64,000 nucleotides of DNA from Patiria pectinifera (lineage: Eukaryota > Echinodermata > Asteroidea > Valvatida > Asterinidae), in NCBI GenBank assembly GCA_029964075.1, contig CM057142.1, forward strand, positions 139,770 to 203,769, read 5' to 3'. Under the pieces are notes generated by a model. It saw only the letters and a program-made list of their open reading frames with translations. It ran no database searches and was not told the origin of the DNA. This document shows positions 1 to 64,000 of this stretch, one piece after another. The number at the start of each line of letters is the position of its first letter. Positions within the stretch are counted from its first letter, which is position 1. The position numbers and the translations under genes were made by a program.

Positions 1-3000
1 TGACTGCCAAAATTGCGTGTTGACCGAGCGATGTTTTGGAAACGCAATTTTGGTTCAACAAGGAAAATCATCTCAGGGATTTCCATTTCAATTCGATACA
101 ATTCATTTCAATTCAAAAAGAAGACAAGGAGTATTCCATACTCCTTGTGAAAAACACATCGATAATTAAAAAAAAAAATAGTACATACATCAACTTTAAA
201 GTACACTTTAACCGAAAGCATTGACTCTAAGCAGACAAAACAAGAAATACACCACTCCAGTTAAGAGGATGATGAAAACGGAACATACATGTACATGTGC
301 ACACTTCACTGCTGGTCGGCTGCACTGAATGTGGCTTGACCGTGGGCTTGCTCTACGAATAAACAAACAGGGGCACACACTAACAAGAGAGAAGGTGACA
401 ACCTAAACTAAAACTGAATACAATTTACAACTGAAACCTGGCTCTGCAACACATGCACAATAATTATGGCTGCTGAGATAGCAGATGGCCATTCTTTGTA
501 AAACAGCGATGATCTGGAAATACGGAGATACAATAAATCAGATCATAGTTTCCTCCATTCATCCTATTAAAAAAAGAGAATTTACGAGAAAAAGCGTTTA
601 AGTTTGCAAAACGTTGGCTGAGTGTTAACCCTTTCTCCATCTTGAAATCATGTGATTTCGCCGGGTGCAAGAGTATGGCCTCTGAGCAAGAGTATACTCA
701 GTATATCGCGGGTCATGCTCTTGCCATTCGCGTCTCGCCAAGATTAGACGAAATAAAAACAAACATGCCACATCTAGCGTAAGGAGGCCTAAAAACGACG
801 GTGCCGGATTTGAAGGGTCGTAAATGAAAGTCGTTTTTTTCACCAACTCATATTTTCCTCAAGTCTACTTGAATAAAACCAAGATAAAATTCCAAAATGA
901 GTGCTTTCTCGGAATGGTTTTGCTTAGAAACCGTTCCACCGATTCGCAGAAGGTGAAAGGGCAACCCCGTGTAGGAGGGCCGCCGCGTGACCTCTTAACT
1001 TCAGGCTCTTGTATTCAAGCATGGTGTCTTACATCAACGTCAAAAACACTAAACATGTCAATTTACAAGACTGATATAAGATGCGAACACATAACTTGGT
1101 ATTGCGGTCACGTATGTGAATATTATCGGATCGACAGCTTGCTGTTCTCCCACAGGGTCTAGTTTCACCTTCATATGTTTACAAAAGTTTTCATCCTTTT
1201 TAAGTTTTTCTTGTTCTGCCCCCTTTTTTTTACCTCATTATACAACTCAAAGGACTGCAGAATTCAGTCAAAGAAGAGGAAATTTCCGCCTTCAACAATC
1301 GTCACAGATGACGGTACAAACTCAGTGAACCGAAAGGATCGCAAGACAAAAAAAACTACTTGAAAGTCTTTATTATGGCTGGTCAGTCAGATTTGCGGCA
1401 CATAATAGAGCCCCTGCGTCACTTGTGTCAAGGATTTCTGGAATACTACTCCCTTTGTGATCCCCGTCATGCCATTCTTGGACAGTTACAAGGCAATACA
1501 AATGCCCAAGGGCATATCTCTATTCGGTAAAGAATTGTTCGGTCTTTTTTGTCGCCGTAGCCCCCAAAAGGCTGTTTGTTCCGCAAAGAAGTTCATTCGC
1601 CGGTATTTTGTCGAACAGGTATTGACCCCAAACAACAAACAATATGACTCAATACTATGGAGGGGGGGGGGGGGCAGTGGCGCACCAATGATTTTGGTTT
1701 TTACCAGGGGCGGCGGAACCGGGGGGTTGGGGGGCATTTTCCCCCCAGATTTTCCCAAGTGCCCCTTTTGCGGCCATAAATGTGCCCCCTCACCTCTATC
1801 ATAAAAGTGCCCCTTCGATATAAAAAAAAAACTGGCCTTGAAGTATCTTTCTATTTCTTAGAAGTAACCATTTTCCAAATAATGGTATAGATAGTTTTGA
1901 TATAAACTAGGAATATGAAAACAAAGCCCCAAAAACTTATACAATACGCCCAGAAAAGGGGCATAGGGACACATAATGCATAGTTAGCATATAATCCTAA
2001 GTTTTGAAGAGCGCCCCCTGTGTTGGAAGATGGTACCAGCCTCCCGCACCACACACACACACACACACACACACACTAATTGATTTTAAGGAGGCCAAGT
2101 TCCGGTGATATCTTCACCTGATAATCAAAATGCCGCATTTAAAGCTTTGTACTTTATCTCCCTTTTCAGTCTTATGGAATACATTTTGGTTGTTGAAAAG
2201 TTCGAAAAATACCATAATATCCGCATTTGTTTGTTTCTCACCACGGAAAAGTGGGGGGGGGGGGGGTGATACATGCAATACCCCATCACCCCCGTCAACA
2301 AATGTGGGGAGGTATACCCCAATGCACCCCCCCCCTCCCCCCGGATTTACGCCCCTGCCAACATGACGTCAAGTCATGGTGAAATATAGCGGAAACATGT
2401 TTTTTTTCTGTATTCTTTCGCTTCACAGAAACGTACTTTCTCTTTGGCAGAAAGATGGGAAATAAAAAAAAAAAAGGAAATTCCCAACTGACTTTTTTCG
2501 AGGTCACTGTGGCCCATTTTTAATAACAAAATGACCATTCCAGGGAATTTTAAGATCAAAGTGTTAATACGGTAACAGGAAAAACCTATGTGACTTGAAT
2601 AAAATTAATAAACAATTTTAAGTGAATCAGTTGAGAAAAGTTATGACCATCTCTTGTATGGAGTTTTTGGGTATGGCGAAAAGTAAATGACTTTTCAGAT
2701 CAACAAATCTGAGTCACCACCACTTATCGTACGCTTTCCGGAAAGTTGCTCAATACGCGTGTATACTTTCATTTTGCAGAGAGAGGCAAAGTGAGGGAAA
2801 TACCCAGCTACACGTGATTTTTGTTGCGCAACTCTCGGGACAATACACAGTCCGGTCTAACAGTTGTACAACAGTTTCACATAACAGTCAAGGGGTGACT
2901 GTATGTCTGTAACTGTCACATGCAAAATAAGCATGGGCCTATTGAAGTCAGTCAGCGCTGAAGAGGATGTTTTCTTTGTAAAAGAATCGCTCTGTGCGTG

Positions 3001-3471
3001 CGAGAAGGATCGCCACTTCAATGTCACAATAGAAATCACGCGCCATTTGAACGCCATCATTAAAAGGAGGATTACGTAACGTTTCACCCAACTGTTGGAA
3101 GTCGGTAACTGTTACGAATAGCCAACAACTCTAGTAAATACATATACATGGTTTACATCACTCTCTTCGTAAAAAAAACCCGAATGAATGAATCGGACTC
3201 AGGCCACCGATCGCAGCTGTTTCGATCATTCAAGCTCTTCCAATGATTTCTGGAATGTTAATCAAGCTGCAGGATTTCATCTGAAAGACATCACGACAGC
3301 AGCCAGGATATTCAGTGGTTTGGCGGGTCAACATACATGTACATGGTTCAACCCGGATTAAACGTCCGCAATTGTGATTGGACAACTCCAGAATTTTCGT
3401 TGTTAGTGCTATTTCGTGTACGTGTGCGGCCAACACTATAGTCAAGATTCACGCGCACAAACTACACAATC
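1..3471. other. Gene-free left flank upstream of the patatin-like gene
   Basis: I see no exon here that I can support: the open frames are short, lack recognisable domains, and several run through low-complexity sequence. Visible content: a short dyad near the left edge (CAAAATTGCGT at about 8 and ACGCAATTTTG at about 42), G-rich tracts at 1662-1676 and 2253-2266, a CA microsatellite near 2050-2076, and C-rich runs near 2325-2342. The first-exon ATG of the next gene is at 3472, so its promoter and any 5' untranslated exon should lie in this stretch, but no TATA box or initiator can be called. Confidence 0.5.
2049..2076. repeat. CA dinucleotide microsatellite
   Basis: An uninterrupted CA/AC run of about 13 units. 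It is likely to be length-polymorphic. Confidence 0.9.
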
Positions 3472-6400
3472 ATGTTCAGCTCCGGAGCAAAGAAGTACGC
3501 TGTTGTTGCACCACCGTCGGGGATTCTCACGGCAGGGCAGAAAGAGGAATTTGCCGGGTATGACCTCCGCTTCGACAACATCGTGTTCGAGGGTGGAGGC
3601 AACAAGGGATTGGCGGCAACGGGGGCCATTCGGGTCAGTATAGGCTTAGTGTGCTAGGTGGTATATAGCCCTATAAATGTGGCCAATTTACTGGACTGCC
3701 TCCTAGCCCCATAAATGTGGCCGATTATTTACTGGACTACCTCCGTAAACATAGGCCACACATCCACCATGTACAAAAACAAGTCGAACTTTGTCAAATT
3801 TTGATTTTCACATTTAGGCTTAATTTATATTGGGGTTTTTTTCTTAAGAAGCATACTCACCCTCTTTATAGGCCAATCAGAAAGTGCTGCCTTTTTCAGA
3901 TGTCGGCTATTTGGCCACATTATGGGGCTAGGTGGTATATATATATTTGTACAATACATAAATACACTAAGCGCGGTTAGAACTTCACTATGTTTTTACC
4001 AAATGTAACCTCATTAATGTTAAGTCTTTGCAATTTATTATTTTTCTTTGGGGGGGGGGGAATGAATTTTGAAACTGAGGAACATTTCTGTATGTTAGCT
4101 TCTGCTAGTGTGGCTATCGCGTACAGCCTCATGGTGTATGTATGAGGATTAATGCCAATAACACCGGGGTGAACCCATGGGCGTCGCCAGGTTTTTTTTC
4201 TAGAAGGAGGAAAACAAACTTTTTGCCAAAAATGCTTGTATCTCTCAACACATTCTCGATTTTTCAGTTTTAGAGGGGGGCAGGGACATTTTGCCCCCCC
4301 CCCCAACTCATTAAATTTACACCACTTTGTCTTCTTTTTTTTGCTTTCCGGGGGGGGGGGGCAAGTTTCGCGTTATTCCGGATATTTCGTTTTTGTGTAT
4401 GTGTCGATTCCGCTGTGGCAGTCGTACGATTAGTTTTCTTTCGGTTTGTCTGCTAAGTTTTTTTTTTAGAGGTTGCGTCATACTCAGCTTGAGATATATT
4501 CTCAACTGGAATTTCTCCCATGCATGAGATTCTTTTTCTTTGTCTTCTCCAGTTAGTACATTTTCTACGTGTGTTTTATTGGTTTCTTTTGTTACGATAT
4601 TTGGCAATGTTCCAGTGGGTCGGAGTCTTGTTAAGAATCAAGCCCTTTCGGACAGAATGTTGCAACCTGACGTCACTTCAGCGGTTGTGTAGAAATTCTA
4701 TGGAGAGTCAATCAATTTTCAAGTATTTCCTAACAAAATTGGAAATGTCTCTCGGTCCCAGATTCATGTCATATCGTCATTGTTGCAATGACTGACCTTC
4801 ATTGAGATGATGTATGAAGAAAAAAAGTGGCGTCAGGTTGCAACATGCTTTCCGCTATGTCAGTGTCGATGTCAGGCATTTCACAATTACAGACATTAAA
4901 GATTTCTACGTTTGAATTTTCCGTTTATAACGATCTCTGTATGTTTGTAAATTTAATTCCAAAAGAATGATGTTTTTACCCGCTAGCAATTAGGAGCCGA
5001 TACAAACACGAGCTCAAGTTCAATGTGAAAGCCCCTCTACATTTTCCAAAATGCCCATCTAGCAAAAACAAAATTTAAGTTGCTGAAAGTAAAGTAAACG
5101 TATCATCTGGTGAAACAGCTTGTATATATAGTTTCTCATAGACTTGATTTACCTTTCTTTAATAATATGTCTTTAATATTTCTTTAATATTATAATAATA
5201 TTGCGCTATATAAGACTCCATTATTATCATTATTATATAGTGTCAATTTGAAGAAAGGATGGGATTTGTTTTCTCTTAAAATTACAAGAAATACGAAGTA
5301 CGCTGTACCTTTAAAACACACACCCATTATGCTGAGCTCTATGGTCATAATCAATGGCTCATCGACTTCAGCCTGATATGTGCACTACTAGTCGATTGGC
5401 ACCGGCACAGTCAGCGTCAATAAAGTCGTTACGTTTCTCAAGGTCAGAGGCACCGAATCGTTTACACCAGCCGTGAACCCTAGCCGAGCTTTCACCTCCA
5501 CGCCATCAATCGCGAGTCTCTACGTTGATATATTATCTTCCTCGGGTATTCTCTGCAAATCTTTAGGACATTTGCATTGCTTTCTGGTCATGGATGACAA
5601 AGTACTTCAACCTGAGACAATTTATGCACACATTTATGGCTCACTAAATTAGAAGACCGAATTTGATTGGTTGTGAGAGCACTTGCATTATGTTCTCGAT
5701 TCTCTTTCGTAATTTTGCAGACGGAATATGAGTTTACTGCGGGAGAGTATGCGATCAAGGGCTGATGTAGGAGTTTCTCGGGTTGGGATACCATCCCAAT
5801 GTTGAGAATGTACATAATTATTCAAAAATCCTGACTATCTTTTCCTGAAATAACTTCGTACAATATTATAAATCCCGTTCATTGCCTATGCCGAGAGGGC
5901 CGACCTCCCCCCCCCGATTCCGGGCTCAGTTCAACCATGGAGGTGGTTCAACAAGTCGACCACCCCCTTTAAAAAATCTTTGATCCGACACTATTTTACC
6001 GGGCTTTTATACATATCCACTTAAATTAACTACTTAAAATGATCTTTAATTCGACGAATACAACTCTTTTTCCTTGTAGTTTATACCCCCCCCCCCAAAA
6101 AAAGTCCCCTTTTTTTGGACGACTGTAACCATTCGAGAAAAAAAAAACACAACGGCTTTCATGGGCACAAACATAATTCGCTTGTGAGCAGACTGGCTCC
6201 CCGCATACTACCGATGCTGATTAATTGTTGGGTGGGAACCAGCCTAGCCCGCGAGAACGGAATGAATTAGTCTGGCCCGCAAGCATTTCGAAATTTTGTG
6301 TAAATTAATAATTCAATAACTGTAAACTTGGGCCGATAATTATTGTATTGCTATAAAAGAAATACAGCAAATCGGATAGGAACCCGACTCAAAAATAGCA

Positions 6401-9400
6401 CGGGAAATGCAACATTCAATGTAACCCCAAAGAAAAGATGAAGGCAACTGGCTAACACTACAGCGATTACAAAAATGCAAGGTTCAAGTTGAATCAGATA
6501 ACAATGGAATTTGCTAGCGTGGAGTGGTATGGGGGTGTGTGTGTCATGGAATTAAACACGGTCATGCTGCACTGCCGTAGTCAAGTTCTGTCACAATGTT
6601 GAATGTCGAACTTCATCAATATTGACTTGGCCTTTAGCCAGACAATACTTGCGTGTACCAGAAATTCCCGCAGTTGCATGGTCTCTTCCGGCTTTCCATG
6701 TACCGAGAGAAGATAATGGCGACAAGGATATCGTTATCATGCCGGGATTTCCCTTCTCAACATTATATAATGACCGGGTACTTATGGAGTTGAGACTGAA
6801 CAATTCCTGAACTCAAATATTTCTCTCAAGTCGGATCCTCAATACACCTTTGTTAAAATACGACAAAATGCGAACGTGTATAAATCTGAAGTCGATACTT
6901 TTCGGAATGCTCTTTTTTACGCTTGCACTTTTTTACGCGTTTTAATGAAACAGCGCAAACTTATAAGTCCATCTCGAAAATCGATTGTTCACAGAAAAAT
7001 TAAAACATCGTGGAACACCAATAAAGATAATTAGTTATCTTTGTAAACTTCGAGAAAAGTCGTGCATAGAAATCCAATTCCCAGAAACTCCATTGGCCTT
7101 TTGTTGGGTTAAGTATGTCGGACACAATAGAAGGCCGCTATTTGAAGTGGTTAAATTTTGTGTAAACGCAAAACAGTTTGCCTAGTCTATAGCACCCCCT
7201 ATTGTGTCCGCCATACTTCATAAAAGCTGGCACAGGTGCTATGGGGGGGGGGGTGTTGAGCTTCTTAGGAAGTGTGGACTTTTTCTCGGGATAAGGTCGG
7301 TACGAACTGGTACAATTTGTGGGGCTAACGGTCCGACCAAGTTACGTCGATACATTGTATTGAAAATGGAATTATTTTTCAGTATCCGTTGAAATGTAAT
7401 TATTTTCCACGTTTCAACACCCCAAGTCTTCGACACAGATTTACGCCACTGTTCTTTTGTCATTAATAGACCACTATATGTTGCAGCCATTTGATATTGT
7501 TCCCATTCAAATCAATGTAACCAAAGCGAGGCTGGAGGGAAGAATAGTCTGGTTCCTTTTTGCACACAATTATTATCATTCAGTACTGTTATTGGATCCA
7601 GGGAACATGACTAAAATGGTGGAAGCATGCATTCTATAGCGAGATTTCACAGAACGTGCTCACTGTCGTGTCATTGTTCCTCTGTGATACGCAAGATTAG
7701 ACGATCTGTACCGTCATACAAACAATCTGTCCGCAATGAGGGCGTTCTGTGCAAGCTCTCTAAATCGCAAGGTCCTCTTAAATCAAAGTTTGTGCTCGGT
7801 TATGCGAGAATTAGGCAAATGATGCATCCCCTAACAGATTAATTAGTGCAAATAATGTTAATGCATGCAATGGAAAACTGTTAGCCTTCTCTAGACGGAT
7901 TGACCGATGTTTTGAACAATAGCTGGCATACTGTTCATTGAAAGGAGCATTCGTGAATTATTAGATTATGGGTTTTCGCTTTGAAAATAGGTTGAACAAC
8001 CCTAAGGGAATGAGCAAAATCGTATTAAAATTGGAGGATTCAGGACTGTTAGGGATAGATATAAGCGAATAAATGTGTGCTTAGTCTGGATGGGTGATGA
8101 TAATTACCCGAACCAAAGGCGAGGGCAATTATCAGCATCCATACTCCAATTGGTCTTGAATAGTGTTTAATACCGGCCAAGCACATTTTTATTCCAGGTC
8201 ATAAATACCTTTTTGGTCAAAAAATCAAAAATGTTCGGTCCAAAAGTCAAAACAAGTCAAAAAAAATTAATTTCCAACGATTTTGTTCAACACTAGTACT
8301 TCATGTGTTTCGAAACACCCCTCTAGTTATATTATGGAATTTCCCTGTCGCAAATAGTGGTAAACAAGTCCTCATTAGCGCGCGCGATGTGGCGCACAAT
8401 GCAGCTGTGCATGTGTAATGTGAATTTAGGACGATGAAATACTGAGTCACTGGTAGTATTGCGCATGCCCACGTGAAGATTGTGCACGTTCAACCAATAA
8501 AACGATAAAGGGCACTGGATTTCACATACGAGTCCAGATTTCATGTGACACTGGAAAACTGTTTAAAACCAGCCGGCCGGTCTTTATCATCCATTTTAAA
8601 CCGGCCACGTGACGGGCGCTCGACCAATAAGAATGGGTATTGTATTGTCTAATGTTTTCTCATCTTGTAAATCACAGGTCCTTGAGGAACTTGGCTACTG
8701 GGGAAACATCAAACGTTTCGCTGGGGCCAGTGCCGGTTCAATGGTTGCTGCACTGGTGGCTGTGGGATATAACTCGCATGATATCGAGACATTCCTGAGA
8801 GGTGATATCACGAAAGTCTTCCTTGGTGAGTAGGCCAAACCGTATTATTATATTATCGTGGGAAGAGCGGGATGGCGAGGGGGCCGGAGCGGGGGCACCG
8901 GGGGTCTTGGCGAGGAGGAGGGGGATGGAGATTGGCCGTGTGCTTAACTCAGGAACCAAATACCAAAAACGGGTACAATATTTTCGTGCAGGTGTACGTG
9001 AGACAATCCTGTGCAGAATCAGCATTCGAATAAGGAAAAAAAAAACAATATGCGTGCGTTGCTTTCTTAAGTTAATGAATTCGCTTGTCCCTTGCCCTTG
9101 TACCATGTGACCAGGCCTTAACTGTATTTATGACAAGTGACGTACCAGCAATGCTTTGCGACACCTGTTCTGCACAGGACATTGTAAAACAGATATATAA
9201 GTGCATGGTCCCCGGCGTCTTTTGATAATGGTAGCACGGTGGGTACGACCGAATGGTACTGATAACAACGATGGTTTGTGGTTTGATTCCAGATGCCAGA
9301 TTTGGCAAACTCAGCCTCCTACCTAACATGCTGAGGAGGTACGGTTGGCATCCGGGCAAGAAGATCTTCCACTGGTTCGGTGAGCGAGTCAAAGAGAAGA

Positions 9401-12400
9401 CGGGCAATGCGGATCTGACATTTGAGCAGGTGAGTGCAACAGTGCATCACAGGGGGAAATGTAAATATATTTATATTGGTTGGCAGGATGGGAGACTTTT
9501 TCGTTTTCTGGTGGGGTCTCACACTGGGCTTTTGGTCATATATTAAAAAATAATACCATATTAGTAGTCTCCTATTATTCTTCTGCAAATAAAGACGTTG
9601 GGGATGGAACAGGTCTCGAGCGCAGGGGCACTTGCAAATGAGACCGTATACCCGAAATCCCATAATACACCACTGGTTGACAAAGGTGTAAACGAGTTAT
9701 GGTCACTATGAGGACGCCTCAGTCGATGAATTGCAACCAAATCTGTGGATCGAATAATCTGACTTTTGTTTTATCGATATGAAGATCATTTTTTTCCAAC
9801 GTCTTCCGAATTGTCATGTATATTTGCCTCTTCAATACGGAAAACACTACCGGTATGCTCGCTTACAAATGCTCTTAATTAAGAGGACAGAGAATATTTA
9901 GATTGGTGAATTCTGCCCATTCAAAGAATGATGATGTAGAGGTTTAAAAAACGAGACTTAGTGAGTACATTTTGTTGTGTGTACAATGTGAATAATAAAA
10001 GTGTATCACGATGCGTTGTGAACGGACTTTGAGGTGACGGAACTCTTGTTTTACCTTACCAGCTGTACAAGGAAAAAAAGAGGGAGCTTTGTATTACCGT
10101 GACCAACATGAACACCATGGACTGCATGTATTGCCATGTCAAAACCACTCCCAATATGCCCATCAGACAAGCAGTTCGGATGTCCGGCTGTATTCCAGGT
10201 ATAGACAAAGCAGGCCTTTTCTGTCTTTACTTAATCTGCCCACTTATCTTCTTCAACGTCAACACTCTTATAGTTGGTATATACTATAGGTCTACGTGCT
10301 TTTTTTTCTTCAAAAGTTCGATTTTCATTTTCGAACAAAACTTAATGGAATATCATGTCCTGCAACAAATAAATTTGCCGGTTTATTTTTTCAGGCCTTT
10401 AACCTATACAGTTTAAAAAAGTGGCGCTTCAGTTCATAAATTGCGCACACTATTCAAAACGAATTAGGAGCGTATTCGAAAGTTGAAATTAATTAATTGA
10501 TTACTTGTCGTGGGCGGTTGTTTTTTTCGTGCGATGCCTCACTGGAAAGTCCATAACTAATATAATGCTAGAAAATTATCAATTCAATTTGAAAAACTAT
10601 TTTCAAGGTGCCACACCCCAAAAACACGCATACACCAACTTTAAAGTTGTTTTGACCCGATTCCGTCAACAAAGAATAAATCATCATTGTGGATTGATTT
10701 TGACGGAAGCATATACAGTTAACAAGCAATAAATTTGTTCTAAATTGGTCCATGGAATCTCGCCACGGCGACTCCTCGTCTGACCACGGCGAGTTCAGGT
10801 TCGTCGTGGCCAGAGAGCAACTATAGCCGGCCTCGGCGAGAAGCCGTTTTTTAATTCTTGTGGACCTTCTGTGTTTTGAACGCAAGAAGGCGAAGAAAGA
10901 ATTTCTTTTTTTAATTTTTTTATTTCTCGAGAACTATTTTTTATGTCCGATTTTCATTTATCGTGACATTGGGGCATCGATCTAAAGAAAACGATTGGAA
11001 TGTTCAAATTGACGGTTTTACCTTTTTCTCTTTACAGGTGTATTTTGCCCGGTGGAGGTAAAAAATGGGAAGACAAAGGACTACTTCGTAGATGGAGGAC
11101 TACTCTGCAACTATCCAATACATTGCTACGACGGTAGTGCACTTCCTGAATTATGTAGCGAGTCGTCCGTACCTTAAACGTTAACAAGACGCTCAAACCC
11201 AACGTGCCATTCTTGCCCATAATTTATATTATCGCATTGACAGTATAGTCGTATATTTATTGAAGTCATTGATTAAAATGGTCCCGACATTCACCGGTGC
11301 AATAAATGCCAGGGTTTATTTTCTTTTAATACCGAATTAGCCTGAGTTTGGCCCAAGGCAAGTTAAACTAATAAGTTGGCTTGTATTATTGTCGGAAAGG
11401 TTATACATTGTGTAAGAATTTCATTATCAGTGGTGGGATAAGACGACTGGTAGTAAACTAAAAAGTTTGCAGGAAACATTTTGTGTTTTCGCCAGGGTTG
11501 GGGAAAATAATTCATGAATGAGCCTGACTACTGCACTATAGTCAGAAAAGTGAGACCTCGGCATGAACGTCGATTACTTGTTTCGGTCACGACTGGCAAA
11601 ATACTTGTTTAAAAAAAAGAACATCTTTTGTACAGTTTTTAAGTGTAACTTGCGTTTTTTGGTTTCAGGCTGGTATTTGTCTATGAAACCAGACGATTCC
11701 CTTCTACAACGCCTACAGCCGTTCGAGCAACTTTCTAAACTCTGGGACCCCAAGGAACGCTTCTCTCCAAAGAACGAGAAAACGATAGGGATTTTACTTG
11801 TGAGTAACTGACCATGCCGACATGTTGAGAGTAAATATTTGTGTCATTAAGTAATCCACCGCCGTAATTGGCTTTTACATTTCTGCCTTTTCAAATCCTA
11901 GTTCATATGTCTTACTGGTGCTCTATACGTTTTACGTAATGTTCATATCACCAACACGCCTTCTTTTTGTTGGACCTACTTCGGTCTCCAATGTGCATTG
12001 AGTCTACAGGGCGAGTAAAAAAAAAAGGATACCCAAATGGCATGACCAATTTTTGAATGAAGTTATCCCTGTAGCACTTTCAAAATCTACGATATGAAAG
12101 CCCAATCAATGAGCGTTCTTGTAGTACAAGAATCATTCACGTCACTCATGTAATTTTCAAGTTACGGAATTTTGAACACAAACACCGTTTTAAAGTGCTG
12201 TCCACGGATCACAGAAAAGTAAGTGTTATTTCAGCAAAACGAAAACAATTCTTATAGGGATGCGTGTAAATTGTTTTCCTTTTGCTGAAAGAACACTTTT
12301 GTGATCTGTGGACAGAAGTTTAAAACGGTGTTTGTGTTAAAAAAATCCGTAACTTCAAAAGTACATGAGTGATTTGAATGATTCTTGTGCTAAAAGAAAA

Positions 12401-15400
12401 CTCATTGTTTGGGCTTGCATATCCTAGATTTTGAAAGTGCTACAGGCATATTTTCATTCAAAAATTGGTCCTGCCATTTGGGTTTCGGGTTTTTTTATAC
12501 TCACCCTGTACAGGAAGCTTTGAAGTATACATATGCATGTACCTTCTTTAAAAGTATTGGGTCCCGTTGTATGACCAATCATTACTTTCATGTTTGTTTT
12601 ATCTCATTCAGTATGCTGGTGATGAGAGGGAGGTTATGAAGGAGGAACTGGTGCAACGTTTTGAGAAGTATATCGACAAGTCTGAAACGCAGGACCTCCC
12701 ACCCACTAAACTGGCAAAGTAATAGTCCCTTTTCATTTTTAGTCAGGTTTCCTAGATGCAAGTTTGGACGACATTGTGACCGACTGGTCCAAAGCACAAA
12801 ACTTGGCAGATAGATTCTCAAGCAACGTACATGGGCGCATATCATGCGCCCCTCGGATGTTAAACTTAAAAAGGCCATATCCCACATCAAATCAGTCAAC
12901 AATAACTGTTTATTCAAGTTCAACAAAATTACAAAATAACAAAATCAATATGGTATACAGAAAGCGGAGAGATGCCATGCAGAAACTCGAGGACAAGAGG
13001 ATCAAGCATAAAAAGCTGATGACGTCGTTTTCCAAGTTTCTCAAGGTACTTCAAGAAAGCGACATCGACCAGAGCGGCACTATCAGTGTGCAGGAATTCG
13101 AGAAGGCTGTGAACAAGGTATGACCTCAACACACAAAACTCGAATTCAAGTCGACCATACAATTTTATTGTTGTGTATTTCGCTGAGCGACCTTTACCGG
13201 ATTCGGGTGGGTATTGTTAGCTGGAGTAGAATACTGGGAAACGTTTTAGTATTCTCATGTTATCCATACATTATAAAGGTAACTGATTCGCTATTTTCGT
13301 TGCTCTAATCCGGGTGGATAATGTCCCGTGGAGTGCTGTGGCCTCGTGGTATCAGGAGCATTGAATTCGTGGTCTGTGGGTAATTCTGTCGGTTGTGGTT
13401 TCGAGCTCAGCCTGGGGTTACGGTGCGTGTGCCCTTTTGGCCTAGAGCAAGGAACTTAATGTGTCAGTCATTGCTGAAATCTCTCAAACCAAGAGTAAAT
13501 GGGTAGTTGTGAGGGCAGAAATGGTTATTGTTAATTTAGCATTAGGCTTATTTGCCCTTCACCGACGTATAAACACTATACGGACTCCATTATGTGAATG
13601 GTTATTATGGTTGATTTAGCTGTAGTCGGTGCCGAAAGGACAGCATATTGAGCTGTATACTCCCCAGGAAGCTGAGATTGTATTTGGAATGTTTCATTGG
13701 CCCAATGGGCAGAGTAATAATGATGTAGCGCCTTGAGCACCAATAGTGATGGTTACGTGCGCTTTTATAAATACGCATTATTATCATTATTAATATTTTT
13801 GTTGTTCGTTAGACCACACCCCTTTCTCTTTGTCCATTTTGTGTGACTTCATCCACCTTGACACTTCATCTATTAGATTTGAAAAGCCACTAAATATGAA
13901 CTTGTAATTTCATGAATTTTGTCGCATAAGGGCCTTTTAAGCGGCATACTATTTTCAAGGCACAGACAACTCCCAAGATGATTTACTTTGTTCTACCTTC
14001 ATTATTTTCGAAATTGAATGACTGTAAAATCCGTTTCAATTATGACTTACTTTAGGCAGTTCGAGCTTCAGCGATCACGCGTGCACGTCGCAGATATGAA
14101 ATACTGATAACCAGTTGAAAAAGGTCAAATCGTGGTCGATCTTCTGTTTGTTGTGCATAAAAGCTAGATGATGTTAATGGTCCCATATAGACACACCTCC
14201 ATCAACCAAAGAAATATTATGTGACATTCTCTCCATAAAACTTTAGACAGATTTATTATCACAAGTTCAATGGTTTGGTTTCACTTTACATGAACCAAGA
14301 GGGGACATATAAAACGAAAGTGTAGAAAAAAAGTCGATCGTGTAAATCAATCAGATAACTTTTCTGTGGATGTAATTTGTTTGGTCTCGTCAGATATACT
14401 TTTATTGCGCGGATGTTGACGATTAACGGGAAACTAGTGCTGCTATAAAGTGTTGGCACAAAATGTATCTTGATAGTGAGGTACATGTAGAGTTCACGAA
14501 GGGCGTGTTCTCCAAATGACCCCGAGAAGCAAACTTAAACATGATCGCCAAGGCCCCAAACTAGTTTTTGACTGTGTGGGCTTACTCTGGGTAAAGAAAT
14601 GTAATAAAGAAAGATGAAAGGAAAGAAAGAAAACTCACGGCAGTTGCATTTGGAGATTTGTGTACAAGGTCTTCCCCCACTCCCACAACCTCTAAACCGA
14701 ATTTATTTATTAAACCCTCCTGCTGTTTAAAAGGTCACAAATAGTCAAAATTTCCTTCCACTTCCCCTGGTTTACTTTAAAAAAAAAAACAATGGGTCAC
14801 TTGACCAATATTGACCCAAGAAACATGGCTCGGGATGGTTTTAATGTCATGGGCGATTAGTCGAACATTGATTTCTACGAAAGTTTGTAAACGAGGTTTT
14901 TTTATTTTTTTTATTTTAATAATTCTCTCCTTCACAGCCAAACTCGGAGTTTACAACTGAAGACAAGAAGCAGTTATTTGGAGATGACTTCAGTGACGCC
15001 AAGGCACTGTTCAAACGGCTGGACACCAACAGCAATGGCGAAGTACGAATATGAACCCTTTTCGAATTTCATTGATTACGCCGGCAAAAATAAAACCCGC
15101 TTTCTGAGGAAACTTTTTCAGAAAAATTGTAATTGCATAAGTTTTAAAGTAAAATCAACCGATGAACTTATTTTTGGTTGATTTTTTTTTTTTTCGAAGA
15201 TAAACTTCCGGGAACTGATGGCCTTCGCGGAGAGTCAGGGCTTGGAGATGATGGAAGATTTCCGTGGCTACAACCGGCAGGAAATAACAGATCTACGGAG
15301 CTACTTTGGCATCATTTTGGACAGCTTGCTGCTCAATATGAAGAGAATCTTCGTACAGGTAAACGCAGCTTCTCTATACACGGAACTCGATCTACAATTG

Positions 15401-16455
15401 AATATCTTTTGAAAGTATTTTTAATACATTTTTAAATTTGAAAGTCTATAGCAACACTCAACCGAAATTATGCTGTGAGCACCGAACTCAAATTTTCAAT
15501 CTTTGTCATTTTTGGTATTTTCAACCTTAAAACAAATTACAAATTCCCTTTGTCTTTGACAATAAGCTAGTCATCTAAAGCTGTACGACCTATTTTTTTT
15601 TTTTGCCTGTATAGGGCTCTGATGTGCATCGTACGATCGGCATTAACACCGGTTACCTGGATACTCTGGACTTCAAGATGGAGGAACAAGACAAAAATTA
15701 CATGGTTCAGGTAAATTTATTAACTTTTTTCGAGATGCCTTAGAAAAGAATTGTATTTATTTTGTCAGTTAGGCTAATTAATGGGGGAAAAAAACACTTT
15801 CATTTGTGTTAAATCATTTCTGGATGTCAATAGACTGGTCGAGTCAAGCTGATTTTTCGACCTTTTGATTTAACCACTGTCTTCTCACAAAAGATATTCA
15901 CATTCAAGTACAAAAGCCAGAAGTATCCCCTTTCTTACCAAGACAGATGTACAGAGGGCACTGAAAGTACATCAATTAGTGTCATTCTATATCAGAACGA
16001 TTAATGTGTTGGTGCGGTCGTTATAATAGTATCGTGCCATATAGAACCTAATTAGCTTATCAGGTTTTGGCTGGGATGCAAAATGGGATTTTTTTTCAGA
16101 AAAGGTGGCTCCATTTTTTCCCCCGTTAATTGGTTAGAAAAGAAGGAATTACATGTACTTCTACTGTCAGTTTTTGAGGTGCTGGAGATTTCATTCCTTT
16201 ACAAAAAAAACCCAAATATACAGATAAATAAATTTAATTTAATTCAGCAAAATATTGCCGGGGGAAGTTTCACCCCCCCCCCCCCAGCTGGAAACGCCAC
16301 TGGTTGTGACGCACTGTTGTTTTTTTTTGGCTCAGAAGTTTTCATTTTCATGGGGTTTTTTTCTTCATTTTTTCCCTTCACAGCAAGGCAAGCTTGGCTG
16401 CATAGCTTTTCTTCGTGAACTCATTGCCAAAGAAAAGATGGTCCGCAAGACATGA
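3472..16455 (+). CDS. Patatin-like phospholipase with an inserted EF-hand pair, 12 exons
   Basis: Exons: 3472-3633, 8678-8825, 9293-9429, 10063-10198, 11038-11133, 11669-11799, 12612-12718, 12961-13117, 14938-15042, 15200-15358, 15615-15710, 16384-16455. All have GT/AG borders and matching phases, giving 501 residues. The patatin hallmarks are present in order: oxyanion-hole GGGNKG (41-46), nucleophile elbow GASAG with Ser72, and DGG with Asp213, the catalytic dyad partner. After the N-EKTIGILL stretch (about 262-270) comes a charged helical insert and two canonical EF-hand loops, DIDQSGTISVQE (340-351) and DTNSNGEINFRE (387-398). The chain then returns to a patatin-like C-terminal part (RTIGINTGYLDTLDF, about 451-465). 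By family it should be a serine acyl hydrolase acting on membrane lipids; calcium control is inference from the EF-hands. There is no signal peptide or membrane segment, so it is probably cytosolic. The start was chosen as the first ATG in frame with the family core. Human orthology was not recognised. Intron 1 is about 5 kb and repeat-rich. Confidence 0.92.
4657..4846. repeat. MITE-like element, copy 1 (terminal ATGTTGCAACCTGACGTCAC)
   Basis: A 190-bp element in intron 1 of the patatin-like gene. It starts ATGTTGCAACCTGACGTCAC and ends with the near-perfect inverse, GTGGCGTCAGGTTGCAACAT. A second copy of similar length lies at 53486-53671 and shares the inside sequence (AACAAAATTGGAAATGT, TCCCAGATTCATGTC, GACCTTCATTGAGA). 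No coding capacity. Confidence 0.8.
8064..8640. repeat. Interspersed repeat family A, copy 1
   Basis: Contains a decayed palindromic head (AATAAATGTGTGCTTAG through CCGGCCAAGCACATTTTTATT, about 8071-8192). A tail follows with landmarks ACACCCCTCTAG, CAACCAATAAAACG, CATGTGACACTGGAAAA and GGCCACGTGACGGG. Two further copies with the same order of landmarks are at 18519-19105 and 19118-19745. The copy ends roughly 40 bp before the second coding exon of the patatin-like gene. Confidence 0.75.
10273..10645. repeat. Interspersed repeat family B, copy 1
   Basis: About 370 bp in intron 4 of the patatin-like gene. It is similar along its length to 51881-52243; shared blocks include TTGCGCACACT, AACGAATTAGGA, TTCGTGCGATG, CATAACTAAT.TAATGCTAGAAA and CAAGGTGCCACACCC. 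No open frame is conserved between the copies, which suggests a non-coding element. Confidence 0.75.
12007..12508. mobile_element. Foldback element (about 500 bp) at a TA target
   Basis: Nearly the whole element is one large inverted repeat, with arms of roughly 220 bp. The left arm reads CAGGGCGAGTAAAA, then TGACCAATTTTTGAATGAA, GTAGCACTTTCAAAATCTA and ACACAAACACCGTTTTAAA. The right arm is the reverse complement of these blocks and ends TACTCACCCTG. Both ends are flanked by TA (12005-12006 and 12509-12510), as expected for Tc1/mariner-type target duplication. It lies in intron 6 of the patatin-like gene, about 100 bp before an exon. Confidence 0.85.
13325..13790 (+). repeat. tRNA-derived SINE-like repeat, plus orientation
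   Basis: Contains a B-box-like segment (GTTTCGAGCTCAGCC, about 13400) followed by GGTGCGTGTGCCCTT, GAGCAAGGAAC, GTAAATGGGTA.TTGTGAGGGCAGA and TTTGCCCTTCACCGACGT. The same blocks occur in reverse order and complement at 26440-26965. The tail (GAGCTGTATACTCCCCAGGAAGCTGAG) is also shared. Lies in intron 8 of the patatin-like gene. Confidence 0.7.
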
Positions 16456-16966
16456 ACTGCACGGTAGAAAATCATGGTGGATTTTGCATTCGAGATTATT
16501 GAAACGCTCGTGTACCTGTTTGGCTTACTTTTCGGAGCTATCTCACAAGCGTGGACGATGACACTGTCGTTGAGATCATGAAACCATGACGAAGTTGATC
16601 GAGTATTCCTCAACATTGACGACGAAAGTGCACCTATATCAAGACCAAAGAAAGATTTTTTTGCGGGGGGGGGGGGTGGTGGGGGGAGAAGTGTGGTGAT
16701 GGGGTACATGAACATGTACACACACTCTTGTTTTACTATACTCTCGAGGACAATGCTTTGTGTTTCCCTTTGTCCCTGTAATATAACACTCTCTCATAGA
16801 CTAAGCAAACAAACTTACTGCCGGCAGAGGACTATTTCCAACAAATTTAGACCCAACTCCCCAGGACTAAACGGATGTGTTGTTCTCCCTTTGTGTGTCG
16901 GTCCTCGGGGGTTATGTAGAACACGTAAACACGTGTAAGGACATTTGTTGACTTAAGTTGGCATTT

Positions 16967-16972
16967 AATAAA
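16967..16972 (+). terminator. Candidate polyadenylation signal, patatin-like gene
   Basis: AATAAA about 510 bp after the stop codon. An alternative AATAAA lies at 17648-17653, so the true 3' end is uncertain. Confidence 0.45.
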
Positions 16973-18518
16973 GCGGACCCCTACACCTTGGCACACCATC
17001 CTGAATCCTGATCCCCTTCCATCATGCCCATCCTCGACCTACCTTCAGCCTCCCTTCCCGCCTTGGACAGCAAGCCACTGCGGCTTCGCCGTTCTAGTTC
17101 GACAGTAAAATGTAAATATTTTTTTAAGCACTTTAGTACTAACGGCATTGGTGTTGCTGCTATTTTTACCATTTAAATGGAATGTTTTTATATATCGTTT
17201 TGTACGCGCTTTGAGAAAAAAGGGTGAGTTGAAATAATGTTAAAGAATCTTATTCAGGGAATGTATTTGAATTTATCTTATTGAATAGATTAAATGTATC
17301 AGTTTTATTTATGCGATTTAATAACATCACTTGACGCGCATTGCATTTTTTTTAATTGTGGAATTGCCCAGTTTTGCAAATGTCCTCTTCCAGGTGCCCT
17401 TAATTTGTTAACACTCAGCATTCACCTTAAACACAGTTGTTTCCAGTTTGGAAGATTTTTGAAATCGGAAGTCTTAAAGTGAGTGCCAAGTGAACGTTAC
17501 ATGTGTGTGTCCGTAATCTGGGCAGAACATGGGATGGAAGGTTTTCATTAACATTTTTTATATTTCAACTTGAAGTTGGTTGTTTTGTTATATTTACATG
17601 TACTTGTCATTGATGAGTTATTTTTCTAGTCCTCTGTTTTTAGTCTTAATAAATTTTAGCCAAAACGAACAAAAATACAACACGACGATGAACCGGTGAA
17701 TGTTGTTCTCTGTTTTTATTTTCAAGTAATAGTATTTGTAAATTAAAAAGTTCCAGCTAAAAGTATCGCAAGAAATAAGAAATCAACCAGAAAAAAGAAA
17801 TTAGTCACAACAAATTGGGTCTTTTAAAAGCGTTGGTAATTCACATTTTCACAATTCCTAACAAAACGAAAATGCTGTAAAACAAATTAAAAGTTGGACT
17901 TCTGTATGCCTATCCTCAGCTCGGCTCATTTTAATTTTAATCAAAATAAACGAAGTGGCCATATTGGCGACTGAATAAAGCAAATTACACATGTACAAAA
18001 ACAATTGTACATTATGTAATTGAGTCAGTATTGTATACATGAAAGCACAGTATTTGATATCTCATAAACTCTTAATATCTGACAAAAGAATGTTGAAGAT
18101 TTTATCAAATATTGTCATGTGGCATTTTAATACCAAAATTCATAAAATTCTCAATCTTATAAAAATAGCTAATTTCAACAACTTTAGAAGTTTTTTTTAT
18201 CTCATTTATCTTTTTTATGGGTATAAAACCAATTGCTTGAATCTTTTGGATCAAAATGTATGATAAAAAAACTATTCTAAGAAGGCAGTAGTAAACAAGA
18301 CATGATTTTACAGACTAGAAAATAGAAGACAGGATGACTACATTGTGGTTTTTCTTTAGTGTAACTGCCGTCTAGCCATCTTAAAGTGCCTCTACTTTAG
18401 GCACAGAAATAGTATTTCAGGGTGTTTGGTTTCAGCACCAAAGTTTCAATGTCTAGAAATACCCCAAGGAAAACAGAAATTTCATTTCTCGAACAATTAT
18501 TACCTAGTTCATTTGAGA

Positions 18519-19105
18519 CCTTAATAAGTGAATAAAATGTGTGCTTGGTCGGTATTAAACACTAGGTTTAAGACTGGTTGGAGTCTGGAATGCTGATAAT
18601 TACCAGAGGCGAAGCATTTCAGACTCCAACCAGTCTTAAACATAGTATTTAATACCGACCAAGCACATAATTATTTCCATTCATAAATACCTCTTTGTTC
18701 CGAAAGTCAAAACGAGTCGAAAATGTAAAATTTCCAAAGATTTTGTTCCACAATTTTACTGTCTGTTTTTCAAAACACCCCTCTAGCTATATAAATGGAG
18801 TGTCCAGCTCACGGGTGAGAAGTAAACAACTCCTTTTACGGAGATTGGCGCGCGCGTTGCGCGTACTGCGTGATGACGCACAGACACAGTCGTGGTGAGT
18901 GCATTGTGAATTAAGGGCTATGAAATACTGACTCACTTGTAGTATTGCGCACGCCTACCTGAGGATTGTGAATGCTCAACCAATAAAACGGTAAAAGGCA
19001 CTGGATTTTATATGAGTCAAAATTTCATGTGACACTGAAAAAATGTTTAAGACCAGCCAGCCATGTCTTTATCATCCGTTTCAGAACGGCCATGGGAATG
19101 GGTAA
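18519..19105. repeat. Interspersed repeat family A, copy 2
   Basis: Begins with a palindrome of about 150 bp: the arm AAATGTGTGCTTGGTCGG and TTAAGACTGGTTGGAGTCTG is answered by CAGACTCCAACCAGTCTTAA and CCGACCAAGCACATAA. The tail is shared with copies 1 and 3 (CACCCCTCTAGCTATA, GGCGCGCGC, CAACCAATAAAACGGTA, CATGTGACACTG). It is directly followed by copy 3 in the same orientation. Confidence 0.8.
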
Positions 19106-19117
19106 ACTGTCTTAGGT

Positions 19118-19745
19118 ATTTATGAATAAGGCAATAAATGTGTGCTTTTGAGGTTTTAATCAATCTGTTTAAGACCGCTTGGAGTCTGGGTGCTGATAAT
19201 TACCCAAGCCGAAGGCGAGGGTAATTATCAGCACCCAGACTCCAAGCGGTCTTAAATAGAGTGATTAATATCAGCCAAGCACATATTTATTCCCATTCAT
19301 AAATACTTTTTCGGTCAAAAAAATCAAAACCTTTCGGTCCAAAAAACCCGATTTTGTTACAACAAGTTACTTCATGTTTTTAAAAACACCCCTCTAGCTA
19401 AATAATGGAGTGTCTAGCTCGCGAATAAGATGTAAACAACTCCTTTATGGAGATTGGCGCGAGTCGCGCGTATTGCGCAATGTCGCGCAGAATGCACCTT
19501 GGGCGTTGCATTGTGAATTTACAGAATACTGACTCACTGGTAGTATTGCGCATGCCTACGTGAGGATTGTGAATGTTCAACCAATAAAACAGTATAAATG
19601 AGAGGCACTGGATTTTAGGAGTCCACATTTCATGTGACACTGGAAAAGTGTTTAAGACCAGCTAGCCATTTTATCATCCGTTTAAGACCGGCCACGTGAC
19701 GGGTTTTCCACCAGTAGGAATGGGTAAACTGTCTTAGGTATTTAT
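19118..19745. repeat. Interspersed repeat family A, copy 3
   Basis: Best-preserved palindrome of the family: GACCGCTTGGAGTCTGGGTG, GATAATTACCC and their inverse complements around a short GCCGAAGGCG centre (19172-19250). The common tail ends in GGCCACGTGACGGG and TTAGGTATTTATAG. Together with copy 2 it forms a 1.2-kb head-to-tail pair. Confidence 0.8.
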
Positions 19746-20232
19746 AGTCAAATTCAGTCAACAGACAAAAGCAGACAAGTGGTAGGCACAGCTAGCTTAT
19801 CAATCACCTACATGTACAGTCAAAGCATATCTACTCCAAGTTACTTGTACCAAGTTACATAATCAGCCATAGCTAATGAATCCTGCTTTATGTGGGCAAG
19901 GAGCTCTTAACTGTCAATAACAGTCACTTGATTGATTTTGACTGCTGGGCACCGACTGAAACAACTAATTTTAATTCTTCATAATGGAACATCGGTGGAC
20001 TTTTTAATTCAATGTCTCATTCAAAAGTGAATATTACATGCATATTGCTTGGAGCATAGCAATTGGAAAAAAAACAAATCTACTTTTCGAGGTGAAACTC
20101 GAAAATAGCACGGGGAATGCATTTTTAGGTATCTTCAGAAAACATCTCATGTTTTTAAGACATGTTTAAGAAGCCGATGCTTGGGCCCATCGTCATCTCG
20201 CTCTTCACTGATTGGATGACTGCACCTGATCT

Positions 20233-23200
20233 CTACCAGCTGAACTTGAAAGCTGTTGCTTGCAGGTACTTCTCCCCCGGCCTCAAAATAGCTTTTGGAA
20301 AGTTATCCTGCAGTGTTAAGAATTAAAACAAACAACCAAAGATATAATGCATTCATGCATTCCATAATAATATTATTCCATAACTGAAAAAAAAGTTTTT
20401 CCCAGAAATCGAAAGTATTCTTAAATTCACAATGATTCACAATAAGTTTTTTTGAACAGCACCATAACATGCCCTAAGTTATAGTGAGAAACACAATTTA
20501 AAGGGAATGTACATCATTGGCTTTTGCTGTAATTTTCAGAAATGAACTATTTGAGGGGTTAGTTTAATATAGATCAAATATTGTTTAACTGACATGTTTG
20601 AAGTTTTGTGTTCGAAAATGCTTGAAAAACCAAGAAAACAAAAATGTTTAAGTAGTCTGGTTCCCTGACTCCACTAAAGATAAAATGGATCAATTCATAG
20701 AGGTTAGAAAATTGTAAGGTAAGGGAACCAGTCTAGCTGGACTGCACCCGTTCATGAACATGTAACCAATAGCAAACCAAATTTGGACTGAAAAAAAAAA
20801 AATTGTAAATTTGGAGCAGTAGTTGAAAATTAGTTAGGTTTTTCCAACGGTGGTCGGCCAACCACCGTTGGAAATGTATACAAAAATACCATTTTCTTGA
20901 AAATGACTTGACACCAGGTGCCATAATTTTACAGGATGCTTTAGACTGTCATTTACCAACATCCTAGTAAGGTATTTCGTAAAAACTTGGTAGTTTTATT
21001 TTTCGATTTTTGCAAATGTTGTACATTCCCTTTAAAGAGCCATGTAATGTAATTTTTTTTTAATGCAATCCTTGAAAATGCACCGTCGTGTCCCATTTAA
21101 CTTTACTTTCAATTTTCATTTTGCCATTTTTTAGGGCATCTTGGTGCCTTTTATGTTTTTATGTAAATTACCATATTCATGAGCAAAAGTGTGATGTCAT
21201 TTCAGGCAGCAACCTCAATGTTACTGCTATTGCAGCACCAAAATTTGCCAGAATTTTGGATATTTTGCTATCATAAATGTTCTTTTCTTTGGTGATTTGT
21301 TATTGTTTCAGTACATGACAGTCGGCCAATGAGCAAATTTTGGGTCACCATTTGAACAGAAAACCCCAAAGTGAACAGTGTCTCCCTGAAATGACATCAC
21401 AGCAACAGCGCCCTCATTTGCCAGGGAAAGCATGGGAAATATTAACTGTTTAAAAAAATGCACTTTTCAATACAATTAACCAAAAGGGATGTCAAATAGT
21501 TTTCATACATTTAAGAGGACTAGACTTATATAACTGTTGCCATACAATGTACAACTTCATAACTACTTGAAGCAGCTCTACCCATATTCCTCCGCATATT
21601 CAATTTTAATTTCTCCTAACGATTATTCAATTTGTATATTTTATTTGACCCAAAAGAAGTGATCCTTGTATTTTCTGAAGATCAGAATTAACTTAGACGT
21701 TAGAAACGGAAGGGAGAGACTCAGCGCCGTCGCCAGCCCCGAGCATCGGGAGGGGCCATAGTATCAACTAGGGAGGCCCACTACCATAAAAATTACAAAA
21801 ATACATATGTATGGCTTTTGCCGTGGGGGGGGGGGGGGCAATGGCTCGCCAAGGGGGGCCCAGCCCCACCAGGCCCCTCCTTGGCGACGGGCCCGGAGAG
21901 ACTACACACGAGAGAACAATTTTTGCGCTTGTTTGAAATGATTCCAGAGTCCCATCAAGCCAACAAACTTGACAAATAGTTTGTCAGTTACAATGAATTT
22001 TAACAGGTTGAATTTGAGTGGCACTAAATACATTTTGAATGCAACTCCGAAACGCATGTCTGAAATGAGGGGAGGTTTGAAGGGGGAGGGTTAGGCTTCT
22101 ACTTACATGATTGATAGCATCCGGAAAGTTGCCCGTCTCCAGGCACAAGCCGCCATTTCTCGGGTAGCAGACTCCCTCCTTGCCAGCAGTGGAACCGTCC
22201 AGGAAGTTACCGGTGTAGAAGTGCACTCCCGGCTGAGTGGTGGAGACGTCCAAGGAGCGGCCACTGGCTGGATCCACGAGCCTGCGATCAGAGGGGGCTA
22301 TTCACTTAGCTCAGGGGTCAAAGGTCAGGAACATTGTGGCTTAGCCGTGTCCAAATTACTTGGCTACGGCTACAAATCACACACGCGCCTATGGAAGCCG
22401 CTGCAGCCACTTCCCTTAGACATGTGTGTTATTTCTAGCCGTAGCCATGTAACTCGAATGTGGCCTTAATGTAGTCTATGTAATAGACCATGGCGAGTAG
22501 CCATGGTTTATGATATGTGAGTAGATTTGCTGATTAATTATGTAAGACAACCGCCTCTTGACCTCTAGATTTTGACCAATCACCGTGCGCTTTCTATATC
22601 GGGTCTTAAGTCATTCACCTGTTGTCGTGTCATAGACATGGATAAAAAAAAACCTAGACACAGGCAACAGGGACTGTGGTCACGCGCTCTGTATTATGTT
22701 ACGCGATACGCACCAAGCTTGTCTAGGTTTTATAGATCTATGCCCGGCCGTTGTTGTATTACAAAACACTGCATTCGAATTGACCAATCAAACATTTAGT
22801 CCTGATTTGGGAATGAAATGACGTCAGGATTTGGTAAAGTCGACTCTGATTTGCTGAGGCGCGGGATCGCATAAATCTGCATTCTTAGATATAACAGACG
22901 TTAGACAGGAGACTGGGCACCAACGGGTGATACTCAGACTAGCCTTAATGGTGAGAGTGTCCAGATGCGTTTACAAAATCTCTGACTTTGACTACAGGCT
23001 TCACTTTCAAGACTTTATGCCCCTAATGTAACTACCCCAATACAATATTAATCCACTTTCGTGACTACGACACCAAATCCTGTCACACAAAGCAATTGGA
23101 GGGGTATTTTCACTGCGTTTGAACATGGTTATGTTACTGGGAATCTAAGGCTTAAGATGAAACCATAGCCTGAACGTTTGATGTCAAAACCTGAACAAGC

Positions 23201-26200
23201 GTTGAAAACTGGTGGTTCATGCTGCAACAGTTTTATGATTTTCCGATAATTTGCGTAACAAAATGGATGTCTAAAATATCCTACAGGGTGCCCAAAAATA
23301 TTTTCCCCTCGGGACATCCTTCCGAAATGATGCGAGGCCTCTGAGAAATGTATTCCCTAAATTCGTGCTGCGATAGGTAGGCAAAGCACTTGACTGAATT
23401 TCTATTCCATCGGAGAAGATTACAGGTATTTCTGGTGACAGTGCCGGTTGCCTGGCAGTTCCAAGGTTGGGAAGTTGTTATCATTTTTTACTATTTTGTA
23501 ACAACCAACTTTGAAGGCACCATTTTAACAACAACAAAAACTTGATTGTGACCTTTATCTTGAACGTAAATTGCAGCAATTGGGTCCAGGAAATTATTCC
23601 ATTCATAAAGTGGATGCATGGGAGTTCAAACTTTTCTATTTTTACTCCAAATTGTCATGTACACAATTTTGAAACAGGTTCAAAATTTGACTTAAGCACA
23701 GTTTTGAGTTAAGCAGGGTTGTATATAATTGTTATACTACTGAAGGCAATGGATTCTTTGCTTGACTTAACATTTGTTTTGAGTTATCAGAGTTTGACTT
23801 ATTGAGATTTCACTGTAACCTACTTGATTGAAGGCTTGTCCAGGGCAGGGGAGTTGAGACAGAAGCTGTGGTCGATGCCACCCTTGGGAGCATCCTTAAT
23901 GCGATCATTCAGCTCCACCTGCTCCCTCAGATCAAAGACGGTGTCCTGGACGGAAGCCATTTCACCTGACAAACAAGAAGTGTTTACAAAGGGGACAATT
24001 CGTCACCGTTTTCACGAAGAGCCACATATGTCAAAAATTACTTATTTTTCGATTTCGATTTTTTTTTTCTTCAATATTTTGCTTTAAAACAATGTACTTA
24101 ACCATTTTGACATGTTTCTATGAGCAAAACATCATTAATTTCCAAGTTGCATTAATGTTGCTAGGGGCAGAAATCTTGATAAATGCATTTTGCGTTTTCA
24201 CCAAGAGCCACATAGATTTTGGCCCTTTGAACGCGTACAAAATAAACCCATTGCACGGAAATACATAAAAGTGGGTCAACTGAGATTTCCGTTTTCACAA
24301 AGAGCCACATATCTTTGTGCGCGCGTACTCACGCACGCCTTTGGAAATACATGTTGAACAGGAAGGGCCAATATGTCGGAAACCTGAATTTTCGTTTTCA
24401 CGAAGAGTCACATATCTTTACTAATTAATCTTCACTAATTAACTGCTGAATTAAGTCTAATTACTGGGTTCATGTGAAAATTCAGCTCTCATAGAATCGT
24501 GTGATGGTTTCCTATCTGCACAAAGTTGTTGCAAAGTGATATCTTTTGCAGTTTTGAAATATGAGAAACTTCTTTTGCGATTATCTCAAAAACGCTTTTT
24601 ATTCAAAATCCACATATGTGGCTCTTCGTGAAAACGGTGACGAAGTGTGTGATTGAGCAGTTATAAATGAGAGTTTTAAAGGGCCTGGTCGTGACTACTA
24701 CTGCTACTACATGTACAGGAAATGCTGCATGCAAGTAATTTCTTGGTTTGTATTTTGTTGAAGGACAGGCCTCTTTAACCCCAACCCCTTTAGGATTTAC
24801 TCGGATCCTTCCTCACTCTTGCAAAATCCAACACCATTATGGCAACTCAAAACCCAAACTGCTGGAGTCTGAATTATGGTAGTATGCCTGACCCCATATA
24901 AAGCATAACCAGTCTACTTGTGCAGTACTCACTCCAACAGATTCCCACAAAAACATGCAGTTGGATTTTGAAGGGTTGGGGTGGTTAGGGTCAATAATTG
25001 AAATCACTTTTTTTTATATTGCCTTCAGTCAAAGAATTCAACTGTGTTGGTCAGTTATGGTATAGGTTTAACTCTTACCCTCTCTAATCCTTCAAAATCC
25101 ACTCAAAGTTTTTTGTTGAAGATTTTGAAGTTACCTGATGGAATGAGCTCCTCATTTACTGGAATGTAACGGTCGGCGTCGATCCTGATTCTGTGCTGAT
25201 TTATTGTGCCACCATTCTAATTTCAGGAGGGAAAACAAAGGAAGCACATACAGAATTCATCAAGTTAGAGAAGTGTTCTTCACTGATAGTGATTGTGATG
25301 ACAGTGAAAAACTACAGCTGCTAAGAATTAGCACAATCAGTGCTTATGAATTTCTCAGGCATGAGAATGAATTTCAATGAAAAACACAACAGAAAACTTG
25401 TGCAAAAACAGGAAAAAAGATGTGAAATCAGGCCAAAAAAAACAAAACTGGCTCAAAACAAATAAGAACGCGGAAATTTAGGCCAAAAAACACACAAAAA
25501 ACCCAGGAATTCCTGTTTAAACAGGAAAATTCTTATGCCTGATTTCTTGGTAATGACAAATGGAAAACAATTAACTAGAAATATGGCTGAAAGCTTTCAG
25601 CATTACTAGCAAAGAATTCAAATTAAGTTTGGCTATCAAAACCTTGAAGTTCTCCCTGTTGACCACAAAATTAGCATTTAATGGCAAAGGCAAGCTCTGC
25701 AAAAATAATTAGTAGAACTCTGGTCTTCTAATTCTACCTGACCTTTATTAAACCTTGCAAATGAAGCTCTATCAACGCCAACTAGTCTGGTCTGACAAAA
25801 TCTCAAACAGTAGTCAAATTCAGTTGTACAGCCAACTTATATGGATTCAAGTTTGTCTCCGCTCATAGTCTGGTGCTTCTAGTCAAGCTTGAGATCATTA
25901 CACAATGATGTTTGGCAGTTCAGGGAACTATACCAAGATGGATGAATGAAAATAGTCTGGCACCTCTAAATTCCTCACGATTGATATGACCTTAACACAG
26001 CCACGACCTGGGAGCCAAGACAATGAAAGAATGGACTTACATGGCCGGCTAGGTTGAAGTAGGAATGGTTGGTCAGATTAATAGGCGTTGGTGCGGTAGT
26101 AACGGCCGAGTACACGACATTCAGAATGTTCTCATCGGTCAGTTCGTATGTAACCTCAGTGGTCAGCTCGCCAGGGTAGCTCTGCTCCCCATCCGGACTA

Positions 26201-29079
26201 ATGTGTGTTAGTTTGAGGGCTGTTCCCTCCACTGAGGCATTCCACAGCATCTTTAGTGCGAAAAGGTAAACACTTTTAATTGTCCATTAATTAACAAGTA
26301 TGTCTTCAACTTAATAATAATAATAATAATCGGTATTTAAAAACGCTCTTATTAGTGAGGAAGAAAATTTTGACCATTGGTGACCTCTTAAGCAAGAGGA
26401 GGGTTAGTAAACTAAATCACAGCGCTTACATTATTATTATTACCCCTGATCATTGGGCCAATTAAACATTCCAAATACCATCTCAGCTCCCTGGGGAGTA
26501 TACAGCTCGATGCTAACTGTTAGGCGCAAGCAAAAAAAAAAAATAAAAAATTCCATCTTAAAATTGTTTATGCGGTACCCGCTGCTATGTACATCAGATT
26601 CGAACCGGCCAACCGATCCCGTTAGCTCGGTGGTCGAGTGGTAAGACATCTGCACTAGAAAGCAGGAGGTCGTGGGTTCGAGTCCCACCAGTGATTTGTT
26701 GCCAACTTTCACTCGGGAGGTAACACACTGAGTATACAGTGTTTAAAAACGTCGGTGAAGGGCAAAAACCTAATTTGATTTATATCACCCCGACGCAAAA
26801 ATTCCATCTCACAATAACCATCTCTGCCCTCACAGGTACCCATTTACTTCTGGGTGGTGAGAAGCAATGAGTGACAAAGTGCCTTGCTCAAGGGCACACG
26901 CACCATTACCCCGGCTGGACTCGAACCCACAACCCGCAGCTTTACCCACAGACCACTTGATGTTTTAGTTTTGTGCCTTTTTATGAAGTATTTCTTATCG
27001 TTTCAGTCCTTTATTGGGGTATACCCTTCCTTAAGCCATTGATTGTTGGATGACAAACTCTCCGTCAAAATCGTCATCAGACCTGCTTTAAGGTTGAAGA
27101 CCAGTGAACAAGCTCTCATAGACCTTATTGGTGAATCCCCCCTGAAAATTTGGGAAAAATACTCACAAATCTCCAAGGTCTTTGAGAAACACACATCAAA
27201 TTAAAGCTTATTTCATCGTCTGTTACTTTCTGCTCACTTGTTTGGGGGTATTAAAACCGATGACATTTGAGAGAAAATTTCATCCAAAGATGGTCACCCC
27301 TAAAAGTAGTCCTGAAGCCCATTGCCATTTTGGAAAACGATGCCTGCACTTCATTGCAAAATAGAGCAATTTTAGGACCCAGTTACATCCGAGTTTCACA
27401 GAAATACAAGCTCGCTGTCCTCTTCACAGCTTCCACCCTTCTTCATTACAAAGCCTCAAGTTCATGGCCCACAAAATGCTCTAACTCATGGCCCGGCCGC
27501 ACTGCAAAAATAGAAGTTCCATTCCACGGTAAATAGAAGTTTCACTGCAGGGTTACACGATTGGTGGCTCTGACCAATCAGATGACGAGGATTCATTCAG
27601 GTGTTGTATAAAACAAATAATGAATGTTTCACATTCATGCAATGGAAAAAATAATTTCATTCAGTGACAGATGGAACACTCGGCTTGACGGCTTCGCCTC
27701 GTGGAATGAAACATTCCATTTGTCACCTTGTGATATTATTCAAACCATTGCACTCATGAACATTCATTCTTTGTATACTATTTTAAGTCTTCCTCTGAGG
27801 TCCATGTGTTTAGATTACACTCATCGCCATAACATATCTTTCCTTCCGCCTTCAGATGTTTGGGTAAAGACTTACCACTCCGAATCCTTTGAAGCCACCG
27901 TGCAGATGATTGGGTCCATTGTTCGTTTCCAACTGGTATTCTTTACCGTCGATCACAAATCGTCCTTTTGCAATTCGGTTTGCATGGCGGCCCGCGACTA
28001 TCCCAAAATAGAAGCGACCATTTTCATAACCTGTGAAGACAAACAAACTTTGCATGAAAAAGTAAACAAATACTAAAAAAAATTCATTAATCAAATAAAT
28101 AAAAACAATGTTTACTTTACACAATTACTACTTTCATTTTTGAGAGCTCAATTAAGGTCTGAAACTTAACAAAGAATCTATCTTGGAAACACAGCAAAGC
28201 AAGTCACCATCATATGAACGAGCTGCAATCTTACACATGTATGGACCAAGTCCTAGTGGTGTGCGTTTACGAGGAGTAAGGGAATTGGATACCCTATTGA
28301 AGTTAAACACGGGTACCCGGATAACCGTAAAAAAAAAACAGCACCAAAATTCAAATCCCAGAAGTTGTCTGGCGGGATTTATAGCTTTAGTGTGTAAACA
28401 GCAACTTTCGCAAGCGTCATCTATCGTGCGTGAAAATGCACAAAAATGTGAAATCTGTTTTCCTTTGTCCATGTAGCCTGGTTGCATTTTGAAAATTCCC
28501 CGAAAATGGCATTTTACATCAACTTCAAGTTTGCTTTTGCTACAAGTGTGGCCTTAACCAGTTCACGTCGGATGACGTGTATACACGCAAAGGTTTTTCA
28601 GTATTCAGAACGGATGACGGATAAACACGCAACAGGAAAGGCCGGAAATATCTGTCTGCGACCCGCTCGCAGCGAGACAGGCCGGAAATATCAGGGTGTG
28701 CTACCTGCAGATGACGGCCTGAACCCGTCTGGCATCTAGGTTCGTGAAAAACAATCCGTAGCCTGGGTTCGGTCAATGTCAAAATAATCCAAGCGCGAAC
28801 TGGTTAACATGGATTTTTAAATAATGTCTGATTAAGATAGGAACCCCCCACCCTCCCAAAAAAAAAAGAGGGGTGGAAGAAATGTAGTTCACCTTCCAAT
28901 TTATCATGGCCCAACACCACATCAGCAATGTTGCCAGCTTTGTCCGGCATCTCAATGGACGTGATGGCGGCGCCAAAATTAATGATCTTGACTACCATGC
29001 CATTCTTGTTGCTGAGTGTGTATCTGACCACCAGGCGGCCGTCTTTGGTGTGTCCAAAATCTTCCTGAGTTATCGGCAT
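20233..29079 (-). CDS. Galactose mutarotase (aldose 1-epimerase), 7 exons, complete
   Basis: Exons in transcript order: 29079-28893, 28030-27876, 26250-26041, 25216-25135, 23965-23824, 22281-22107, 20307-20233. All have GT/AG borders and consistent phases, coding 341 residues, essentially the usual length of animal GALM. The enzyme interconverts alpha- and beta-D-galactose (and glucose), feeding the Leloir pathway in the cytosol. Residues visible: His106 in LHGG, catalytic-acid His176 in [11 protein letters not shown], Asp243 in IDHSFCLN, and catalytic-base Glu307 in [11 protein letters not shown]. The last three fall at the numbers I recall for the human enzyme (His176, Asp243, Glu307). The start ATG gives MPITQEDFG, a normal N-terminus with no signal peptide. 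The last exon codes only 24 residues ([14 protein letters not shown] and on to the stop) and is easy to miss. Introns 1, 4 and 6 each contain an inverted-repeat element. Confidence 0.97.
20497..21036. repeat. MITE-like element (terminal TTTAAAGGGAATGTACA)
   Basis: A 540-bp element in GALM intron 6. It opens TTTAAAGGGAATGTACATCA and closes TTGTACATTCCCTTTAAA. A partial relative in inverse orientation lies at about 60868-61030 (AAAGGGAATATACAACATTT, ACTACCAA, GAAATACCTTACT, CATCCTGT). No coding capacity. Confidence 0.75.
22490..22880. repeat. Interspersed repeat family C, copy 1
   Basis: In GALM intron 5. Landmarks CTTGACCTC.AGATT.TGACCA, CGGGTCTT, TTGACCAATCAA, GAAATGAC, GTCGACTC.GATT and GCGCGGGATCGCATAAA recur in the same order at 40255-40495. 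Confidence 0.7.
23999..24644. mobile_element. Inverted-repeat element with internally repeated terminal motif
   Basis: About 645 bp in GALM intron 4. The ends are TTCGTCACCGTTTTCACGAA and its perfect inverse complement, TTCGTGAAAACGGTGACGAA. The inner part of the terminus (TTTTCACGAAGAGCCACATA) recurs at about 24195, 24291 and 24393 with one or two changes, giving five copies with the two ends. No transposase frame. Confidence 0.8.
26440..26965. repeat. Composite of two tRNA-derived SINE-like pieces
   Basis: A plus-strand tRNA-like head lies at about 26620-26690: A-box-like GGTCGAGTGGTAAGA, B-box GGGTTCGAGTCCCACC. To its right, in minus orientation (26760-26965), are the blocks seen at 13325-13790, including a B-box-like GGTTCGAGTCCAGCC read on the minus strand. 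The plus-strand head also matches the minus-strand piece at 57490-57600. This is treated as a SINE rather than a tRNA gene because the acceptor ends do not pair and the flanks are shared between copies. Confidence 0.7.
28558..28803. mobile_element. piggyBac-like MITE at a TTAA target
   Basis: The ends are CCAGTTCACG and CGCGAACTGG, flanked on both sides by TTAA (28554-28557 and 28804-28807). A TTAA duplication beside a C-starting inverted repeat is the piggyBac pattern. About 246 bp with no reading frame, so non-autonomous. In GALM intron 1. Confidence 0.7.
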
Positions 29080-29168
29080 CTTCTGTCCAAATAATTATAA
29101 AGAAATTAATTACATCAACAGAATACTTGCACATATCGCTGTCACCATGGACAGGTTTTGTTGGACAG

Positions 29169-29368
29169 CGTGCGTCCACTTTGGCAAAGTGCGCCGGCGG
29201 CTGTTGCCTGTCATTCAGTAATCTTTGGAATTGGAGCTCTCTGATGTGAGGCGCGCCCTCTTGTGTGCGCTCTTCACCCGTCGCCATGTACTGCATCTGG
29301 GCAGAACTCCAAAGATTACTGAATGACAGGCAACAGCCGTGGTGCACTTTGCCAAAGTTGATGCACGC
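29169..29368. repeat. Inverted repeat just upstream of GALM
   Basis: Arms of about 65 bp (29169-29235 and 29306-29368) share GGCTGTTGCCTGTCATTCAG, TAATCTTTGGA and TTTGGCAAAGTG with their inverse complements, separated by about 70 bp. It begins 90 bp upstream of the GALM ATG, so it lies in or beside the promoter or 5' untranslated region. Confidence 0.8.
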
Positions 29369-29832
29369 TCAGTGGATGATTATAGCTCTAGTCTGGCTCC
29401 CTGACCCCATTGCCCTTGTGACTATTTAGGGGGGGGGGTCGGGAAACAGTCAAGTAAATATCAGAGATGATATGCTTTTTAAAAACCTTCGAAATTCTGC
29501 CCCAAATTACTGGATATAACTAGACCTCTGAAGTTATGGAATTCAACATTTTTTTCCCCTATTTAGCAGTCGTACTATAGCTGGGGTGGTTTTCAAGTAA
29601 AAAAAATTATTTTGATCTTAATTTGATTTTCTGCTCCCCTAGCAACGGGACGAACAATGTGTGATGTTATATATACGAAGGTAGTCCAGTATTTTCAGTC
29701 ACATTTATGGGACTAAGGATACTCCAGCTACCTTTTAGTTTTACCCTAGTTGATTATTGTGCAACTTTTCCCAGTCTACAATGGTCTGGGTGCTGAATAG
29801 ACTACCTTTGTAAGTGTGAATGTATTAGCTTG

Positions 29833-29907
29833 AGTAACTCCAGCTAAAATGCTCATCAGGACATAGTGAATTCCTGATGAGCATGTCAGCCGGAGTTACT
29901 CGCTATA
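29833..29907. repeat. Short palindrome
   Basis: GAGTAACTCCAGCT and ATGCTCATCAGGA are answered by TCCTGATGAGCAT and AGCCGGAGTTACTC, giving a 75-bp hairpin-forming sequence. Confidence 0.75.
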
Positions 29908-30659
29908 AATGTATGATGTCATAGGATAGGCTATAGATAAGATTTGGTATCGATCGATCCATGCATGTCGAGCAAATGGGTACAATTACTACAATACCCA
30001 CTTCGGAAAGAATTCCATACGTCCTGGACACCCTGCACACAAAAATGGTCTGAACATTTTAAGTGTTCTTTTTCAGTATAGGCCTAAATGCTTCGATGTT
30101 TTTGCCTGCTAAATTTGACTTTTTACTTTAGGGCACGTTATCGCTTTCTGATGGCTGATCGTTAGGTCACTGCAGGGAAAAGTTTCCCCCATCCCTTCCT
30201 CAAACAATAATCACATGTCCAACCACAACACACCCCCACCCACCCACCGGTAATCCTTATCTTTAGGACACCTGTATTTTTTACAAGTTCTGTTCAAAAC
30301 TGACTTTTGCAGATGACTGTCCAGTACCAAAGTGACTTTTGCAGGCTAAAGCAGTCTTTTTTCTTCATATAAACTCATGTTAGTTGTAATTTTGAAAGCA
30401 CTTTCAAAGAAAATGTGACTTTCCTACCTTTTTATGCAGTCAGACGTGCATGTAGTTCTCACAACACAAGTGAAAGCCCTACATAATGAAAGCCCGATGC
30501 CGATTGGCTGCTAAAAAAAAAAAATAAGATGTTTATTTTTTTATCAGCCAATCAACATCGAGCTTTCATTGAATCGAGCTTTCACGTTTGCTATCTTGGT
30601 TTTTTAGTCTGTTTTCTGGTTGTCACCGTCGTCTTTTACCCCTTAACTTCCCTCATAAA

Positions 30660-30815
30660 TCAAAGCCCTGCCCTCTTTCCACAAAATTAAACCTGCTGAT
30701 AATATTCAAGAAGGTGTCACTGCCAATTGTTCAGATGTGTCAAGAAATATCAGAATGTCAATTTTGAGTGTCATGATTTAGTCAACTGTTTTGGTGAGTC
30801 TTTCCCTTCCTATAT
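30660..30815. repeat. Interspersed repeat family D, copy 1
   Basis: Shares CTGCCCTC.TTCCACAA, ATTAAACCT.CTGAT, TTGTTCAGATGTGTCAAGAA, TTTTGAGTGT and CTGTTTTGGTGAGTCTT with 53775-53905. Confidence 0.7.
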
Positions 30816-33800
30816 AGCAACGGGGTCCTAAAAGTAAGGATTACCCACCCAACCACCCTCCCCCCCCCCCCACACCCCACCCCCGAAAAGACAAAAACAA
30901 GGCCAGGGGCGCCCATGGGCCGAAGTCAAAATGGCTGAGGAAGGACTTTCACATCCCTCTACAACTTACAAGTACAACGTACTTACAGTAACTTACTTCA
31001 ATTGCTTCTATCTTGGGTTTTTTAATGCTTTTTTTCCGGGAAGCGGGCGTTTTCCGATCTTCTTTCTGTTCTGAATCAGTGAATGAACGAAGCTTCAAAG
31101 TTCGAAAGTCGGATCCCCTGCACATTATCAATATATCAGTATCCTATGCATGCAAAACGAGCAAGGAACCAGTCAGCCAAAGTCGCTTTGCAGCGCCCTC
31201 TAAAGACTGTCATTTAAAAGGCCCAGGTGGGCCTGGCGGAACCGCGGATCGCACTGATTGCAGGTGTACTGGCCGATTTTATCGTTCGATGCGCCGGGTG
31301 CCTCGATATCATGGTAACTTATTACCATCAATGGAAAGATTGGAATATAAAAAAAAAATGTGTTTGAGCCTACGGTGGTAAACTCGAAAATATCACTGAC
31401 AGCAGGGTACATCTTTAAAACGCAGGAATGCGGAGCAGTGGCGGACGTAAAAAAAAGGGGGGCGGACGTCCCCAATAAAGACCTTTTTCACGAGTATGTT
31501 CACAAAGAAGCCATTTTAGATCGTGTTCACTGAATCTTATTTAATAATAACAATAATAAACATTCTGATGTAGCGCATATCACCGTGAGGTCCCTATATG
31601 CTATGCGCTTTCATGAAATCAACAATTTTATACAAATTGAACAGCAGCGGCGTAGCCAGGGTTCTCATCCTAGGGGGCGTGTGGGTGGGGGGGCGCCCAA
31701 AACTTTCATCTGCTGAAAGGTAGACAGGTGGGTTTTTTTCACTGGACACCCGACCTCCGTAAAATCAAATAGTTTTTTTTGGGGGGGGGGGGACCCTCCT
31801 CCCATGGGGCGCTATTCAAAGCTTATATCATGGTTAATGTTTAGACAATAACTACCGCTACTTCCTTTCCACCGACGCAGGGTGCATGGAAAATAGGCAC
31901 AAAAGCGCGGAAAAGGAACTTTATGTTCTTCCAGCTAATCGTGGTAACTCATACGACTGTGTTTTTTTTTCGGATGCCAAATTTCCAGGGGGGGGGGGGT
32001 TGACTGCATGCCTGGGAAGGGGGGGGGCGAACTTTTTTTTGGAGGGGGCGTGCGTCTCTCACTCAAGCGTTTATACTGACTTTATATTAGGTTAATTTAT
32101 AAGTTGTAAACTGTTTAATGGGATGGTGCCAGACTATTTTTCTTGTTGGGAGTGCGCTCCAAGCCTCACTTTCGTTTTCTTTCGTGTGTTTTAAAACACA
32201 AATTTTAAGGTATTGATCAGAGCAGTCTGGTATTTATTTGTAATGAACTTTTATTTCATTGCTTTCGTTTCTACTCGCAAGTTCCAAAAATGAAGAGTTT
32301 ATCTCGCTTTCCATTTAATACGGCCGACTCGTGAAGAAAGTCTGTAGACCCTCTAAATGAAAGTAAATATTGTATTAAAATATAACGATGAAGGCCTTTT
32401 ATCATTGTGTACATGATTGATATCAAGTTTGTTCACTTGTAGGCCTACTTATGACGTGTTCGCCTTGTTTTTTTATTCCACTCTTGTACGTTGACTTCGA
32501 ACAATACCAGCATGGTGCCAGTAACTATTGAACCAGTGTGCTCACAGATAACGAAAAAATAGGGAATCTCATTTCGGAGAACCCTTTTGTTTCACAACTC
32601 CCTCCTCCAGCCGCAACAGCAACCTCCTCGGAAAAAGCTATCTTTATCTTATCAGTTCTCACCTCCTTATCAATAATATACCCGCATAATAATATGATAT
32701 ACATTATCCACTCCAAAGGCTAATTGTACACACAGCCATGCATTATACGTGTACTACCTTTTGCTTCAAAAAAAAAAAAACCACACGTTTAATATGTGTT
32801 TAAAATAAAATAATTTGAGGACATACAGAGATCCCCACTATACACAGGTGGCCCCCCCCCCAAAAAAAAAACCCGGAATGACGTACTTCCGCTACCCTGA
32901 GACTAAAACAACCTATACCAATGCATGGGGAATTCTGTTAAAAGTAGTTTTTGTTCTATATCCTATTTTGTGAAGCAAAGTCGGGAGTCATTTTGTCCCG
33001 ATGAATTTACTAAACCGCGCCCGCGATTTGAGGGATTAATTGTTATACCCACATGAAAGATGTGTGCTTCACAAAATAGGTTCTGCAGCAAAAACTATTG
33101 CACCGAATCGGGAGATCTTGGTATCATATTTCTTCTGAAAAGATTCTACATCAATTGGTACAGGTGGTTTAAGACTAAAGGTAGTGGAAGTATGCCGTTC
33201 CGTGTTTTTTTTTTTTGGGGGGGGGCTTTCATGACAACTTTCATGACAACGGGTAAGATTTGACCGAACTTGATCCGCGGGTAAAATTGTGTAATTGTGT
33301 AAATTGAGTGTTACTTCGTGAAAACGAAAATTGTCACTTTCGCGCAATGGTAGGCCTTATTAAATAATGTTTAAAAATGTAAAAACAAAAAAAAAAAAAG
33401 GAAAATCGAATTAAAAAAAATGGTTTAACACGTAGAGTGCTACTTCTTGGTGTCGATGACGACTTATTTCAACCAATCAAGTTCCATCTTATTACGTGAC
33501 CTACGATCCAGCCGACTGATTGGCCGGCCGGCTACTGCATCGCCGTTTGCTTCTCCATCTTTATATCACGTGATAGAGTGACCAGAGTTTGCAACACTGA
33601 CGATATCTGACTCAGTGATTCGCTTATACTCGTGGCCATGCAGCACCGCAATGAATCGTTCGTCTGAGCGCCACACATCGGCTCAGCAGCTCACACCAAA
33701 ATATTTTTAAAGGTACGTCGGGATAATTTTCTTTTTGTGCATTTTGCTTTTTAGCTTGCTCGAAATCTTAAAGAGTGCTTCGCATGCTTAGCAAATCTGT

Positions 33801-34034
33801 CAAAGTTTAGCTCAGTTTAGCAACTTTCATAAATTGGGGGAAAAAACACAGAGAAAACAGGCATGCATATTTTGGGGGTTTTGTAACTTGATTCCATTGC
33901 TAACGCACGTTAAAACCCGCCTGTGGGCACCATTTTTTAAAACCACCCCCAGGGATTGGTTTGTTCCGAACGATACAATTTCAGGCTCTATGGTTATAGC
34001 AGTGGCGTAAGATCCGTGTCAGTGAGTGTGTGTG

Positions 34035-34061
34035 TGGGGGGGGGGGGGGGGGGGGGGGGGA
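34035..34061. repeat. Poly-G tract of about 26 bases after a GT run
   Basis: GTGTGTGTG runs directly into a G-only stretch and then AGGG. It is the longest G run in the window and could form a G-quadruplex. The exact length is likely uncertain in assembly. Confidence 0.85.
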
Positions 34062-34482
34062 GGGCCGAAATCCTTCAATTGTCCGGTCGTGGAAATTCGA
34101 ACCGAGCGAGGGGGGGGGGTCTGGGCACACTATAGGGGGAGCTGTTTAGGATACAAATGTACATCTTTTGCGAACTGGCGCACATACATTACGAGGTGCA
34201 TTTAACACTTTTGTACTGTTCGTTCGTTTTTCGGTGCTATTTTAATACATTTAGGCTGTTGAAAAGTTAGAAAATATACTTACAACCGCCAGTTTCTCAC
34301 AATCCAATGCCCCCCCCCCGTCAAACAGTGTACGTGTGGGCTACCCCCGGATTTACGCCCTTGTTATGTAACCTATACGCTGTAAAACACTAATCAGTTT
34401 TGATTAAGTTGCATCCAGTTAAATACTAGGATCAGCTATAACTGGGTGCAAGTTGGACTGTTTTTTAGTCAAACTTGACCAC

Positions 34483-34670
34483 TATTTGCTCTTTTCACAC
34501 TCCGCCATTGGGCATGCAAAGCCTCGGTCTGGCAACTTTACACAATAAAAATAGCCGGTTCAGTGATCTGAACCCCGACTCGGGAATCACTGAACCGGCT
34601 ATATTTATTGTGTGAAGTTGCCAGATGGAGGCTCTGCATGCCCTTGGCGGAAGTGTGAAAAGAGCGAATA
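34483..34670. repeat. Foldback element, about 190 bp
   Basis: The left arm begins TATTTGCTCTTTTCACAC and the right arm ends GTGTGAAAAGAGCGAATA. The inner arms TAGCCGGTTCAGTGAT and ATCACTGAACCGGCTA enclose an 18-bp loop. Nearly the whole element pairs with itself. Confidence 0.85.
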
Positions 34671-35660
34671 AGGGTGTTTTCTGAGTATAAGAAATCAAGG
34701 GTTTTAGATCAAGACTCTACATTTCAGAGCCGGTTGATTTTGCAGAGCTTACCTCCTCGGAGATGTTATGTCCAATCCGGCCGTACTTTTCCAACCGTGA
34801 GGTTTCCAGTTTCTCACCCTCCCGTGACCCAAATTGACATCGGGCAAAATGATCGAAACCACGGGTGGGACCCTCGCCTCCCGCACTGATCCATCGCATG
34901 TATTTCGCTCAGGTTGTGCTCGTCTATCTTTGAGTATTTTGAACCTCGAACCCGGGGGCGGATATATTAATCTTCATCAAGATTAATGCGATGTTTTCTC
35001 AACTCTGCCCCATGTATCATTACTCAGAGGTCCCCCCCCCCCAACAACAACAAAAAATAGTACACAGACCAGTGCAACGCTATTACGTGCTCCTGCTATT
35101 TATAACATTTTAGTATTGTGATGGAGAATTGATAAACACAAGAACGCTTCGCTTGCATCCGACGGCTTGCATGAGTACCCTAGGTTTGCATCCTTCTCAT
35201 CCTTCACTGCTTCCAGGCACCATTTATAAGCCCACTTCACCGTTGGAAACCCTCATTCTCCTGACGACGGGCAGAGTATACCGTCCGAAACGTTGAGTAC
35301 CCTCCGGTTCTTTTCAGAACCACACATACTCACAAAAGACATTTTGTCACGTGGTGCTACCGCAACAAGTTATTTGATTAAACCACAAGAAATTTGCGCT
35401 TTCGTGGCAAGCACACAAAATAATATCATTTCATGCATCGATATATATATATTTTTTTGTGGGATGCATGAAAATGGTAATGGTAGTGGTTAAAAAATAA
35501 ATATATAGTTCTGTTGCTAAAAGTGAATAAGATACACAAGGCAGAACTGCATGTAAATTCCGTTATTAATAGGGCTTCTTCGTTATACACTGCTTGGTGC
35601 TAACTTCCCTTTTAATTCTTTCTGTTCAATATTTCTCGTCACACGCCCATATAAAAATAA

Positions 35661-36233
35661 TATAGGTTTTCCCGGCCAATTTCGTGAAATGTTCATTCAC
35701 TTCTGAAAATCGGTCATTCGTTTTCGTGTAAAATTAAATGCACGTCTTGAATTCCATTTCAATTCAACGAAACTTCAATCGTTTTCATTGTCCGTGCATT
35801 CGGTTTTGAGAAACAGACGTTACCTGTGCATTCATTTACGCAAGCATACACCTTTTCTAAATTTCTACGTTACCTGTGCATTCATTTACGCAAGCATACA
35901 CCTTTTCTAAATTGAATTCATGTACAGCTAATTTGAATGACGGTTAATGAAAAAGAAACCACAGCCGATGGCATTAAACTAAAAGTGAAATAGAATGGTG
36001 AATGTTTAAAATCGCCCTCTAAAAGCGAAAAAGAAGTATTGTAAACGAATCTGAATGGACATAAACGAAAGGTGCTGCTCAATCACTTAATTGATTGAAC
36101 TGAAATGGAATCGAATGCTCTGGTAGCGAAAATGAAACGCGTATTCAGAGGGATTCTCAAATTCAGACGAAAATGATTGACCGATTTTCAGAAATGAATG
36201 AACATTTTAGGAAATTGGCCGGGAAAACCTATA
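35661..36233. mobile_element. Long-TIR element with an internal 50-bp duplication
   Basis: The ends TATAGGTTTTCCCGGCCAAT and ATTGGCCGGGAAAACCTATA are inverse complements. Similarity continues inward for about 65 bp (ATGTTCATTCA, CTGAAAATCGGTCA). Inside, a 50-bp unit beginning ACGTTACCTGTGCATTCATT is present twice in tandem (35817-35916). No open frame. Confidence 0.8.
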
Positions 36234-36656
36234 CCGTGTATAATAAAAATGAGTTATCCATTGTGGTGAAGGAAGACCAAAATAGCCCGCATAATACGGT
36301 ATTTATAGGGAACCGTGTTGATAAATGATGCACTTGATCCAAAGTGGCAGCCCGACCCCGGACGCCCACGTGTAACCAACCCTTCGTTGTTGTTTGTTGT
36401 TTGGATCCCGACACTGTGCCCAAAAAATAACGTGACCTTAAATAAACCGGGTTGAGAAGTGCGACAATTTTTTTTTTATCAGTGACAGTTTGATCATTAT
36501 AGGCCTACTGGCAAAATGTGTATGAATCCATGATCTCTACTACACTATCCGACGCGCGCTATCGCGGTCCCTCTATTAAGCAAATATCTCTGTGAAGTGT
36601 TCTTTTTTGTTGGTTCACGGAGGGGCCAATTACCTACCGAACGAATTACCTCCCCG

Positions 36657-36725
36657 ACCGACTGACTGACTGACCCCCCCCCCCCCGACTGACTGACTGA
36701 CTGGCTCCCGGACTGGCTGGCTGGC
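36657..36725. repeat. Compound 4-bp simple repeat around a C run
   Basis: CGACTGACTGACTGA, a C run, GACTGACTGACTGACTGG and GGCTGGCTGGCTG follow one another. Confidence 0.85.
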
Positions 36726-36836
36726 TGATGGCGAAGATAGCCGGGCAGTGCTATCGTATATGATTACCCCGTACTAATGCGATACAACCAGCGCATTGAG
36801 TGCACCAGATGTGTGGAGAGACCGCAAGTGAATAAC

Positions 36837-37589
36837 TATGGAAGTGTAGATAGGACATGGTTAAAAATAAATCTAATTCGTACGTACGAATTACTAATTC
36901 GTACGTACGAATTACTAATTCGTACGTACGAATTACTAAACCGTACGTACGAATTACTAAACCGTACGTACGAATTACTAAACCGTACGTACGAATTACT
37001 AAATCGTACGTACGAATTACTAAACCGTACGTACGAATTACTAAACCGTACGTACGAATTACTAAATCGTACGTACGAAATAATTACGAATTACTAAATC
37101 GTACGTACGAAATAATTAGTAATTCGTACGTACGGTTTAGTAATTCGTACGTACGATTTAGTAATTCCAGTGGCGTAGCCAGGAATTTTCCAGTGGGGGC
37201 CGCCGGGGGGCCTGGAACATTTCAGGTGGGGGCGTCATGTAGATCAATGATAATCTTTTTAAAACTCAAAATCTCAGTGGGGGGGCGACTTGGGGGGGCG
37301 ACAAGGTTTCAGGGGGGGGGGGGCTGTCGCAGTGGCGTGGCGTTCCAGCCCCCAGCGCCGCCCCCTCCCGAAAAATTCCTGGCTACGCCACTGCCCCCAC
37401 GCCCCCTCCCGTGGCTACGCCACTGAGTAATTCGTACGTACGGCTTAGTAATTCGTACGTACGAATTAGTATTTCGTACGTACGGTTTAGTAATTCGTAC
37501 GTACGAATTAGTATTTCGTACGTACGGTTTAGTAATTCGTACGTACGAATTAGTTTTATTTTTAACCATGTCCTATCTACACTTCCATA
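36837..37589. mobile_element. Mobile element built of palindromic 21-bp repeats, with TIRs and TSD
   Basis: The termini TATGGAAGTGTAGATAGGAC and GTCCTATCTACACTTCCATA are perfect inverse complements, continuing inward for about 36 bp. The direct repeat AATAAC flanks both ends (36831-36836 and 37590-37595), which marks a real insertion. The interior consists of 19 copies of a 21-bp unit centred on the self-complementary CGTACGTACG with ATTACTAA(A/T)C linkers. The first 11 copies run one way and the rest in the inverse orientation, so the element is one large palindrome. It is split by a second element at 37168-37425. The long open frames here are translations of this repeat, not genes. Confidence 0.9.
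37168..37425. mobile_element. hAT-like non-autonomous element nested in the 21-bp-repeat element
   Basis: Starts CAGTGGCGTAGCCAGGAATT and ends GTGGCTACGCCACTG. It is flanked on both sides by AGTAATTC (37160-37167 and 37426-37433), an 8-bp duplication as made by hAT transposases. The interior is G/C-run-rich, and a second GGCTACGCCACTG end at about 37381-37393 suggests a compound or rearranged copy. Confidence 0.8.
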
Positions 37590-38585
37590 AATAACCCTTC
37601 TGAATCAATGGAATATAACTTTGAATGTCTCTCCCAGTGGTCTCCCCAAACTCTCTCTTCCTTGTCGTTGAGGGGGTACTTGTGCACGGAGCCCATAGCC
37701 AGCGAAATAGACCTATATCGTAAAAATGTAGAGGAAACACATTGTCATCATGGAGTAAAGTTAAACGCGGTGAAATCACGACGAGATACGCCTCCCCGAA
37801 ACAACTGAAATACGACCCTCTCTTTGCATTTTTGGGGGGGTGTCACGCTTAAAGTTTCAGAATATAACCCGTTACCGTTACCATGCATGGTCACGTTATA
37901 ATATTGATACCCTCTGATCGGAAAGCAGTGCACAGTATTGATAAGAATTCCACCATCACCCCACCAGTCTTCTGTCACAGTGTCACTATTGTTGCGCTAT
38001 TTGTTGAACTCAGAATTTATGGGATCGTCTTTTCACATCGTGCTGGAAAAAAACAACCTAGGTTTGGTTCATAGTCCATGTTTAACGAGCCGTTAACGCA
38101 TGCCAAAATTGCCATTACACACCTCTGGGTACACAGGAAAATGTGCAAATGTAGAATGAGAATCCCAGTGGAGTGAACGAAAACAGCATCATGAGGTCTA
38201 TTCCGGACCGCCTTTTCGTTTCAGAGATTCACCGTGTGCCAGGCACGGTTATAAATGTGTTTGAGGTCAACGCGTGAAATAAATTAAACCATCCATTTAA
38301 CTTATCAATCAGTGCAACGAGCTTGTCAGATGTACATGGTAGATTATGCATGTACGACATGCAGATCCGTGGGAACTGTCGACTTGCAAGCAATACCGGT
38401 CCAGAAGGCTGCACTGCTCTTTAGGAACAAGAACGATTCAACAAGAGTAAGAACATTTTGAGACGCTTGTCTCAGTTCGTGTGGGCAGGTAGCTATATGT
38501 CTATACCTGCAAGGACTATTAATTATATTTGTTAAATTTTCTGCAGGTTGATCTCGGCAGGACAGTAGTTTATTGAACACGCACA

Positions 38586-41500
38586 ATGTACAAGGTCGGT
38601 GAAAATGATCCTGGAGATGTACCGGTGGTGGTAACCGGCGAGCGCAAGGCGTGTGGATGCGGGCCGTGTCATCCCCGGTGCCTCGCACCCCTGGCTCGCC
38701 CGGCTGTCTTCTCTGTGCTCATGGCTCTCATCCTGATCGTCGAGCTGGCTGCCATCAACGGCTACATTGGGGCCATCACTTCCACCTTAGAGAAGCAATT
38801 CCTGCTATCCAGCTCGGAGGTTGGAGCCATCTCCATTATCAACGACTTGGTCAGTCTACTGGTGGTGGGCATCTTCACGTACTTCGGTCACTCGGCGCAC
38901 CGACCGCGCGTGGTCGGTACGGGCGCCTTGCTCGTCGGCGTCGGCACGGCCATATGCGCTCTGCCGCACTTTACCACTGAAATCTCCACGGGCTCGTTCG
39001 ATTCGAACGCCTCTCAGCATCGGGTTTGCGGGGAGTCTGAGAACACAACTAGTTTCGGAAATAATGCTCCGGAGAAGTCCAGGTACACCAGTTTGTATCT
39101 CTTCATCATTGGACAGATTGTGGTGGGAGTTGGTAACGCCCCCATCATTCCACTGGCCATGACATACGTGGATGATGCAGTCGAGAAGCACAAAACAACA
39201 GCATATATTGGTAAGAAGCCGTCTGCGCAATTCAAATCTTATGTATTGTTATAATTCTGGCGATTTCCTTTTGAACGTAATGAAAGTCAAATAGACCTGA
39301 CACAAAATGACGTCGCGCTTTATTTACATGTGCGCTTTTTCTATGGGAACTTCGAAGCTGTCGTCCCAACCTGGCTCCCACAAGTAAGTGCAGGTGTAAA
39401 CAAAGCATGACGTCATTATTTCCCATGTCTTTTGGTCACAGATAAGTGTAATCCCTTGTTGGGATTTATCCTGACAAATAAAAATAAAAAATCATCTGAA
39501 CCACTTAATAATTCAGATTTTCAAAGCCCTTTCACAATTTCCAGAGTTCTGTAGGCCTATTAAACATTATGACCAATATGCCTATTTGACTTTAGGCCTA
39601 CACAACTGTCTATTTCCTCATCAAATACAAGGCTTCATCTCTTGAATGCAAACTGATGCTGTAGTAGGACCGATAATAATCCAAACTTCATTTTTGGTTC
39701 CCCTCTCATGATACTCCTCAGCCGTCATCTACATCGGTACCTCCGTAGGACCCATGGTAGGTTTCCTCGTCAGCAGCTGGACCCTGTCACTGTACGTGGA
39801 CCTGGGCACCATTCCCCGGGACGAGTGGCCGGCCGTGCCCCGCAACGATCCCCGCTGGATCGGTGCCTGGTGGCTGGGGCTCCTGGTCCTCGGATCCGCC
39901 ATGGTCCTCCTCGCCCTGCCGCTGTTCCTGTTTCCAAGGAGCCTTGGGACCCCTGTTGATGAGCCTGAGACCACGAAGAGTTCGGATGTTGCGGGGCTGA
40001 GATGCAACGGGGTGGAACTCCGCGGAGCCAGCGACCGTAAGGAAAAGGAGGAGGGGTTTGGTAACGAACATCAATCGGAGACCAAGAAGTTTGAGACAGA
40101 GATCAGTCGAGATCAGGACAAGATGGAGAAATTTGAATCCAAGGAAAGCTCGAGGACATTAATGGGCCAGGTGAAAGGTATGATGATTGTCCTTTATTTT
40201 AGATTTTGCTTGCTCTTCATTTTGCCGCAGACCCTCCCTTTCTATAGTTTATGGAATAGATAATGCGAGCAGATTCGGCGATTATTATGCAAAACAAAAC
40301 TGCGTCTTGACCTCGAGATTCTGACCATTTAGCGGGCGCCTTGTTTCGGGTCTTCCGTAAACCATTGTTGTTTTACAAAAACATGTCAGCTAAATTGACC
40401 AATCAACAGCTCAGCACACATTTCTGATCGAAATGACTTCGCAATTTCTTAGGTCGACTCCGATTGGCTGGCGCGCGGGATCGCATAAAATTGTCGTTGC
40501 TATTTTATATTGTTTGCTCTCAAATTAATCCACCTTTCAAACTCCTGTACACGAGCTGGATCTCCTTTACTTTACGTCGTTCATTGCCAACCAAAGCTCT
40601 GTACTCTTGTGCAATCAGATTTCCTATCGGCTCTCTTGCGACTTGGCCGAAATCTGACGCTGGTGGCGCTGGCACTTGGCTTGGCATCAGAGCTGGCAAT
40701 CGTTAGTGGACTGACGACGTTTGGCGCCAAATACACGGAGACACAATTCGGCGTGAGTGCAGGATGGGCTGCGTTACTCACTGGTAAAGAGTTGACAGAA
40801 TTATCCTGCAAATTAGCCAATTACTTTTAAATACATAGGCCTATCTATAGGGCGAATCTAGCTTTCAGGAAATGAGGGTCAATTTTGAAGCTACGATTCT
40901 TTCTCCTACATTTTGAGGCAGTTTGAGAATACATTTAGAGAATAGCATTCCATTTATTATTTTTGGCCCCAATTTACTAGTACACGTGTATAATAACATT
41001 AGTAATTGGCTGAACGAGAAGGGGAGGGAGTTCTCCCCCCCCCCCCTCCCCCCAGATCCGCCACTGATCAATGTTTGCGAATTTCGCTGAGAATATTTCG
41101 TGACGTCAAATCTCGTGAAGAATGGGTTGCGCCCTTTCACAGCTCACTCCCATGCTCTTTTCATTCAAAAATGTAGCCAATTTGTTTAGCGAAAAAAAAA
41201 GCAGAACGTTAGCATGGTCATCGGTGCTTCTTCGTTTACAGCAAGCAGAGCCCAGCTCACCACAGTAAGTAAAATGAAGTGCTTTGATTTCCTTGATTTT
41301 GTTTGGTTCTCGATTATCACACGATTATCTTTCGTCTGCAAACCCCTCTCGATATCAAAGGTGTAGCCATCCTGCCGGCATCTTGCGCAGGACACCTCCT
41401 TGCAGGCGCGTTTCTGCGACGCTTCAGACTGACGGCTTTCCAGTGCTCCGTCTTCCTCTGCATCACCGTACTTGTGACTCTCTGCATCTACCCCTTGCTG

Positions 41501-44500
41501 ATGTTTCTGGGGTGTGACACTCCTACTGTGGTTAGGTAAATTGAGGCCATCGCAATTTTTAAGGAATTTGTGGGATTGAAACTATATGATTTTGGTGATG
41601 CGGTATGAGGACGCCACTTTATGGGTGGTAAGTCTAGTTTGAATAATCCGGTTTTTTTTAATTTTGTGTTGGAGTTCAACGTGAAGGTGAAGTTATTGAA
41701 AGCAGAATCAAGACTTCAGACTTTGGTGTCAGATGATGATGCAGGCAGGCGAATAGCTGTACAATTGGTTGGAGTATTTCCCTGCTAAATAACATCCAAA
41801 CCGAACCTGACCATTGCAGACAACACAAAGCAAGCGAAAGTTTTCACAAGTTAACGGATATTTCTTTTAGAAGTTTTAACAATGCAGCTGTAACATAGGT
41901 TTGGGCCAGTGTCTGTCATGTCTTGGGTGTTAACCAGACTTGACTCGGGTTAGATTCGCCCCTTGTGAAGCTCTGAGCTGCCGCCTAGATTTTAAGGATA
42001 TAGTTCTGCTGAAATTGCGATATGGAGGTAACAGCTGATTCTGAGTTGGCCTACACAATGTCTGAAAGGTTCCTGGTCAGATTCAGGGTCAAAATGCGAC
42101 ACTTTGCGGGGTCGACATGGCACATGAAAAAGTGTCATTTCGACCCTAAATGGACAAAAGCACCCAGATTCCAGGAACTCTCTTTTTTGTACAGGCTGAA
42201 TGCATGATACCATGCATGGGTGGCACGGGTGGCTAGTGCGTAACTTGGGCGCTCGCCTCTCACCACTGTGGCCCTGGTTCGATTCCCGGCTGCTGACCAT
42301 TATTTGAGTAGAGTTGCGCGTTGGTTCTCTCCTTTGCCACAGGGGTGTTTCGGTTTTCCTCCCTCCGGAAAAATACCAAACACTTTCGATCTCAGGCTGT
42401 ACTTCGTAGTCATAATATGGGTCGATGTGGCTGGCTGCCAAAGGCGCCTTTACATGCATGCGGCTCGACCACGCTGTAGCCGCGTCCTTTGCAATTCAGC
42501 TTCTCAACTGCGAGTATTGATTAGCCTCCCAAATTATCATTATCCGAGAACCAAGCACAGGGTCCGACTTGAGTCGAATCCAGTTGCAAGATGTAAAAGT
42601 AAGAAGACTTCAGACTTCTTCGGTCTTAATGAACTCCGGGACAAAATCATTTTAGAGGAAATTGGGACTGTTGTGTTTGACAAAGGCATCGACTAAAATC
42701 TCGCGAGTTGCCGTTCAACCGTTTTGGGGTTTCTTTCTCCCCCAGTCCCGAGTCGAAATCGTGCACCAGCTCTCAGTGTGTCTGCGATGACACCGTCATT
42801 GATCCAGTGTGCGGTGTGGATGGCTTGACATACCTATCACCGTGTCTCGCCGGCTGTGTGGGCAGGGACGAAGAAAACAAGGTGAGACCTACATCTCATG
42901 ACTTTTAAAACGAAGCATGGTCGACTGCTGTGATGTTGGACGTAGCATATTTTGAAATTCGAGGGACGCAGAACACCCGAGGAAAAGTCAGGGTACCGTG
43001 ACAGGGATGCGTTCAACTCACTCAAAAAATGCAAACGTTTGCCAACGTTAGTATACGTTTTCCCAACGTTGGTAAACGTTTTCCTGTTAGATGTTCACAA
43101 AAAGATCACGCGAACGTTGGGAGCGTTTGCACGTGTGGAACGCAGCCCAGGCGTTCCGACATCGTCACAATAATTATGTCAACCAGATAAAAGCCATGTA
43201 TTAGTTACTCTGCAAGAAACGTATGAGATGATCGTTGTGTGACCTGTGATAAATGCACGTGAGTTGGTCTTGCGGCAGGTCAATCAATCGTGAGCGGTAT
43301 TTCGATGATGTAAAATTAATAATGTAATGGTTGTTAAGTTTCCAGGTGAGTTCCTCGATCAATGCATTGGAAAGTCAGTATTTAAGACACGACATTTTAC
43401 AATGTAATATTTGTTCCATGCAGTGCTAACCTATACACAAACTGTAACCACCATTAAAAAAACAATTCATCATTTCTGTCACAAATTCTCCAAACATTCC
43501 AGACCTTTTCAGATTGCAGTTGCATCCAGGGACCCGGTGCCAATTCGTCGTCTACCGAAGACGAATCCAAGGCATCTTGGGAGGCCAAGGTATCAGCGTG
43601 CCCGCTCTTCTGCACCATGATGGTGGCCTACATCGCCACCTCATCCATGGCACTGTTCGTCATGTTTATGGGCCAGAATCCTTCCATGATAATCAATCTC
43701 AGGTACGACATGGTCCGAAAATTTGGGACTCTCTCAATACTGTCTACGAGTCCCTAAACTTAAAAAAAAAAACATCCCATGCAATACAAGAAAATAGACT
43801 GGCACACGAAACAACCGTTCCAACGACATTTTAGTATACTGCATCAATCAATGTGTCAAAAGAAACATCTGGTATATTCTCCAGTTTTGTCCACATTTCT
43901 AAACTAGACTACTGAAGGGTCAATCTGCTCAAAAAGTTGGATACGTACCAGTCTAGTCCTAGGCTTAAAATTGAAACCACTTGACTTCACTCTCAGGTGC
44001 AAAATGTTAGAGAAAAGTCTCCTTTAAAAATTGAATTGAGACCTCAAACTTGGCTGGTGAAATACTGAGGACCTTGTCTTCGCCTCATGAAAGTTTTGGG
44101 GAATTTATGTCGGCTAAAGAGAGAGTAAAGTTGGCCTGATTTTATTTTGCATGTTTTCTGCACTCAAGGTCTCAGTCTGGGTACGAAATGTAAAATAGCG
44201 GGCAGAATTTTTTCATCCAATAGCCGTCTATAGGTTGATTCATTCTTCACGCGAAAGGGAAAGCGAAGCGAATTTCATGACGGATAAGCCTTGGCAGCTT
44301 CGTTGTGGCGATCGCCGTTTTCCTAACGAAAACATTTCGCACTGAAATATGTGAAATGTGAACGGGGCCTGTAGAAACATAATTATGACAACGTGGGGAC
44401 CTGTTGCTTTGCATCTTGGATGCATCTCAAGCCGTTTTCGCATTGGATGTTTTTGTGTAAAACTCGCCGAGACAGTCGTTGCTCTTCCTATTTTGATTCG

Positions 44501-47500
44501 CAATGCAGCGACCCCGGCAAGTTTCTTTCGCTCTTTGAAACTTTTGTCAGAGTTCAGGGGTTACTTTTACCGGCAAAAAAAATTACCCATTATAATTTTT
44601 ACTGTTGACTCTGTAAAAATTCACAAAAGTAAGTTGAGTGAGAATACGGCTTTAAAGCCATGATGTATTATCATTTGCAATTACCCGGAAAAGTAACCAC
44701 TATTTTAATGAAGGAAACTTTCTCTAAGTGAAGATAGGACTGGTGTCAAATACCATGTGGAATTTGTCGCCTGAAATGGTTTCGTCTGCAAGAAAACTGA
44801 CATTGAAGGTGCTTTCAAAATACGTTGCCGCGGGAACACTTGTTCACGTGCCTTATAGCAACGGAATCCAGTTACAAGAACCATTTCTTTCTCATTATAC
44901 GTTTTCTCTAGTCTGTTTTCTCAAAATGTATAGTGTCTTTAAGCTGAAACTTCATCAGCTTAGTTGTTTGCACCATACTTAAGATTTTGATTTACAATTT
45001 TGGTGCTTCAAACGAAAACCAAAGCCCCAAAAGCAAAATGTACCAACGTATACTTTAAAAGTGATTCCAAATCTAAGGTGAATATTGATATACAAAATGG
45101 TTTAACAATGGTGTGACTTGTCTGTATGCAGGTGCGTGGACGAGAAAGATAGATCTTTCGCCATCGGAATGCTGACTTGTGTTATCAAGGTCATCGGTAA
45201 GGCTAGTATAGAGTTTACATGTGTATATAATCCATATTACATCATTTGCTCGGCGATTCACTATTGTTCAGGACTTCTTAATTATAAAATGGAAGCAAGA
45301 AATTGCCTGGAGCGGGCTTTAAACCTGCGACCTACGGCCGGGCTACGGATTACCGTTCCGGTGCTATACTAACTGAGATATCCAGTCCAATGTTGGCGGT
45401 CCCCAGTTTGTCAGTGTCCTTGCTTATTGGTCGGCAGAATCCACAGATCCGTACGTATCATGCCATGTAGCCAGGTATCACGACCAAGGTGACGATGCTA
45501 GCAACATTAGGCCTATAGCAATATTGCAAACCTGGGGAAAAGTATAACCTACTCTATGGAACCAGAGGTCGATGGACGATTGCATTGATTAAACTGTTTA
45601 GTTTAAAAACATTTTTTTAACCAATAAAAAACGTTGATTCCGCCCGGGTTCGAACCGGGGACCTTTCGCGTGTTAGGCGAACGTGATAACCGCTACACTA
45701 CGGAATCTGATGTCGATGTCGATATACGATTAGATTGATTGCGCTTTTTAGTTTTAAAAACATTTTTTTAAGCCAATAAAAAAAACTTGATTCCACCCGG
45801 GTTCGAACCGGGGACCTTTCGCGTGTGATGCGAACTTGATAACCGCTACACTACGGAATCTGATGATGGTAAACTCTTTCTTTGATTGTGCTTTTTTAGG
45901 TTAAAAACATTTTTTTTAACCAATAAAAAAAAAGTTGATTCCGCCCGGGTTCGAACCGGGGACCTTTCGAGTGTTAGGCGAACGTGAGTTTAACCGCTAC
46001 ACTGCGGAATCTGATGGTGGCAGACGCTTTCGTTGATTGTGCTTTTTAGTTGAAAAACATTTTATTTACAACTAAAAAAAAGGTGATTCCGCTCGGGTTT
46101 GAACCGAGGACCTTTCGCGTGTAAAGCGAACGTGATAACCGCTACACTACGGAATCTGATATCGATATACGATTAGATTGATTGCGCTTTTAGTTTAATT
46201 TTTTTAAACCAATAAAAAAAGTTGATTCCGCCCGGGTTTGAACCGGGGACCTTTCGCGTGTGAGGCGAACGTGATAACCGCTACACTACGGAATCTGGTG
46301 GTGGTAAACGGTTTCTTTGATTGTGCTTTTTACTTTAAAATTATTATTTTTTTATAAATATAAAAGATGATTCCGCCCGGGTTTGAACCGGGGACCTTTT
46401 GCGTGTTAGGCGAACGTGATAACCGCTACACTACGGAATCTGATGATGGTAAACTTATTCTTTGATTGTGCTTTTTAGTCTAATTTTTTTTTTTAACCAA
46501 TAAAAAAAAATTGATTCCGCCCGGGTTCGAACCGGGGACCTTTCGCGTGTGAGGCGAACGTGATAACCGCTACACCACGGAATCTGATGGTGGTAAACGG
46601 TTTCTTTGATTGTGCTTTTTAGTTGAAAAACATTTTATTTACAACTAAACAAAATTGATTCCGCACGGGTTTGAACCGAGGACCTTTCGCATGTTAAGCG
46701 AATGTGATAACCGCTACACTACGGAATCTGATGGTGGTAAACGGGTTTTTTTTTTTATAAATATAAAAGTTGATTCCGCCCGGGTTCGAACCGGGGACCT
46801 TTCGCGTGTGAGGCGAACGTGATAACCGCTACACTACGGAGTCTGATGGTGGTAAACGGTTTCTTTGATTGTGCTTTTTACTTTAATTGTTTTTTTTATT
46901 TTAATTTTTTTTTTTTATAAATATAAAAGTTAATTCCGCCCGGGTTCGAACCGGGGACCTTTCGCGTGTAAAGCGAACGTGATAACCGCTACACTACGGA
47001 ATCTGATGGTGGTAAACGATTTCTTTGATTGTGCTATTGAGTTAAAAAAAAAAACATATTTTTTTTTACAAATAAAAAACGTTGATTCCGCCCGGGTTCG
47101 AACCGGGGACCTTTCGCGTGTTAGGCGAACGTGATAACCGCTACACTACGGAATCTGATGGTGGTAAACGGTTTCATTAATTGTGCTTTTTACTTTTATT
47201 TTTCTTTTTCTTTTTTTAATAAATATAAAAGTTGATTCCGCCCGGGTTCGAACTGGGGACCTTTCGCGTGTAAAGCGAACGTGATAACCGCTACACTACG
47301 GAATCTGATGATGGGAAGACGTTTTCTTTGATTGTGCTTTTGAGTTTAAAAAACGTTTTTTTTTTACAAATACAAAAACGTTGATTCCGCCCGGGTTCGA
47401 ACCGGGGACCTTTCGCGTGTTAGGCGAACGTGATAACCGCTACACTACGGAATCTGATGATGGTAAACGGTTTCTTTGATTGTGTTTTTAGTATAATTTA

Positions 47501-50500
47501 CTTTTATAAATATAAACGTTGTTCCGCCCGGGTTTGAACCGAGGACCTTTCGCGTGTAAAGCGAACGTGATAACCGCTTCACTGACTTTTTCTAGTCTAG
47601 CTGTGACATTCTTTGATTGTGCTTTTGAGTTAAAAAAAAAATTAACAAATAAAAAACGTTGATTTCGCCCGGGTTCGAACAGGGGACCTTTCGCGTGTTA
47701 GGCGAACGTGATAACCGCTACACTACGGAATCTGATGGTGGTAAACGGTTTCTTTAATTGTGCTTTTTACTTATTTTTTTTATATATATATATAAATATA
47801 AAGTGTATTCCGCCCTGCGGGTTCGAACCGGGGACCTTTCGCGTGTAAAGCGAACGTGATAACCGCTACACTACGGAATCTGATGATGTGAAGACGTTTT
47901 CTTTGATTGTGCTTTTGAGTTTAAAACATTTTTTTAAACCAATAAAAAAGTTGATTCCGCCTGGGTTCGAACCGGGGACCTTTCGCGTGTGAGGCGAACG
48001 TGATAACCGCTACACTACGGAATCTGATGATGGTAAACAGCTTCTTTGATTGTGCTTTTTAGTTTAAAAACATTTTTTTACAAATAAAAATAGTTGATTC
48101 CGCCCGGGTTTGAACCGAGGACCTTTCGCGTGTTAAGCGAATGTGATAACCGCTACACTCCGGAATCTGATGTCGATATACGATAAGATTGATTGTGCTT
48201 TTTTTTATATTTTATTTTTTAATAAATATAAAAGTTGATTCCGCCCGGGTTCGAACCGGGGACCTTTCGCGTGTTAGGCGAACGTGATAACCGCTACACT
48301 ACGGAATCTGATGATGGTAAACGGTTTCTTTGATTGTGCTTTTTAGTTGAAAAACATTTTATTTACAACTAAACAAAATTGATTCCGCCCGGGTTCGAAC
48401 CGGGGACCTTTCGCGTGTGAGGGAAACGTGATAATCGCTACACTACGGAATCTGATGGTGGTAAACGGTTTCTTTGATTGTGATTTTTACTTTAATTGTT
48501 TTTTTTTTTATAAATATAAAAGTTAATTCCGCCCGGGTTCGAACCGGGGGCCTTTCGCGTGTAAAGCGAACGTGATAACCGCTACACTACGGAATCTGAC
48601 GGTGGTAAACGATTTCTTTGATTGTGCTATTAAGTTTTAAAAACTTTTTGTTTACAAATAAAAAAAAATTGATTCCGCCCGGGTTCGAACCGGGGACCTT
48701 TCGCGTGTTAGGCGAACGTGATAACCGCTACACTACGGAATCGGTGACGATTACATTGATTGGGCTTTTAAGTAGGAAAACTTTTACAAATAAAAAACGT
48801 TGATTCGGCCCGGGTTCGAACCGGGGACCTTTCGCGTGTGCGGCGAACGTTATAACCGCTACACTACGGAATCTGATGATGGTAAACGGTTTCTTTGATT
48901 GTGTTTTTTAGTTTAATATTTTTTAATAAATATAAAAGTTGATTCCGCCCGGGTTCGAACCGGGGACCTTTCGCGTGTAAAGCGAACGTGATAACCGCTA
49001 CACTACGGAATCTGATGGTGGTATACGATTTCTTTGATTGTGCTTTTGAGTTAAAAAAAAAAAAAAAAGTATTTTGTTTTACAAATCAAAAACGTTGATT
49101 CCGCCCGGGTTCGAACCGGGGACCTTTCGCGTGTAAAGCAAACGTAATAACCGCTACACTACGGAATCTGATGGTAGTAGACGGTTTCTTTTATTGTGCA
49201 TATTAGTTAAAAAAAAAATTTTTTTTTTTACAAATTACACACATTTATGCTTGGCAATACAAATTGTTGCTTGGCGATGCTTCCGCTCGGGTTTGAATCG
49301 GGGACCTTTCGCGTGTGAGCGAATGTGATGCCGCTTAAAAAATTGAGAATGCATTGTTGAGGATTAAGTCAAAGATTTGGTTTGTTTTTAAAGCGAACGT
49401 GAAAATTGCTTCTGGGCTCCAATTTGCAGGGTGGACATGTAGGAGTGGCACCTATGGACTGGGATGCACAATGGGTTTCAAGTAATAAAAAGCTCATCTG
49501 CCTTCCCTCAAATTCTGAGCGGGGAGAGTGGGGGGGGGGGGGGCACAAGGAGAAGTCATACAGGGCTTTTGCAGAACCAGGGCCCTTGGGCCCAGCCCCC
49601 GCCCCCTTGTTCTTAAAATTCCGATGAACAAAAACATCAATATTCACAACGTTCAATACATTTTTGTTTAATCATTTTGTTAAACCTCGTTTACTTCGGT
49701 AGGATTTTTCCCGGCACCCGTTTACTTCGGTGCAGTCATCAAATCCACGTGCCTCCTCTACGCGTCGAGCGAGGGCGCTGTACTATATGAAGAAACCGCA
49801 AACTCTGTCTGCTGGCACTACGACCTGCCTGCGTTCAGACGGCGATTTTTCGGCTTGCTGATTGGACTGAAGTCCAGCACGCTGATTTTCTTCCTGATCA
49901 CTATGGCATCACTGTGGAGGAAAAGAAAAGAAGAGGTAATGGAACAGTCGTTGACAATTATAAAAGTCTCATCATTATTACCACCACGTGACAAAACGTA
50001 TATATAAGCTACCCATCCGTATTTTCTTCCTATCCTGGGATCTTGAGGCGAGGTTAAATCTGAAAACTCGTTTATAAAGATATGGATATGCAAAGCGCAA
50101 GGAAGCATTTATCTGAAAGGTGGCATATTCATGTAAATCAACTATGACTGCGGGCGGAACGGTGGACTTTGCGCAGCAGTCCGACAGGAGCCCAAATGCA
50201 CCAAGCATTATGAGTTTGATATAATTATGTCCTAAAAAATATCAAACATTAGAAGAAGCAGATAGATAATTAATTACGTGCATATTTTTCAAATTTCCCA
50301 AGAGGACCCTTCAATTATTCTCCTCCCGACGCTCATGCAATATTTCCCACATCCGTCCACTATCACGGTCTCCGCCTTGTGAACAAAACATTAGGCCTAA
50401 GACATATAGTTCTGGGGTGCATTCCAGCTCACGCAATCATAACTTGTGTTCGCCAACCCCAATTGAAACGATAATGTCAACGAACAATTGTTAGTTTTAC

Positions 50501-50844
50501 TGTTTGGATAGCAGCTTTTTATAATCCTTTAAAAAAAGTAGTTGTGAGTGGAAGTGAATGTTTTCCCCAGTAATAAATTAACTTAATTGGAAAATGTCAG
50601 CCCCGATAAAAGCATTACGTTCAGTGTTTCTGTTGGTCATTATTTTGGTAAACATAAGCAAACAACTCAAAAGACCGTTCGCCTTGATTGCTAACGTTCG
50701 CCATACAACGTTGGTGGCAATACATGTCGGTCCCATTTAGATTCACTGTTATCTTTATTTTCTGTCTCCTAAACCTAGGTACAGACCGAGGAACAGACCA
50801 ACAAACGACGCCATTCTGCTTCATCCGAAACGTCATCCATCTAA
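38586..50844 (+). CDS. Solute carrier organic anion transporter (SLCO/OATP family), 9 exons, complete
   Basis: Exons: 38586-39210, 39722-40177, 40619-40783, 41361-41535, 42746-42881, 43503-43702, 45132-45196, 49703-49935, 50779-50844. Phases agree throughout, giving 706 residues, normal for OATPs. It is predicted to be a 12-helix plasma-membrane carrier for amphipathic organic anions. TM1-TM4 fall at about 42-62, 80-100, 108-128 and 168-190. The OATP signature DPRWIGAWWLGLL is at residues 251-263, before TM6. A charged cytoplasmic loop (about 285-358) follows. The Kazal-like extracellular domain, with CVCDDTVIDPVCGVDGLTY and further cysteines, spans about 480-526. The last helices include PAPVYFGAVIKSTCLLY, and the C-terminal tail is short and Ser/Thr-rich. 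NAS (141) and NTT (153) in an extracellular loop are glycosylation candidates. The substrate and the SLCO subfamily cannot be told from sequence alone. Intron 7 hosts the antisense tRNA-Val array. Confidence 0.95.
40255..40495. repeat. Interspersed repeat family C, copy 2
   Basis: In intron 2 of the SLCO gene. Matches 22490-22880 in order at CTTGACCTCGAGATTCTGAC, CGGGTCTT, AATTGACCAATCAA, GTCGACTCCGATT and GCGCGGGATCGCATAAA. Confidence 0.7.
42225..42495 (+). repeat. tRNA-derived SINE-like repeat
   Basis: In intron 4 of the SLCO gene. Begins GGTGGCTAGTGCGTAACTTG with a B-box GGTTCGATTCCCGG at about 42275, followed by a T-rich body (TTTCGGTTTTCCTCCCTCCG). A related piece lies at 58660-58880 (CCACCGCTGTGACC, TTCAATTCCTGCC, GGGGTTTTCCTTCC). 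Confidence 0.6.
45298..45388 (-). repeat. tRNA-like fragment (SINE head or tRNA pseudogene)
   Basis: Read on the minus strand it has an A-box-like TCTCAGTTAGTATAGC and a B-box-like GGTCGCAGGTTTAAAGCC, but with a long middle and poorly pairing ends. It lies between SLCO exon 7 and the tRNA-Val array but does not resemble the valine genes. Confidence 0.45.
45635..45707 (-). tRNA. tRNA-Val (AAC), array unit 1
   Basis: 73 nt on the minus strand. All stems pair (acceptor GATTCCG/CGGAATC, anticodon stem TTCGC/GCGAA). Loop CTAACAC, T-loop TTCGAAC. Followed in the transcription direction by a T run suited to Pol III termination. Confidence 0.95.
45788..45860 (-). tRNA. tRNA-Val (CAC), array unit 2
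   Basis: Anticodon loop ATCACAC. A G-U pair closes the acceptor stem and there is one D-stem mismatch (TCAA instead of TCAC), so slightly weakened. Confidence 0.75.
45936..46011 (-). pseudogene. tRNA-Val (AAC) pseudogene, array unit 3
   Basis: 76 nt. Has three extra bases in the D-loop, U8 changed to C, and a broken base pair at the anticodon-stem end (TCGAG on the plus strand in place of TCGCG). Probably inactive. Confidence 0.65.
46084..46156 (-). tRNA. tRNA-Val (TAC), array unit 4
   Basis: Loop TTTACAC. The T-stem is changed but kept paired (CTCGG with CCGAG), a compensated change that argues for selection. T-loop TTCAAAC. Confidence 0.92.
46223..46295 (-). tRNA. tRNA-Val (CAC), array unit 5
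   Basis: All stems pair. Loop CTCACAC, T-loop TTCAAAC. Confidence 0.93.
46368..46440 (-). tRNA. tRNA-Val (AAC), array unit 6
   Basis: As unit 1, with one anticodon-stem mismatch (GCAAA on the 3' side). Confidence 0.8.
46512..46584 (-). tRNA. tRNA-Val (CAC), array unit 7
   Basis: Stems pair. The one difference is near position 9 (GTGG for GTAG). Confidence 0.9.
46656..46728 (-). tRNA. tRNA-Val (AAC), array unit 8
   Basis: Loop TTAACAT, so the anticodon is AAC but the loop bases around it are those of the TAC class. One T-stem mismatch. Confidence 0.75.
46771..46843 (-). tRNA. tRNA-Val (CAC), array unit 9
   Basis: Loop CTCACAC. One acceptor mismatch (GACTCCG against CGGAATC). The spacer to unit 8 is the shortest in the array (about 42 bp). 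Confidence 0.75.
46931..47003 (-). tRNA. tRNA-Val (TAC), array unit 10
   Basis: Loop TTTACAC. The first acceptor pair is G-U; otherwise intact. Confidence 0.88.
47083..47155 (-). tRNA. tRNA-Val (AAC), array unit 11
   Basis: Identical to unit 1 over the tRNA. Confidence 0.95.
47233..47305 (-). tRNA. tRNA-Val (TAC), array unit 12
   Basis: Loop TTTACAC. One T-stem mismatch (CCCAG against CCGGG). Confidence 0.8.
47382..47454 (-). tRNA. tRNA-Val (AAC), array unit 13
   Basis: Identical to unit 1 over the tRNA. Confidence 0.95.
47521..47584 (-). pseudogene. tRNA-Val (TAC) pseudogene, array unit 14
   Basis: Truncated: the 5' acceptor strand is replaced by unrelated sequence after the D-arm, and two bases are missing at the 3' acceptor end. 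Loop TTTACAC is kept. Confidence 0.8.
47660..47732 (-). tRNA. tRNA-Val (AAC), array unit 15, weakened
   Basis: Loop CTAACAC intact, but it has one acceptor mismatch (CGAAATC on the 3' side) and one T-stem mismatch (CCCTG). May be inactive. Confidence 0.6.
47805..47880 (-). pseudogene. tRNA-Val (TAC) pseudogene, array unit 16
   Basis: A three-base insertion in the 3' side of the T-stem and a mismatched first acceptor pair. The D- and anticodon arms are intact. Confidence 0.65.
47952..48024 (-). tRNA. tRNA-Val (CAC), array unit 17
   Basis: Loop CTCACAC. One T-stem mismatch (CCAGG on the 3' side). Confidence 0.82.
48095..48167 (-). tRNA. tRNA-Val (AAC), array unit 18
   Basis: Loop TTAACAC, T-loop TTCAAAC. 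G-U in the T-stem; near the 5' end GGAGTG replaces GTAGTG. Confidence 0.8.
48236..48308 (-). tRNA. tRNA-Val (AAC), array unit 19
   Basis: Identical to unit 1 over the tRNA. Confidence 0.95.
48380..48452 (-). pseudogene. tRNA-Val (CAC) pseudogene, array unit 20
   Basis: Anticodon stem disrupted (TTTCC against GCGAA) and the conserved D-loop GG lost (CGATT for CGGTT). Confidence 0.65.
48524..48596 (-). tRNA. tRNA-Val (TAC), array unit 21
   Basis: Loop TTTACAC. G-U first acceptor pair as in unit 10; one change in the variable loop. Confidence 0.87.
48670..48742 (-). tRNA. tRNA-Val (AAC), array unit 22
   Basis: Identical to unit 1 over the tRNA. Its upstream flank differs from the array consensus (GGTGACGATTACATTG). 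Confidence 0.94.
48801..48873 (-). pseudogene. tRNA-Val (CAC) pseudogene, array unit 23
   Basis: The invariant U33 before the anticodon is G (loop CGCACAC). There is also an acceptor mismatch (CCGAATC) and a D-stem mismatch. Confidence 0.65.
48940..49012 (-). tRNA. tRNA-Val (TAC), array unit 24
   Basis: All stems pair. Loop TTTACAC. Confidence 0.94.
49096..49168 (-). tRNA. tRNA-Val (TAC), array unit 25
   Basis: Loop TTTACAC. Two changes are tolerated as G-U pairs (anticodon and D stems). Confidence 0.83.
49279..49336 (-). pseudogene. tRNA-Val (CAC) pseudogene, array unit 26
   Basis: Decayed edge unit: acceptor 5' strand missing and anticodon and D arms deleted in places, although the TTTCGCGTGTGA block is clear. 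A further remnant (AAAGCGAACGTG) is visible near 49390, so the array once reached further right. Confidence 0.75.
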
Positions 50845-51472
50845 TGGGAAAAAAACCTGTGATTTCGGTGGATCAAATTATTAATTTTGAGGATCCAACG
50901 GCAAGATCGAAAAAAAAAACCATGAAAGACAAAATACAAAATATGTATTCACCTATCCAATTCAGCTTATACATAAGTGTTGTTATAGATATTCCTTTTA
51001 GTATTGATAGCTTAATGTGTACAGTCATTTCCCTCTGTTTTGGATATATTTAATTTCCATACCTCAAAATTATTTGAGTTGAAGCTGAGGTGACAGACAT
51101 TTTTAAAAAGGCATTCTGCCAGCTTTTTGGGGAACCTGCTGAATGTTTTGGCATCCTTTTGTTATCAATCAAAATAGGTAATTAAACAGAGTTAAACAAC
51201 ATTTTTTAGCATACGTGTATTTACGATTATTAGAAGCGGACTGCACAAGCTTTAAGAGGCATGCATGTAAAAAAAAAAGATTAAGAGGTATTATGAAATC
51301 ATAATTAATTTCATTTCAGTTTTCAATAGTTTAAGAGTGATACATTTCAAACCTTATTTTCTCAAACCGCCGAGAATGCTGTCATCGATAGTTGTAATGT
51401 GTTGGTTACGTATTGAGTTGTCGAATCGGCTGTGGCCAGTATTTATTACTGACAAACTTTATGTCATATACA

Positions 51473-51478
51473 AATAAA
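51473..51478 (+). terminator. Candidate polyadenylation signal, SLCO gene
   Basis: AATAAA about 630 bp after the stop codon, in AT-rich sequence. Confidence 0.5.
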
Positions 51479-51880
51479 TTCTTTAAAGAAGGTTAGGCGT
51501 GCCAGTTATACCGCAGAAATAAACAACTGTTTTCTCAATTAACTTGAAAGCAGCATAAATGTGTAAATATACATAGCCAGACAAAGCCTTTTGGTTTGAC
51601 TCTCCCGAACCGTACCACAGCGCGAAATTCCCCAACTTTTTAGATCTGTGGAAAAAATATATATACCAATAAGCAAAATATATATACCAATGTTATATTT
51701 TTCAAATTGTCAGATCTTTTTATGGCATGCGTGAATATTATATATATGCATATTGTCATTCGGTATGCCTTCCAATAAATATTTCTATTATATGTCTACG
51801 TTACAACAGTCTCCAAGTTGTCATTTTGTATTTGAATAATGCGCGACCAATGAAAACGGCTAAGTAGTTTTCGATTTAAG

Positions 51881-52243
51881 TTGGTATATTCGTGCTTTTT
51901 CAAAATTTCTTTCCCTAACGAAAGTTAAAGGAATATAATGTCCTGTAACAAATAATTTTGCTTGTTTGTTTTTGCAGGCCTTCATACAGTTTTAAACATT
52001 GGTTTTAAATGGCACGCTCCAGTTCAGTATTTGCGCACACTGTTCAGAACGAATTAGGAACGTCCCACTCTTAATTCAAAAGTTGAAGTAAATTAATTAA
52101 TTACTTGTCATGGGCCGATCTTTTTCGTGCGATGTCTCATTGGAAAGCTCATAACTAATGTAATGCTAGAAAGTTATCCATTCAATTTGAAAATCTATTT
52201 TTCAAGGTGCCACACCCAAAAAGCACGTGTACACCAACTTTGA
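51881..52243. repeat. Interspersed repeat family B, copy 2
   Basis: Matches 10273-10645 in the same orientation, with scattered substitutions and small indels; shared blocks are listed under copy 1. Confidence 0.75.
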
Positions 52244-53129
52244 TAATAACAAGGCCGGTATTCCTTCCTTTTTAGTTTTTCCCAAAGTTGTATCCACGAC
52301 TTAACGTTGTCCTTCCTGTAATATTTTCAAAATCCAACCAGACAAATGCATTTTTTTTAAGTTGCTAGTTTCAAGCACTACAAAAGCTATCAACTTCAAA
52401 GAGCATCGTCGAACAAAAAAAAATCTGCACGCTTTAGTAATGAATTGAGGTCCAATTTCAGGCGGATCTTTTGTGCATTACAGGAGTAAAAGCAACCCAA
52501 AATGTTGCAGACATCCAAAATTGACAAAAGAGGTTTCTGTCATCGAAAAAAAAACATACAAATTGACAATCTTGTACTTGTACAATTTACAATTTGAAAA
52601 TTTGAAGGCAAAAATGACGAGGAGCATGAGGGAGCAACAATTTCTCAATATTTTTTCTTATCATACTCTTTTTTTCTAATTAAAACATCGTTTGAAATGG
52701 AAGAGATGGTCTTTGCCATCAGGGAGTTGAACAGAAAAATTGCACCCAGCCAGACCAAGCATCCACCAAACGCGGCAGTTTTACAGTGTATTATTTTGTA
52801 TTTGCTGTCAAAAAGAATATATTTTTACTGGTTCGATTGCGCCCGTCTATGTTGAAGAGCGCCCTCAAAAACACAATAGTCGGGTACCATTGAGCTTAAG
52901 TCGTGTCGCCTGACGTCGTTCGCCAAATCAGTGGATAGTAGCGCGGACTGCGCGCGATAAGTAGTACGTGTGGTTTACGGTGCCAGTGCAGTGATTCCTT
53001 GGATCACGCTTGGATGATGACGATGCGAATATTTCGTTAAAAACCCACACCGATTCTTCGCCGCTTCAGTAAAAGTTCACAAGGCTTCATCAGTTAATGA
53101 AGGAATAATTAGTAGAACCATCCCACAAA

Positions 53130-56100
53130 ATGTCGACGGAGGCTACGCTCCAGCTGCTCTGTGGAGAGAAGAAACTTGACCGAGACCGAGGTTTGGGGGA
53201 GCTTCAGCGGCTGATGGACGAGTGCGACCCGCCGGGCCTGGAGCGCTTGGAGACGGCGTTGACGAGCTTGCTGCACGGTCAGGATTCTCAGACATCGTGG
53301 GAGACGAGGCAAGGGGTTCTGTTGGGTTCCAAGGTGGTCGTAATGCACGAGTGGGGAAGTGAGACTTTTGCCACACAACTCCGATTGTACGCTCTCCATT
53401 CACTCAACGATGATGAAGCAAGAGTTCGCATCGCAGCTGGTAAAATTATGACAGTTTCACAAAATTAATACCCGTGAAGGAAAGAATGTAGCAACCTGAC
53501 GCCACCTCAGCGGTTGTGTACAAAGTACATTGTAGTCAAGAAAGTTGCCTAACAAAATTGGAAATGTTTCTCAGTCCCAGATTCATGTCTTATCATCATT
53601 TTTGCAATGATTGACCTTCATTGAGAATGATGCCCCTTTACGAAGAAACAAGTGGTGTCAGGTTGCAACATTCGTTCCCAAGTGAAGTTCAAGTGAAGTG
53701 TACTTTTTCATCATTTTACATTTTAGGCCAACATTACATGTACGCTGTGTTGTTTCCCCCCCCCCCTCAATTCACTGCCCTGCCCTCATTCCACAAGATT
53801 AAACCTCCTGATATTCAGACGATGTCATTACCAGTTGTTCAGATGTGTCAAGAAATGTATAAATGTCACTTTTGAGTGTAATTTTGTCAGCTGTTTTGGT
53901 GAGTCTTGTAACGTTATATAGTTTTTGAGACAGGTGATCTGGTCTGCCAAATTTTATAAAACTTTCCAGACATGTAAATTTCTTTGTATTCTATCCAATA
54001 AACTTGTTCCCGCTTCCACAATTTGTTTACAATGAGAAGATCTAGGATAAAAACACGCAAGAAGTCTGTATTTTAGAAGGAAAAAAAAGAGAAACAGCGT
54101 CCTCTTTGACAGAGTAAACAAACCTTTCACACACATTGAGTGCAGGCTAAAGCCGCTTGTCTTGTTTGCTCGTATCCCCCCCCCCCCCTGCCCCCTGTGC
54201 ACTGCAAACAGGATGCTGGGAAGGACTGATCTCTTTGAGCTCTCATTGGATAGATTTTGCATAACCTGTGACATAGCATGCAACACGCAAACTCCCTACA
54301 GCTGTTTATCATATATAGCGCGTGCTAGCTGCATGCGAAAATCATAAGTTACCCATAATGCCATCCATTCTTCCGTCACAAGATTCTGCAAAGTGGCATC
54401 AGCCCTTCCTAGCGCCCTGTTTGCAGGGTGGGGGATACAAGCAAACTTGTCTTGCTGAATGCTTACTTTCATCGACTTCCCGCTAGTGTTATAAAAACCC
54501 TCCAATTGTTTGATAATTCACCATACAGAGTGCATCAGAACCGGGCACTCGAGTCAGTAGCACACCCAGGATTTGGGTTTAGGGGGGGAGGGGGGGGGGA
54601 GCTCAAGCCCCCCCAGGCCCCCCCCCCCTCCCCCTGGGTGTGCCACTGACCCGAGTACCCGACTGCTGATGTCAGGAACCGGTTCCAGATTATGGAATCG
54701 GGTACCCGTAAATTGTAACCAACTTTACAAATTACTTAATGACTTCTCAGACAATGAAACAGAAAGGTTTTTAGAAAAGCTCTTTAGACAACTTCTGGGA
54801 TTTCAATTTTGGGGTTGGGTTTCTTTTAGGCCAAGAAAAAAAGTCTCCGGTTTTTGGTATGGAGCTTGCCCCAAGAGTGGTGCGGCGACGCAGCTTTTTT
54901 GTTTTGTTACTTTTTTATTCTTGAAATGTCGGCTGATGACTGCAAATGGTGCCAGACTAAATTTAGTGCAAAATATACGGGAGTCCAGAGAGGCCACACA
55001 AAGCTTATATTCGATCGTAACCCCATCTAAAAACACGTGCAGCAGCAGGATTCCAGTCAAACCAGTGAGTTTGGCGGTTTTGAGACATCATCTCACATTG
55101 AAAAAAAAAACTTTTTCATTTTGCCGACGCGCATGGCTACGGCGATGCACGCGCATACCAGAAACCGGAGACTTTTTTTTTTTTGGCCTTACGGGTACCT
55201 AGGTGCCCATGTTTTACTTTAATAGGGTACCCTGGCTGAGCACCCGTACATGTACCGGTACATGTACTACCCGTAAAATGCACACCACTCATTCACAGAC
55301 GGTATAAAATGTCTTCCATTTCTTCCCTTGCCATGCATCAAAGTTACAAGGGAATAATTGTTAAAAGCAGTCACTTGATTTATTGGCCTGGCTGAATTTG
55401 CTGACCAGAGGAATCTTTCGGCCTAATGGTCGAAATATGAATTCAAGTTTTGCCAATGCCAGCTTAGTTAAACATCTACTGTGTGTATGAATTTAAAGGC
55501 GGTTCCTCGTTTTTTTTATAATCCTAACTGTCAGAGCTGGACTGATGATTACATGTTTATAGCCCTAGATGTATGGTAATGTAACTAATGGAATTTTATT
55601 TGTCCATGTCCATTAAGTAATAGACAATTAAAATCTAGCCAGCAAATCTGTTTGGGATTTTGGGGTGGAGTTGCGCATTATCACACATCACTTAGCACAA
55701 TCAACCACAATTTCTTGCATTGTGTACAGTGTTCAGTGTATAAAACAAAATTTTTGTGCCAGTTCACATATTTTTTGTACACGTATACAATATCACGAAA
55801 AGTAAGATCTTTTTTTTTCTTTTTTTTTTTCAGTCAACATGGTCAAGTGCTATTAAAAAGGGCAAACGATTATGTAGGCCTAATTGTCTTGTTTTTACAT
55901 TGTACATGTATGTACCGGTATTTTTATATATTGTCCAGAAATGTATGCACAGTCTTGTCGACAAAAACAAACTACATGTAAATTGTAAGGATAGAGTGTT
56001 GCAAATAGTACAAAGTACTGTATATTATTTTCAAGTGGACAAAAGTAATCTACCGGTAAATATATTCTGCATTGTGCATTACAAACTACCGGTACATGTA

Positions 56101-59100
56101 GCATCCAATAAATGTACAGTGTTTTGAACATTATAATGTTCTCCAAAAAAGGGGATAGTAAAGGGAACTAAGCATTGTACAATTACTGAAACAATATAAT
56201 CATGGGATTATATGAAATTTATGGCTGGATTATTGTATGTTTGTTGCTCACAAACATAAAATTGCCATGGTTACTAAAAAGGGTTTTGTCAAAGAAAACT
56301 ACATTGCATTAAGCATGCATGTAATTACCGGTACACGTACCGGTACATGGGCTTCAATTATGTATCAGCACAGCAGATTGCATTTTAGGTGCATTTCATA
56401 CTGAGCGTCAGAAAAGTAAATACCTCTTTAGGTTGAACTTCTAAAAATAGACCTTTCCAAGGGGATCTTTACACCTGCCTTCAATATTAATGGTCTATAA
56501 ATAGAAAACGGAGCCTGGATCTCACAAAGGCCCTAATGGGCCCAGTGTTTGTTGGCCTGTGGACAGAGCTATTTTAAGCTCGGACAGGCTGCCTTATTGA
56601 TGTTTGATAAATTTGACATTTAAAAAAGGCAGGCTGCATATTACCATCCACACGGAGTGCACTAAAGCGGAATTTGTATTGCCCTGAAGAGAACACACGA
56701 AGTCCTCCCTTGTCTGTGAGGCTGGTCATGTGGGAAATAGTTAATGGGGAATAAAGACAGACAATATGGCACAGTGTAAGAACAGAACTAAGGGATGCAG
56801 ATTTTTTTTCCCCCGCCATTGACAATGGCAGGAAAGCCATATTTTTTCTTCTGAAAATTTATTTTTTTTCTTCTGAAAGTTTTTTTCTTCTAATTTCTTT
56901 CTTTCTTTCTTCCTGTTCTGTCTCAATTATAAATTGTTATCGATTTTGCCTGAAATTAGGGGCCTACATTGTACTGGTCACGATGTTAATGTGCAAGATT
57001 TACAAATGTATGTTATGATTTCTAAGACGAATAGCTTAAAACCTGCAACAATTTCAATTTGACATAATTTTTTTTCACCATATACCTCATGGGCTAAAGA
57101 CTATTTCTCATTCAGCTAATTTGGAAGTAGATTTATTGATACAGAATTTGCTTGCACGAACATGTATGTCAACTTTATCGAAAAAAACGTTTCGCCTGAT
57201 AAGCATTAATTACACTGATGGTTTACATGTACAAGTACCGGTAGCTCATTATTGTGTCACTGAACATTGGACCAGTCCCTTGTTTTGTGATTCGACATAG
57301 AAGTACATGTATGAGTTGTCGTTATACGGTACCATCCAAATTGCATCCAATTAACAGTATGCCATTGACATTAACTGATCTGCTGTATCTTTATGCAAAG
57401 TTGGGTTTTGCCCTTCACTGACATGATTTGATAATACAATACACTCAGTGTTGTCTGAGGGTTTGTGAGAAATGTCCTTTACACATACAAGCTTACTAGG
57501 GTGGGACTCGAACCCACGACCTCCTGCTTACTAGTGCAGACATCTTACCACTGGACCACTGAGCTTGCTGGGGTCAGTTGCCTGGCTCGAATCTGACAAA
57601 AATCACATCAGTGGAACGGCAAAACCTAATATTGAATTAAAGGTATCCCCCCCCCCCCCGGTACAAATAAACAGTCCATCATTTGTAATTTGTGCATTTT
57701 GTTCGTTTGAAGCAACAAACCTGCTCAAAATTTAAAGAAGGGAGCTGAACAACTAACCTGATGAAGTTTCAGCTCAGCTTCAGCCGTATATTCCGAGAAA
57801 AACAGCATTCTAGGATCTGGATTTCAAATCAAAAGTTGCTGAATCATGCCTTGAATTGGGCCTGAATTCTAGCGTCCCAGACATGTTCTCACTGAGCTGA
57901 ATGCAGCTACGTGATGTCGCGCACTGATCCAAAAAATTAAAGCAACCGCGCGCGTGTGCGTCGTGTCAATGTTTGCGTTCACTTCGCCGAATAAAAAAAA
58001 AACACTACTAACGGAAATTACTAACTAACGGAATTACTAACCATACGGCACCGTTGAAAAAGCCTTTTTTTGTTGACTTCTATAAATTATAGCATACCAG
58101 ACAGAATAATTTCACAAGGAGTTTAGTTCCCATACTATCTTTCAACCAAGTATGTTTTTCAACAATAATTGCGTCAGTTACTTTTTGGATAGCTGCAAAT
58201 GATGGACTGTAGCTTTAACATTTCCGGATGCAAAATTCCATCCCACAATTGATAGTGATATCAGCAGTTTGCCACTAGATCCCAGTTGAATTGCAACAAG
58301 CCGTGTAAACAGTGCCCATTCTTTTTTTCTACGCTTTGTTCGTGTGTGTGCCTTTGGTAGGCGAGGTCCTGGGTGCACTCTGCAAGCGCTGCGGCACGGA
58401 GGTCTACCAGTCGGCCTGCGAGCTGATCCACGATGGAGTGCGGAACAACCTGGAGCGCATCCCGCTCTCGGAGAGATCGGAGGGGGAGAGGGAGAACACC
58501 CACATCTTGATGGGGAAACTGGCCGTACGGCATGAGCAGGTATAGCCACTGTGCACGAGCATTGAGGGCGCTATTTAGTAGGATAAGGACAATCACATAT
58601 AATGTGTAAAATATAAGTTCAACAAAGGACTACTAGTTGACTGTTGCTTCCCAAACTTTTACAGGTTGCCGTAGAGATACTTTCCTCGCCGTCCACCGCT
58701 GTGACCTGTGTTCAATTCCTGCCTGGGGCAATACGTGGGTTTTCAGTCCCTGCCTGATTCCGTGGGTTTTCCCCAAAATTTTCTTCAGGGGTTTTCCTTC
58801 CACATCTAACACTAATTTCTTCACATTGTCTTTTTTTCTACTGGGCCTCATTGGAGACCAGTGGATTCCACTAAATGGGCTACCAAGTTAAAATAAGTAT
58901 CAAATAAATAAAATTAAAATAAACACCATTTAATACTTTTTCAGGGGCATTTTACAGTCTCCACGGTTTTGTCACCACACCCTAGAGCTCTGTGCAAATG
59001 ATTCACTGAATGCACGCGCGTAAAGTATGAACAACTAATTTTAGTTTGAATGCGCCAAATACCTTTAAAGTTTTGGTGTTAGTGCCAGAGGTACATGTAC

Positions 59101-62100
59101 TGTGGCAGTATGCTGAGTCCCTCTTAACTCTTTAAAGAGAGTAAGACCAAGTGAGGGAGTACTTGTCCAAAGAATTCATACCTTTATTTGTCATATTTTG
59201 TGCAATAAGCCATTTGCGAGTAACCCATACCCTCTGGGATTTACATTTGAAGAACATCTGATACACTGACTTGCTCAGAATGCTTGGCACATTTTAACTT
59301 TAAATTCTCCAGACCAAAGACACTTTTGCTAATCACATGATTCGGGGCAAGCTCTTGCATACGTAGTTACGTAAGAGATGCTCTGCACAGGGTAAGCCTT
59401 GAGGATTTTTTTTTGTATAGCAAAACTGCGATGCAAATTTTGATTTGCATAGCAGTTTACCAATTTTGCATAGCAGTTTTGTTATACTCAAATTTAGCCT
59501 CGGCTTTGCAATTACTATTTACCTGTCAGTGTCTAAAGAATAGTGATGAGAAAAGGGCTCGATTTACCCGGGTGCACGCATGCACCAGTGCATGTACTGT
59601 ACATGTAATTTTTGCTTGTGCACGTAGCTTTTTTACTGAGCATGCACGACGTGCATGTAACTTTTTTAGCCACCAAAATACTCATTTCATGCATATATTT
59701 ACCAGTGAGTGAGAATAAGAATCAAGTTTGTTGAATACTTGACCAGATAGTGTACAAACGTGTTATTTCTTTTATAAATCCATAAATTATTCCTCGCACA
59801 GTCGCAGCAGATTCAAAGTACGAGGTAAAATCTCAACGTACCGGTACGTCCTGCAACCTCCTCCGATCATGCACGTGATTTACCACGTGATACATGCTGC
59901 GGATAATTTGGTATCGCACTGATGCTCCGGGCATTCCTTTTGTCCAGATCATAAGTGCGATTCCAAAATATTAGCTGCGTTTATCACGTGGTCTCTTATT
60001 GGCCGATCAGACGCCGCCTGTTTACAAACTAAACACGTACAGATTTTATACAGCTGAACAAAATTCACGTTCTTTTTCAGTATTTAAGCTTAACTAAATC
60101 AAAACATGATGAATGTTCACCATGTCCGATAGTTGTGGAATTCAGTGGACCGAAATTTGGTGGCAAGTACACTTTGTGTCAACTTTTCATGATCAAAATG
60201 TTGTATAGCAGTTTTGCAATGCAATTTGAAAATTGCGTCGCAGTCGGCCTCGAATGTGTCGCAAATTGCGATGCGATACCGCTTATTGCGGACCCTGGCT
60301 CTGCACCAATACATTGTTCACCATGGGTGAGAATGGCACAAAGACACCAGACCATGCCGGAGCTTGGGGTTGCTAGTATAAGGCTTGCCCCGAATCACGT
60401 GATATAGTAACAGTCTCTTTGGTCGGGAGAATGCAAATTTTAAACATAAAAAGCAATGGATTAAGTCAGCATTCCAGATTTTATTCAAATTTAACTCGCA
60501 AATGGCTTATTACTGAATTTCTGTTTCGGATGTTTCATCAGGTAGAATAAAGAACATTTAAAAAAAAAAGTAACAAATACTGTTTTTTTTTTTTTTTCAA
60601 TGAAGGGAGGGAGCGCGACAGCAGAGCAGATTTTCCATGATACTGCAGGCTGGAAAAACCTGGAAACCTGGATGAAGTGAGTTGATCGCGTAAAACACAT
60701 TTTATGACAAAATTATGGTCTATTTGTAGTCCATATTTCTACTCAATTTTTATTACCCCAAGATGTCCTAGTTCTGCTAAAAATCCACCAAGGCACAGTA
60801 AACCAATGACAAAAATAAGCTTTGTGTTAAGTACTTCTTGTTTGATCAATGGCCTGAATCCTTCAAATTACTTAAAGGGAATATACAACATTTGCAAATG
60901 TCAGAAAACAAAACTACCAAATTATCATGAAATACCTTACTTGACTGTAAGTGAATAATGGCTTCAAGCATCCTGTGAAATCATGGCACATGGTGTGCTA
61001 TCATTTTCAAGAAAAGCGGAATTTTTGTTATGCCAGCTGTACCTATCGGTACATGTACATGTACCAGTTACCTCTTTAGTCTGTTGATAGAATTTGACTG
61101 GTCACAGTGTTTACACGAATGTGATCTGACTGTTTTTTTTACAAGCCAGTATTAATGATGTGCAAACCCGACCCGAAACCGACCCGACCCGAAACCGACT
61201 TCGGGTCGGGTCGGTTTGTCCATCTTTTCAGTCGGGTCGGGCCGATTTCGGTTTTGCCTTTTCATTTTTGGGTCGGGTCGGGTCGGGTCGGTTTAGCCAT
61301 CTTTTGAAAAAATCGAAATAAACCGAAACAGTTAAGAAATTTAGGTGATGCAACATTATTGACAGTCACTGTGACCGCAGCCCATTGTGTGGTGTGGCCA
61401 CTGAGCGCATAATCAAGTTCCCAAGGTATTAATTTCTCCAGTCGGATGGGACTGACAGTGAAATAGATACATTGTAACAGTTTTCATGATACCGCGTGAT
61501 GATACCATGCGTTTGTTCAATAAGCGGAGTTACTCTCGATCAACCCACTGAGTATGACAGAGAGAGAGAGACGATGGTTTTGCAAAAGAATTCATGCCAC
61601 TTGGGTAATGGCAGGCACAAAAAAGGAATCACTTTGTCCAAGCCAGGTAGTCGGTTTTTTTTCGTTTTTTTTTTCGGTTCGGGTCGGTTTTACCTTATTT
61701 TTTGTCGGGTCAGGTCGGGTCAGTTTGAGGGAGTTAAGATTGGTTTCGGTTCGGATTCGGTTTATATCTCTAATGTTTCGGGTCAGTTTGGCCTGGTCAA
61801 CCCGACCCGATGCACATCATTAGTCTGTATACAAATGTATGGCAGGGGAAGTTGAAGAAAATGTTGACAGTCTGTGACTGATCAAACAGTAGGAGGGTAC
61901 ATGATATGCCTGTCTTTGTTTGGTCCAGGTGCTTGGAGTCCGTCATCAATGGATGTGGTCCTCATTTCGTCCCGTTCATCACACAGGATCTTCTAGACCT
62001 CATCTTTCAGACCCTGACCCATACCAACCGGTTCGTCAGGGAGACGGGGTACTACGTCATGTCCTCTCTGGTCAGCTGCACATCACCACAAGGTGCGTCT

Positions 62101-63991
62101 GTTGACGACAAGCTTTCCCACTTTATATAACTGACATACAGATCCTTGTCATTTGATTGGTGGAACTCACATCACATGACGTTCGTTATTGATCCCATTC
62201 ACGGCGGGGCTCAAAAAGTCCCATCCGCCCATGGGGAATGGGAAATACTATTGAACAGTTACAATCATTTTTGTTCCAAGACGCGGCAAATGCATGCTGG
62301 CGTGCGCGTTCAGCGTTGCGCGTAGCGCGTATTGTTCCAAAGAGCCAGCGCTACAGAGTTGGTTTCAAACGTTTTTCGTGAATGGGTGGTTTGGAAGAGA
62401 GAAATACATTTTCCACTAATTTTGTATTGAAATAAAAGTTCAAATATGTCAAATGACAAGGATCTACATGTTTATGTCGGTTTAAAACAAGTATTGAGTG
62501 GCTTTAAATTGTGAAATGGGAGGAATATTATCGCTCGGTAAATTTGGACTTTTCCAGTTCACTGGAAAAGTCCAGATTTTACCTTGCGATAATATTCCTC
62601 CCATTTCACTCTGAGCCACTCAATATTTGTATACTGTCCACTTTTGTGGGTTATAGATCTGTGATTTATATATAACATTATGATAAACTTAAATGGGGAG
62701 GGGGGTATAGTAGGGGTGTGCTTTTACGGGTAGTCTGGGAACCGGGTACCCGATTGAAAAAAAAACATGGTCATCTGGGTAACCGTTAAAGAAACCCAAC
62801 CCTAAATTCAAATCTCGGAAGTTGCTGTCCAGATTGTTCCTGAAGGTCCGCACGGTAATACTAACACTCTGATGTTTTAAGCCATGTTTAAAAAAATTTT
62901 GAAAGTGAGGCGTGGAGCGAATAAATAGTCTTGCACCATCCCATTCAACAGTTTACAAGGCCTTTTTACACATTACATGATTTTGTCGCAACAACTATGT
63001 CAAGCGGCAATGTGGAACACGTGCACGTGTGAACGAACAAATACGCGATATGTTGTGTGAGTTTTAAAATTAGGGCGATAAGTTGCACTACTTTGTCACG
63101 CAAATGTAAACGTGCTTATTGATATAAAACCGCGCAACTTTATCGCATGACAAAATCATGTTTGTGTAAACTAAAATTCAGGGAACACGATCAGAAATGG
63201 CTTCGTCATGAAAAAGGTCTTTTAAGCTTCATGAGATTTTGTTAAAGACTTGCTATCTTGATGTGATTGATCAGATAACGGAGACGATGCGATGGAGTTG
63301 TGTAGCGAGTTAACTGATGAGAGCCCGGTCTTGCATTATGGTGACCAGGTGGCCCAACACCTTGCTGAGGGTTTAGCAGACAACTGGAGTCAGGTTAGTG
63401 CTCAACAAACTTGAGAAATCCCAAGATAACTGCAGTAAAATTCCCAAGATTTCCCAAGACAGTCAGGGATTATGTTTCAGAAATGCGAAATGCAAGAGTA
63501 CACTTATTTATGTGTGTACTTTGTAGGTAGGGCCCACAAAGTGCTGGAAAATTCAAACTACATACTTCCAAAAGTCTTGGCAAAATCCCAAGTCTTAATG
63601 AAATATTCCCAAGGCCTGGACCAATTCCCAAATCTTGGAAAAAAATCCCAAGGAGTGGCCACACTACTTGAAGTTGGCCATTTGCAATGTTTTAAATATT
63701 AAAAAAAGTACACCTTATTTTAACCCAAAAAGGTTGTATTATAGTTTTCACACATTTCAGAGGAATGGATGTTTGCATAATACGTTCCAGTGTAGAATTT
63801 ATGTCATGGCCCTTTAAGTTTCGTGTTGTCTGTGTAACCTTTGGTTGTTTGAAAAGTATATGTCTTTTTCGTTTTCTTTAGGTGAGGATGGCCAGTTCTG
63901 TAGCGACAAGAAAGTTTCTTCTCAACCTGCCAAATTGTGAGAGCAGAGAGAAGTTCTTTCCTCTCCTCTTACCAAGGATGTGTTTGAATAG
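53130..63991 (+). CDS. HEAT/ARM-type repeat protein, 5' part (6 exons; continues past the window)
   Basis: Exons: 53130-53439, 58361-58539, 60606-60676, 61929-62092, 63275-63393, 63882-63991. GT/AG borders and phases agree, giving 317 residues plus part of a codon before the edge. The start ATG (MSTEATLQLLCGEKK) is the first in frame. The protein is helix-rich with HEAT-like pairs: LRLYALHSLNDDEARVRIAA, DLLDLIFQTLTHTNRFVRET, HLAEGLADNWSQVRMASSVA and FLLNLP. The RVR-A and QVR-ASS-A patterns are typical of HEAT B helices. The 71-bp third exon is too short to find by open frame alone; it supplies GWKNLETWMK, which joins CLESVINGCG in frame. There are no catalytic motifs and no signal or membrane segment, so a scaffold role is the family expectation, but the particular protein and its partners are not recognised. 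Introns are 0.5-4.9 kb and repeat-rich. Confidence 0.85.
53486..53671. repeat. MITE-like element, copy 2 (partner of 4657-4846)
   Basis: Starts ATGTAGCAACCTGACGCCAC and ends GTGGTGTCAGGTTGCAACAT. The interior aligns with copy 1. It lies about 45 bp after the first exon of the HEAT-repeat gene. Confidence 0.8.
53775..53905. repeat. Interspersed repeat family D, copy 2
   Basis: Partner of 30660-30815 in the same orientation; intron 1 of the HEAT-repeat gene. Confidence 0.7.
54555..54648. mobile_element. Small hAT-like element
   Basis: Ends CAGTAGCACACCCAGG and CCTGGGTGTGCCACTG, with a G/C-run interior. The flanks ACTCGAGT (54547-54554) and ACCCGAGT (54649-54656) are an 8-bp direct repeat with one mismatch. 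Confidence 0.7.
57490..57600 (-). repeat. tRNA-derived SINE-like piece, minus orientation
   Basis: On the minus strand: A-box-like GGTCCAGTGGTAAGATGTC, B-box GGGTTCGAGTCCCACC. It matches the head at 26620-26690 on both sides of the tRNA-like core, so it is a repeat and not a tRNA gene. Intron 1 of the HEAT-repeat gene. Confidence 0.7.
58660..58880 (+). repeat. SINE-like repeat related to 42225-42495
   Basis: CCACCGCTGTGACC and TTCAATTCCTGCC, then a T-rich body. It starts right after a TTTTACAG that could be mistaken for an acceptor site. Confidence 0.5.
59202..60512. mobile_element. 1.3-kb element with long degenerate inverted ends
   Basis: The outer arms GCAATAAGCCATTTGCGAGT (about 59203) and ACTCGCAAATGGCTTATTAC (about 60494) are inverse complements. 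A second matching block inside (GATTCGGGGCAAGC at 59349, GCTTGCCCCGAATC at 60381) lies about 150 bp in from each end. The interior is rich in GCATAGCAGTTTTG repeats and has no transposase frame. Intron 2 of the HEAT-repeat gene, ending about 95 bp before its short third exon. Confidence 0.7.
60868..61030. repeat. Partial relative of the 20497-21036 element
   Basis: AAAGGGAATATACAACATTTG, ACTACCAA, GAAATACCTTACT, AGCATCCTGT and ATCATTTTCAAGAAAA match the right part of the earlier element on the opposite strand. The other end is missing. Confidence 0.65.
61153..61822. mobile_element. Inverted-repeat element rich in GGGTCGGGTC
   Basis: Ends TAATGATGTGC and GCACATCATTA, each followed inward by CCCGACCCG-type repeats (left 61165-61285, right 61640-61810). 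The middle is unique sequence. The repeats make both ends strongly G/C-skewed. Intron 3 of the HEAT-repeat gene. Confidence 0.75.
62140..62465. repeat. Possible short element with 15-bp inverted ends
   Basis: AGATCCTTGTCATTT at the left and its exact inverse complement AAATGACAAGGATCT at the right enclose about 300 bp of non-coding sequence in intron 4 of the HEAT-repeat gene. Confidence 0.5.
62486..62630. repeat. Foldback palindrome, about 145 bp
   Basis: AGTATTGAGTGGCT, GAAATGGGAGGAATATTATC and GGACTTTTCCAGT are mirrored by their inverse complements, leaving almost no loop. Confidence 0.85.
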
Positions 63992-64000
63992 GTGAGTGCT

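Follow-up and report, generated by a model that had tools for sequence, protein, structure and literature searches.

A tandem array of valine tRNA genes within an intron of an SLCO transporter gene, antisense to the host and of different length in a second copy of the locus

Tandem arrays of tRNA genes have been described in Hydractinia and Nematostella, in a study whose authors call such arrays unusual outside Entamoeba (PMC11067881). The Hydractinia arrays hold tRNAs for all 20 amino acids, and the passages of that study describing them mention no intronic antisense position (PMC11067881). In Entamoeba, almost all tRNA genes are organized in tandem units with short spacers and up to five tRNA genes per unit (PMC2652664), while the Ser/Tyr (SYY) cluster of Arabidopsis, a head-to-tail tandem grown by duplication, lies at heterochromatin and is silent in most tissues (PMC12308677). 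A human tRNA VNTR at 1q23.3 is likewise a tandem block, made up of 7.3-kb units that each hold several tRNA genes as well as CTCF sites, and its allele copy number is strongly variable, from 9 to 43 units (PMC4041453). More broadly, tRNA gene clustering varies widely across eukaryotes (PMC2888827), and anticodon changes within tRNA families are already known (PMC7884595). Functional tRNA genes in introns are documented for Caenorhabditis elegans, where they represent 44% of 609 and about half of them lie opposite to the host strand, with no arrays within introns mentioned in the relevant passages (PMC4999229). Finally, the MIR that lies antisense within the first Polr3e intron, a single SINE with a measured effect, provides an instance of a Pol III unit placed head-on to Pol II (PMC5358760).

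Here we report on a tandem array of tRNA-Val units in an intron of an SLCO (OATP) gene, identified in a 64,000 bp window (C14:139770-203769) of a 613.5-Mb eukaryote assembly. tRNA genes were called with ARAGORN and with Rfam RF00005 covariance matches, and the tandem period was determined with TRF. The array shares its tandem layout with the human, Arabidopsis and Entamoeba systems, and its head-on orientation with the Polr3e MIR. It differs from the human block in consisting of ~144-bp intronic units with one tRNA each, and from the Entamoeba arrays in having one tRNA gene per unit in a genome where other tRNA genes are scattered. Unlike the Arabidopsis cluster it sits inside a gene and, unlike the MIR, it comprises 23 predicted tRNA genes. 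A literature search by titles and abstract openings, which covered few subscription papers, found no intronic tandem array of tRNA genes. Each element has been described before, namely tRNA genes in tandem, tRNA genes lying antisense in introns, and interference of Pol III units with their host; what appears to be new is that they occur together, at this density and with a probable difference in length between alleles. The coordinates of the features discussed below are compiled in Table 1.

Table 1. Features of the SLCO locus and its tRNA-Val array, in window coordinates.
Feature	Position	Strand	Evidence
Earlier SLCO coding segments (open-frame limits, not exon limits)	38577..43757: 38577-39254, 39712-40263, 40489-40830, 41297-41539, 42681-42908, 43458-43757	+	Pfam OATP for the four submitted of six; 6/6 match second copy
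SLCO coding segment preceding the array (start deduced from acceptor AG)	45132..45196	+	Sequence, conservation in second copy
Intron of the host (GT-AG, 4506 bp), with the array antisense to it	45197..49702	+	Splice sites, in-frame junction
Tandem array, 23 whole tRNA-Val genes and two damaged units, ~144 bp spacing	45635..49168	-	ARAGORN, Rfam RF00005, TRF
Damaged unit, TAC-type core, 5' part replaced	47527..47583	-	Rfam partial (38.5 bits), sequence
Damaged unit, T-stem insertion and altered 3' end	47816..47873	-	Rfam partial (29.0 bits), sequence
Remnant of the 26th unit, 5' edge of the array	49270..49336	-	Core-motif scan, sequence
SLCO coding segment following the array (approximate end)	49703..49934	+	Pfam OATP 506-542 of 545; PDB OATP1B1, E=5e-5
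Stretch with a second copy at C14:24270-52227 (probably the other haplotype), which holds 18 units in the same intron	34333..64000	+	blastn, core-motif scan

ARAGORN identified 23 tRNA genes in the window (45635-49168), all of them tRNA-Val on the minus strand, with the three anticodons in mixed order (10 AAC, 7 CAC, 6 TAC). A scan with a 9-base core motif, allowing at most one mismatch, located exactly 26 units, one of them a remnant near 49313; the other 60,160 bases of the window gave 4 chance matches on both strands. Of the 26 tandem units in the array, 23 are therefore whole tRNA-Val genes, two are damaged and one is the remnant. TRF assigned to it a period of 144 and 25.1 copies, with the top score in the window (3655). 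Rfam returned 27 matches in the window, 24 of which are tRNA matches in the array; of these, 22 are whole and two, at 47527 and 47816, are partial. It missed the gene that ARAGORN called at 47660. The layout is head to tail, with regular ~144-bp spacing and related spacers, and the 23 genes comprise 19 distinct sequences, five of the genes being identical. The original prediction of 26 tandem tRNA-Val units thus agrees with the core-motif scan, the ARAGORN calls and the TRF copy number, and the two conserved flank words that it reported do recur in the array, 14 and 18 times with at most two mismatches (5 and 4 times exactly). Neighboring genes with the same anticodon are rare in the window (2/24, 7.4 expected; P ~0.01, for one of 12 lags tested), and are not rare in a larger tRNA-Val array on the same chromosome (28/81, 25.2 expected). 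A three-unit higher-order repeat with one unit per anticodon, prompted by a TRF row of period 426, was also considered and is not supported: units three apart are not more alike, and they share the anticodon in 8/22 cases in the window (6.9 expected) and in 24/79 in the large array (24.6 expected).

The identity of the host was assessed through its coding segments. All five SLCO segments submitted to Pfam matched OATP, two of them below the curated cut-off, and the first and last segments matched solved OATP chains in the PDB. A GTAAGG donor at 45197 and an acceptor AG ending at 49702 join the flanking coding segments in frame, and the array occupies most of the resulting 4.5-kb intron, with its tRNA units antisense to the plus-strand host. 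ARAGORN, Pfam and the splice junction together place Pol III-type units within the host intron on the opposite strand. The intron is the seventh by a count of eight coding segments, rather than by a full gene model. The original prediction had named an SLCO gene as the host, intron 7 as the site and the antisense strand as the orientation, all of which are corroborated by the OATP matches, the in-frame GT-AG borders and the minus-strand tRNA calls. A whole-genome search with one SLCO exon gave 40 matches, two of them at 99-100% identity (the window locus and a second copy) and the next at 46%. Comparison of coordinates revealed no coincidence, among the matches listed, between the 38 other SLCO-exon places and the tRNA-Val places listed genome-wide. 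As a side observation, AATAAA occurs 13 times on the host sense strand within the array, where shuffles give 4.0 (at most 11 in 500 of them), and 6 times in the array of the second copy; the units are copies of each other, so these counts are non-independent and we give them no weight.

The second SLCO copy lies ~150 kb away in the assembly and carries in the same intron an array of 18 units by core-motif scan, 16 of them whole by ARAGORN. Substitutions between the two copies outside the array range from 1.1% to 5.1% by segment. The contig with the second copy runs between 500-N gaps at 24270 and 139269, with 84 consecutive Ns at 76283, and the window begins directly past the latter gap. On the far side of the window, matches to this contig are collinear (C14:205001, 230001, 260001 and 288001), with C14:230001-234000 matching in the first 1.5 kb of its 4 kb only, and they end exactly on the contig's last base, whereas sequence to the left of the contig has no match to the left part of the window. 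The second copy was initially read as a segmental duplication or paralogue, but the gap positions and the end-to-end collinearity favor a retained haplotype; the incomplete match at C14:230001-234000 and the unmatched sequence to the left speak against it. Because the contig is contained end to end in its neighbor, as for an unmerged haplotype, we read the two copies as alleles: most likely, the second copy is the other haplotype retained in the assembly, and the arrays of 26 and 18 units on these two contigs are allelic. A true tandem duplication is a less likely alternative. Both SLCO arrays have the remnant at their 5' edge and a similar damaged unit, which indicates that the array predates the split between the copies and has changed in length since.

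Further tRNA-Val arrays were found elsewhere on the same chromosome. The large array, on the plus strand at C14:8397154-8422665, contains 77 ARAGORN genes, and another five lie near 8.435-8.438 Mb; an array at C14:12920643-12924771 contains 10. The tRNA cores match between arrays though their flanks are unrelated: no cross-matches (E up to 1e-5) were obtained among the flanks of the SLCO arrays, the large array, the 12.92-Mb array and a single tRNA-Val gene on C20, while the two SLCO copies share 415 flank matches. A genome-wide DNA search placed 88 of 89 matches on the window's chromosome, a lower bound that refers to the matches listed. Genome-wide, a 35-place pattern with at most three mismatches identified at least 146 places, against 0 for a reversed control; among the matches listed these fall on C14, except for one each on C1, C20 and C228. 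Other tRNA kinds occur in looser clusters or scattered (e.g. C1:22.21-22.23 Mb; 60 listed, with 63 of 76,052 first-look candidates scored). Since each unit holds a single tRNA and scattered tRNA matches are numerous among those listed, an array organization of the Entamoeba type does not extend over this genome. One scan of viral contigs with a tRNA-Val pattern returned 0 matches. The single C20 gene sits between two MFS segments on the other strand, and is likely a second intronic antisense case if those segments form one gene.

Several features of the units bear on whether they encode working tRNAs. The 23 whole genes of the window form cloverleaves with a valine anticodon according to ARAGORN. 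Scored against the consensus boxes, they contain internal promoter elements, with the A box TAGTGTAGCGGT in 19/23 and the B box GGTTCGAACCC in 16/23, and in all 23 a Pol III terminator-like TTTT starts 0-4 nt past the core, compared with 12.8% of spacer positions (208/1630); such T-runs are easily gained, since the spacers are AT-rich (43% A and 32% T on the strand of the tRNAs). Of the 20 stem pairs tested, all are intact in 13/23 genes, while eight genes have one non-pair and two have two. Speaking against functional units throughout, 10/23 genes have non-pairs, two units are damaged and one is a remnant, so that some units may be inactive. In the window array, units differ pairwise by a mean of 0.056 in the core, compared with 0.266 and 0.286 in the flanks; in the second-copy array the core figure is 0.061 and the flank figures are 0.241 and 0.276. 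Divergence is thus four to five times lower in the cores than in the flanks. Ten reciprocal-best unit pairs across the two SLCO copies show 17/732 differences in the core, 22/400 upstream and 26/317 downstream, and two of these ten pairs differ in anticodon.

A comparison of the 132 ARAGORN genes from five places (the window, the second copy, the two other arrays and the single gene) yielded a wobble base of A in 49, C in 47, T in 35 and G in none of 131 readable units (one gap). Wobble entropy is 1.55-1.57 bits, against an average of 0.13-0.23 at other positions, making this the most variable place within each array. G34 is not known to occur in animal tRNA-Val. Other anticodons appear by alignment in 2/132 genes, and three large-array genes were named other than Val by ARAGORN. 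Pair 28-42 is T-A in 50 of the 132 genes and G-C in 82, with zero mismatched intermediates. The T-A genes are those of the SLCO arrays, the 12.92-Mb array and C20, and the G-C genes those of the large array; this is a single fixed difference between arrays, not many events. T32 is present in all 14 TAC genes of the SLCO and 12.92-Mb arrays, whereas large-array TAC genes have C32, indicating that the TAC lineage predates the split of the former group. Two AAC genes in the window and one in the second copy also have T32, and look like TAC genes with a switched anticodon.

The strongest competing account is that of a tRNA-derived satellite, in which copies spread as tandem DNA, most are silent and only a few need to work. 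The silence of the tandem Ser/Tyr cluster in most Arabidopsis tissues (PMC12308677) provides a precedent, the window array includes damaged units, and fully paired stems are found in just 22/82 genes of the large array (including the five outlying ones) versus 22/39 in the two SLCO copies. This account is nevertheless unlikely: the core/flank contrast, the terminators, the presence of three anticodons but never G34, and the change of both bases of pair 28-42 indicate that tRNA function has been under selection for as long as the arrays have existed. The conservation patterns at the core, the wobble position and pair 28-42 indicate selection on the tRNA body and anticodon, the underlying counts being non-independent because the units are copies of each other. 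By these same patterns and their terminators, the window units look like real tRNA genes. Most units being pseudogenes would have spoken against the original prediction, but 18/24 Rfam matches in the array score above 57 bits.

We therefore favor, as the probable interpretation, a multi-copy nuclear tRNA-Val gene cluster that expanded head to tail inside the intron, with each ~144-bp unit a Pol III gene. Judging from the sequence of the units, the internal A and B boxes of each would recruit TFIIIC and TFIIIB, and Pol III would run against the host until the T-run just past the tRNA stops transcription. The block most likely gains and loses sets of units through unequal exchange or conversion; such turnover is shown, indirectly, by arrays that have 26 versus 18 units and share damaged units. 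Selection maintains the tRNA body and all three valine anticodons, as the conservation patterns indicate. The SLCO pre-mRNA would have to be transcribed through the block, and either Pol II or Pol III would be expected to slow to some degree. Interference between host expression and tRNA output, as originally proposed, is plausible by analogy with the Polr3e MIR (PMC5358760).

An alternative reading would make the array a regulatory device, that is, an antisense Pol III barrier kept for tuning SLCO expression. An antisense intronic Pol III element does lower mouse Polr3e by stalling Pol II (PMC5358760), and in C. elegans the promoter of the host gene affects tRNA genes in its introns, of which those on the opposite strand bear more Pol III than those on the same strand (PMC4999229). 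We consider this role improbable, given that two other tRNA-Val arrays on the chromosome serve the same function and that no SLCO gene was found next to either, so that the intronic position of the third can be explained as an accident. Equally speculative is the proposal that the array acts as an allele-specific, length-tunable brake, in which Pol II would collide with up to 23 Pol III genes, unequal exchange would shift SLCO output and valine tRNA supply jointly, and the 26- and 18-unit alleles would differ in SLCO expression in the same animal. An assembly artefact, with the array misplaced or wrong in length, is highly improbable: the second copy lies between scaffold gaps and resembles a false duplication, so errors do exist nearby, but the array is in gap-free sequence of the window contig and recurs on a different contig in the same intron with the same borders, which also answers the concern, raised with the original prediction, that it might be an artefact or lie elsewhere.

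The locus presents a case in which tRNA gene copy number, usually taken as fixed for a species, changes between two copies of one locus, with three valine anticodons retained in mixed order. If the two copies are alleles, one animal would carry two array lengths over nearly the same gene, and allele-specific RNA could then gauge directly how strongly Pol III units brake their host gene. The array would thereby offer a natural test of two transcription machines sharing one stretch of DNA.

The 115-kb contig that carries the second SLCO copy (C14:24270-139269) aligns end to end with C14:174102-291817 at a divergence of a few percent and is bounded on both sides by 500-N gaps; this arrangement marks it as a probable unmerged haplotype.

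Elsewhere in the assembly, a single tRNA-Val(CAC) gene on C20 is flanked by two MFS transporter segments on the other strand and is probably intronic and antisense. The large tRNA-Val array on C14 is interrupted by a 7-kb insert encoding a DDE_Tnp_4 transposase domain and is followed by rhodopsin-type GPCR frames. Outlying tRNA-Val genes lie beyond this array, in the sequence piece L028.

Features identified in the window (bare coordinates) and elsewhere in the assembly
Feature	Position	Strand	Remarks
Histone 3' stem-loop match	35301-35346		35.4 bits, barely over 34-bit threshold
Tandem repeats of palindromic 21-bp unit	36873-37167 and 37426-37554		
tRNA-like sequence	26624-26696	+	low score
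tRNA-like stretch	45305-45390	array's strand	in host intron, directly ahead of 26-unit array
tRNA-like sequence	57493-57565	-	low score; similar to 26624-26696
tRNA-Val array, 77 genes	C14:8397154-8422665		spacing about 200-286 bp
Single tRNA-Val(CAC)	C20:19122629 (L029:1629-1703)	opposite to MFS segments	

Within the 26-unit array, the host sense strand contains 13 AATAAA words, at 45775-48930, versus 4.0 expected from shuffles, occurrences that are not independent because the units are copies of one another. The tRNA-like stretch preceding this array yielded no Rfam match at gathering level, and the two low-scoring tRNA-like sequences probably represent a dispersed, SINE-like tRNA-derived repeat. 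The palindromic 21-bp unit is abundant in TACGTACGTA-like words.

A genome-wide search returned SLCO/OATP matches at 40 places, with related exons arranged in runs on C4, C18, C20 and C21, and the SLCO/OATP family looks expanded.
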